Assembly (NCBI GenBank): GCA_016748015.1 | Contig: JAAOMT010000197.1 | Coordinates: forward strand, 334,939 to 398,938 | From: Geosiphon pyriformis | Taxonomy: Eukaryota; Glomeromycota; Glomeromycetes; Archaeosporales; Geosiphonaceae | Reading direction: 5' to 3' | DNA: 64,000 nt | Part shown: positions 1-64,000 of the stretch, piece by piece | Layout: each line of letters opens with the position of its first letter | How positions within the stretch are numbered: the first letter of the stretch is position 1 | Program-made: the position numbers and the translations under genes | Notes under the pieces: model-generated | The model's database searches: none | Told to the model about the DNA's origin: nothing | Seen by the model: the letters and a program-made list of their open reading frames with translations, nothing else

Positions 1-1
1 T

Positions 2-877
2 GATCTTGGTACTCTTTTGGAAAGGGCTGAAGGAAAAACTTGCATCATCAATCATTCTTTGGAAACCGGCAATAGGTTTTGTTGTGCTGTGATTGGTTTT
101 GAATCTAATGAGGAGTTGAAATCTGCTTTTCTCACTGAGCCTATTTTTGGTGGCATTTGTCTTTCTTGGGCTAGGTTAAATTTGGTTCAGTGTGGGAAGT
201 GTGAGCGTTTTGGTCATTCAGTCCTGGAGTGCGATGCCTCTGATGTTTTACCTTTTGTATCTTTCGAGTTGTTGAAAAGACCTTTTTTTGGTACGAATTG
301 TCTTCAACTGGCAAGATTATATGCCAAAAAAAATGTTCCCATCTCTTGCCCTACTGTCTTTGGTGGCAAATCATGGGCTCAAGTAGTGTCTAGTGCCTTC
401 TCTTCTGGTGGTTCTCCTTCCAGTTCTGGTTTGTTTTTTGGTGGCATGCCTCTCGTTGTGGGCCTTTCTAGTCATCAGGTTGTTAGTTTAAATGATTGTT
501 TGGCAGTATTAGAGCACTCTTTGGAGATTCTTTCAGATCAAATTTCTGTTATTCTTAAAAAATTGAGTTTCATTGATCTGGTGTCATTGGCAGCTTCTTT
601 TTGTGCTCCTTCTTTGGCTGTTTCTGTGCCTTCGGCTCTGGTTGTGGATTCGAATATGACTATAGATAATATGTTGGCTTTGGCTGATCCTTCCTTTTCT
701 GGTAGTAGTGGGTCTGCTACTGTTCTTAGTTCAAGTGGTTCAAAAGTCTTTATCTCCAAGATAGGTGGTTTGGAATCTAAGATGTCTGCTCTAGAGGCTT
801 CATTCGGTTCAATTCTGGTGAGATTAGATCTCTTGTGTTCTGGTTCAGGTTCGTTTTTGGCCTCTTTGTCCCAATGA
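2..877 (+). pseudogene. LINE-A ORF1 (gag-like), 3' part
   Basis: The frame is open from the left edge to TGA at 875-877, so the true start is outside the window. It encodes an ORF1-type nucleic-acid-binding protein. A CCHC zinc knuckle is visible as C-G-K-C-E-R-F-G-H-S-V-L-E-C at about 193-234. The segment before it matches the pre-knuckle segment of LINE-B ORF1, which looks RRM-like. The C-terminal part is Ser-rich with a short heptad-like stretch and matches the C-terminus of LINE-B ORF1. Its stop overlaps the first ATG of ORF2 as ATGA (874-877), suggesting coupled reinitiation in the live element. No internal stop is seen in this part. Confidence 0.8.
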
Positions 878-3800
878 GTGACTTGGTTTGGAAGGTGGCT
901 ATGTGTAACATTTATGGCATCAACATTTCTGCTAAACAAAAGGATGTTGTGTACTGGCATTTTGATTCTGGAAATTTGATTTCGATTATCACAAAGACAA
1001 AGTTAAGGTCTTCAACTAGACCATAGATTGCAAATAAATTTGATGGTGTGCGAATTTTCTCTTCAGGTTTTTTTGGTGCTGGGGTGGCTATTATTATGGC
1101 CGACTTCTTTACCTGTCATGTCACTAAGATCGAGAAGGTTTCTGGTCATGTCATGGTAGTGCATCTCTTATTTAAGAATAAGCTTTCGGTGTCTGTTGTT
1201 GGTTTGTATATGGGTGCATCTTCTGGAACTCATTTTGGTCAGGCTTCTGAAGTGAACTCTGTCATTGCTAAGGCTGTTAACTCCAGCTGTTTCATTATTT
1301 TGGGTGGAGATTTCAATGAAAATGGATCTGAAAGAAATGTGAATTTCAAATTCTGTTTGGAGTTGGGTTTGGTCAATTTGTTTGCTGGCTATCCTTTGGT
1401 CAGTAATTCTACATGGAGCAACTCTAGGGGGGTTGAAAAAACTATTGATTTTATTTTTGTTAGTGAAAGTTTGGCTTCTGCTATCACTGGCCATGGGGTC
1501 GGCTCTGTTTTTGATTTTTTTGACACTGATCATTGTGTGGTTTCTGTCTCTGTTGGTTTGGATGGCCTTTTGGACAGCTGGTTGAATAGCTTGCACAAGC
1601 AGGCTAACAAGGATCACTAGAAGTTTCTCATTAAGGCTGCCAATAGGACCAAATAGTCTCGGTTTAAGGACTGCACTTCTGCCAAGCTTTTGGCTGTGTC
1701 TGGTGGGTTTTTGGACACTCTGGCTCATGCTGATGTGGATGACATGTGGGTATTTTTGGAAAAGATGTTGGTGGATTCAGCAGATGAGATATTTTTGAGG
1801 CATTGGTTCAGTGAGTTTCAGTGTTCCAGGAACAAATTCTTTTCTAAGTTTTTCAGATTAGAACTGCTAGTTGCTAAAATTGTTAAAGGGCTGGGATTGG
1901 GCAATTTGCAAAGAATCAATTAGCTTATCAATGTCTGAGCCAAACTGGATGGTGGTAAGGCTGTCATAATTGCCAGGTTGGTGGCAAGTCTTTAGATGTC
2001 TTAAAGCAATTGTCATTATTTTGGAAGGAATACAGGAAATCCAAGATGTATAAGTCAAAGTTGGCTGAGGAAGCTTCTGTTTGGAAGGCCATTGAGAGCC
2101 ACATGGAAAAATTTTGTTCTGATAAGGGTGCGATAATTAGAAATGTGTTGAATCAGCCTTTCCGCAAAGTAGTTTTTGATCATTTGGTTGTTAATGATAA
2201 ATTGGTATTGGAGCCGGGTATGGTGAAGCTTGGTGTTGATGAGATCATGAAAGGCTGGACTAGGAAGAGAACAGTGTCTTTGGTTGTGCCTGATGTCTGG
2301 GCTCGTCAGTATGCTCCATTGGATTATGTAAAAGATAATGCTTTTTTGGGTGTGATGTGCTCAATTGATATGAGTGAGTTGCTTTTGGTAGTTAACAATT
2401 TACCTAATAGCAAGGCTGCTGGTCTGTCTGGTATTCCTAATGAGTTGTAGAAGCACTGTGATGACATAGTGTTGAAGTGTCTTTTGGGTTTGCTGAATTC
2501 ATATTTGACTATGGGGGATGTGCCTGTTTTGTGGAAAAGAGCTTGGGTTTCTATGATCCCTAAACCTTATGACTGGGATGAAATTCTCACAAACACTCGA
2601 CCCATTGTTCTTATCAAGATGGCCAGGAAAATTCTCTTCAAGATTTTGTCAGATTGTATTTCTTTGGCATGCAGCAAGTTCAGTGTTCTTCGAGATAATA
2701 ATTTCTCAATGCTTAAGGGTACTTCTATGCAATCTCCAGTGTTTGCAATTGGGTCTGTGATCGAGAATCCCCTTGAAAAGAACAGGGAGGTTTGGTTGAT
2801 CTTGCAGGATATGCACAAAACATATGACTTGGTTGGATGGCACCACTTGAAAGCAAGCTTGCGGCATATTAAAATATGTGAGAGATTTGTGTTATTTTTT
2901 GGTAACATCTATGAGAATAGAGTTAACAGAGTAATAACAGACTTTGGGCTTTTAAATGGTTATGTAGTACATGATGGGTTGGATCAGGGTGAGGTCTTCT
3001 CACCCCTTTTATGGAGAATTTTTTATGACCCACTTCTGTGTGAAGTTAAAAAACATGAACAGTTTTTTGAATACCAAATAGATTCCAAGTTCATTTTGAG
3101 GTCAGGCCATATTGAGAACAATGATGGGTTCTTTTCTTATTTTATGGCTGGTGTTTTTGTTGATGATACAATATAGGTTGGAAACTGTCAAACTGCTACT
3201 CAGAATATTTTGGACATTGCAAGTGGGTTTTTTGTTCTTAATAACATTTCTATCAACAATGAAAAGACTGTGGCCATTCTGATCAATCAGAGTGTTAGGG
3301 TTGCTTCTTTGTGTATTAGTGGTCTTCCCATCTCAATCACTAAAAAGAATGAGGCTCATCATTATCTGGGGATCTTTCTATCTACTGATGGGCTTTCAAA
3401 GCCAAGTCTGGCTAAAGCATATTCTGATGTTTGTTTTTTTACTAATGTGGTTCTTAGAAAGACTATTACTAATAAGCAGTTTTCATATTTGGTGTCGGCC
3501 ATCTTGCAGCCTATTGTTAGCTATTGCACTCAGTTCAGCTTTGTTTCATTGTTTGTATGCTGCAAATAGGATGTGATGTTAAGAAAGAGTCTTAAGTCCA
3601 AAGCTGGTTTGTCTTGTGATTTCCCTACTGAGACTTTGTGTCATTCCTCTTTGTATGACCTAAAATCTTTTAAACAGGTGCAGTCTGAAGGAAAGTTGGC
3701 TGTCTTGATCTCATTTTCCAATTCTTTTGGTGTTCTTGGACGTTTGTTTGAGCATAGGTTTCTTGATTTACAGATTTTGGAGTGGTCTCCTCTGAACCCT

Positions 3801-4420
3801 TTACAGTTTCCTGTTAAATTGTGTGTTAGTCCTGTAAATAATTTTCTGGCTGGTGTGATTAGGATTTTTCTGTGTAATGAGCTGTCTCTGGCCAATAATT
3901 TGCCCAATATGTTCCATAGTCCTGGTCACTTTCCTGTGCCTTTCATTCTGGAGGGGTCTCTATTCCTCGATTCTATTCATTTGTTGAAGTGGTTTGGTGT
4001 GGCTTTTGGTGATAGACTGTTTGACAAAAAAGGGTGTGTTATGAGTTGGAAGACTTTTCAGCACTAGAAGAAGCTGAATCCTAGAGGTTTTGTTCCTCAC
4101 TAGTTTAAGGTGGTGTCTGAGTTTCTTTGTAGTAGGAGCACTTTTATGGCTGTCTCTGTGGAGTCTGCTTGTCCTTCTAGTTTGAGTGTTTTAAATACTA
4201 AAAAGTTTTTTGTTGTTCAGAATGGGTTGCATAAAATCTGGTTTGGTTCTTTTGAGATTTTTACGGATGGTTCTGTTAGGAATTATGGATGTGTTAATGT
4301 AACTAGTAGAGCGGCTGCTTATTTTTCTGCAATTAATTTGAGTGTTGGCATTAGGGTTCTTGGGCTGTTGTCTTCTACTATGGCCAAACTACAGACCATC
4401 ACTTTGGCTTTGGAGTGTGT
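874..4420 (+). pseudogene. LINE-A ORF2 (APE endonuclease - RT - RNase H), broken
   Basis: This is the retrotransposon polyprotein. An APE-type endonuclease (about 880-1620) contains GGDFNE and the DTDH end motif. The reverse transcriptase (about 2010-3570) contains a GLDQGEVFSPLL block and the FVDDT catalytic box (about 3150-3170). RNase H starts at about 4255 (FTDGS) and runs into the assembly gap. In-frame TAG codons at about 1024, 1618, 1654, 2448, 3174, 3568, 4066 and 4101 each sit where LINE-B has Trp or where Trp is expected. A TGA near 1938 behaves the same way. A single frameshift lies between about 1925 and 2010. Not functional. It starts at the ATG overlapping the ORF1 stop. Confidence 0.85.
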
Positions 4421-5315
4421 NNNNNNNNNNNNNNNNNNNNNNNNNNNNNNNNNNNNNNNNNNNNNNNNNNNNNNNNNNNNNNNNNNNNNNNNNNNNNNNN
4501 NNNNNNNNNNNNNNNNNNNNNNNNNNNNNNNNNNNNNNNNNNNNNNNNNNNNNNNNNNNNNNNNNNNNNNNNNNNNNNNNNNNNNNNNNNNNNNNNNNNN
4601 NNNNNNNNNNNNNNNNNNNNNNNNNNNNNNNNNNNNNNNNNNNNNNNNNNNNNNNNNNNNNNNNNNNNNNNNNNNNNNNNNNNNNNNNNNNNNNNNNNNN
4701 NNNNNNNNNNNNNNNNNNNNNNNNNNNNNNNNNNNNNNNNNNNNNNNNNNNNNNNNNNNNNNNNNNNNNNNNNNNNNNNNNNNNNNNNNNNNNNNNNNNN
4801 NNNNNNNNNNNNNNNNNNNNNNNNNNNNNNNNNNNNNNNNNNNNNNNNNNNNNNNNNNNNNNNNNNNNNNNNNNNNNNNNNNNNNNNNNNNNNNNNNNNN
4901 NNNNNNNNNNNNNNNNNNNNNNNNNNNNNNNNNNNNNNNNNNNNNNNNNNNNNNNNNNNNNNNNNNNNNNNNNNNNNNNNNNNNNNNNNNNNNNNNNNNN
5001 NNNNNNNNNNNNNNNNNNNNNNNNNNNNNNNNNNNNNNNNNNNNNNNNNNNNNNNNNNNNNNNNNNNNNNNNNNNNNNNNNNNNNNNNNNNNNNNNNNNN
5101 NNNNNNNNNNNNNNNNNNNNNNNNNNNNNNNNNNNNNNNNNNNNNNNNNNNNNNNNNNNNNNNNNNNNNNNNNNNNNNNNNNNNNNNNNNNNNNNNNNNN
5201 NNNNNNNNNNNNNNNNNNNNNNNNNNNNNNNNNNNNNNNNNNNNNNNNNNNNNNNNNNNNNNNNNNNNNNNNNNNNNNNNNNNNNNNNNNNNNNNNNNNN
5301 NNNNNNNNNNNNNNN
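4421..5315. other. Assembly gap (N run)
   Basis: There are 895 consecutive N. By comparison with LINE-B the missing part should hold the rest of RNase H and the C-terminal zinc-finger region of LINE-A. Open frames spanning it are artefacts of unknown bases. Confidence 1.
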
Positions 5316-5424
5316 GCGTGAGCTGCATTTAGTTTAAGTCTCTTAGTTTGGTTTTATATACTAGATAGCAGTTGGACTTCATTTGTTAATTGCATTAATA
5401 AAAATAAATAAATAATAACATATG

Positions 5425-7060
5425 CTTAATAATTTTTTTGAGCTAATTTTTAAAAAAATTACATTTTAATAGTATATATTTAAAATACTTATAATTTTAC
5501 AATAAATTAAATTTATAATAAATTTATCTTATCAAATACTAAAATAATACAATAGGTTTTTTTATATTATTTTTACTCTTAAAACAAATAATAATATGTT
5601 TTATTTTATTATTTATAATAAAAATATAATTAATAATACAGAATCTTATTTTTAATTGTTTTAAGTAATATAAAATTAAAAAATTAATATGATTTAAATT
5701 GACAAATTTTATTATAGTTTTTTTATTTAATTTAATTAATAATTTTTTTAAATCTAAAAAAAATTAAAACAACAATTTTTTTGGTTTTTTAAAATTATCA
5801 TTTATTAATATATTTTTAATTAATATTATAATTTTATTTAAATTAAATTTTAATATAAATATTAATTTAATAATTTTTTAAAATTTTGAAAAAATAAAAA
5901 CTTTTTTAAACTATTTATTAAAGAAACCATTTTTTAATCACTTATATTATTTTATTAGATATTAATATTTAATACATAAAATTTTTTAATAATAACTTTT
6001 AATTTTTTTCTAATAATCTTAAAAACAAACTACTTATAACAAAAAAAAGATAAAAAAAATATTAATATTATAACAGCTTTGTTTTAGCAATAAAATTATT
6101 AACTTGTTAATAATAATTTATTTTGCTTTAAAATATTTATTTAAAAATTTAAAAAAGTTTTATTTTTACTATTAGTTTTAAATCCAATATTAATTATTAT
6201 TATTTTGTTAATTTAAGTTTAAAGTTAGTTTTTATGCTATTATAAACTTTAAAAATATTTAAAACATCACTTGAAAAAATTTTTTTTTAAAAAAACCTTT
6301 TATTACTAAAATCTTTTATTTTATTTTTTGGTTTTTAAGTAATATTATTATTGATAAAATTATGTATAATATTTTTTGTAAACTTTTTTTTAATTATATT
6401 ATTATTAAAAATAATTATTAATTTTTTTATAAAAAAGTTAATATTTTATAAAATATTAAAAATTACAAAGCAAAAAAACCAAAAAAATTTTATTTTAAAG
6501 AATTTTAAACATAAGAAAAAAAATTAAAATAAATAATAAAAAATTTTTACTTTGTTAAATTATTAAAAAAGTTGTTTTTAATATGTAATTATATTTTTAT
6601 TTTATTGTTTTATTATAAATATATATTTATATAATAATATTTTTATTTTATTTTTTTATTAAAACATTGGCTTTATATATTTTAATTATAATATAAATAA
6701 AATTAATATAAAAAATCAAAAAAAAAACTTTACAGATTTAAAATTAAGCATTTTATCATTACATTTCTATGTCATATATGTTAATATAAATTTATATTAT
6801 ATTATATTAAAAAATTTATTTTGAGAATATAAACACAATAAAAATTTTTAATATTAAATAAATATACTTATATATATTTGTTTTGATTTATAATTCTAAT
6901 TATATTTAATTAATTTAATTAATTATCATATTTATTTATGTTTAAATTGTAAATTTAGTTAAAATAACAAAATTTTTAATTTCAAGTGTCATTTTTAGTT
7001 ATATATTTAATGATTTAATTTTCAACAAGTGACATTGATTTTTAATATAATTTAAATTTA
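5425..7060. other. AT-rich desert, no gene seen
   Basis: Composition is strongly AT-biased by eye (roughly 85-90 percent), with dense stops in all frames and no recognisable coding relic. It joins the 3' tail of LINE-A and ends abruptly at about 7060-7100, where normal composition resumes. It is probably eroded transposon sequence like the 43-63 kb block, but nothing in it can be named. Confidence 0.6.
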
Positions 7061-7313
7061 ACATTGATTTTAATGCTAATAACTGCTGCAAGGTATCCCT
7101 TTTTAATGACACTACGCGTCTATCCCCAAGTTCGCTTCTGTAAATAAGATTTCCAATATTGTCAAACATTTTTATATAGGATTCACATCTTTGCAACCTT
7201 TCGGCCCTTCACAAATTTATAATTTCTCAAAATGGTATCGAATTTGCTCGCTTGAAAATTTATTAACTGGATATACTTAAATCGACTAGCCTTTATTTAT
7301 TGATGCTCTTTAG

Positions 7314-8711
7314 AGTTTGAGAAGCAGACGTATTCGAAGTTTACAGGTAATTCTGAAGACTTCAGCTAGAACGACTGTCGAAATCATATCTTTTGATGTT
7401 GAGTTAACTCCTTTTTAATTCATACAGGATGAATCTGAAGAACCTGGCCCTTCGCGCCGAACAGCCGCTCATACACCACAGCGTTCTTTTGAGCGTCTTA
7501 AAGCTACCTCCAAGCGTAGAAGAGACGTAGAAGACGAAGTTTCAGATGTCTCGCTCGGCGAAGATTCTCCTACTGAGATCCCTCTGACACCTGCCAAAAC
7601 AGCCCTGTCAAAGCTAACAGACGAAGTGAGAATAATTTCTAATGGACAAAACGTTTATTAAAACTTTTTAAATGAATATATCATCATTGAAAATAGGAAA
7701 TCACCCGTAAAGTCAAAGGCTTGGTCAGGCTCGCTTTGTGTTCAGAACTCAAAAAAGTACCAATAAGACGGGAAGATATAATGAAAAAAGGTATGATGCT
7801 AGTGTTTTAATTGGTTTACAGAATTAATTTTGTATTTATGCTTTCTCCCAATCTACAACGCGTTCAAGTACTGCAGGAACATTCAAAGGTTTTTCAAGAA
7901 ATATTTGATCGAGCCCAATATGAATTACGCGATATTTATGGGATGGAGTTGGTTGAATTGCCGACTAAAGAAAAGAAACCCGCGACCCGTAGCGGAACAG
8001 TACGACGAGGTATTTATTTCGGGTGGTTTTATTGCATTTCTAAGTTTTATATAAATTCATTTATTTTCATTTTAGCCACATTGAATAATAAAGCGACATC
8101 TTCAGCTTGTAAATCCTACACACTTGTGAACATTCTTCCTGAAGAGTTGAAAGGTGACGATATTATTCATTGGCAAAGGGATGAAGAATCAATAATGGGC
8201 TTGCTAACTGTTATCCTCAGCCTTATTTTGGTTAATGGACATATATTAACCGATGGTAATCAATCCCATTCCAGAACATTACATTATTTCTTCATGGCTT
8301 TTTTTCATATTGTAATGTATTTACTTCAATAGACCAGTTAAAGGATTACATCACTCGTCTCCATCTTCATGAAGCGAATGAGACATTTGGAGACGTTGAA
8401 AAATTGTTGTTGTCATTCGTCAAACAAGGATACCTGGGTCGTCAAAAATCTGGTATGATAGATCAAATATCGGAAAAAGAAAATGTGGAGTATATTTGGG
8501 GACCACGGGCTAAAGTGGAAATACCAAAAGAAAACTTAATCCAATTTATCAAGATGGTTTGGCATAATTTTTATATAACCAAAATTTCCGTTGAACCTTT
8601 TCAATTACAGTCATATAATATATATTCAATACACGTTCCTAGATTTTTGGACCGGAAGCCCCACAAGATTTAGCCCGGCAGATCGAAAGGGTTTCAGGTT
8701 TCGATGGTTGA
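7314..8711 (+). CDS. NSE3-like MAGE-domain subunit of the SMC5/6 complex
   Basis: MAGE-domain (NSMCE3/Nse3) family. In other eukaryotes Nse3 works with Nse1 and Nse4 in the SMC5/6 DNA-repair complex in the nucleus. Proposed exons are 7314-7346, 7428-7625, 7697-7790, 7869-8009, 8076-8255, 8333-8556 and 8643-8711; the frame closes through all introns to TGA at 8709-8711, giving at least 312 residues. The N-terminal third is basic and acidic and looks disordered. The MAGE winged-helix part runs from about residue 80, with YGMELVELP, an ILSLILVNG hydrophobic helix, and a C-terminal block ending PQDLARQIERVSGFDG. The true start codon is not seen and lies upstream of the first listed exon, which is itself tentative. 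The gene converges on the RING gene with a 190-bp gap. Confidence 0.8.
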
Positions 8712-8901
8712 TCTACTTCGCCATCGGATGTGATGTATCTGCAATTTTAGTTTCTTTTAAGATGATAAGAATATCTATAATAATATAATTTTTATCTACA
8801 ATTCTAATGGTAATCAATGATTATCCGAATGTCTTTTTAATATTATATTCAGCCTTCTAAAGGTCATTATTTCAGATGAATATCTTTCAATGTTTAGTAT
8901 C

Positions 8902-11191
8902 CTATGGCACGTAAATTCTACACCACCCCTCGACTGGTCGCCTGCAACATGGACAAGTTTTGAACCTATTTCAAAAATGAAAGCCTGTCAATAATTATCA
9001 TGGGAATATCAAATAAATTTGGCTATATACCTTTTTTGAGCCATCACTTCTCTGCATTCATTGCACATTGCAAAGCAACTAGTAATACCAAAAGATGGGT
9101 TTGATCAAAGGAACATGAAAGGAAATCAAATTTTTATTAAAATACCTGCACGGTTTAAGAAGACATTGCCGGGGCTCGGCGTGGCATATTACACAAAGTC
9201 GATCAGTTATTGGTTGTTTGATTTCGCCAATCTCACGCCTTTGTTGTATAAGAGCTAAAAGAGCGGAGTTCTCTTGCGCCGCTGAAGATACTGGGGGCCT
9301 TTCAGTAAGATGCCGGTATTGAGTTCGAGTAAGAGTTGGAGTGTGCATAAGATGGGTAAGGAAAAGTTGCAAGATTGAAGCAGAAGGATGTGATGACAAG
9401 GATTGGGTTTGTTCTTGTTCTCGGATATCATTACCAAGAGAGATTAACTCATTATAAACATCCTGAGATTCATCATCTTCAGAATCGCTTTCGGATTCAT
9501 GATTTGGAATATCATTTTCTTTATACTCGTCGTCATCTTCATCATCAAGATCTTCATTTTGTAAGAACCTGGCGTACAGGTCTGCGTCGCTATCAAACCC
9601 ATCTGCAATGTTGTGATGCTCCAATCTCACTTGTGGGCTACCCTCCATTAATTCTTGAGAATTATTGTTGCCTCTTGCCAAGAAAGGAATAGGGAGTCTA
9701 TCCAAGACCCATGCCCCACAATCAGCAGCTGCTTGAATAAGTGAGATGGCAAAATTTGTCATGACTGTTAAACGCAGTGGGTTGTCATCTGGCTCCTGGG
9801 AAGCCGTCGTTCCATTAATTTCCAGCTGCTCATTATCATAACCACACGTTGGTCGCCGTCTATTGGATTTTCGACGTCTACGTGAAGTTTCAAAAACTGT
9901 TCCCATCGGAACTGCAATCGGATTCATTTCGTTGCGATATCCATCAGTTCTGGTTGCTTCGATCTAAAATCAATTTGATAAGCATTTCAGTATTTTGAAT
10001 GTATTACTGTAAAATTAACATCAACATAACTTACACAAGCCATCCCAATGGAGTACAATGCCATCGTATAATCTTGGTTGAGAGAAGGCAATGAACGCGC
10101 ATCCAAAAAAAATCTTCCTCTGAGATTTCCTCCGGTTGCTATTATAGCTATGCCATGTAATATAGTACACATGATAATCACACATATCAAAGCTAATTCA
10201 GGAAATCGCGCCACACTTTGTAATAAGGGATATGTTTCGGAGTAACGTAAGGCATGAGCAAGATGTCCAATACCGATGATCCCTATGATGGTTGTTGGTA
10301 TGAGACGATACTGTGTACCATGTGGATGGATGTAAAGAATTTCTAAAACTAAAGCGTCTACCAACTCGAGCAACGCAATTATGAGTAAATCAATGTTGGA
10401 GTGAAAATTCGACGCATACAAGTGAAATAACAATGCCCATTCGTAGAGATTTGTCGCCTGTTCTCTTCCGGGAAGACTAAAGAAGTGAGAATTATCTATG
10501 TCAAGAAAATCAGTGAAAATAACTTTGAAAAGAGAGAATATAAAGATGGGAGAACACCGTACTTTCTATTTTCTAGACTTGAATGAAAAGCTTTCATAAT
10601 ATACACTGCTGACAACGCCTTCAAACACAGCCACAAAGCTTGATGATCGGTATAATCAAGGCTGTAGCCAAGTACTGATTCGGCCACATACTTTTGAAGC
10701 CAGGGAATTTCTCCGGCAATACGTGAAATTAAAACCAAGGCTGATTTAAGCATTAGGAAAAAGCATGGCAGGCGAAGGAAAAGTCGAGTCGTAAACGGTA
10801 AAGGCCTTGGGTTACGGGGAGCGACAATCGCGTTAATTCGATTATTGAGGACATTCTAATGAACGAAGAACAAAACAGAACTAAGACAAAGAAACCGTGC
10901 GAATATGTTCAATAAGAATATGCTACCCGTTACTATTGCCATTTTATCGCTTACCACGAATATAGCAAGATACAAGTGGTGCGAGTAAATAAAATTCCAT
11001 AGATTTGGGTGAAACTCGGGAAACTCTTGGCCCTCAAAATTCAATTGCTCTTCTTCTGGTAGTAACTTGTGCATATAATCACCCCAACTTGACACTAATT
11101 CACTTATGTAGCTTCCACTAAAGAAGAAATCTTCTCTCGTGGACAAAGTGTTCATTTTAAAAGACGCGGACCAGAGACAGATTTGGAACAA
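8902..11191 (-). CDS. Asi-like multi-spanning membrane RING E3 ubiquitin ligase
   Basis: Exons, read right to left, are ...-10955, 10855-10563, 10476-10035, 9963-9146, 9078-9031 and 8965-8902. With the ATG at 11153-11155 the frame closes at 621 residues; an upstream in-frame ATG at 11189-11191 is also possible. The N-terminal half has several hydrophobic membrane segments, followed by an acidic Asp/Glu-rich stretch. The C-terminus is a C3HC4-type RING: CVIC (569-572), further Cys at 579, 584, 586, 590 and 593, and CPCCRRP (605-611), ending RIYVP. That ending and the membrane layout resemble fungal Asi1/Asi3-type ligases of inner-nuclear-membrane quality control. The family call rests on motif pattern, not a search. 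An additional upstream exon cannot be excluded. Confidence 0.75.
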
Positions 11192-11586
11192 ATTTGCAAT
11201 GGTGAAAATATCAATAGAGTTTATTGATTGTGATTCGCCAATGAGATTTTATGCGTATTAATGCACTAAAAACCTGTAACACGTCCTAAAAGTACAGACT
11301 AAAGAGAATTAGTGACAAAATCACATAGGGCGTTACTTGGAAGAATATAATATTAAGCAGTATTATTCTGGAATTTGAACAAATGACATATTCCCAATAA
11401 TGTGGCTAAACTTGAATTCTGTATTTGTAAGAAATCCCGAACATGATTTTTTTTTGAAAGCTTCAGAGTTGAGAGTGGTCCTTTTTATATTAGATTTCAA
11501 AAGTTGGGTGTTGATCACCTTGATTACATGATTAGAGTTCAATTAGCTTTGATTATTCATAATCAAGATTTTTTGTATAGGTATGA

Positions 11587-12431
11587 TTAATAATAATGGT
11601 TCAGATAACCGATGAAGTATTGTGAGGCAAACTGTTTTCGCTGAGCAAACATCAATTGGAAAACTCGGGGAAGTTCTCTTGCTAAAACTCCAAAAACCGT
11701 ATCCCAAGCGGTGGGATATCTGTTAATATATAGAAAGGATTCTCTGAAATGAATGCAAGGCTCGTACAGCCTCAAACATTTTGAGGCTAAAGATTTTTCG
11801 ATTCAAAAGTCAAAACTGACCACAAACAACCAAAAGATAAAATAAACCCAAAGCTGGAGACTCTTTCACCTTGATTTCTAATTGAGGATGATGATTGCTT
11901 AATTAAAATGTGTTTTGGTGTTTGGGTATTCTGTAGTGCAAGAAAACCAACGTTGCCGAACCAAAAAATGACATGGTAAGGTTGATTGCTGCCCTGAAAA
12001 TCTAGAGACAATGGGAAAATATTAAACCAAAAATTAATACATAAATTCAAAAATGGATCTCGATATGGCTGTACCAATTTCTTGTCTTCGCAACTTAAGG
12101 ATTATTGGTACTGAAGCATTTCAGGTAGCATCATAAAATAAGATCAAATGGGTATTTAATTTCAAAACGGGGAGAAACCTTTAAGATGCTCAAAGGTTTT
12201 GGTGATCAGGAAAACCACAACCGAGGGGAATAGGCATTTGCCGTGCAATTGAAAGGAATACTGTATTAGCATTAAATGACATGATGTAAATTTTCGAAAT
12301 AAACACCAAGTATTAGAAAAAATTAAGTGCCGTAAAAAATATTCCAATTCGTCTTGAGTGAATAGAAACTTTCTGGGTGAGGAAAATATGAAATAGAATA
12401 TAAATAAACTTATATCTCGCAATAATATCAA
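11587..12431 (-). CDS. Unresolved gene or exons, unknown function
   Basis: Three minus-strand open stretches (12431-12162, 12077-11787, 11775-11587) sit between the LOA1-like gene and the RING gene. Their protein character is gene-like: one has a Phe/Trp-rich stretch (NLCINFWFNIFPLSLDFQ) and another has AWDTVFGVLARELPRVFQLM. I could not join them into one frame with convincing splice sites and do not recognise the family. They could be a separate small gene or 5' exons of the RING gene. The coordinates bound the open stretches, not a proven CDS. The remaining sequence at 11192-11586 shows nothing. Confidence 0.35.
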
Positions 12432-12536
12432 AATTTAATAAATAAATGTAAAGCACCTTCATTTATGCAGAAAAACATATGGATTATGATCTTGATAAAT
12501 TTCCGAGCAGTATTGTGAATTTTGGGATTCTAGGAG

Positions 12537-14151
12537 CTATCTCCTTTTTTTATTAATATAACGGCTTGTCCTCTCCGAATAATATTCGAGAAACTCGCGT
12601 TTCTCTGAAGCTCCTAGGCTGGTTTTTCGTAATCTAGTCATTTGGCCCATAATATTTAAGATCTGGTGACCAATTGGGTCTTCTATAGGTATCTTAGGTA
12701 AGGTATAGGGTGATGGTGATGGTGATGGTGATGAAAGAGACTCTTCTGGTACTAGATATTTGACAGTTAACTGATTGTAAAACTATGCACAATTATAAGT
12801 AAAATCAAAATAGTTCAGTTTGTAGTAAAATATCTTTTACATAAAAGAAGACCAACAATTCTAAGGCGGCACTTACTTCACTACAGAGCCTCACAAAATG
12901 CCATAATTTATTGCCAGCTGTATATGTTGGTGAGAAGCTTTCGTAATCATAGCTACAAATATAAGAACCAGTTTAAAAGCTCAAAACATGGATTAATTGA
13001 TGAAATTCAAATTTGAAAATTTTTTTACTTCATGTTCATGATGAGAATTTTGACATTTTGAACTGGTGGCGAGAATTCTTTGAAGACATCACTAAATTTT
13101 AACAGTGCTCGCCCATTAGATGTTGTCGCCTATTACAAAGACAAAGGAAGCCTTTAATAATCACGTTACGATTGAAAATCAATAGGGCATTTTGTTCACT
13201 TACTTCAGGAAATAAGACTATCGGCCCCCAGCCGTTTGATTTCGCAAAACTTACTAATTGGGTAAGACTATATGTAGTAAGATCCGATGGTGGCTCCATG
13301 TCTGGATATGAACCGGTTAATTTAATTGCGGTCCATAGGGAAATGGGGCGGAGCGTGTTTGTGGTTGGATATAGTTGAGTGAACACAGGATCATACCTTG
13401 TAGATTGAAGAAGTATAAACTCAATCATTCTGGTTGTGAACATTGAGAATATTGAAAAGATTTAACAACCTAAATGCGAGGTATAAAAGATCCACATATG
13501 ATGTCCAATTCGATACAATTAAATCTCCCGAATTCAATTGTAGCGAGGCAGAAGAACCGCGATTTTTTGTTATATTTCCTCGACTTTCAAGTGATTAAGA
13601 ATATTCATAAGCGGATAATGAGCTTTGCTGGTTGCAAAGCAAGCAGAAAGTAGAATTCACAAACCCACGGCGTAATGACACATTTTCAGTGCGAATCCAA
13701 TAGAAGCCCATTAAAAAAAGCGCGACTCGGACCAGTATAAAACTTAAACCAAAATGAAAAATTCTATTTATAGGTTTTACTTTTACCTATTTCAAATATT
13801 CGATAAGTCCATGGATGGAAATTGCTTTAACACATTTTGAGTTAAAAGCAGCTCACAAGTGTCAGGCCAACAAGATCAGCGAGTATGAAGAAAATCAAAG
13901 CCACTAGGCTGACTATTAAAATTCTGATTATCCCCAGAATAGGTTTCAACAAGTATCCAAGGATTTTTATCAGGGTTTCGACACAATTTGACCGATTTCT
14001 AGAAGGCTACTTGTCGGATCAGACACAAAAATCAGTGTAATTAACGCAGGAATGTCCAGATGCATGAACCCTCGAAAACACTTACAATTGGAGGTAAGAA
14101 CGGCTGGATGCCGGTACCCAAGTCCTTCGAAACATTGTGGAAAATGTTCAG
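12537..14151 (-). CDS. Lysophospholipid acyltransferase, LOA1/Vps66-like
   Basis: Membrane acyltransferase of the PlsC/AGPAT superfamily, closest in motif layout to fungal LOA1/Vps66, which acylates lysophosphatidic acid in ER and lipid-droplet metabolism. Exons, right to left, are 14151-14086 (partial), 14006-13857, 13786-13665, 13583-13470, 13396-13204, 13129-13029, 12952-12877 and 12770-12537, all in frame to TAG at 12539-12537. The N-terminus has the GTGIQPFLPP signature, then a hydrophobic segment and GFYWIRTENV. Motif I appears as NWTSYVD and motif III as FPEATTSNGR. Near the C-terminus a GGTGAT repeat encodes a Ser-Pro run, followed by LRKTSLGASEKREFLEYY. The initiating ATG was not found; the first exon is open to 14151 and must be preceded by another short exon. 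Confidence 0.85.
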
Positions 14152-14714
14152 TCAGGTGAAGTAAATGCTTTTAGGTTTAAATTTAGTTTAAAGAAATACC
14201 CTCCAACGCGAATATTTTTCCATTTGATTTGGTATGGGTTGGAAAAATTGAATCCATTCAATTTTTCACTTGCTTTTGGGTTGAATATAATTGGCTATCA
14301 GTGTGACTGAACAACCAAGATGAGATTTCATTGGGTATTCTCATCAATTCCTAACCGATGATTCGATTAATCAGATGTTAAGATTTCGTCTCATTAGATC
14401 TGTTAGCGATCGCAAAATAGTGAGCTATTACAAAGCGCAAGCTTAAGGTCAGCAACTAATAAATTTAAAAAAGGATTCTACAAAAAATCTATATAAGATT
14501 AAGTGTATGCCAGTGCTAAACTTCACAGGCGTTAATAATTTGAAGGGGTTTTGAAGAAAAAAATTATTGGAAGAACCCCACTTTTATTTTGCTAACGAAC
14601 TCCAATACGAATTTTTCGAAAGAGAATTTTTACAAAATAGTTCTTGAAATATGCAGGAAAGTAAGGAAGGTAGGTATTTTTTATGAAATTAATTTTTAAA
14701 GAGATTAAGTCGTT

Positions 14715-17487
<2,773 letters not shown>

Positions 17488-18695
17488 TCATGTTCCATGG
17501 AGGTCTACAGGAAATACTAAACTAGTCATCTCGGTTAATTGGTTCGGGATCTTCCTTGATTGGGCAAATTTCTTTTTGACTTTCTTCAAATCATGATAAA
17601 TGCTATAGTCGTAGAGGGCTTCAGTTGTCAGCTGAAGAAGATGCCCAAACAAATCCTATGAAATATAATATAATGAACAAAAGATTCAGAATATTCGATT
17701 ATGTGGAACGATAAATATTTAAATGACAAGAAGCAATCATTCACCATTTCCCTATGTTCTTTGGAAAAGGAACCAAGAACCCATTGAGTGATTGACGTTG
17801 AATCCTGAGGGGGCCTTCCAATGCCCAAACGAAATCTTCGGAAAGAGATTTTGTGTATAAATTTAATCAAATATAACGATCGAGATTTCTATTGAATGCT
17901 GTAAAATACTTCCATCAAATCTCACCTAATAAATTCTGTGGTCCCAAGCGTGTTAGCCACACTTTCTACTCCTCTATGACCTTGCATAGCTGCCAGAACA
18001 CCCCCTCCTAAAGGAGAGCTTTTTAGAAATAAGGCATTTAAAATTACCAAGTGAGCATTAGAAAAAATTTACCTTGAATCATAAGGGCTCCAGGGAGAGT
18101 ATTAAGATCATCACATACTACTATTAATTTTTTGGTGTCTGTTACCCCAAAATGATTAAGGACCTTTTGAATAGATTTCCCAGACTCGTTCATGTTTAAT
18201 AAAGGCTTCATTAATATTACACGGAAGGATTTCTGAAATTAAAATCACCTTAATAGATATGGGGAGATTAAAGGAAAAAGTGAAAAAAAACTGAGTTTTA
18301 CACTTGATGATCCAGTTTCAATTGTATAAGAAAAAGTGGTATCTCGTATGTCAGCTGAATGTCAAAAAACTCTATTAAGAAAAACAGATATTTTTTCTTT
18401 AAATTAGAGTAACATGACCACCTCATACCCATCAAATCAAATCTCCGATAAAATACTGGCAGGGCAGAATTGCCCTCTCCTTGGGAAAATGTCATGACAT
18501 TCGCTAGATAATCGATAAATATGAAACCAGCTATGCAAAAACATCGAAAATTTTGTAAATTTAATAACTTAAGACATGATAGAGGAGGCATTGAGGCTTC
18601 AAGAAGTACTATATAGAACCATTATGACGCGTTGTAGAGTATTGGGAATCAGGGTTGCCTAAGCCAGCAACAACTATGTCTATCGGTCTTGACAT
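17488..18695 (-). CDS. pth1: Peptidyl-tRNA hydrolase, bacterial/mitochondrial type (Pth1)
   Basis: Hydrolyses peptidyl-tRNA released from stalled ribosomes; in fungi the Pth1 type is usually mitochondrial. Seven exons (18695-18620, 18530-18429, 18354-18302, 18232-18073, 18007-17926, 17835-17745, 17655-17488) give exactly 732 nt, 243 residues. GLGNP (11-15) and TRHN (22-25, catalytic His24) open the fold. MKPLLNMNESG (85-95) and VCDDLN (116-121, the conserved Asp) follow, then RLGIGRPP. Oddity: the usual GGHNG loop reads QGHRG (139-143), so the conserved Asn equivalent is Arg142. The Lys-rich tail after about residue 190 is longer than in bacterial enzymes. It starts 149 bp from the divergent coiled-coil gene, so the two may share a promoter region. 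Confidence 0.9.
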
Positions 18696-18844
18696 TATGA
18701 ATCAGGATTATTAAATTATTAGGGCGAAATTTCAAATTCTAAAAAATTTCCGGGATTGACGAAAATTGCAATGCAGGAGATCGAATGATCCACTAATTTA
18801 GAGATCTTTTTTCTTAAGTTCGAGAAAAATTCAACTTTGAATAC

Positions 18845-21148
18845 ATGTCTCAAAATACAGGGTCTCGAAGTTTACCACCGATTCATACTAATTTTACCAC
18901 CGACTTTGGTACTTCCTCCTCTCAGTTTCAAAGTTCCCAGGATCTGGTAAAACAAACCAACTCCCCAGGGAAAAAGAAAAAGGGCGTACATCGTTTAACT
19001 GCCAAATTACAGAGTTTACCAAGATCATACGTAATAAAGAGATCAAAAGCAAATAGCCCTTCTGACAGCACATCCAGTGAAGATGAAAAAGGTAGTTTTT
19101 AACACTCTACCTTTTAGATTTTGGTTCATTGAAGAATGCTAATGCGGAAAATTTATTTGCATCCCTATAAACGCAGCTACACCTGGTCCTCTTGTGTTTG
19201 CAAATAATGCATCAATGCCAGATTTGTCTAAAGAACCCCAGGAATACTCCCAGAATATTTCTGGAAGACTAAGAAAATCACAACAGCGAAGTATCACAAA
19301 TGAGGATTTCAATGGCTATTTGAGCGAAGACAATGTATATTCCTTTAAATCACCTATTTCGATGGTTAATCGGCTAAGATCCCAATCTAGAGCTTTTTCA
19401 TACTCTCCAATACCTCTTTCTGCATCAAAAGTCTTTAGGCGTAAGCTAAAACCTAAAAATAAGCACTCACCAAACTCTGCTGCACTAGGAAATATACTGA
19501 ATCATGAGAATATTGTTTTTTCTTCACCTTCCCCTCGTATTCCAGCATCATCGTCAATAACTGAACAATCAACTGGCAATTCGCAACCTGGAATAGTAAC
19601 TTTGCCAATTGACAGACTTTCAGATCATGTGAACTTCAAAAGAGCTGCGAAATACCAAACTATTCAAAAAATATTTTTGTTTCACAATAGATTAGAACAA
19701 AATAATCATGGCCGTTATATTCTCCTTCAAGTTTCTGAGTATGGGCTGTATTATGGTTTAATACACGATTCACAGGATCTGACATGGTGTATAGAACATT
19801 TTGAAACTTTTGGTGCTCATGATACGAATAATATTAATGTTGAAAAAAACCAAGATAACGAGAATTTTGAAAAAGACAGCCTGTTTAAATATAGCGATGT
19901 TGGGGTTGCTGGGAGTATCCAAGTTGTTGATAAACCAGAAATTGATTTGGCTCGAGTGATGAACCGTGAATCTCCTGATTTACTCATTAGCAAATTTCAA
20001 AACTTGAAATTTGAAAAGCTTGCGGCAATAGATGAAGTGTCTATAACTGATTTTAATAATAACAGTGGTAAGTTATTATCCTTACCCGAACTCATACATT
20101 ATTTCGGCTTGCTTATCTATCAGACTTTTCGCGTTCTCAGAACCTGAACTGTTTCAGATTTCCATAAATAGAAAACGTGAAGTTCTCCTTTTAAAAGCCA
20201 TATCTCTTCAAGAAAAACGAGAATTTTTGAACAGAATCCAATTTTTCGCTAAGGAAAAGCCTCAAAGAGGTGGGGTTTCCACTTTTTTATATTCTGGTTT
20301 GTTATTCTTTAAAACTCAAGAATTCAAAATCCCACTTTGTTTAATTTATAGAAAATTTGAGATTTAGATCAGAGAAAATACCAGCCAAAGGCAATCTTTC
20401 GGAAAAGGCGCAGGAGCCCAGCTCTGATGAGTAAGGCACATATTAACATCAAATTCAATCACTTTGTATAATTTAAAATTAAAAAACCATGATATAAAGG
20501 TACGGTTTCCATCTAGTCGAAGAGCTAGGAAACGAATGCTACCAACATGAAGAAAAGGTTCATGAATTATGCGTATGTATTGAAGCTTTGATCATTGGTC
20601 GATAAAAGTTTCTCTAAATAAATTAAATTTACACTTCCTTTTTATCCTGATAGGAAGTGATAAAAAAGCAAAAACAGCAATTGGATTTTTATATCAGGAA
20701 ATTTCAAGAATTAGATGGACGTTCAAAGGTAGAGGCTTTTCATTCTAAAAGAATCTCTTCCAAAAAATTTTGTGTTGGCCACAATTTTTCTGTAGGATTT
20801 GAACGAATCTATCTTCCATAAACGGGCACGTTCAACAAGGGATATGGAAGAAACTATTAAATTGACTACATGCACAACCACTGAGCTTATTGAAAGGTTA
20901 ACCTTTATCAAGACCAGAATTCGCGGAAAAAGGGATGTTTTAAAACAACATCAGCAATTGGTATTGTAAATTTAATACATGTATACAATGTACGAAACTG
21001 GTAAATATGTTTGGATAATATATTAACTTTTTCTTTTCTGTAGTTAATGATCTTGCAAAAGCAAATTGAAATGCAAAAGCATTCCGTAAAAATGGTATCG
21101 AAATATCAAATGTTACTAGCAGGTGATGAGTTTTCTAGAATTTTCTAG
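18845..21148 (+). CDS. Uncharacterised protein with disordered N-terminus and C-terminal coiled coil
   Basis: Eight exons (18845-19091, 19177-20067, 20141-20269, 20352-20430, 20500-20572, 20654-20728, 20796-20960, 21044-21148) close to 1764 nt, 587 residues. Residues 1 to about 200 are Ser/Pro/Lys-rich and look disordered. A compact-looking region lies at about 220-430, starting near HVNFKRAAKYQTIQKIFLF and ending near KREFLNRIQFFAKEKPQR; the Trp, Tyr and hydrophobic spacing could be a PH-like or other signalling fold. The last 150 residues are predominantly charged helix (HLVEELGNECYQHEEK, EVIKKQKQQLDFYIRKFQEL, then a Gln/Lys/Met-rich end), consistent with a coiled coil. I do not recognise the family. 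Consistent phases through seven introns argue it is a real gene under constraint. Confidence 0.75.
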
Positions 21149-22313
21149 CAGGAAATTTGATTTTGATTCTGACCTTCACTTTTATTTATCCTTGAATCAA
21201 ATTTTAAAGTGATCGTTACTTGTGCCGTAGTAGTGTTTGCATGGTTCCTCCTTAGATGGAAAGCAACAAAGATGAACTAAAAATATATGTTTTATGTAGA
21301 GGTGAACTGTAGTAATGCTTTCCGCCTACATATCTTTTTGATAGATTAATTTGGACATCATTCAATCAATATAGAATTTATATTATTTGCATTGAATTGC
21401 ACTCAAAAAACCGTACTGGAAACGCTTTATAGCACAATATAAAGCATTGTGCCAATACAGCTGCAAATTGTGTTACCCTCGGGTTTGATGATAATCATCG
21501 ATAACCATCAAAGGTTGAACTAGCCCTAACAACCAATCATATATGATTGTAATTTTTTTCTCTCAAATGATGGTCGTTTAAGTCAATCCTATCTGCACTG
21601 CTTTTACCTCTTCATCTCAAATAATTTCACTTCCTCCTTTTTGAAGACTTGCTTTTGATTTTCAAAAATATTAGGAGCAAAAATATAAAGGGTCCTTTGA
21701 AAGCTTTTTTAAATATTCCTTGAAATCTTTTCATTTCCAAACCTGTCCTACCAAGTTGATTCTCCCAGTTTTTTCTGCTCTTGCGCAGTTTCCCATGTTT
21801 GACCCTGGCTAGCTTTTGCGAATTTCTTCCCTTTTCTGTTCGCGCTTAGCACTGCCACTCGCTTCTGTCATTGCTGAATTCCTGTTTTCAAACGACACCC
21901 ACAGATTTGCCTGGGTTCATCTTTCCATCCTGTTTTTACAACACTTTAAAAGGCTTACTTACTTAATCCTCATTCTTGCAGGAAACTTCGAGGTAACTAA
22001 TAATTATTTCTTAACTTTATGATAGATCATATGTGCTTTACATTTCACTTATGTGAACTACTTTTTAGGAGGTATTAGCTGAAATCGTAACCTAAATTAA
22101 AATATTAAATTGGAACTGACATAAAGTTTTTTGCTTTACTTTCTGTTGCATTACCACAGATAATAATTTTCACCTTCAAACACCGCTCTGGTGCTAAATC
22201 CGGCCAAGGACTAACGTTAGTCTTTGACATAAAAGTTTAATTTATATAGATTATCACCAGCAAACACAACTTCTATCATAAACTTCTTTTCCGTTAATTT
22301 AAATCTTCATAAA
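21149..22313. other. Intergenic region upstream of the PRL phosphatase
   Basis: About 1.2 kb with pyrimidine-rich tracts around 21590-21800 that would suit a fungal promoter or leader. No coding or RNA feature could be supported; the open stretch at 21816-22022 lacks family features. Confidence 0.4.
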
Positions 22314-23324
22314 ATGTCTACTTATCGAGGAAATGGAATCCCTGTTGCTATCCAGCAACGATCTCCCATAAATCCGCCAACTCTCATCGAACATAAGAAT
22401 TATCGTTTTTTGATCGCGGATGCTCCTTCAAATAATAATTTGCAACTCTATATTCAGGTATTTGTCAATATTCCTATCATTGCCAGTATTCTTTGACTAA
22501 AGTTAATCAAGTATCAAAATAGATTTTTTATTGGCCTTGCCTATGTGGTTCAATGATTTCAGGAATTCGAAAGATATCATGTCTCCGACGTTGTTCGTGT
22601 CTGCGATCCAACCTATCATGTTGAACCGCTGGAGCAGCGAGGAATCAAAATTCATGTAATTTTTCAAACATTTCAATTTTAGTTGATACTTTATAATTCG
22701 AGACTCACATCTATTTGCTATTATCTAGGATTGGGTATTTGGGGACGGTGAAGCTCCCCCATCCAATATTGTTCATGACTGGCTTGAATTAGTCGAAAAA
22801 CGTTTCGGAAAAGATACGGAGAGTGACGACAAAAAGCACACTATTGCATGCCATTGTGTAGCCGGGCTTGGCCGGTAAGCTAGGACCAGACATATTGCCC
22901 TCGACTCCTTAGCAGCTATGATTCATTTAATGAAAAGCGGTGGTTGTTTCTGGCATCAATATGGTGATCCAAGACGGTTTTTTATATGCAGAGAAAAACT
23001 CTGCAGATACTTACATATTCTTAATGTAAAAAATCCGTCACGAGTCACTTTATTGACATTCCCAGCTATGCTACTACTTTATATTCCATATGCTGTTTAA
23101 TTCGATCTGCTTCTAGTATACTTTTTTTAATGCTCAATTTCTATTTGAATTTCAATTATAGGGCACCTGTGTTGGTTGCTATTGCCCTAATTGAATCTGG
23201 AATGTCACCCCTTGATAGTGTCGTATTCATTCGCGAACGTCGTAGAGGAGCGATTAATAACAAGCAACTGAAGTATATCGAAGGATATAAGAAGAGGTCG
23301 AAGACTAAATGCATTTTGTGTTGA
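22314..23324 (+). CDS. PRL/PTP4A-type protein tyrosine phosphatase
   Basis: Dual-specificity-like phosphatase of the prenylated PRL group. Exons 22314-22457, 22563-22655, 22729-22874 and 23162-23324 give 546 nt, 181 residues, close to the 170-odd of animal PRLs. The P-loop is HCVAGLGR, with nucleophile Cys122 and Arg128, immediately followed by APV as in PRLs. The general-acid loop reads [11 protein letters not shown] (80-90), against WPFDDG in animal PRLs: the second Asp (Asp85) is kept, but Pro is Val and the first Asp is Gly. The C-terminus is basic and ends KCILC, a CAAX-type prenylation motif, so membrane attachment is likely. The rest of the C-terminal half ([25 protein letters not shown]) is standard PRL. 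Confidence 0.92.
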
Positions 23325-23791
23325 CTGCATGATCCTTTTATATTCAAGATAATTTTTTTGGAGAACCCCTTCTATTTCCCCCCAGGATATTTTAATATTC
23401 GATCTTTTAGTAAAGTTGGTGCTTTTAGGGTAAGGGATGACAGAGTCGATTCAAAAAAAAGATCAATATTTTGGCTAAATGCTTCGCCTCGCCAATCTCG
23501 TATTGTAACACGATATAACTCTACCACTATCATCACCTCTCTTATTTATCAAATTCTTAGACATTATGACAAAAATTTAGAGAATTTATTGCCGTTTTTT
23601 GCTTTTTTCAAAACTAAAATTCTCGTATTTTGTATTGGACTTTATGTTTTTTCTACATTAATGTTTAGAATTTGGTTCTCTTTGTTAGGATTCGTTCATT
23701 TCGATAATGGATAAAATTAATGATATAGAGTTCCAAACAAAAAAGAATTAGTCTTCATGTTTTGTTATTTAACATAACTCTGAAGTGGGGA

Positions 23792-24460
23792 ATGTCTGCG
23801 GGTCTACGACCATTATCACTCGTTAAATGTAAAACCCTTGGATCAGATCGAAAAAAAACCATGATTTTCAAATGGCAGAATCCTGTTTACGCTGTATCAC
23901 CAACGTGAGCTTCATCTATACCTGAAAAAGGTGAATCGCTCCCCAAAGAACAGTAACAATGAATCATCATGTACAAATCATAACTAGTCACGAGCCACTC
24001 GGATTTAAAAGTTGGATCACAACAGATTTTAATACTTGGCGTGACCAAAATTTTTGGTCAAATTACATCATTTTCTTGCGTGTTCCAAAAGTCAAATTCA
24101 CGAGAGAAATGGCTGGAACCAGTTGGCAGTTTCGTAACCCTCCTCCGTTACGGTTAGTCTTTGCTTTACACGATCCTTCCTAGTAAATCCCGGAAAGTGC
24201 AATTATTTCACTAAACAGAATTCTATTTTAACTACTAAATCTCCTACAAATTTCAATCGATTGCGATTTTTGTTGTAATTTCCATTATTTGATCAGCCAC
24301 GTAATCTTGGCCAAATTCCTCGGCGGGTTTACAACATTTTGTAAGTTGTTTGAAAAGGTTTAAAATATTTTAGTTGATAAAAAATTACTATTTTTCGACA
24401 GCCCGCCTTGCTGAAATTCGACAAGAATTACTTGCCCAGAATCAAAATATGAAGATATAA
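23792..24460 (+). CDS. Small protein of unknown function, 126 residues
   Basis: Four exons (23792-23904, 23988-24152, 24297-24340, 24402-24460) close in frame to 381 nt. The second exon is Trp-rich (FNTWRDQNFWSNYIIFL), then FRNPPPLRHVILAKFLGGFT, then a short charged helix ending NMKI and TAA at 24458-24460. One hydrophobic stretch near residues 92-103 could be membrane-associated. The size, basic N-terminus (LRPLSLVKCK) and aromatic content would fit a small mitochondrial protein, but I do not recognise the family. Exon 4 also carries one arm of an inverted repeat. The second exon might hide a further short intron. Confidence 0.5.
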
Positions 24461-24537
24461 ATTTCGAGATCTCATAAAATAGAGTGAGACTTTATCTTTG
24501 TAAAGGCAAAAAAAAATTCCCCAGCAAGACGGGCTGT
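24398..24537. repeat. Inverted repeat, 16-bp arms, one mismatch
   Basis: Arm 1 at 24398-24413 (ACAGCCCGCCTTGCTG) pairs with arm 2 at 24522-24537 (CAGCAAGACGGGCTGT) with one mismatch and a spacer of about 108 nt. Arm 1 straddles the acceptor of the last exon of the 126-residue gene and arm 2 is in its 3' flank. Confidence 0.7.
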
Positions 24538-25531
24538 AAAGAACAACCTTAATCAATTTTATTTTTGAATAATTATTGAAAACTTTTAAACCTTTTTTGA
24601 ATAATATATCTTCCGAAAATAGTTATGTAAGTGATCCTTTTGATCGCTTTATTCTTTCCGCTCGATTTTCCAAATAACCTGGAATTGAAAGGCCTAGAGG
24701 ACAATAATAATTGTAATCATCTTTTACCACATTTTGTTTTTTCTTCGGTTGATCCGTTGACCGGTGTGCATATTGCAAAAATTATAAATTAAGTTTAACC
24801 GTTGGTCGATCTCAATGGCCCGTTACCTTCGTGAGTAAATGTTGAAATTTGTTTGCTTCTCACCTCTACTCATTTCATATTCAACGTTTATTCTCTTGGG
24901 TGTAGGGGTTGAAAAAACCTTGGGAAATTGGGGATCATCATCATGGCGAAGCTGATGAAAGCCATCATTGAGATTTTATTTCGAATTAAATGAGATGCCT
25001 TTTGTCTGAAGGAGTAGAAAGAGTTACAATTCATCCTTTTGTATTCTGTTTTTTTACAAATTTTGAAACAATTGGTTTGCTGTTTTAGCATCAGTGAGCC
25101 AAGAATTTCAAGCACTAAGATTGGCTATGTATATATCACTCAATCTTAGAATGAATATATAAAAGCTGAAAAAATAGAGCGCACGGTAGAATCTGAATTT
25201 TAATTTTCATAATAACTAAATGTGAGGACTTATTGATAGTTGAATAAGTCATTAGGCAAATTTTATTAGAGAAAACTGTATCAAAGCATAGCTCAGTATA
25301 ATACGTTTAAGAGATCTCGCTTCTTGATTCAAGGCGCTCAGTCAGTTCAAAAGGATATGTGGATAATTCTAGCATTCTAATTCACCTTTTAAATAACATT
25401 AGTGATTTGACAATGGCTAAATAGTTTTTTTCATAAACCTGAAATTCTCGATCTTTAATCTTCTCATTCATTTATAACAACTAATGCCTGAATCCAATTT
25501 TTGTCTCGGCCAAGAAAGGTCGACTTCAAGG
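24538..25531. other. Intergenic, nothing supported
   Basis: About 1 kb between the convergent 126-residue gene and eL32. A minus-strand open stretch at 24888-25115 has no recognisable features. No RNA gene was identified. Confidence 0.4.
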
Positions 25532-26187
25532 TTAATCAACTTCTTGAGTCCTGACACGAGCTTTCGCCTAATGAATAGAATATATGGGTATATTAGTGAA
25601 AAAATCAATATTGAGAATTTATATCGGAACCGTAATACTCACATTAGTAACTCTTACAGACAATTCATCTGCACGTTTAATAATTTTTACCCTATTTCTT
25701 GAACTAACGTTATGAGCTGGAAATTACAATACGAAAATTGATTATATAGATTAGAGTGAAATGAGAGAACCATTTCGAATTTTAGGATTTTACTTGCCTA
25801 TTTCGGCAGCATAGGTCCTGTTGTGCATCAGCAGCAGTTCCAACTCCTTTACATTAGAAACTAGGAATTTCTTAAAGCCATTCGGCATCAAATGACGGGT
25901 CTTTTTGTTAGAGCCATAGCCGATTTTAGGCATAGGTAATTGACCCTTGAATCGGCGTCGAACACGATTATCAATACCCTTTGGCTTTCTCCATGATTCC
26001 TAAATTTTTAGATGGGTGAGTAGTTATTAAAAGAGATCAGATTAAAATGAGCGAGAAAAAGCTGGGTATAATATTGTCAAAAAGAATGAAAAATTGCCTT
26101 GACGGATTTATATCGGTCAGATTGATGACGCTTGAAAGGCTTTGTACGCTTCTTAACAATTTTGATCTTCTTGACCGGTTGGACCAT
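25532..26187 (-). CDS. rpl32: 60S ribosomal protein L32 (eL32)
   Basis: Component of the cytosolic large ribosomal subunit. Four exons (26187-26098, 25999-25798, 25716-25643, 25567-25532) give 402 nt, 133 residues, the normal length. The sequence is diagnostic: [49 protein letters not shown], and the HNVSSRNR region near the end. The start is the ATG of [13 protein letters not shown]. Oddity: introns 1 and 2 begin with GC, not GT (GCAATT and GCAAGT), while intron 3 is GT-AG. The boundaries are fixed by strong conservation on both sides, so shifting to a GT site would delete or frameshift conserved residues. Confidence 0.95.
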
Positions 26188-27145
26188 TTTCTAAAAAAAT
26201 TTAATATCGAAGAATTGGATAAAAGGAAGCATCCCAATCATTTTTGAAATCTTCTAATATACACATCTTTTTCAATTTGACTGAATCCCAAGTCTGGGGA
26301 GTTGACAAAGCAATGTCACAAAGTTTATTTAAGTATTAGGAATTTGATGACCCAAAACGCATTAACCTGCTGGGACCTAGATCCTTCCTTTGAATAAGGT
26401 ACTTTTGTTATAACTCTAAAATATACTTTATATAAAATCAGGTTCCCAAACTTACTGCCGCTTTGGTCAGCATTAAGAGAAGAAAATTGAAATCACATTC
26501 GGACACAGGAACATTGTAATTCTAAATTGTCTTGAGGAACTGCAGGTAAACACTTACCGAGTGGTGTTAGATTTTAAAGAAGTCACCTAGAAAAAGGATG
26601 GACAGAGAGCGAAAGTTTTTAACTCGCACATTTACATCAATAAAAATTTTATCCGTGAAGAGATTTGATGACGTAGTAGGATAATTCGTTGGATTTTTAC
26701 CATTCAAGATTAAAAACAGATTCGATTTACTTGCTTCCTCCAAGTAAAAATTTAAAAATGAAAGAAATCAAAAGATAAGCGGATATGGGAAATTTGACCA
26801 TTTTTGTCTTTTGGTCGAGATCAATTAACCAGCATGGGTTTAATAATCCTTGAAATTATTACGTTTAGATAAGAGTTTTAGGTGAAAAGCTTCGATCCAT
26901 TATGCTATTCAAAACTGAAAATTAATTACTCTGTGCTAAAGTCTATTACCTCGGATGCTGTAAAGCCTACCTAATGGGATCAATCCTAATAATTTAGAGA
27001 ACACCTATAAACAGCTACTACTCATTATATTTGTTACTGAAATATCAGTAATTATTATTTAAATATCCTATTTCAACCTATTTATTGAATACTCTCGCTC
27101 TTGGGCGGATTGCAACACATCAATAATAGGCAATACTAAGCATTG
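26188..27145. other. Intergenic upstream of eL32
   Basis: About 960 bp holding the presumed eL32 promoter and leader. No coding, RNA or repeat feature could be supported. Confidence 0.4.
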
Positions 27146-27860
27146 CTATGTAAACCCTATTATTTCCTCCATGGTCACTGTAGGCCCGGAGAAAGATCCC
27201 GAACTTCTATCTATCACAATCCCATAATTCCGGCAGTTGTACATTTCGAACCCCCCCCCCCATTCTTTGGATGTTGCCACATTGACTACAAGTCTTGGAT
27301 GTGTAAGCTTCGTTCTGGATAGTAACACGAGCCCTTAATTCCTCGGCCTTGTTGATCAGGCGTTGTCGAAAGCAATAATACGCCAACAAAGCATTTCCCG
27401 GTCTGTTTTTTATGTAACCCTTCTTGTCTTGCGATTCACCATGTCCGACACTTCAAAAAGAGAAATAACAATAGCATCAAATTCACGGGTGAAGAATCTA
27501 ATTGATTTCAGATGAATTTCACTTTGTAGATGTATAACTTTTTGACACATCCGAGAAATCGCTTTATCGAGTCGTCAGGCCATTTCATTCTTACGTTTTG
27601 AGGAGGATGTTAATAACTTATCCTTTTAGCAAATAAAATCATTCAAATACCTGCAAATACCAACTATACGTCCAATAGAATGTTTCCCAAGCTTGCCTAG
27701 ACCTTTTGTAGGAGAGTACCATGTAAAAGGTGTACGGACGCCAGAGACAGCATGAACAAAGCCATCTGCTTGAGTTTCGCGGAGCTGTTTTTTGCATCTC
27801 GTATATCCATGCAAACTTCCACTCATTAGTTTGACGATAGTAAATGAACTCGCCATTCGA
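27146..27860 (-). pseudogene. Decayed Fanzor (eukaryotic TnpB-like RNA-guided nuclease), C-terminal half
   Basis: Minus-strand fragments in several frames carry, in the right order, the C-terminal landmarks of Fanzor/TnpB. A RuvC-I-like block reads VSGVRTPFTWYSP (about 27756-27718), where Fanzors have a DPGVRT-type motif. A region with LFEVSDMVNRKTRR (about 27450) would be RuvC-II with its Glu kept. The zinc ribbon and RuvC-III end is NEAYTSKTCSQCGNIQ (about 27325-27280), then, after a frameshift, YNCRNYGIVIDR. The first catalytic Asp is lost, the second ribbon CxxC has one Cys replaced by Tyr, and the residue after DR that should be Asp is Ser. At least two stops and two frameshifts are present; one lies at an 11-base homopolymer (27251-27261) and could be a sequencing error. 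Not active. The family call rests on motif order only. Confidence 0.65.
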
Positions 27861-28556
27861 CATTATCTTGTGAGGAAAAGGCCACCTATTATTATACCTC
27901 TTTTTTTTCCGAAATGAAAAGGCCACACAGCACGCTCATCACTATCCAGAATGTTGGTAGACTTGTAAAGATAAGTAGTAAACATCAATAGATTATGGAG
28001 ATGAGTGACATAGAAACGATTCCATGTGGATTTCGAAAATTTTTTTGCAGATCTTTTCGAGATCGAACGATAGAATGTGCTGATAGGCCTTGCCGATTCG
28101 CATTACGCTTAATTACTTGTTCCCTAGCAATTAATGCTTCATCAATTATATTCACTTACGCTTTGCCGTGCATACCTTGAAGCAACATTCCGAGACACAC
28201 AACAGTTCGCACGAACTTGAACTCGCCCCATATTGCAGCTTTTCGAAAATTTTCATCTTCGTGTTCATTAGCGTTTTTTCCTGCCCAAACATCTGTGCGA
28301 AGTTTAAGTTTATCTTTGATGAATTGAGGCTTTATTCAAGCCAGTTGTGATGGACAGATATGGGAATTTTTGATATAAAAGCGGCGATGTTGACTCCAAC
28401 GACTGGTTCAAAAGCTGGTTTGAAGAACAGCTTAACTAATAATTTACAGTTGATAGTATATTCTATCTGACGTTTGCTATCGCTTTTCCCTTGCGTTTTT
28501 CCCCTGTTCTGAAAGTCTATCACGGTGGGTGACCACAATTTCCGCGGCTTGTTCAT
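27861..28556 (-). pseudogene. Possible N-terminal remains of the Fanzor copy
   Basis: The sequence immediately upstream of the Fanzor-like fragments holds broken minus-strand open stretches, including one at 28556-28332 starting MNKPRKLWSPT. The position is right for the N-terminal part of the same element, but motif support is weak and no continuous frame remains. The terminal repeats of the element were not found. Confidence 0.3.
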
Positions 28557-28959
28557 TCCAATAGGGTCAAAAGTCCCAATCGTTCACTGAGGAGTTGGTA
28601 GGTTGAAGAGCAAAGTAGGAGTTGCTTTTATCGCTCGGGATCCTTTTTAATAGCAGAAATGGTGAAAGTAGCTCCAGAGAATATCAAACTTGGGGTTCAT
28701 CAAACAGCAATATCTCAATCTCTTTTAACGATTGAAAAATTTTTTAAATAGCTTCAATTAAAAGATATGTTTGTAACCTCGTGAATTGTACTTCACATAC
28801 GAAGATATATTATAATAAAGCTCAACAAGTTTTCAATCTTTTTACGTTCACCAAAAATTATAAAAGTCCAAGAGAACATAAGTCAAAGTTTCTGCCTCGT
28901 GCTTGAACCTATTACCGTTCTTTTTCACCTTGCAAATTTCAATGGCGAGCAGATATCTC
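28557..28959. other. Intergenic between Fanzor relic and ICMT-family gene
   Basis: About 400 bp, AT-moderate. I see no feature. Confidence 0.4.
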
Positions 28960-29664
28960 TCAAAACAAAAGCGGAAGAAACATTTTCCTCTTTTCCTTAT
29001 ACTCATTCCACTCTTTCCCAAATCTCTCTTTCAAGGCTTTCTCCTCTATTTCAATACGTAACGTGGTAACGACCAAAATAATCACCACTTCAACCAAAGT
29101 GTACAGCCAAACTAATCGTATCCACCTTGCATGTTGTATCCATAACGGCCAAGACTTTACAATCCTCCAAATCAAATATGTTTCCGCAGCTTGAATCATA
29201 ATTAAACCACTATATGAGGGGTGCCTCACATAAGCGTACGGTCCCTCCTTAATCAAACGATGTTTCTCATGAATTGTAATTTGAAAAGTAAAAAAATGGT
29301 CCAAGGTTCTGAAGCACCAAATTCGTAGTAACCCACCAGCGATTCCAAGCGTTACAAGTATTATATCGGCTAAGGTCCAAGAAGCTAAAGGTGCTGCAAT
29401 AGGTGGTTGTTCCGTGTAGGGTGAAGTACATAGTTGAGAGTTAGAACAAATTGGATTTTGTTGATGATACATGAAGAAAAGGTAGGTTAAACTAATAAAA
29501 ATTGCGATGAATTTCTCTATGGAAAGTAAAAATTTAAATAATCGAGGTTTAGAAAAGAAGTGTTCACGTACGATTTGGCCAGATTCGTGAATTTCCGTTG
29601 GCGGGGTTAAAACGTACAATTTTAAAATTATTAGAACCGTGATTGCTAAGACTTTTGTATACAT
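28960..29664 (-). CDS. Isoprenylcysteine carboxyl methyltransferase (ICMT)-family membrane protein
   Basis: Single-exon gene of 234 residues. The ICMT/PEMT-family core is clear: EGPYAYVRHPSYSG (the conserved RHPxYxG) at about residues 139-152, and near the C-terminus an EEKALKERFGKEWNEYKE block, the cofactor- and substrate-binding end typical of the family. Four or five hydrophobic membrane segments surround it, the first at residues 5-20. Family members methylate the carboxyl group of prenylated cysteines at the ER, but many fungal members of this branch have no assigned substrate. The lack of introns contrasts with most neighbours. The start is the first ATG of the frame. The gene is intact. 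Confidence 0.85.
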   Translation of the reverse strand: MYTKVLAITVLIILKLYVLTPPTEIHESGQIVREHFFSKPRLFKFLLSIEKFIAIFISLTYLFFMYHQQNPICSNSQLCTSPYTEQPPIAAPLASWTLADIILVTLGIAGGLLRIWCFRTLDHFFTFQITIHEKHRLIKEGPYAYVRHPSYSGLIMIQAAETYLIWRIVKSWPLWIQHARWIRLVWLYTLVEVVIILVVTTLRIEIEEKALKERFGKEWNEYKEKRKMFLPLLF

Positions 29665-31517
29665 TCTTTTAAATTGTCAATAATCTTTCCTCATTTTAAG
29701 TTTTGCGGCCAACATTTATAGAATGAGTTTATTCTCCATCCATCAAAAAGTTTCGTGATCATCCTTGTTAATGCATCATTCTTTAGTAATATTATTTTTT
29801 AAGTAACTGTGTATGACAAGAATTGCGACTAGACTAAAGCGGGTACTAACTTGTTTGACATGTACACGTTATCACGCCAGAAATCAAACAGTTGCCACCA
29901 TGCTACACTGACCAAGAAGGCTTAGAGATTTTTTTTCCCACGTTCCCATGAATTTTTGAAAAAACGACCTGCAAAAGGCGTTTTGTCGTGATCTTGCACT
30001 ATCGAATTATTGTTAGGCCAATTGAACAACTTTGGGTGTCGAAAAATTTATGTCGATTCCAAAGTAATATAGTACACAAGACAGACAGAAAATGTTGTGT
30101 GAACAGACTTTGAACAGTGAAATGGAGAATCACAGCGAATTGGGATCCAAGGAAAGAGAGCGTGCAATTTTTTTTTCGATACCTCCAAAAAACAACCGTT
30201 CACAAAATTTATTAGTAGCAACAAATATGATAGTCACATGTTCTCAATCATTTGCCATTTGGAGTGTTTGCAACATTAGTTAACCATTCTTGGACCATTC
30301 GTGCCACGTGTTGAAATATAAGCAAATGATTGGTGGGGAAGTGTTAATAGTTTTTTGAGAATGTTGATCCTCTACCTCTGGATAGGGTTTTCGAGGGATA
30401 TTTTACCTGTCTCTTCCAACCTCTTTACCTGCTGACCTTTTTATTATTTAGTCCCTTTTAGAATTTAGGGAAATTGATGTCAACATCCAATTCTTATATA
30501 GAATAGATGTTAATGTTATATTTGTGTGGCGCGAATTATATCTTTCTGTAAAACAAAAAGGAAATTTAATTTGATGCATAATCGTGACAGTGACAGTGAC
30601 AATGACAGTGACAGTGACAGTGACAGTGACAGTGAATGATAACGGTGAAATTAGTAATAAGAAACAAAATTATGAACTACGCGACCGGGGCTATAAAAAT
30701 ACTTGCAAATTTAAGTTGGCCCAACTTTTTGATCGCTAATAATAAAGATTATTTTTTTCCTTTAAATCTAACTATCATAATACACACACGCGGATCCACG
30801 TTTTTTTATTAAACTGATTGATCATTATTCACACGACGCGTTTTATCACGTTTTATGATTTTAATGATGTTCTACTAAATTTATAGAAATGGTTAAAGAC
30901 TTTTCGTACGACATAGGACATGACATCACCCCCATTGTTTCAGAAAAATTTCTCGCCAATCATGAAAAGAAAAAAGTGTAATGCCTGTGCTCAGTTTACT
31001 CTAACCTTAATAGTAGAAGCTGTCTTAACAACGCAACTCGCGACCATCACCATCATCCAACATAATCATCGAAATTTTTTAGCACCACTGTACGCTCTCC
31101 CACTTCTCTTAACCTTTTTCTTCACCAAATTGAATTCTTGAGAGTGTAAAAAAAGTTCAACCCCCCTACCATTTACTGTCTCTATTCAAGAAAAATTTTT
31201 AAAACCTGGTCCACCTATTCTTTTCATTTCTGAACCCTGTCTGTGTACGGTTATATCTTTCCCATCACACTACTCAAGTCTCTTTTGGCAAACCTCTCAA
31301 TCTTTTTATCAATTTCATTATCTGGGAACCCGAACGCGCGCGCTCGGTTTAAAAAAACAATCTAGCCCAGGAGGAAAATTGAAAGCAAATTACAAAAATA
31401 AAGCAGAAACAACCAACCTTTTCTCCTCACATACACACACACCTCGAAGAAATTTGCATACTTTCAACTATTCTGAAATACTTGGCCAGTCCATCTTGGA
31501 GGCTGTGCTGTATCAAA
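29665..31517. other. Long intergenic region upstream of ICMT-family gene and cyclin
   Basis: About 1.85 kb between divergently transcribed genes. It holds a hexamer repeat (30584-30634) and pyrimidine- and CA-rich tracts before the cyclin (about 31140-31500, including a short ACAC run near 31431-31442) that look like promoter or leader sequence. Short open stretches at 30092-30283 and 30920-31141 lack family features. Confidence 0.45.
30584..30634. repeat. Hexanucleotide microsatellite (GTGACA)n
   Basis: About eight tandem units of GTGACA with one substitution (CAATGA), in intergenic sequence. Confidence 0.9.
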
Positions 31518-32302
31518 ATGAATCACGCGCCTTTAACCGTAATTGAAGTTCCAGAGCTCTTCTATAGAGTTGACCCAATTCATTTGATGAATATGATCGG
31601 TTTGTAAATATTACGCTAGAATCCTTTTTTTTTCGAAAAAGATACACACTGTTGGAAGAATGGGATGGAAGGCTCCATGAATTTTCGTTTTGTATCTTTC
31701 AAATATTTTTTTAAATTTTCAGCTCATTATTCTTGTCAAAATTTTACGCTCATATACACACAGCTGATATGTTGGGTCGACTAATCGCCCATAATGATCA
31801 AATACCCCTGACACCTTCCAACCTCACCAGATTTCATTCTCGAGCCCCGCCTACCATATCAATAGCCGATTACCTTCGGCGAATTATTCGATATACCTCG
31901 GTGGAACGTGTCTGTCTTCTTATCATTCTTATATATATAGATCGTGTGTGTGAAAGGCACAGGACATTCACAATATCTTCTTTAACTGTGCACCGTTTCA
32001 TAATTGCCGCTGTTACCGTGTCATCCAAAGCACTGTGTGATTCCTATTGCACAAATTCACATTATGCACGAGTTGGTGGAATATCTACACAGGAATTGAA
32101 CACTCTTGAACTAGAGTTTTTATCACTGATCGATTGGCATTTAATTTGCCCAGAGGAGACTATGCAGAGTTATTATGTGAATTTAGTAAAACAACATCCC
32201 AACTATCGCAGAGTCATTTCTTCAGATTCTGATCAGTATGATTCTACATCGCCCACTCTGGGCATCTCACAACCGGATGTCCATATGCAAGAGAACACTT
32301 AA
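31518..32302 (+). CDS. PHO80-type cyclin
   Basis: Cyclin of the PHO80/Pcl group, which in yeast pairs with the Pho85 kinase in phosphate signalling and other controls. Exons 31518-31599 and 31764-32302 give 621 nt, 206 residues; the junction codon is split ATCG/CT and yields MIADMLGRLIAHND, a typical family opening. The cyclin box follows: PPTISIADYLRRIIRY, then LLIILIYIDR, then FIIAAVTVSSKALCD and YARVGGIS, and ELEFLSLIDWHL. The short C-terminal tail is Ser/Asp-rich. The start is the ATG of MNHAPLTVIEVPEL. The gene looks intact. Confidence 0.88.
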
Positions 32303-33949
32303 TAATATGTCCTAATGATGGCCCTTACTACTAAAAAAATCCATGCGGCAAGAAGAATTTTGGCTCAAAGCAAATGTTGACTTGATTGATGATTGCAGAA
32401 AAGAAATTTAAGCTTGCAGCAAATTTAAGTTGTATTTATACACAAACCAAAAGACAAAAGACATTTTCTTCTGATAACTGTAGAACTATAAGTTTGAAAG
32501 TTTGGAATTTTGATTATTCTCATTCTTGTTCTTTCTAAAAAGGAGTTGTCGGCTCAGTTTGGGTTGAACAGCGACAAGGGGTTTGCACTTGATGGGATGG
32601 GAATATTGGCTGGCAGGCAGGCAAGGAAACCGATTTGAAGTTGATGTGGCTAGTAATCTGTATTGAGAGAGAGAAATACTTTATTGTTCCTGCCATAAAA
32701 GCGTCTCAAGTTGGGATGCGAAATAAAGCACCAAAAAAAATTGGTGAAAAAAGAACTAGATTAGAAACCTGGAAGTTGATGACACCACTGTTGTCCACTC
32801 TTATTTCCTTCAAATCAGAGAAAGTAGCAACAATAGTAGTAAAAAAAGTCACATGAAAATATTTCACTCCTTTTTTGCTTGATCTGTCTTTCCCCGCCCA
32901 TCACTTTCAACGATCATCCCCATTACTTTACTTTCTGTATACATTTGGTTGATTTTTAATATTTCAAGTTACTTTCTATCACCACCACTTATAGCATAAT
33001 TTTCAAATGCTTGTAAATAAATCAAAAAGTTTCCAACAACTATTACCACTGGCATTATTACTTCTTATTTAGCATTTCTCATTTTCTCCCTCTTTCAATC
33101 ACTTTTTTCCCATTCCATCTTTGTTTTCTCCTCTTTTTTAATCATTGTAAATTTTTTATAGAAAGTAAATCAATGTTCTCGAATAGGACAAAAAGCAAAA
33201 TTACCAGTGATTTATTAATGACGTCATCATTAATTCTACCCAAAAGAAACAAGCAAATGACACCAAGAACCTTTGTGAGTGTAATAAAAATGGCATAAAA
33301 CAACACAAATTTTTGAATTTTTGACATGGCATTACATTGTTCTTCAGGTGAAGATCGAGGAACGGTGATCGGGTCAATAAAAAAGATGATGTTTGGAAAT
33401 TTTCTGAACGGGCCCAAATTATAGGTGACATTAAAACTTGGATTTAAATATAATGGCACGGCCAATAAGAATTTAGGGATTATGATCAATCTTGAAAAAA
33501 AGAAAAAATATATTTATACCAATATCTTTCTCAATTCCCAACCATACCAGATATGGAACAGCTTATGGATTGGCTCACTCGCCTCCGCCCAAAGTTTGTT
33601 TGTTCATCGAATTCGGATATTTTGCGTTACAAAAACCCCTCAATTCACATCTTACTTATTTTGATACTGGACCAGTTTCCAAGCTGGTTTATCCCTCTTT
33701 CTTTGGTTAGTCCAAATCAGTTTCCTTTTTTTTTTGATTTATTGAGTTGCAAAGAACTTTGCCTATTTGTGCTCGAATGCAGGTAAAATATTCGGATTCC
33801 AGATGTAATTAGCAACTCAATGAATGGCGATATATTTTTGCACAAATAATCTATTTATGCTCTCACCTTTTTTCGTTTGCTCGAAATAAACCTTCATGTG
33901 AACAAAATGATTTCTAAATAAGTTAGGAATAAAATCAATTTATCCAAAT
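32303..33949. other. Intergenic, possible unidentified exon on minus strand
   Basis: About 1.65 kb. A minus-strand stretch at 33489-33142 is open and reads like two membrane segments joined by a short polar loop (FVLFYAIFITL and VICLFLLGRI), with a possible GT donor at about 33207. It may be an exon of an unrecognised membrane protein, but no partner exons were found. The overlapping plus-strand open stretches at 33425-33786 have no support. Confidence 0.3.
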
Positions 33950-35072
33950 TCAGTTTTGATCATCTTTTATGTTCACTTCTTCATGCATCAAGACATATTC
34001 ACGCGTGCTGAAACCAAATTTGACGACATCCGCCAACTTTAATTCAAAATAACGTGTAGTTGGAATACGTATACCATTTACGTATGTCCCATTACTAGAT
34101 TCAAGATCAATAACATATGGTCTGTATTAAAGATAAATTTAAAGTCAGCAATCAGAACCATACAAATAGTTTCATCCAGACTAGTATTGCAGACGAATAC
34201 TTGCTTCACTGAAGAATGTGGTTTGCCGTAGTCATCTTTTTCAGATATTTGTCGATATTGCAAAACGGCATGTTGTTTCGAGCAAGAAGGATGATCGATA
34301 GGGATATCAGCAATCTGTTAAATTTAGCAAAAAATTTGTTTAATCTAAAGCTAAGAATGAAAAATCAAACAACATGTTTCAATCAAGGTCTTACAAGCCT
34401 ATCGCGACCTAATAAATAGGCACTTTGGCGATGAATATGAAGCAAATCTTGTAATTGAGTCAATGTCATATTTGAGATGAAGTTAAGGTAATAGAAATTG
34501 AAAATTAATAAGAAAAAAACAAAATTGTCAGGATGATTAATAATCACGAGTAGGAACATACCTACTTGCTCTTCTCCTTTAAAAACATAAAGTCTCCATT
34601 TCTCAAGTGGTTTTCTAGCTTCGGGAGGCTCATGATATTTTAACACCACTCCATTAAATGTATTCGTTTCAGCAGCAAGTTTCCCAGATAAGCCAAAATT
34701 GGGTTTTTGAGATGAGTTTTTATCACCTTTTGCATGAGGTGAGCGAGACCGTGGCTTCCGAACAGGAGAATTTGATTTTCTAAAACCTCGACGTCGATCT
34801 TCAGGCCCTTGAAAGGAGTTTCTTCGACCTCGTTCTCTTTGAGGTATAGATCTTGAGCGTGAACGTGATCTATGGGGTGAACGGGACTGATTTCGAGGAG
34901 AGGTTCGACTTATAGAACGGTTCTGAGGAGACTTTGAATGAGTTCGTCCCCTTCGCCGCCTTGATGGAGGCGGGGAACGTGAAATGGAAAGCCGTTTATC
35001 TCTATTTCGATGATTTTGATATTTGAAACTGCGGGAATCACGTCCCACCTCTCTAGAGGGTGAAGAGGGCAT
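33950..35072 (-). CDS. FHA-domain protein of the SNIP1/Pml1/DAWDLE family
   Basis: Nuclear RNA-processing factor; yeast Pml1 belongs to the RES complex of the spliceosome. Four exons (35072-34562, 34447-34395, 34314-34205, 34121-33950) give 846 nt, 281 residues. Residues 1-110 are an Arg/Ser-rich low-complexity region typical of splicing proteins. The FHA domain starts near residue 160: KWRLYVFKG, HIHRQSAYLLGRDR, IPIDHPSCSKQHAVLQYR (the HPSxSxxHA phospho-peptide loop), and DLESSNGTYVNG. The tail is short. Oddity: intron 3 starts with GCAAGT, because only a donor at 34204 keeps the frame into the conserved KPYVIDLESSNG block. Confidence 0.92.
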
Positions 35073-35139
35073 TTAGGATATCAAATTTCAAAGTAGCTAG
35101 GTGAATGCAATACCCAAAGAGCAGTTGATATCACAAGTT

Positions 35140-35787
35140 GCTGATCTGTGGAACAGTAAAAAATATAAATTTCAATAGTTTCCATTTTGCATGTGCTTTT
35201 AAGAAAACCCTTACCTTTATATGGTTAAAAAGATCCACAATTCAGGCTGCCTTAATAACCTATTTTTTTAACTGCAAATTTATTCTCAGATACGAAGCTG
35301 TTGTGATTTTAAAAAGAATTTTTCTTTTAATTTATCTTAATATCTTTAAACTAATGTAATTTTTTCTTTTATTAATTTTATCTGTTTTTAATATATAATT
35401 ACTTTATCAAGTATTTTTGATTAATTATTAATACAATATCTTACTTTTACAATAAATTAATTAAAAATTTTAAAGATAAAGTTTTAAAAAATACTTTTAT
35501 GAATTTTTTCAAATTATAGCCATATAATTTAAACTTAAAACTATGTATTTTTTATTTTATTTATTGTTAATATTTATTATATTATTTTGCAATTGTGATT
35601 TTAAAATTATTTTAAATTGGTTTAGTGTTTTTAAATTAATAAATTTAGATGATTTCTATATTTTATTTAATAAGCTTATAAAAATTTCAAAAAATAAAAA
35701 CACAAAAAATTGATTTATTAATAATATTATGTTTTAAAACAAATTAAATTTATATATAAACAATAAAAACAACAAAAATTAATACAA

Positions 35788-35833
<46 letters not shown>

Positions 35834-36406
35834 TAAATTGCTTATTAAAAAAATAAAAAACACTAAAATAAATTAGTCACTATATTAAAAAAATTAAAAA
35901 TTAAGTATTATCAACTATTATTATTATTGAATTTCTGTTTATTATACAAAAAACTCAATTAACTAAAACTTTTAGATAATTAAAATCTTTAAAATAATTA
36001 ATAAATTTAAAATACCAACTTATAAGTTTATATATTATTTAACAATTTATATTATTTAATGCTTTTTGTAAAATATAATTTACAGAAAACAAAATTATTA
36101 TTAAATTCAATTAGAAAAATGACAAAATTAGAATTTACAAAAATTAATTATTTAAAATTTACAAAATTACTATATAAATACTTCCAAAAAAATTTAAGTT
36201 TAATTATAAATTATTTTTCAAAAAAATTAAATACAGTTTAAAAAAAACAATTAACTTGGAATTTACAAAAACAAAATTTCATAAAAAATTTAAATATATT
36301 AATTTTATTTTGTAAATACATTAACAAAAATTCATTCAAAAATATACAAATATATTTAAAAAAAATTTTATTCATTATGAAAAATAAAAAATACTGTTTT
36401 AAATAC
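35140..36406. other. AT-rich desert, left flank of LINE-B
   Basis: Very AT-rich sequence with stops in all frames. It contains an ATT trinucleotide repeat but no recognisable gene. It is the pre-insertion sequence into which LINE-B landed, continuous with 43194 onward. Confidence 0.6.
35789..35831. repeat. (ATT)n microsatellite
   Basis: About 14 perfect ATT units inside AT-rich sequence. Confidence 0.9.
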
Positions 36407-36416
36407 TAGCTGTAAT
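36407..36416. repeat. Target-site duplication of LINE-B, left copy
   Basis: TAGCTGTAAT immediately next to the A-rich 3' tail (seen as T-rich on the plus strand) of LINE-B; an identical 10-mer lies at 43184-43193. Confidence 0.8.
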
Positions 36417-36547
36417 TTTATTTTTATTTTATTAACGAGTGAGGTCCAAACACTACCTAGTACAATACATCATATTAGTGATCTAAACTAGGTGTGAATC
36501 ATGCTTTTTCTACACGTGACCAGCCACTCAGACTAGTCAAGACAACA

Positions 36548-39500
36548 CTAGGCACCTATATACACTGAGACCAAGTTACCTACACCTGAAAAGAATAAAC
36601 TAGATTTCCGAAACCCAAAACCAACACCAAGTGCATCAGCAATACCCAACAATCTAACCACACTGGACAAGAGCACCAAAGGAAGACCAGAAACTGAGAT
36701 AGGAATAGAGCCATCACACGAAACCAAGCCACTTTTTTCCATAACAGCTCTGTGTTTCATATGCACCAACCAAATATCATTATGGAATGCAAGACAGAAT
36801 TCGCGAATAAATGCCACAATATTTTGAGCCACTGTTTTAGAGTTCTTAAAAACAGAAAGAGATTCACGATACTATTCATTGAAAACAAAGTCCTTACATA
36901 TAGCCATACTAATAACAGCATTGGAAGTGCAAGCAAAAAGCAACTGTAAAACACATGAAGTTGAATAAGATAAACCTGAGTGCGTTTTCCAAACAGATAC
37001 ATAAGCGTTTATCAACTGAGCACGATCACCAGCATCGAATGAACACGAAAACACATGATCTGAAATTTCAACATTACCACAGAACAAACACATCACATTG
37101 AGGTACCCCTTATCATAAAGTCATTTTCGCACAGCAACAGGAAGACGATGATGCAACGCCTTCATAAAATATGTCCGAGATCCAGCAGTATGAGCACTAG
37201 TGAAACCAGTGGCCAAATGAGAGTCCAGATGCCACACTGAACATGATCTGAACCAATCAACATCAGCACGTAGGCTGTCCACCAATATCCGAGAACCAGA
37301 ACCGACCTCCCAATGAGCACGTTAAATAGAGCGGAAAACACCACGAACAAAATGCCTAGAATTACCAGAAACCACAATACTGCCAGCCTTGAGAAAATGT
37401 TCATCAATCCTGTGAGGAAGATGCACACCAGAAGACACAGCAGCCCTAGCCAAAGTGTTAGCACACTCATTGCCCAAAACTTCAGAGTGACCTCTAACTT
37501 TAATTCAATTAATATCCAAATTTTTGCGACGAATGACATTAGAAATATGGCGGTGTTTAACCTAATACCGATTCCTGAAATCTGGACACTCCAACATTAA
37601 CTCTGACTTGCATGCATTCAAAGCGGCCTGGCTGTCCGAAAACAGATTAACCAAACAAGAAGGAGAAACACACTCGAGAGCCAAAGCAATAGCCTGCAGC
37701 TCCGTCATGATAGAAAAAACCAAACCAGAAACTTCCACACCCAAACCCAAATCAATGTCCTCAAAAAAAACAGCTGCACCAGTCTTCATACCAAGAGTAC
37801 CCAGCCCACACAGAGAACCATCTGTAAACAGAGAAAGGCGATCAGAATCAACCTTCAACAAGCGATTGCAAACAACATCAAACTCACAAGACTCAAGTAC
37901 ATCAGACAAGCCAACATTTAATGGCAAAAGAGAACAAATGGGAGATGACCCAGAACCAGACAAAAAGCAAACAGCAGCATTGAACCAATCAGGAATTGGG
38001 CCTTGAGGGTCCAGTCTCTTCCACCGCTTGAAAGTCCTCCATTCGAAAACAGAACCAGTTCGATCGCAAAGCTGCTCAACAAAGACAATTCCATATTGTC
38101 GAAGCAAAGAGACACATTTATAAAAAGTAAACTTGCCAAGAACAATAGACATTGGGGTCCCCTTTTGAAAACAAAAAACATTGGTCACGAGACCACTCAG
38201 AGAAAGGTTGCAACCCAAAAAAATCCGAACGACACCAGCCAAAAAATTATTCAAAGAACTGACATTAATACGAGAAGGGAAAAGCAGGGGGTGACGAGGG
38301 CACCAGCTGAGAACCTGTAAATCATGAGACCTATGCACGAACAGGCAGCCCAAAATACCCACTGAATTGGCAAAACAAATAACAGCAGCTGACTTGCTTT
38401 CAGCCTGGATCTGTTCAAAAGATTTCAACCTGTACAGAGAAGGATGATGAATAGCATCATTGGGAAAGTCGAGTGACAGGCCAGATTTGGACTTCAAACC
38501 TTTACAAATCATAGTGTCCCATTTCACACACACACTAATAGGAACAAAACTAAACTGAGTCCTGTAGGCAATTATGGGGTGAAGAACCGCCGACACCAAA
38601 TACAAAAATTGCTTATCAGAGATAGCTTTTCTCAGAACAAGGTTGGTGAAAAACTGGACATCCAAGCATGCCTTAGCCAAGCTAGGCTTTGATAAATCTT
38701 CAGTAGACAGAAAGATACCTAGGTACCAATGAGGCTCTCCCCTTTTGGCTATCAAAATAGGCAAACCACTAATCAACAAATGAGGGCTGGAAACTCTACA
38801 ATTAATGAGAATGGCCACCGTTTTGTCATTATTGATCGAAATGTCATTGACTCTAAAAAACTCACTAACAATATTGAGAATATGTTGGGTGGCAGTCTGG
38901 CTGCTACCAATCCAAATCGTATCATTGACGAAAACACCAGCAGCGAGGAAAGAAGTCAAACCAGCCCGAGATTTAGCATGATCAGTGTTGGCAACAAAAC
39001 GAGAGTCTAACCTGTATCCACATACACTTTCTTGTCTCTTGACCTTACACAAAAGGGAATCATAAAATATGCGCTAGAGAAGAGGAGAAAACACCTCCCC
39101 TTGATCCAAACCATCATGTACCCAATATTCATCAGTCAACCCAAAATTTGTCATAACTCTGTTGACCCGATCATTGTGGATGCTGCCAAAAAACCGAATG
39201 AATTTGTTACACATTTTTATTCTGACCAAGCTCTTCCTCAGATGCTCCCAGCCAACAGAATCATAAGCTTTTTGCATGTCTTACAAGACCAGCCACAGCT
39301 CTCAGTTCTTCTCCAAAGCATTCTCAATGACCGATCCAATAGCGAAAATAGGAGACTGCATGATCGTGCCTTTTAAAACAAAAAAATTATTCCCCTTCAG
39401 AACGTCAAAAACACTACAAGCCGAAGAAATTCTGTCTGAAAGCACTTTAGAAAGGATTTTGCGAGCCGTCTCAACCAAAGCAATAGGATGGGTATTTGTG

Positions 39501-41236
39501 AGAATGCCCTACCACTCATATGGTTTGGGGATCATTGACACCCAAGCCTCCTTCCAAGGCCCAGGAACAGATTCCTGCTCCAAGCAAACATTCAAAAGCA
39601 CTAAGAGCATATTCAAAACTGATTTGTTGCAATGTTTCCACAACTCATTCGAGATGCTAGAGAGACCAGCTGCTTTCCCATCAGGCAGGTTCGAAACGAC
39701 ACTAGACATCTTATCAAAATCAATTAGGCTCATTACACCAGAAAAAGCATCATCAAAAACATACTCTAAAGGCTGATATTGGTGATCCCAAACACCAGTA
39801 ACATCAGAAACTACATTGCACTTCCTAGTCCATTCCTCCATGACTGCATCTACTTTGGCCTTAACCAGAGCAGACTCCAAAACCAACTCATCATCAACAA
39901 CCAGATGATCCAAAGTTACTTTGCAAAAAAGATGTTCCAACACACTCCTAATAGTATGATCTTTGTCCAATTCAAAACTTTCCATCCTCTTATCTATCGC
40001 CGATCTGATTTGAGATTCTCTAACTTGCTTCACTTCCGACATTTTGAATGCGTGATAAGACTTTTTGACCTTAGACAAAGCTGACCGAATAGCATCGAAG
40101 TAGGAACCTGATAGGAAGAGAGACTTTACCGCAGAAGCATTGACTGAATCCAAACCTTCCCACCTGTCAAGCAAGGATGTAAACTCTTTAGCAGAATCCA
40201 TATGAGATGCTTTAACTAACTTAGACACCAAGAGCTCTAGCTTGTGAAATTTGGACGAATCCTTGCTAAAATTTTTAACATATCTTTTGAACCATTTTTT
40301 CTTGAAAACTGTCTCAGCAGACAGACACATTACTTTATGGAGAGCAACCCACATCGAATTCAAGTCCGAGCGGACTCTGGCTGCAAGAAAATCATCATGA
40401 AACATAGCAGCATTTGCTGCCGTATCTTCTTTAAATTTGGCCCATTTAACATCATCTGCACCTTTGTAATCGTACTTTCAGTGATCTCTATTTGCTTGCT
40501 TGCAAACAGAATTCAACTGAACATCGAGCAGACCACTCAAACCCACTAACACTGAGACAGCCAGATGATCAGTATCAAAGTATTCCCCAATGCCAAACAC
40601 ATTGCGACCCACTATCACATTGACCAGATTTGAAGAAATAAACATAAAATCAATCGTCTTAGCAATACCCCAAGAATTGGACCAAGTTGGCAATTTCCCA
40701 CAGGAGCTCCCACCCAAGGCATTAACCAGACCCAAATTCAGACACTTTCTAAAACTTGCACATTTGTGAGAACCGTCTTCATTGAAATCGTCACTGAAAA
40801 CAACGAAGAAAGATTCATTAACAGTTTTTGCAATGAGAGAGTTGACTTCGCCAGCCTGAGAGAACCAAACTGCTGAGAAAGCACCAGCATACAGATCCAG
40901 AATAGACACCGAAAGTTTATTTTTGAAAAGTAACTTAATAGACAAGAGCCGACCAGGCACCTCTAATACTTTGCACATATGCCTTGCCAAAGAAGAATTC
41001 ATGACGACTACAACACCAGCACCCAGATATCCAGATTCCAAACCAGAGGTAAACATCTGCACACCATCATATTTGTTGACAATCCAGGGGTGAATTTTTC
41101 CTTTTAACTTTGATTCTGTAAAAATAGAAACTAAATTGTTCTTCTCCATATGCCAATGAATGACATCATCTTGTTTTGCAAGATTATTCATACCTCTGAC
41201 GTTGCAAGTAGCAATATTTCAAACCAGACTGTTCAT
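36548..41236 (-). pseudogene. LINE-B ORF2 (APE - RT - RNase H - zinc finger), stops but no frameshift
   Basis: One continuous frame of about 1560 codons. APE endonuclease: about 41236-40480. Reverse transcriptase: about 40400-38400, with GLDQGEVFSPLL and the catalytic box reading FVNDT instead of FVDDT, so one essential Asp is lost. RNase H: about 37870-37400, with LFTDGS, ELQA and SDSQAA. A zinc finger follows at about 37100, C-x2-C-x7-H-x4-C (CLFCGNVEISDHVFSC). In-frame stops lie at about 41219, 40478, 39509, 39350, 39074, 37562, 37513, 37330, 37255, 37115 and 36870; where LINE-A or the family gives a comparison most replace Trp. Length and order are as expected for the family. Confidence 0.85.
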
Positions 41237-43023
41237 TAAGATGAAAAGAAATTTGAACCCGCCCCAAAACTGTCCACTTTGGCTAAAAGTCCCAGAACTG
41301 TTTCCATCAGACACTTCATGCTGTCTTCCAACTTGAACACCAAAGATACATTGAAAAACACCGCACCCACAACAATCTCACCACTAGTGGCTGTACCTGA
41401 ATCCTTACTTATCACTATATCCGCCCCTTGATTCTGTGATGAAGGGGTCACCAACAGCTGACATCCAGGGCTTGGCTGGGAAACCATTGGTCCAAGTGCA
41501 TCCAGCCTCTTAGCCAGCTTACCCATCTGCTCCGCGAGGCTGGCGAGACTGTGCTCAAGAGCAGCAAACCTATCATTGACTTCTATTGAAACTGGCAGGG
41601 ACGGCACCATCTCCGAAGAGGAACCAGATTTCACTGAAGCATTTTGTCCAGAGAGAGGAGGAAAAGAAGACTCATTAGCAACCTTTGCCCAAGAGAGGCC
41701 ACCGAAAGAGACTGGACGAGCAACTGGAGCTGATCACTTGGTATAGATGGCTGCTAATCTGCTTTTATCTGTGTCTGACAGGACTCTACGCGAAGACAAA
41801 CCTGAAGAAACTCTCTCACCAATTGCACAGCCCAATGACATATGGCCTGATTTCCCACACTTGGCACACTTGGCCGAAACAAGACAAGACCAGTGTAGAT
41901 TGGTGCCCTTTAACACTGGTGTGGTTCCCATGATGGCATTCAATGATTCAGCAGAATCAAAACAGATGACAGCACACCTAGCCCTAGCATACATAACCAG
42001 ATGATGATCAATAACACATGTCTTCCCACCCACAGAACCAATAAAATCCCAGATGTTATGAGTAGTCGTTTCCATTGGCAGAGTATAAAACAGCGCCCTA
42101 TGCTGGTCCTTCACATCCCATGATTTTTTGTCCAAATCTGATCTAGCCACCCGCACAGCATCCTTTCCAATTAAGATTGACCACTTTGCCATGACCAAAT
42201 CAGCATGATCTGATTGCTCAAATTCTATCACAGCCTTCTGCCACAGCCCCACCAATTGCATCTTGATCAACTTAATTATCCCAAACTCAGAGAGTGCAGC
42301 GCACACAGCCTCAGCTGATGTTCCAACAGGAATTTCTTTTAACACCACAGCCCGATCTGAGCGACCAGCTGATCTCTTAAGATTGGTGTTTACCATGATA
42401 TTCACACTAGTAGCTTTTTCAATGGCTTTCATTAGACCCGATTCAGAAGTAAATGTTACTCTGATGATCCCTGAGAACTTTGAGGGGGTAGATGCCCCCC
42501 CAAAACCATTGATTCCTGAAAATAAACTCCTGATCCTTTTGAGCTTTTCCTGGGCCAAATTTCCTTCTACCACTTTTAGATCTAAATCCAAAGCAAATGA
42601 CTTTCTAACAGAAACATTGACCAGGTTCTTAAGAGGAGGAAAAAGCACCAGAGAGGCATCCAGAAGAATATCATCATTATCATTGTTATCCAGGAAGTCG
42701 ATCTTTCCCAAAGGTTTTCCCAATGCTTTCCTAGTTGTCACCTGTGAACCTTTTGGCGTTTGATCTAAATTTCCACCAACGAGTACACTACCTTCACCAT
42801 AATCAAAACTTGTTTCCTCTACAAGACACTCCTCTTCCATATCAACACTGTCAGATTCTGTGGTATCACCAGTCTCCAAACCCCATGAACGACCACTTTG
42901 CATCTTAGCAGAACCCTCTTCAGCACCAGCATTGTCCTCAAGAACACCGCCTCTTCTCTTTTTCCTTGACAGAACAGCCTTGAAACCACCCTTAGAGCCA
43001 GAACTTTTAACTATCTGTTTCAT
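41236..43023 (-). pseudogene. LINE-B ORF1 (RNA-binding, CCHC knuckle), one internal stop
   Basis: A 595-codon frame from the ATG of MKQIVKSSGSKGG with a single in-frame TGA at 41734-41736, most simply a CGA-to-TGA change. The N-terminal third is acidic and Ser-rich. A region at about residues 220-300 looks RRM-like (VVLKEIPVGTSAEAVCAAL). The zinc knuckle is CAKCGKSGHMSLGC, and a C-terminal heptad stretch (FAALEHSLASLAEQMGKL) suggests self-association. It ends at TAA 41238-41236, overlapping the ORF2 ATG by one base. Confidence 0.85.
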
Positions 43024-43183
43024 GACAGCAATACTAGGGCCAACAACAGCCTCGTAATCAAGCAGAAATGGTTTGGATTTATCGTACTGAATGGTAAAAA
43101 ACTTCTTCCAAAAAACTTTTGACTCTTTTTTGGGATTTGTGGAGGAACGAGAGAAAGAAGTTTTTGTTTATTGTTTTTAATAA

Positions 43184-43193
43184 TAGCTGTAAT
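43184..43193. repeat. Target-site duplication of LINE-B, right copy
   Basis: TAGCTGTAAT, identical to 36407-36416, next to the 5' end of LINE-B. Confidence 0.8.
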
Positions 43194-44467
43194 ATTTAAA
43201 AAAATAATTATATTATTGTGAAAAAAACCAAAAGTTATTTTGTTATTAAATTTATTAAATTATTATATTTTAAACAATATTATTCAGATTTTATTAAAAA
43301 CTATATCAAATTGATTATAAAACTAAAAAATTTTAAACATATTTTTTAAAATAGTTTTAAAAATAATAATTTATTAAGAGAATATAAAAAATATTTTAAA
43401 AAATTCCAATTATAATTATCTATATTTTTATTGTTGTAATTACTATTTTTTTAAATCCGATTTGGTTTTACCAGTAATTAAAAAACTATTAAATTAAAAG
43501 AATTAATAGATTTGTAACAATTTGTTACAAAAAAAATCTGTAATAATCTTGAAAAAGCAGTAATTTAATATTGTGATACGTAATTTTGTTTGTTTCGTCG
43601 ATCACTGTGCCATATATGGCGCAGTGATCGACGTCTCAATCTGTTTTAAATTATGTAATATTAATTATTTTTATTAGTTAAAAATAAATTACATATATTA
43701 TATCACATGGTTTTTGAATTTAATATATGCCATCTGTATATTATAATATAAAAATACATCAAAATTTTTGGTGTAACTGCTTTTATTCTTGTACAACAAG
43801 AAGTTTTTTTTGTTTTAAACAATATTTAAGTTACAAAAAAAACTTTTATATTATAAATATAAACATAAAAATTTGTATATTAGATATAAGCTAAAAATTC
43901 TAAAGTGTTAAAGACAACAAATTATATAAAATTTGACTTTTTAAACTATTTTAAATAATATTCACTTAAATGTATCAATTAGTACTATAATTAATAGTAT
44001 ATTAGCAATTTTAAATATAATATATTATATATTATATTAAGGTTAATATTTTAATATAAACATAAGGCAAAAAAAAATAACCAGTTTGTCTTTAAAAGAA
44101 AGTATGTATATATGTCTAATAAAAAACTATGTGTTAAAAGACTAAAATTATTTCTATTCTAATTTAGAACTTATTTTTAATATAGAACTGGTTAATTAAT
44201 TTCAAAATTATGTTAGTAAAAATTTATTTCAATTAAGTAACCAAGTATCTATAAATGAAAATAAGATTTTTATTATATCTTAACACTAAAAAATATGCTT
44301 TGATGTATCAAAAAATTTTAGATAATATTCTTTACGAAATTTAATTTTTTATAAAATATGTAGATTTATCAATTACTATCCAAAAAATTATTAAAAATAA
44401 AATTTTCAACAGTATTTATTCTTAATTATAACCTTATGAATACAATACAAAGATTTAAAGTTTATGG
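43194..44467. other. AT-rich desert between LINE-B and the Gypsy element
   Basis: AT-rich with dense stops and no coding relic. The only GC-bearing landmark is the palindrome at 43596-43633. Confidence 0.6.
43596..43633. repeat. 38-bp near-perfect palindrome
   Basis: Two 19-base arms (CGTCGATCACTGTGCCATA and its complement) meet without a spacer, with one mismatched pair. It stands out because it holds nearly all the CpG of its neighbourhood. GATCACTGTG recurs at 62896-62905. Confidence 0.85.
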
Positions 44468-45435
44468 TATTACCAATAGAATTTTAGCTCTTAAATTAGC
44501 TGAAATTACTTTTATAATTCTTATCATTAATTAATATATATTAAATATTGTTTTAATTATCACTTATTATTTAATCAAATTATTAAATATTACTAATTAA
44601 TTAATAATCTAATTTGTACAATAAAAAGTAAAATAATCAAATTACACAATATTCCAAACTATATAATATTCAAAAATTCACCAAAATTTGTAGAAATTTG
44701 CAAAATATCTTGATAGTTTACTGAAACTATTCATAGTTTGTAAAAACAATTTGTAGTTTATTAAAATATATCTTTAATTTATCAAAATTATAACAAAAAA
44801 AAAAGTTTAAGTTCATAAACTAGTATTATAACAAGTTATATAAAAGAAAAGCTTTTTTCTTCAAAAAAATATATTTTAGTTAGAATTAATTATTTTATAC
44901 ACATTTTTACAAAAAAACAAATAAAAATTAAATACTTTAAAAACTTAACTTCTTTAAATAATTATACTTGACATTCCTTAAAATCTAACTAACATTGTTA
45001 AAATTGATTAGTTACCAATTTTAATAATCAATTATTAATTCTAGATCTAAACAAAAAACAATTCTTTTAACAAAATTTTATTTTTTTTACATTTTTTTTA
45101 TTTTTTTTTATTTTTTTTATTATAATTATTAAGATAGTCTACAAATAAGATTTTTGCAAAAAAGTTGATTTTTACAGTAAAATAACTATATATTTCTAGT
45201 AAACTTTTAGATAAACAATTTCTGAAAAAAAGTTGATATTTATTACAATGTAATTATACAAAGTAATTAGCACAGAATTGGCCATTTTATTTATAAGTTC
45301 AGCAGTTCAAATTATAAGAAATAATTTGAAAATAAATTCAGTTATTAAAGGTTTAAATATTTTTAAAAACATGAATTTACAGCAGACAGGCATTAACATT
45401 ATATAAAAAAAAGAGGCCAAAAATTTTTGGTAATA
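44468..45435 (+). repeat. 5' LTR of the Gypsy element
   Basis: Aligns along its length with the 3' LTR (54289-55140), with the solo LTR (59908-60900) and, inverted, with 49965-50896. The start is TATTACC, derived from the TGTTACC seen in other copies, and the end is GTAATA, from GTAACA. The boundaries are inferred from the copies. Confidence 0.75.
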
Positions 45436-45599
45436 TTTAATGCTTTTCTTATAAAAATAACACAACAATAACAACTTCAAAAGTGGTAACTGCATTAGAC
45501 ATAACAATTTTAGAGTACTATCAGTTAATTTACACTCACTGTAAACAACAATTTAGAATTTAAGACAAAATTATAGTTTTTAAGAAAACACTTTTCCAA

Positions 45600-46760
45600 T
45601 ACATTAAAAACCAAATTAATAAATGCTTTTTTAGAGACTACAATATTACAGAAATTAAGTGAAATCTTCTTGAAAATCTCATTCACTACTTAAACAAAAA
45701 CCCAAAAAACATTAATGCTAATAGTTGTGCTACTTATTTTAAAGAACTTAATTATAATATTATTATGTTTTGTGAAAAAAAATATCTTGCCAACTTACAA
45801 TTTATTTTTGAACTTAAGTCTAAATTTGAAACAAACAAAAAAATATGTGACTAATTTATACAACACCTAATACACTGAAAACAATCTTTTAATACCTGTA
45901 GACACTAAAACAAGAAACTAGTTCTAAATTACTACTTTTAATCACACTCTTTTCAGCTTTACTTGCTCAAACCCAAATACCAAATTCATTACTCAATTAT
46001 TTTTTACATTACCAAAAAGCCCAACACAATAGCTTAAACAAATTTTTACTAGTATCAATCTTCTTGATTTTCTAGCAGAAAACCAAAGCAATTACTTTGA
46101 TAACAATGAAAACATTTCTGAATCTACAGAAAAAAAAACTACTAAAAACGAAAATACAGAAGATATAACAACTATTTATATTGCAAAAATTACTAAATTC
46201 ACTAGAAAAAATATTAACACCAGTCCACAAAAATGGCTTGACAAAGTTCAAAAAACAGAAAATATAAATAAATAGAATGCAACAAGAATATTAAAAACAA
46301 TTTTATATTTTTTTTAAAGAACAGCAGAAAAATAGTTTAAAAACTTGACTGAATTCTTTAAAAACTAATAAGTATTCAAAAATGCTTTCCTGAAACAATT
46401 TACTAACAATAACATTTTTATTACTCTTCAAAATTATTTTTGCAATATTAAACAAAAATTATCTAAAACTGTTATAACCTATTTTAAAAGATTCAATAAA
46501 CTTTTTTAATAAATTTGACAATTGAAAACCAATAATTACTACTTTAATATCTAGATTTTGAATTAATTTATTGCAAAATTAAAAAACAAACTCATTAAAA
46601 AAGTTTGACCACATATTTTAGAAGATTTAATCATTGCTATTTAATATGTTAAAACTTATAAAATAGCAATAAAAAAAGCTAATTACACCAAACTTGTAAA
46701 TTTTGCAATTGAAAAAACCAGCTCAGTAGCTAAAAAAAAGATTAATTAATTGACAAAAAA
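45600..46760 (+). pseudogene. gag relic of the Gypsy element
   Basis: Discontinuous plus-strand translation with a capsid-like helical region: KWLDKVQKTENIN at about 46230-46270, then stretches such as FKNAFLKQFTNNN and QNYFCNIKQKLSKTVITYFKRFNKL. Stops occur at expected Trp positions. Nothing usable remains. Confidence 0.65.
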
Positions 46761-47339
46761 AGTCAAAAATTATTTTACCAATTAATAACAACAACAGCAA
46801 CAAAGATACTAATTATTCTAATAATATAATCAAAATAACTATGTAGTATTATCAAACAACCAATCTTAAAGCTATTACTATTGTAGAATTTCTGAATACT
46901 GGAAATAAAATTGTCAAAAAATGCAATAAAACCAACAACAAAAAAATAATTAATATTATTCTTAACTTTAGCAATCTTATTACCAATTTTCATTACTAGC
47001 TTATTATTTATCAAAACTTTAATACCAGAATAATTACTATCAATTTGCTTCACAACCTATTTAATAATAGTATTAATAACTACCAGCTTAGTAATATCAA
47101 ATATTTGTCTTAAAATTGGGTCAACAAAACCAATTTACATCTCAAAACCAATTTGTAACAAACAATAACCAATTTAATTTCAATAACCAATTGATTTTCT
47201 AAAACCCAGTTCAGTAAAAACCAATACATTACCACACTCAACTCAGTTATTTTACAATGTCAGAAGAGTTGAATTTTCAATAAACTGCATTTTTTGAAAG
47301 TAAAACTACAATACCAAGACAAAACTTTTCTAATAATAC

Positions 47340-47720
47340 AATTTTATTAGCCAGAATTGTTCAAAATGCCAACTTCTTGAATATATTTTCATTTAAATTT
47401 GAAGTCAATAAATTACCATTTCTATTTAGTAATACAGTAGTTAATAAACAAAAGGTGATTACAGTAATATATACAGAAACCAAAATTGAAGAAAAACCAA
47501 TTTGGTTAATTTGAAACAGTATATCTGCTAGAAGTATTATCATTTATCAGTTGATACAACAGCTTAAACAAAACATTAACAAACCAGTCCAAACAGTTAT
47601 TGTCACAGTTGATGTTATAAAAAAACTTTAATAAGAGAAATTAACAATTTTTCTTTTATAATTAATAGAATTACTATTTTAGTTAAAGTTCTTATGATAG
47701 ATATATTCCAATATCAAGCC
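47340..47720 (+). pseudogene. Retropepsin (protease) relic of the Gypsy element
   Basis: Plus-strand fragment reading NSISARSIIIYQLIQQLKQN (about 47514-47573), matching the DSG-S-x-x-S-I-I start of Ty3/Gypsy proteases with the catalytic Asp changed to Asn, followed by PVQTVIVTVD. Several stops follow. Confidence 0.6.
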
Positions 47721-47999
47721 CTTATTAAAAACAATTGGCTTCTCAAAGCCAATGCAAACCTAAATTGAGAAACCCAAAAACTTAAAATTTTATACCAAAA
47801 ACAATATATTTAAGTATTTACTACATATAATACTTTTAATAAATAATCCAAAAAAGCCTTAGTGCTTAAATTTAAAGAAAAAAAAATGCCAATTACTAAA
47901 ACATAGATGGCTCTTAAATTAACATTCAATTGGGCTGAAAAAACAAAGCAAAAAATCTTTAAGAAAACCAGAGAATGAAACATTGTTTAGTATTTAATA

Positions 48000-49220
48000 C
48001 CAAAATCATAGAACAACCACTTTATATCTTACTTAAATATAAAAACTACAACAAAAAGCTTTTATTAATGGGAGTCTGCATATTCTCAAAAGAGAAATAT
48101 GAAACACATACCTGCTATTTTTGTAAAACATGCCATAGAGAACAATTCAGATATTTCAAATAAAATAAAAAATAAAACAATACTTTTTGTTTTATATGTA
48201 AAAAAATGCTACCAAAAGAATACAACTGAATTAATGTTGCAATGAAAAGAAAAGTTTGTAATCAAATCTGTTAATATGCACTTTTAATTGCAGAAAAAGT
48301 AAAAAAAAGAACCTTTTTTAATACAACATATAACAATGTCTTTAACAAACTCTACTATTACCTACACAATACTAAAATAATCTACAAATTGGTCATGGTT
48401 TTAATTAATAAAAGAATTCAAGAAAATGTATGCCAAATAAAAAAAGCAAAATACATTAAGTATACAATAGAATTAGCTGGATTTAATTATAAAAATGAAG
48501 TAGAAACTTATTACCAAATTACAAGCTATGTTTACCTGACCAAAAAAGCTCAAATTTAATAATTAAAGCAAATGAATATTCAATTATATAAAGAATATAT
48601 TATGCCTTGTGATAACTAATAATGTCCAGAATGCTATTCTCTTAACACCTTTTTGCCCAATAAAAAAGATAAACATGAAATCGAATTTAAAAATTCTGAA
48701 CTGGAAGAAAAAATTACAATCACATTAATCTACTTGGTTAAAAACCAGTTTATTATACAACTCAAATATTTTAACAACAATGATCAAGAAATTTAACCAG
48801 AAAAAGCCCATGAAATTAATATTAAATATGATCTATGATATTCTAATAAGAATACTTTAATCTTTTAATTCAAGTCTCTAACAAAAATCAATCTAAAAAT
48901 TGCTTTCAAAATTTTATTAAGAGCAATAGTTCAAATTGCTTCTTGATTATTATTGGCAAGCAAAAAAATCAACATTAGAGAAGAAATTATAAATACAGAA
49001 TATACTGAAGACATTACAATTTTGTTACAAAATAAAACTAATAAATCATTCAAAATTAAGTATACTAAAAAAACTGTTTAAGCAATCTACTTATTTTTAA
49101 TTAATATTTCAGGTTTATAATTAGTTAACAATAGAGAACAATTAGGAAAAAGTAAAAAAAACCCCAAGGTTTTGGTTCAACTGGACAATTCACAGTTGCA
49201 GTAAATATAACTTTCAATGT
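48000..49220 (+). pseudogene. Cys-rich region and dUTPase relic between protease and RT
   Basis: Cys pairs (TCYFCKTCHREQF at about 48107-48145, then CFICKK near 48190) precede a dUTPase-like sequence. dUTPase motif 1 appears as AHEINIKYDL (from about 48809), and the substrate motif 3 as IINTEYTEDI (about 48987-49016). Motif 5 is almost intact, QGFGSTGQF at 49165-49191. dUTPases hydrolyse dUTP and would limit uracil in the element cDNA. Stops and at least one frameshift break it. The position between protease and RT differs from lentiviruses, where dUTPase lies between RNase H and integrase. Confidence 0.75.
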
Positions 49221-49639
49221 ATAAAATAAATCTTACCAGATTTTTTGACTTTTATAACTAATTACCATATTATCTTTTAGAAAACATTACAAAATTTACA
49301 CTTGCCTAAAACCAACCACTATTCAAAAAATCTTTAAATCCAATAAACAAATTTGTTAAACACATGAAATCTTAATCTTAAACATTTATATTCCAAAAAA
49401 AATGAAAAAATTTTGAGTTATTTTTTACAATTTAAATAACTACTTCATTATTTTATTAAATAAAATAGAAATTAGAATTATACATAGTAACATTTTTTAA
49501 GAAAAGCTCTCAGATTGTTTTTAATTTTATTGAAATTGTAAGATATACACTATTTCCAAACCCAAATATTAATTTTATAACTAAAAACTATTATATTTTA
49601 GAAAAAAAACTTTTTCAAATCAATATAAGTCTTTTGGAA

Positions 49640-51560
49640 TTCCAACAACAAAGACAATTAAAACAGTTGATTGCCAAATATACTAATATATTTGCCAAAG
49701 ATAATAATAATCTTGAAAAAACCAATATTGTATAGCATTAGATTTATACAGAAAATGTTCTACTAAAATATTAACAAATCTATTAAGTTTTATCTGCTAG
49801 CCACAAATTCATCAAAGAAAAAGTTCAACAAATACTCAATAATGGTCTTATCTAATCATTAAAAAGCCTTTGGGCCTTACCAATAGTTTTTGTTAAAAAA
49901 AAAATGGCAAAATCAGATTTTGTATAAACTATTAACAACTAAATAGTGTCACAATTAGAAATGGTATTATCAGAGGTTTTTGGTTTCTTTTTTTAATTGT
50001 TGTTAATGTCTGTTTGCTGTAAATTTATGTTTATTAGAAGTTATTAAATCTTTAATAACTGAATTTATCTTTAAATTATCTCCTATAATTTGAACTGCTG
50101 GACTTATAAGTAGAATAACCAATTTTATGCTAGTTACTTTATATAGTTATATTGTAGTAAACATCAATTTTTTCTCAGAAATTGCTTATCTAAAAGCTCA
50201 ATAAAAATGTGTAGTTATTTTGCTGTAAAAGTTAACTTTTCTATAAGAATTTTGTCTGTAAGTTACCTTAATGATTATAATAAAAAAAATAAAAAAATGT
50301 AAAAAAATATAAAAAAAATAGAATTTTGTTAAGAGAATCGTTTTTTGTTTAGATCTGAAGTTACTAACAGATTATTAAAATTGATAGCTAATTAATTTTA
50401 AAATGTTAATTGAGTTTTGAGAATTTCAAGTATAATAATTAAAGATTTGATTTTTATTTAATTTGTAAATATATGTAAAAAATAATTGATTTTAACTAAG
50501 ATATCTAAGAATAAGATACATTTTTTCAAAGAGAAAAATTTTTCTTTTATATAATTTGTTATAATACTAGTTTTTGAATTTGCATTTTTTTTTTTGCTAT
50601 TATTTTGATAAATTAAAGATACATTTTAACAAACTACAAGTTATTTCTGTAAACTATTGATTATTTCAGTGAACTATTAATTATTTTTACAAATTTTTAC
50701 AAATTTCAGTGAATTTTTGGATGTTATATAGTTTAGGGTATTGTATAATTTGATCATCCTAATTCTCATTGTATAAATCAAATTATTAATTAACTAATAA
50801 TATTTGATAATTTGATTAACTAATAAGTAATAATTAATAATAGAAATTATAAAAATGATTTTATGTTAATTAATAGCTAAAATTCTACTAATAACAATAT
50901 TTATTTACTATTAAAAATCAACAACATGCTAAATGCTTTAGGAAAGCCAAGTTTTTTTTAACTTTAGACTTAGAAAACAGATACTAACAAGTTAAAATAA
51001 ATTCTAAAAACTGTTCCAAAATAGTATTTATTACTTAAGGAAAAAATTACAAGTTTAATATAATGTTTTTTGGACTCTATAATAAATCAACAATATTTTA
51101 AAGACTTATGAATATTGTATACAAAAGATTTTTATGGCAATTAGTAGTTATTTATTTAAATAACATTGATCTATATTCCTCAAATTTTAAAGCTTACCTA
51201 ATTTACTTGTGAAAAGTTTTTTAATAATTATAAAAAACAAGATTAAAGTTAAACATTAAAAAATGTTACTTTGAAAAAACAAATTTGATTTTCCTTAAAC
51301 ACATTGTCGACAAAGATAAAGTTCAATCTAATCTAAGAACAATTAGTGCTATTAAGAATTTTCAAGTTCTCTAAAATACTATAAAACTAAGAAAATTTAT
51401 ATAATTAGTCTCTTATTACTGAAAGTTTATCAAAAAAATTTTTAAAATCACTAAATTACTTAATCACTTAATCAACAAAAATATAAAATATCAATAAATA
51501 CAAGCTTAACAATAAGCATTCAATATTTTCAAAGAAAAACTTATTACAACTTAATTTTTG
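49640..51560 (+). pseudogene. Reverse transcriptase relic, split by a nested LTR
   Basis: The first part (49640-49964) carries the pre-RT and N-terminal RT signature: an HKFIKEKVQQILNNGLI-like stretch at about 49805-49855, then VFVKKKMAKSDFV. The second part resumes after the nested LTR (50897 on) with INNMLNALGKPSFF and further finger and palm fragments, including a former YLDD region near 51150. Many stops are present. Confidence 0.7.
49965..50896 (-). mobile_element. Nested solo LTR, inverted, inside the Gypsy RT
   Basis: The reverse complement of this segment aligns with the LTRs at 44468, 54289 and 59908 along about 930 bp. The two halves of the RT lie on either side. It is therefore a later insertion of the same family, reduced to one LTR by recombination. 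Confidence 0.8.
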
Positions 51561-51599
51561 TCTATTCAAATTTTAGTAAAAAGTTTCAGTTATTATTAA

Positions 51600-51960
51600 T
51601 GCTTTACACATAGCTTTTAATATCATCTTATTATAATTGAATAATAATGACAATAAACAAATAATTGTCTATGTTAATAGAACTCTTAAATTAACTGAAC
51701 TCAAATATGAATTCACCAAATTAGAAGCAACAACTGTTATTTGGACTCTAAAATACTTCCAACAATATTTTCAAAATGAATTCCAATTTAATATTATTAC
51801 AGATAATATTAATCTCAAATGGCTCAACAAAAAAAGCTCTAAACTTAGTGCCAAACAATTTTGATGATCTGATTTTCTAATAGACTACAAATATATTATT
51901 TATTACAAACTAAACAAATTACATACAAATATAGATAGTCTTTTCAGAATAAAGCAAGAT
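51600..51960 (+). pseudogene. RNase H relic of the Gypsy element
   Basis: The longest open stretch of the element (51637-51864) reads as Ty3/Gypsy RNase H: VYVNRTLKLTELKYEFTKLE, AVIWTLKYF-like spacing, and NIITDNINLKWLNKK, where Asn replaces the usual His in TDH. Confidence 0.8.
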
Positions 51961-52079
51961 TAGAATTAATACCAACAAATTACTAATTCAACAATAATCA
52001 ACAAATAAAACAATAGATTCTAAAAACTACAACAATAGTAAAAATTATTTAAAGATTTTTAACATACTAGAAAATTGTT

Positions 52080-53300
52080 TTTTAACTAAAAAACACTAAT
52101 TACAATACCAATTCAAACAATATTTCCTGCACCACAATAAAATCTATTATTAAAACTGCCAAAATCTAACAAATCTATTTAAATTAGTCTAACAAAATAA
52201 AAAAAACAATTTTATATAACATATATACAAACTTTTTATTAACATATCTAGAAAAAAACAGCACAATACAGAAAACATTAAAACATTATTTTTGGCTTTA
52301 CATATACCAAAACATTTAATAATATATAAAATCATGTAATAGTTGTTAAAAAAAAGAAAAAACTTGTCTCACTAAATCTTTAAATCCAATCAAAGTTGAA
52401 CAACCTTTTAACAAAATAGGAATTAATTTAATTAGACCACTATCTGTTATCACTTAAGAAAATCATTATATTACAGTTATAATAGATTATTTCACTAAAT
52501 GGCCCAAAATCAGAGCTATTTAACAAGCAGATGCAAAAACAATAGCAAATTTCATCTATAAGAACATTATTTGTAGACATAAATGTCTAATTAAACTTTT
52601 ATCTAATCAAAAAACACATTTTGTAAACAACTTAATACAAAAAATTTGTAAACACTTTAATGTTAAGAGACTTTTATCATTATCTTATTACCTATAAACA
52701 AATGAACTTATAGAACAATTCAATCAAATATTATATAAATTATTAACCAAAGTTTTAACCAATTTTAAGCAGAAATAAAATATTTTTATTCTATTAATGT
52801 TATTAGTATATAAAACATTAAAACAAAATATTATGAAATACACTTTTTGATTTGATCTATAGAAGAATAGCAATACTACTAATTTATTTCACCATAAAAA
52901 CATATTCTATACAACCAATTAATGAAGAAAACTATTAAAAAACATTTCAAAAACATGTTTACATTTTTCTTAGTACTTTAAAAAAAAAACAATAAATAGC
53001 AGTCACACATATTGAATACTTCTAAGCTCAACAAAAAAAATGACATGGCAACAAATTGCCACCAGTCACCAACAAGTTTAAAGTTGGAAACAAAGTTTTC
53101 TTATACAGAACTAAGGCTGAAAAACAATAGAATGAAAAATTTAAACAAAAATGAAATAAATCATTCTATATTTACAAAATCTTAGGCAATAGATTATACA
53201 AGTTAAGACTTGATAACAAAGTCTTAGCAAAAGTTGCACATAAGAATTGATTGAAACATTATTATTCTAAAAACAATTCTGAACTATTAATTTCACAAAT
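52080..53300 (+). pseudogene. Integrase relic of the Gypsy element
   Basis: The catalytic core is visible at about 52395-52780: EQPFNKIGINLI, then IDYFTKWPKIRAI (first Asp of the DDE triad kept), IANFIYKNIICRHKC, KTHFVNNLI and ELIEQFNQILYKLL (Glu present). The downstream C-terminal part (about 53090-53260) has VFLYRTKAE and a KILGNRLYKLRLDNK stretch. Trp positions in the C-terminal part are TAG and TGA. Confidence 0.8.
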
Positions 53301-54288
53301 TAGTACATATTCTCTTTTAATTAATTCTAAAGACATTTCTTGAAACTTAAAACCAATAGTTATAATAAAACAATAACCAAATTTGAACATTTAATTTAAT
53401 ATTATCATAATATTCATTTAAAAAATACACAAATATAAAACAAAAATAGTAAATAATTACAAAAAAACCCAAAAACAAAAATATATAAAAACCCAATATC
53501 CAAAAATATTTTCATATTTTTCTTTTTTCAAAATCCTTTTAAAAATTTATTTTATTTTTTCAAATTTTTTCAAATTTTATTCACAATTTTATTTTATTTT
53601 ACTATAATTATTTCATAAAATATTTAACACATATCTCAAAAATTAATGTTAGCATTAAAAACACTCTCTGACTTATTTATAACAATCAATAAAAGTTAAA
53701 TTAATTACACTCAAAAAAAAATTATAATACCAATAATAAATAATTTGCAAAATTATTACCTATATAAAAAAAACACAAAAAGTTTCTTTGAAATTCAATT
53801 ACCAAAACTTATGAAGTAAGTATTAAAAAAAATTTTATTTACTTCTATTGATATTTTACCAAATATTATAATTCAACAAAAGTTTTAACTATTTCTTAAT
53901 AAACAAAGTCATAAATATACTCCTATATTTAGATATTTTTATATTGGAAGAACACTTTATAAACAAAAACTGAAACTTAAAACAACAAATCTTATTCTTA
54001 AAGCAATACAAAAACAAATTCACAATAAATTCAAAACAACAGCTAAATTGACAAACACTTATTACAAACTTAAGACAGTTATTAAATTTTATAACTTATT
54101 TAATATTTGTAAAAACATCTTACAAAATCTAGTACTGCTATTAATAAAAATCTAATATATTAACAAACTTACAAAACTGAAATTTTAACAATTTTCAGAC
54201 CAAATAATCACAATTATTCTAAAATACTATTTTAATATTACAGATAATATTTGGACTTTAATAGAGTTCAGTTTTGATGAGAAAATTA

Positions 54289-55140
54289 TGTTACCAATAA
54301 AATTTTAGCCATTAAGTTAACATGAAATTACTTTTATAATTCCTATTATTAATTAGCATATATCAAATTTTATTTCAATTATTACTTATTATTTAATTAA
54401 ATTATTGAATATTACTAGTTAATTAATAATTTAATTTGTATAATAAAAAGTAGAATATTCAGATTACATAATATCTTAAACTATATAACATTCAAAAATT
54501 TGTCAAAATTTGTAGAAATTCACAAAATATCTTAATAGTTTACTAAAACTATTCATAGTTTGTAAAAACAATTTGTAGTTTATTGAAATATATCTTTAAT
54601 TTATCAAAATTATAGCAAAAAAAAAATTTAAGTTTATAGATTAATATTACAATAAGTTGTATAAAAAAAGAGGTTTTTTTTTCAAGAAAATATATTTTAA
54701 TTAGAATCAGTTATCTTACATATATCTTTATAAAAAAACTAAATACTTTAAAAATCTAATTTCTTTAAATAATTATACTTAACATTTTCCAAAACCCAAC
54801 AAATATTGTTAAAATTGATTAACTACCAATTTTAGTAATCAGTTAGTAATTCCAAACTTGAACAAAAACAATTCTCTTAACAAAATTTTATTTTTTTTAT
54901 TTTTTTTTTATTTTTTTTTATTTTTTTTATTATAATTATTAAGATAGCTTACAGACAAAATTTCTGTAAAAAAGTTGACTTTTATAGTAAAATAACTGGC
55001 ACAGAATTGGCTATTCTATTTATAAGTCCAGCAATTCAAAATATAAGAGATAATTTGAAAATAAATTCAGTTATTAGAGGTTTAACTACTTATAAAATCA
55101 TAAATTTACAACAAACAAATATTAAAAACCTCTAATAACA
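54289..55140 (+). repeat. 3' LTR of the Gypsy element
   Basis: Begins TGTTACC and ends ATAACA; matches the 5' LTR with small deletions and many transitions. Confidence 0.78.
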
Positions 55141-58100
55141 ATAACAACAAAAAACATAATATATTTCACTTGTTAACAATTCTTATAAATCACAAATCAA
55201 ATAATCCCAAATGAGTTATAAAGTTTAAAATTAATAAAATCAGCTTATTTGTGTATTTTAAATATTATTACTTAAGTAGAAAAACCAATCCAAGTTATAA
55301 AAAAATGTAATCAAAATATAATAACATGAAATAATACAGAATAATACAAAAAAACACAAAATAATGTGCAATAACTCGGAATAATACAATACAGAATACA
55401 AGAACACAATATAGCACAAAAAAACTAATTAAACTTAGAATAACTAGTAATAATATAAAGAAACAAAGCAATAACAAAAATAATAAGCAATAGTTAGCAA
55501 TAATAAAACAATCAAAAGCAGTCTTGTAAAACTAAAAGAAATATATAAAAAAAAGAATAGTTATAGAAGATAAAAAAAAAGACAGATAAACAAGAATTAA
55601 CTTCTTTTTTTACTTATATTCAATATATCCTTTGATAAAATCTCTTATATATACCTATACTTAATTTACAAAAATAAAAAAAATATTCAAAAAGAACACA
55701 GAAACCCAAAAACCACTTATATATGATTTTTAAAGTCATGTATTTCCACTAAATTAATCATTGTTTCTTATTATTATTCTTAAATAAATACTTTTAACTT
55801 ATAATATTGCAAATTTTTAATGATTTGAACCAATCACTTTTGATTACAATGGTTGACAATACTAATTTTCTTTTTTAATCTTCTTTATATTTTTTTCTTT
55901 CTTTTCTTGTATTTTCTTTTTGTTTTTTTTTGTTTTTTTGATTCTCTTTTGGAGCAGCAATATAGAAAAAATTGACTGATTGGAAATAGATTTTGTAATA
56001 GTCTAGTAAAAAAAGAAAGCTTCTCCTAGAATTAAATAATAACATTATCTTTTTAGCTTATTATTAGGCTTTAATGACTGCACTTAACTAGTTTAGAGAA
56101 GATAGCACACAATTACAAATTGCAATACTATAAAACTATATCTCTGTGTCTTATAACTTAAGAATTCTATGAGTAAATTTATATTTAAAGAAAAACCTTT
56201 AAAGATTAATAACCTTGACACTTCAAATAAACTTTCTCAGAAAAATTTTTTCAGTTTTCAACATTCAACTTTAGAGCACCAAAAGTTACTGTTTTACTTT
56301 TTCAAATTTACTTGTAATAATATCTTCTACACAAGTTGTTTTTTGGTTAAAATATCATAATATTGTTTTAAATAATAATACAACAAATACCAACTACTAT
56401 TAGATACTATTTTTTTTTCTTATTATAAATAATAACACAAGATTTTATCTTGTTGTATAAGTTTTTATATCAAATAAAACTGCCAAATTATATAAATAAA
56501 TTTTAAAATACACAAAAAAAGCAATAATAATAAAACTATTAATGTTCATTATTAATATTGATCTTATAACAAATATAGCAGTTGCTTAAGTATATAAAAT
56601 AATTTATCAAAATCATTATATTTTTCATATTAATAAAAATTTACTAAGAAATTTCAAATCAAAGCTTCATAATTAATATAAAAGCTTTGTTTACAATTTT
56701 TTTCTATGTTACAATAATTTATATGAAGAAAATTTTTATAAATGATAACTACAACTTATTAAAACATATATTAATGCTAAAAATTACTTAATAAAAGCTT
56801 TTTATTCTAGCCAACAAGTATAGACCAGTATATTTACATTAAAAATATTTACTACAAGAACTTAAACTATCTTTTGTATTAAAAATTTCAACAATATTAT
56901 TAAATACATGCTTTTAGCAAATAGTAGTTTGTATAATCTTGGTAGTATATTAAACACAAGACTTGAAAATAAGGCAAAATGGAATTGTTTTTTTGAATAT
57001 TATATATTTTTATTTTGTATAAGAATTATGTTAATTAACTATAATTTTTTTTGAGATTGACAAACAAATAACTTAATACTTCATATCTTATATCTTATTT
57101 ATAAAATATTTAAAAATGACATAATGTCTATATTTTATTATAAATTAATTATTATTAAATATTAATATTTATAATAAGATAAAAGAATTTATTTTTTAGT
57201 GTACTTTTTCAAGTTATTTATCTAACAACATTTTAATATTTAGGATTTCAGTCCTAATATAATAGATAATTTTATTAAAAATCTGTATAACATAAAACAA
57301 ACTTTATTAAAATCAATGATTGCTAAAGTTGATAAAAAAAAACATCAAAAAAGTATGAAAAATTACAGATCTATGACCAAAAAACAGTAAGCATTTATAT
57401 TTTATTATAATTGTTAATTCTATTTCTTATCTTTATTTATGTTTGTCTAATATATTTCATAATATTATTTGTTGCCATTATTTTTAAGTAATACTATATT
57501 CAAAAATTGCAGGATTTTACATTTAAATAATATTTTCATAATGGTATACTAATAAAAAAAAAGACAATAATTTAATTACTAAAGCTTTTTGCTTTGTGAA
57601 TTAAGAGACTGCAAAAATTTTTTTTGATAAAATAGTAATCTTAAATCCTTTAATTGTATTTAAGACTATTATCAATGTTTTATACTTTGTAGTACAGAGA
57701 AAACAAAAATATGGTGAAGTATAGAAACTCATATAACAGATTGTTTAGCTTGCTATCAAACATAATAATTATAGTGAGATAATAATATGATTAAGACAAT
57801 TTATTGGCCAACATAAAAAAATAGTGTTTGTACTTTAAAATCAAGACCAAGTTCTGAAAAACAATCAAGTTGATAATGTTAATAAAAAAAATAAGCTTAA
57901 ATAAATTGAAAATCTATTAGTATTATGATATAAAGAACACTTAGAAACCAAAAATTATAAGTTTACTACTAAAAAAAAAGAAAACCATGCACAAAATACA
58001 TTTGTAATAGATGTGGTTTTTTAAAACACAATAATACAAAATATCAAAATTATGTAAGATTTAATTAATTATTTGTTTATTTTTTACTTTACAATAACTA

Positions 58101-59907
58101 AACATTATATTTACTTTTAGTGAAATTAATAATTTAACTTTAATTTGTCCAATAAAAATAAATAATATATATTATTATTACATATTATTTTTTTAAAATT
58201 TAATAAAATTTCTGATTTTAATTAAAACTATTTTTGAAGTTGTTTTATATAACAGATTATTATAATTAAATTTATTTAAATTAAAAAATCAAAATCAAAA
58301 TCAAAAAAACTTAAAAAAAATTCAAATTTAAAATCTGTTATAATTAAAATTTCAATAATTCAACTAATTTCAGCAATTTAACTAATTTTAAATCTAATAA
58401 ATTTAACAAATTTAATATTTTTAATATTATTAAACATAAAAGTTTCTTTAGTATTAAATATATTTTTATTATTAATAATATTAATAGTTTATATATTAAT
58501 TATAAAATTAAAAAATTTATTAACAAAAATAATAATATAGCTTTAATTAAATAACCAATAATTAAAACAATAATTAAATATTTCAAATAATATTATACTT
58601 TTTTTAAACTATTATTAAATCATAATATTTAAAGCTTAACTATAAAATTACAAAATTTTATAGTATTTAAAACTACTATTTTGCAATATTTTAATAATAA
58701 TAATAGTATTTAATTGGCTTTAAACTTATTTTACTATTATAAAACAAAAAAAATAAAACTGTTATTATTTATTTAAATATTTTTATTAAAATTTGTATTA
58801 AATATAAATTATTAATATTAATTATTTTATTATATTTTAAATCTTAAATCAATTTATTAAAAAATTATATAATAGTGTTTTATAATGAGTATATTTATTA
58901 TATTTAGTTAATTTTTAAGCAGTAATTAAATTAATCAAAAATTTCAAATTGGCTAAACTAAAAACCAATTATATTTAAATAATAAATTTGCTAATAAATA
59001 GTTTATTTAAATTAAATACCAAATTAAAACAATTTAATAAATTTATTAATTAAAAATTAAAAAAATATTTAACTAATAATTAAGCTATGTATTAATTTTT
59101 TTAGTATTATAAGAACAATTAAAACAATAATTATTCTTAAACTTAATTATTATTATTATTATTAAATCAATAATAAAAACAAAAAATCATAATTTATAAT
59201 TATTGTTACAAACAAAATTATATTAAAGTAAACTATTATTTATAATTAATTAATTAACAAATAAAAATTAATATTTAAATTCTAATTACAGATATTAAAC
59301 TTAAACTATAAATTTAAAGTTTTACAAAAACAATATTAAATGTTTTAATATTATTTAATATAATAATTTAAATATATTTTTTATTTTTAATAATAATTAT
59401 AAATATAAAAAATTAATATATTAATTACAATAATAATTTCAATAATAATTTTTAGTTTTAATACTAACTAATAATTTAAAAACAAAAACTATTTAACAAA
59501 ATTAACAATTGATAATAATTATTTATTAATTAATAACAAAAAAATCATACCAAAAATTTAAAAAACACAATTATAATTTTTGAATTTTCAGAACTATTTA
59601 AGTCTTATTATAATAAAAATTAGCAAATTAATAATAGCTTAGAATTTAATATAATAACAATAATATTATTTTATCTGTTATTATTATTAAAAATAATACT
59701 TTTGTTATTATTTTTTTAATTTGAAAAATAAAACAAGTTATTATTAAATAAAATTGCTTTAAATTTAGATAAATCAAATATTATTATATATATTAATATT
59801 AAAATTAATAATTATTTTATTAAATTTATTCTTAATAATAATTTAATAAACAGTATTATTGCAAAATATCTTATAAACTAATTAAATTATTAAGTTAATT
59901 AAACTAT
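55141..59907. other. AT-rich block with unidentified coding relics
   Basis: No intact gene. A short plus-strand frame at 56169-56360 (MSKFIFKEKPLKINNL...) and a scatter of fragments at about 57250-58060 look like old protein: one contains CTKYICNRCGFLKHNN (57988-58035), a possible Cys-pair zinc motif. They may belong to another transposon. From 58060 to 59900 I see only AT-rich sequence. Confidence 0.4.
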
Positions 59908-60900
59908 TGTTACCAGTAAAATTTTAGCTATTAATTAGCATAAAATTATCCTTATAATTTCTATTATTAATTAGCACATATTAATATCATTTCAAATTAT
60001 CACTTATTATTTAATCAAATTATCAAATATTACTATTTAATTAATAACCCAATTTATACAATAGAAATTAGAATGATTAAATTACACAATACTTTAAACT
60101 ATGTAATATTCAAAACTTCATTGAAATTTGTAGAAATTTACTGAAATAATAAATAATTTACCAAAATATTTAATAATTTATCAAAATAACTTGTAGTTTG
60201 TTGAAATATATTTTTAGTTTGTTAAAATTATAGCAAAGAAGAAAGTTTAAGTTTATAAATTATTACTATAACAAGTTGTATAAAAGAAGAGCTTTTTTTT
60301 TTGAGAAAATATATTTTGCTTTAGATTTATTTTTACTTAGATATTTTAATTAGTATTAATTTTAAATAAAATTATCTTTTATAAATCAATAAAAACAAAT
60401 ACTTGAAAACTCAATTCTTAAATTATTATACTTAATAATTCTCTAAAACCCAACTAATGTTTTAAAATTGATTAACTACTAATTTCAGTAATCTATTAAT
60501 AATTCCAGACCTAAACAGAAAACGATTTTCTTGACAAAATTCTATTTTTTTTATATTTTTTATATTTTTCTTTAGTTTTTCTTATTATAATCATTAAAAT
60601 AGCTTATAAACAAGAATTTTGTAAAAGAGTTGACTTTTATAACAAAGTAACTACACATTTTAGTGAATTTCTAGATAAGCAATTCTTGGAAAAAAATCAA
60701 TATTTACTACAACATAATTATATAAAGTAACTAATATAGAATTGGCCATTTTATTTACAAGTTTAGCAGTTCAAATTATAAGAGATAATTTTAAAAATAA
60801 ATTCAGTTATTAGAAATTTAATAACTTCTAATAAACATGAATCCACAGCAAACAGATATTAACAACAATTAAGAAAAAAGACTAAAAATCTTTAGTAACA
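59908..60900 (+). mobile_element. Solo LTR of the same Gypsy family
   Basis: Begins TGTTACC and ends GTAACA (6-bp terminal inverted repeat) and aligns with the LTRs at 44468 and 54289. No internal element sequence is attached. The best-preserved LTR termini of the four copies. Confidence 0.8.
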
Positions 60901-62890
60901 ACATAGAAAAAAAAAAGTTTATTTTATTTTAAAAAATTATAATAGTTTTAAGTAAAACAAAAGCTAATTTAATTATAAAATTAATAATATAAATAAAATA
61001 TCATATTTATTAATTTTTTAAATTAAAATTAAAATTTTTTAATATATAAAAATATTATAATTGTTAAAATTTATAATTAAATAAAACTTTATTTTTTATA
61101 AAAAAAATATAATTAATATTAAATATTATAAATTAAAACTTTAATAATTTTTTTAAAAAAATTTAATTAATATCAAATATTATAAATTAAAACTTTAAAA
61201 ATTTTTTTTAAAAAAACTTGGTTAATATTAAATATTACAAATTAAAACTTTAATAATTTTTTTTAAAAGAATTGGTTAATATTAAATATTATAAATTAAT
61301 TAAGAAATTGTTTTATATTAATCTAATTAAATACTAAAAATAAAATTGTTATATTTTTGTTAAATTTCAAGTTTTTAATATAATAATTTAAACATTTTTT
61401 AATTATTTTTTCTTAAAAAAACCCAAAAAACAACTGAAAATTAAGTAAAATATAATAAAAATTCCAAATAAAATTAATTTAATAAACAATAATAACTAAT
61501 TATATGTAATAAAACATAAATTATACTTATTTTAAAGTATTTTATTTGTTATATTATATTAAATAATAATTAAACTGTACTTATTAAATTTTTTTATTGG
61601 TTTAATAAATATAATCTAATTATTAATTAAAATATAAAATACAAAAGACTTTATATAATTACAGCTTATATATTTTTTATATATACCTAATTATTTAATT
61701 ATATAGCAGTTTAATTAACACAAAATTTAATATTAAATAATTGTAATTTTAATAAAATTATTATTTAAATATATTTTTTTTTATTAATAATAATATTTAT
61801 AATATTTTTATTAATATTATTATAATTAAATTTTGTTTTAAGCTTAACAATTTTTAAATTCAAGTTATTAATAAATTTGCTAATAATATTTAATTTAATT
61901 TAGAAATTAAAACACAAACTTTTCAATTTTACAATTAGAACAAAAAAACCATTAACTAATTTAATTATCAATTAAACCAAAGTATTAATAAGTTTAATAA
62001 TCAATTTAATTAATAAAATTAATAAAATTATATTAAAATTTAAAAAAGTCAAACAAAAATTAATTATAAGATTAACAGTAATAACAAAAAAAAATAGTTA
62101 ACAAATAGCAGTAAAAAAACCAATAAAACTAAAATCTTAACATAAAACTTAATATTAATAAAAAAAATCAAAAACTTTAAAGCCAATAACAAACTTAAAA
62201 AAAACTTAAAAAATAATAATAATAATATTAGATAATTTACAACTAAATAATTTAAAATTTAAAATTTAAAAGAATACTAATATTTAAGAATTTTTATCAA
62301 ATATAATATTTTTTTAAAATTAAAAGTAATAATAATAAATTGTAATTATTAAGCAAAAATAAAAAAATAAAAAATAAAACAAATATAATTACAAACTTAA
62401 ATAACCAATTTATTAATTTTAAAAACAGTTAATTAAAAAAAAGATTAAACAATTTGGTTTTAAAAATATTATAAAAAATAGTTAATTAACAAAAAAATTT
62501 CAATATTATTTTTTATTAGTACAAATTAACAAATAAAAACAGTATTAATAACAAAAAAAGATTTAAAATAAACAATAATATAGAATTATAAATTAACAAA
62601 TAAAACTTTATTAAAAATAGTACTAAAAAAAACATTATAAAAAGTAATAACCAAAAAAAAACTAATAAAAATTACAAAAACTACAGAAAACTTAATAATT
62701 TTTAAAGTAAAAAAAGAAAATAAAATAAAATTAATATTATTTTTAATAGTCAAATTTAAATAAAAAAAATCATATAAAAATTTAAGTATAATTTTAATAT
62801 AAGCCAATTTAATTTTAATAATACTGATATGTAGATTTAAATATATATCAATATTCCCAACTAATCAATTAAAAGCTTGAATTTCATTTA
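60901..62890. other. AT-rich desert
   Basis: Extremely AT-rich, with a short tandem array at 61111-61305. No coding relic is recognised. It ends abruptly at about 62890. Confidence 0.6.
61111..61305. repeat. Tandem repeat, period about 55 bp, about 3.5 copies
   Basis: Units starting AATTAATATTAAATATTATA recur at about 61111, 61165, 61221 and 61275, with a T-run and A-run in each. Confidence 0.75.
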
Positions 62891-64000
62891 AAATTGATCA
62901 CTGTGTCAAATTCGTCAAAATCCTATGTTGATCTCTCGATTTTAACAGTTTCTTCTCAGCCTATTACAAATAGGCGATCGCTGCAGTTTTTTGATAAATA
63001 TTTCGAAAATGTGGCATTTGTTTATTTCGAATTTTTCAAAATGGGAAAATAACGAATCTGAACATATCATTACTCCTCATGGTGTGTGTGCAAAACAAAA
63101 ATTTCTGAAAAAAGGTGGAAAATTTTTCCCATGACATTATTTTGGCTAAAAATTAAACAGATTGAATTGCGTCTGAGAATATGAAATACAGATCATCAAT
63201 ACTTTATAGAATTGCGCCATTAGCACCAATTTAATTATACAAATGATTTTCCGAGCAAAGCTAATAGAAACTCCGGTTTCATTTCTTTGTTGGGTCTCAT
63301 TTTTATCGGGCCACAACGTTTGATTCATGACTTCAGAAGTTATTTTGTCAGCTGGACTAACATGGGATACTCGTGGTATTGGCGCTTCATCTTCGGGCCG
63401 AAATTTAAAAATGTAAATCGTTCGTTGGTAAAGGATCCCTGTTATTAAAAAAAATAAAAATGACGTTAAGAAATTAAGATTGAAAGAAAATGTACTTTAA
63501 CCTTCGAATAATTTAGATCGAATTTTAGAAAATCAAGATTGATTAAGGGGTAAACTCCCTATTTTTAAATTCTGCATTAGCTGATGACCCATCCCAAGGG
63601 GCTCAGAACCGTTTGACACATGGGATGACTCATTGGTCTCCTAAATCCAAAATGAGAACAAGATCGTTCCCCGAGAAGCAACTTTAAGGAACGACACGGG
63701 TTTTTAATACAACTTCTAGATTTGTTTTTGATATTGTTGTTTTTTTGGGGTATGTTGTTGTTGTTGGGTTGCAGTAATTCCATAAGACGATCGAGTTTAT
63801 CAAGCTAGGCGAATCACCCAAAAACCGTTAGCTTGCAGCAACTTTGGACATGTGCCATCCTGTCAAAGCTTCACAAATCATTGTGTTACAGACTAGTAAT
63901 AACTTGGGAAAAGATAACTTTGGGAGAATATGGCTTTGCTCTTTAGTAATCAAATTCCTAACATAGATATCTCGTGAAATGTAAGAATTGATATAATGGG
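62891..64000. other. Return to normal composition; flank of the next gene
   Basis: The base composition changes sharply here. Apart from the candidate exon at 63146-63438, no feature could be supported. Confidence 0.5.
63146..63438 (-). CDS. Candidate exon of an unidentified gene
   Basis: A frame open for about 97 codons after a good acceptor (TAACAG at 63444-63439). It reads ILYQRTIYIFKF, then an acidic and polar stretch with EDEAPIPRVSHVSPADKIT. The real exon probably ends at a donor before the frame stop at 63146. Upstream exons would lie to the right, perhaps near 63577-63783. The product is not recognised. Confidence 0.4.

Follow-up and report, generated by a model that had tools for sequence, protein, structure and literature searches.

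Fossil remains of a probable IS607-type transposon with a Fanzor2-type nuclease gene in Geosiphon pyriformis

A gene island on contig JAAOMT010000197.1 of the glomeromycete Geosiphon pyriformis carries broken reading frames that resemble Fanzor nucleases, which raises two questions: what kind of element left them there, and does it still have functional relatives in this genome? The island lies in a stretch of 64,000 nucleotides, hereafter called the window, to which positions refer. A first-pass annotation had recognized a Fanzor relic at 27146-27860 and had taken it to imply active relatives elsewhere in the genome. The explanation that best accounts for the whole, to which we assign a probability of about 0.93, is that the locus preserves the fossil of an IS607-type transposon of eukaryotes, about 1.6-2.0 kb long and with a Fanzor2-type nuclease, now functionless except as a historical mark.

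What remains of the element in the window

The Fanzor assignment is confirmed by two protein models and by sister copies from the same genome. The open reading frame at 27207-27452 (minus strand) matches PF07282 (Cas12f1-like TNB) with an E value of 1.9e-10 and 41 bits, for a cut-off of 26, and the guided_TnpB model NF040570 with an E value of 2e-7. The flanking frames are matched by sister copies: in tblastn, frames -1, -2 and -3 of the window are 46-71% identical to them over the main segments. The four motifs on which the first reading was based are all present on the minus strand, between 27146 and 27862, and follow the RuvC order; from the N to the C terminus they are GVRTPFTWYSP (~27.74 kb), EVSDMVNRKTR (~27.44 kb), YTSKTCSQCGN (~27.29 kb) and CRNYGIVIDR (~27.22 kb). 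The features are collected in Table 1.

Table 1. Features of the Fanzor relic and of its gene island (positions in the window)
Feature	Position	Strand	Basis
Degenerate IS607/Fanzor2-type element, left end gone	27103..28662	-	Own-genome DNA search and right-end pattern
Fanzor pseudogene in several frames, ~5 in-frame stops	27146..28510	-	tblastn with sister-copy protein pieces
tnpA (IS607 serine recombinase) remnant	28512..28662	-	DNA alignment to the tnpA region of L032, L035, L005
RuvC-I region HAVS---GVRTPFTWYSP, IDP of DPG motif deleted	27503..27793	-	Alignment to L002
RuvC-II alternative Glu and first half of TNB zinc ribbon (NEAYTSKTCSQCG)	27207..27452	-	PF07282, NF040570
Second half of ribbon and RuvC-III, next frame (YNCRNYGIVIDR)	27146..27334	-	ORF list against sister pattern CRNC-4-D
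Non-coding transposon right end, ...ATTGATGTGTTGCAATCCGCCC	27103..27180	-	Right-end pattern, end alignments
Imperfect hairpin AAATAATAGGG...GCCTATTATT inside right end	27122..27165	-	Conserved across copies
ICMT-like methyltransferase, adjoining the Fanzor relic	28960-29676		
MAGE-domain protein (island host gene)	7811-8332		
Elongation factor 1-alpha exon (island host gene)	14825-15847		
Cyclin (island host gene)	31715-32302		

The pseudogene runs from about 28510 down to 27146 and has suffered several frameshifts besides the stops. Two catalytic aspartates and one ribbon cysteine had been counted as lost. The cysteine is indeed gone, CRNC having become CRNY, and so is the first catalytic aspartate: RuvC-I reads S---G where sister copies have SIDPG (AVSIDPGIHTPFTWYSP in L002). 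In contrast, the RuvC-III aspartate (VIDR) is kept, so that only one catalytic aspartate is missing, and the RuvC-II alternative glutamate (NEAYTSKTC) is retained as well. A second aspartate near RuvC-III, in the DRDENG block of sister copies, has disappeared from the window copy (DRSSGS); in the Fanzor pattern this residue has no catalytic role (PMC10711439). The extent first given covers the Fanzor part, and the true extent, 27103-28662, takes in the tnpA remnant and the right end. That remnant is shrunken, with an internal deletion of about 190 bp relative to its counterpart in L032, the right end shows 3 mismatches to the right-end pattern, and the copy has no left end.

A family of broken copies with common ends

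The genome searched comprises 124.7 Mb in 406 contigs. The own-genome DNA search scored 40 candidates, in which it matched 74 pieces, most of them 69-82% identical, and many of the alignments stop at one base, which marks a sharp right end (...ATTGATGTGTTACAATCCATCC). The 22-base right end, with at most 3 mismatches, occurs at 86 places including the window copy, compared to 1 in the reversed control, and the left end GATGAAAAGATTTGCTTAATAATGCC at 25 places, compared to 0. PF07282 finds 123 places, about half of them above its cut-off. With so many copies, the two ends and the insertion site can be defined, and a likely cut-adjacent motif as well.

The better-kept copies share the order left end, tnpA, Fanzor, right end, and those larger elements in which both ends are present are about 1.5-2.0 kb long. 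Upstream of Fanzor they carry YLYARVSSAKQKEDLERQ-like and HRDRLCRF-like stretches, and their tnpA matches the IS607 transposase model NF033518 with E values of 1.8e-13 (beside L041) and 5e-21 (beside L035). These matches stay below the full-length cut-off of the model because all copies are broken. HTH models find nothing in the fungal tnpA pieces; the HTH is present in the bacterial relatives described below. In the Fanzor gene of sister copies, the N-terminus matches HTH_OrfB (PF12323; E value of 3.7e-5), and DPG stands at RuvC-I in six loci (L002, L007, L009, L025, L034, L058). Sister copies also have the NEAYTSKTC, CRNC and DRDENG blocks, no one copy being perfect in all three, and conform to a pattern in which an alternative glutamate stands 6 residues ahead of the first CxxC, followed by a CxxC and, 4-8 residues further on, an aspartate. 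Since sister copies carry an IS607-type tnpA, the relic can be narrowed to a Fanzor2-like gene, and the family is taken, on its sequence, to be of the IS607/Fanzor2 kind, which is already known.

Two copies have a peculiar structure. One element of only 0.76 kb (G000, contig C317, 1061374-1062130) has both IS607-like ends around a mere fragment of Fanzor and is probably a non-autonomous deletion derivative. Directly upstream of the left end of L032, part of the tnpA region occurs a second time in inverted orientation, head to head with the first (positions 505-750 versus 1028-1250 of that locus).

The insertion site was read from 60 right and 20 left aligned ends. On the right, the base that follows ATCC is G in 43 of 60 ends (36 of the 42 in which ATCC is intact), and the sequence beyond is random; on the left, the flank before GATGAAAAG (GATG) reads A (13/20), C (13/20), C (10/20), against a flank background of 0.13 for C and 0.16 for G. 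Neither target-site duplications nor terminal inverted repeats are found at these ends. The insertion target is thus (A)CC|G. This agrees with the behavior of IS607: its recombination takes place at a GG dinucleotide, CC on the opposite strand, and its fixed right-flanking base becomes part of the guide-RNA scaffold (PMC10711439). From its position, the ACC of the left flank would be the motif beside the nuclease cut. A search for the empty site of one insertion, with the flanks of L048, found only the site itself.

The same ends bear on an alternative origin, in which a eukaryotic DNA transposon of the cut-and-paste kind (Mariner, MuDR, Helitron) picked up a Fanzor1 gene and the tnpA pieces are chance neighbors. 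Early-branching fungi commonly carry Fanzor1 (PMC3627910, PMC10432273). However, the tnpA remnant occupies the same place, in the same orientation, in many copies and within the same conserved ends, those ends lack the repeats and duplications noted above, and the nearest bacterial relatives retrieved are IS607 elements. Capture of a Fanzor1 is accordingly very improbable, and an IS607-type origin is preferred.

Is any copy of this IS607-type family still alive? Intact copies were searched for with PF07282, a 170-aa sister fragment, NF040570 and NF033518, in an assembly that has gaps and under conditions where an intron-bearing gene would match exon by exon only; the longest open frame at any listed match is 234 aa. 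None of the listed genome matches reaches the cut-offs of guided_TnpB (100 bits) or of the IS607 transposase (110 bits), and no intact copy is found among them. The expectation of active relatives in the genome is not supported: relatives are many, and every detected copy is interrupted. The Kimura two-parameter distances between sister copies and the window copy range from 0.18 to 0.26 (median 0.22). Among the compared copies there is no recent cluster and no close pair, except for one that belongs to a larger duplication. Because the divergence is nearly equal and close pairs are missing, the history of the family looks like a single old burst followed by neutral decay. The family also shows that Fanzor sequence in a genome is no proof of a functional nuclease.

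Bacterial relatives and a second fungal family

The same genome holds another DPG Fanzor family, which is smaller and younger and whose copies share a 3' boundary (L001, 400-2700; L003, L016 and L004; contigs C354, C114 and C250 of G000). L001, L003, L016 and fragments are mostly 75-89% identical, and their ribbon reads CSQC...CHGC. By eye, a putative intron of about 90 bases (GTAAGT...AG) lies after FQTW and before YSPT. L001 was considered as an intact, spliced Fanzor and rejected: quite apart from the intron-like insertion, its frame is stopped by a TAA after GRKT and shifts further upstream. Stops also occur in L003 and L016, so that each of the three copies has at least one. Among solved structures, the best match of this group is the TnpB-like protein L79 (PDB 9b0l; E value of 4.7e-9), a mimivirus protein. 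L79 also matches the ribbon of the window copy (E value of 1.2e-4); it is an intact 520-aa protein of solved structure, whereas the window copy is a pseudogene. With the RuvC middle piece of the window family, phmmer returned only chance matches among solved structures.

The L001 group served as the query in prokaryotic genomes. The relatives retrieved, about 50% identical, come from Chloroflexi, Cyclobacteriaceae, Lyngbya and Planktothricoides. Most of those with long frames have ALDPGVRTF or ALDPGIRTF together with a NEAYTSKTC-like block. L150 and L156, which were tested as TnpB, score 127 and 114 bits with guided_TnpB, above its cut-off; a full IS607 tnpA lies upstream in L152 and L158 (162 and 168 bits). 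These relatives fit the cyanobacterial pro-Fanzors (PMC10711439). The pro-Fanzor TnpBs of bacterial IS607 (Lyngbya, Planktothricoides, Chloroflexi) share ALDPGVRTFQTFFSP, NEAYTSKTC and RDVNGARGIFLRAL with the fungal element, as well as the order of tnpA and tnpB on the same strand. The ribbon differs: it is reduced in the bacterial proteins retrieved (CSWSG...GSDG), whereas fungal copies have CxxC...CxxC. ISDra2 TnpB and Cas12f share the TNB zinc ribbon and the RuvC order; they have canonical RuvC motifs and occur with a Y1 transposase or in a CRISPR context. The match between ISDra2-type TnpB and the second fungal family is weak (E value of 0.05).

Since the best database relatives retrieved are bacterial, one might think of bacterial contamination, or of an IS607 element with an ordinary TnpB that was recently acquired from bacteria. 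Contamination is refuted by the dozens of diverged copies on many contigs, and recent transfer is hardly credible, with proteins only 40-60% identical between fungus and bacteria in the ribbon region and copies that differ by about 0.22 substitutions per site. Zinc ribbons being common in many kinds of protein, a pseudogene of an unrelated zinc-ribbon protein could also be imagined, and is likewise refuted, by matches specific to the TNB and guided_TnpB models and by RuvC-I, alternative-glutamate and RuvC-III signatures correctly ordered in sister copies.

A maximum-likelihood tree of both fungal families, the bacterial relatives and a canonical TnpB shows three clusters, one for each fungal family and one for the bacteria, which lie together apart from the canonical TnpB; their order is not resolved. 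Placement in the Fanzor2 clade is suggested by the linkage to an IS607 tnpA and by the signatures. The two fungal families do not clearly group without the bacteria. It is conceivable, though we consider it unlikely, that IS607/Fanzor2 elements entered arbuscular mycorrhizal fungi repeatedly, once as the window family, which retains the bacterial arrangement of tnpA and tnpB, and once as the L001 group with its intron-like insertion, and that intact RNA-guided members survive in related species.

With the eukaryotic IS607/Fanzor2 elements already described (Bao and Jurka 2013, PMC3627910; Yoon et al. 2023, PMC10711439), the present family shares a tnpA upstream of a DPG/alternative-glutamate Fanzor, the absence of inverted repeats, a short dinucleotide-like target and a fixed right-flanking base. 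Unlike them, it has a high copy number, all the copies found are dead, and its target is (A)CC|G, with GG on the opposite strand. Fanzor2 has been broadly reported across fungi (PMC10432273). Arbuscular mycorrhizal fungi are not named in the searched text of PMC3627910 and PMC10711439, and the Fanzor literature searched contains no description from them; the record of these elements is here extended to this Glomeromycota fungus. In work on Rhizophagus transposons, much of the repeat content is unclassified and the curated library searches include no serine recombinase domain (PMC11075540), so that IS607/Fanzor2 elements may have been overlooked there. A giant viral region of Rhizophagus was considered as a source and set aside; the text of the paper mentions neither TnpB nor Fanzor. 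Viral contigs yielded no more than a canonical TnpB, present twice, and a single short fragment.

Possible guide RNA, mode of propagation and surroundings

By analogy with known systems, the right end is expected to be the source of the 3' part of a guide RNA. It contains a hairpin (AATAATAGGC...GCCTATTATT) that the copies conserve, 93% of cells being paired. Two-sided changes in it are no commoner than in shuffles, and covariation is not significant. The fold of the window right end is no better than that of shuffles (z score of -0.17), and one well-kept copy has a z score of -2.85. The right ends fall into two subfamilies that differ by an 11-base stretch, which is why RNAalifold gave no structure when they were mixed. 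The Rfam search returned no relevant match. The inverted repeat of the right end could also be a binding site for the recombinase.

If the family worked as its known relatives do, the tnpA serine recombinase would excise the element as a circle and recombine it into the short (A)CC|G target, with no target-site duplication. A Fanzor2-type RuvC nuclease, guided by an RNA transcribed across the right end into the flanking DNA, would then cut next to an ACC-like motif and might help the element to hold or regain its place. The family seems to have multiplied once, long ago, and then decayed, the window copy losing its left end, most of tnpA and one catalytic residue.

The gene island that holds the relic is flanked by two LINE-like copies in opposite orientation (1027-4300, plus strand; 37562-43167, minus strand). 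By eye, they have endonuclease-, reverse transcriptase- and RNase H-like frames, with no Pfam match in the frames scanned; a run of N of ~0.9 kb (~4400-5320), an assembly gap or a withheld stretch, lies inside the first. These LINE copies, together with the overall character of the sequence, suggest a host that is probably an arbuscular mycorrhizal fungus near Rhizophagus, whose LINE proteins they resemble. The G+C content of the island is 33-40%, and that of a long AT-rich stretch at 44000-64000 is 10-24%. Short AT tandem arrays occur at 59.3 and 61.0-61.3 kb.
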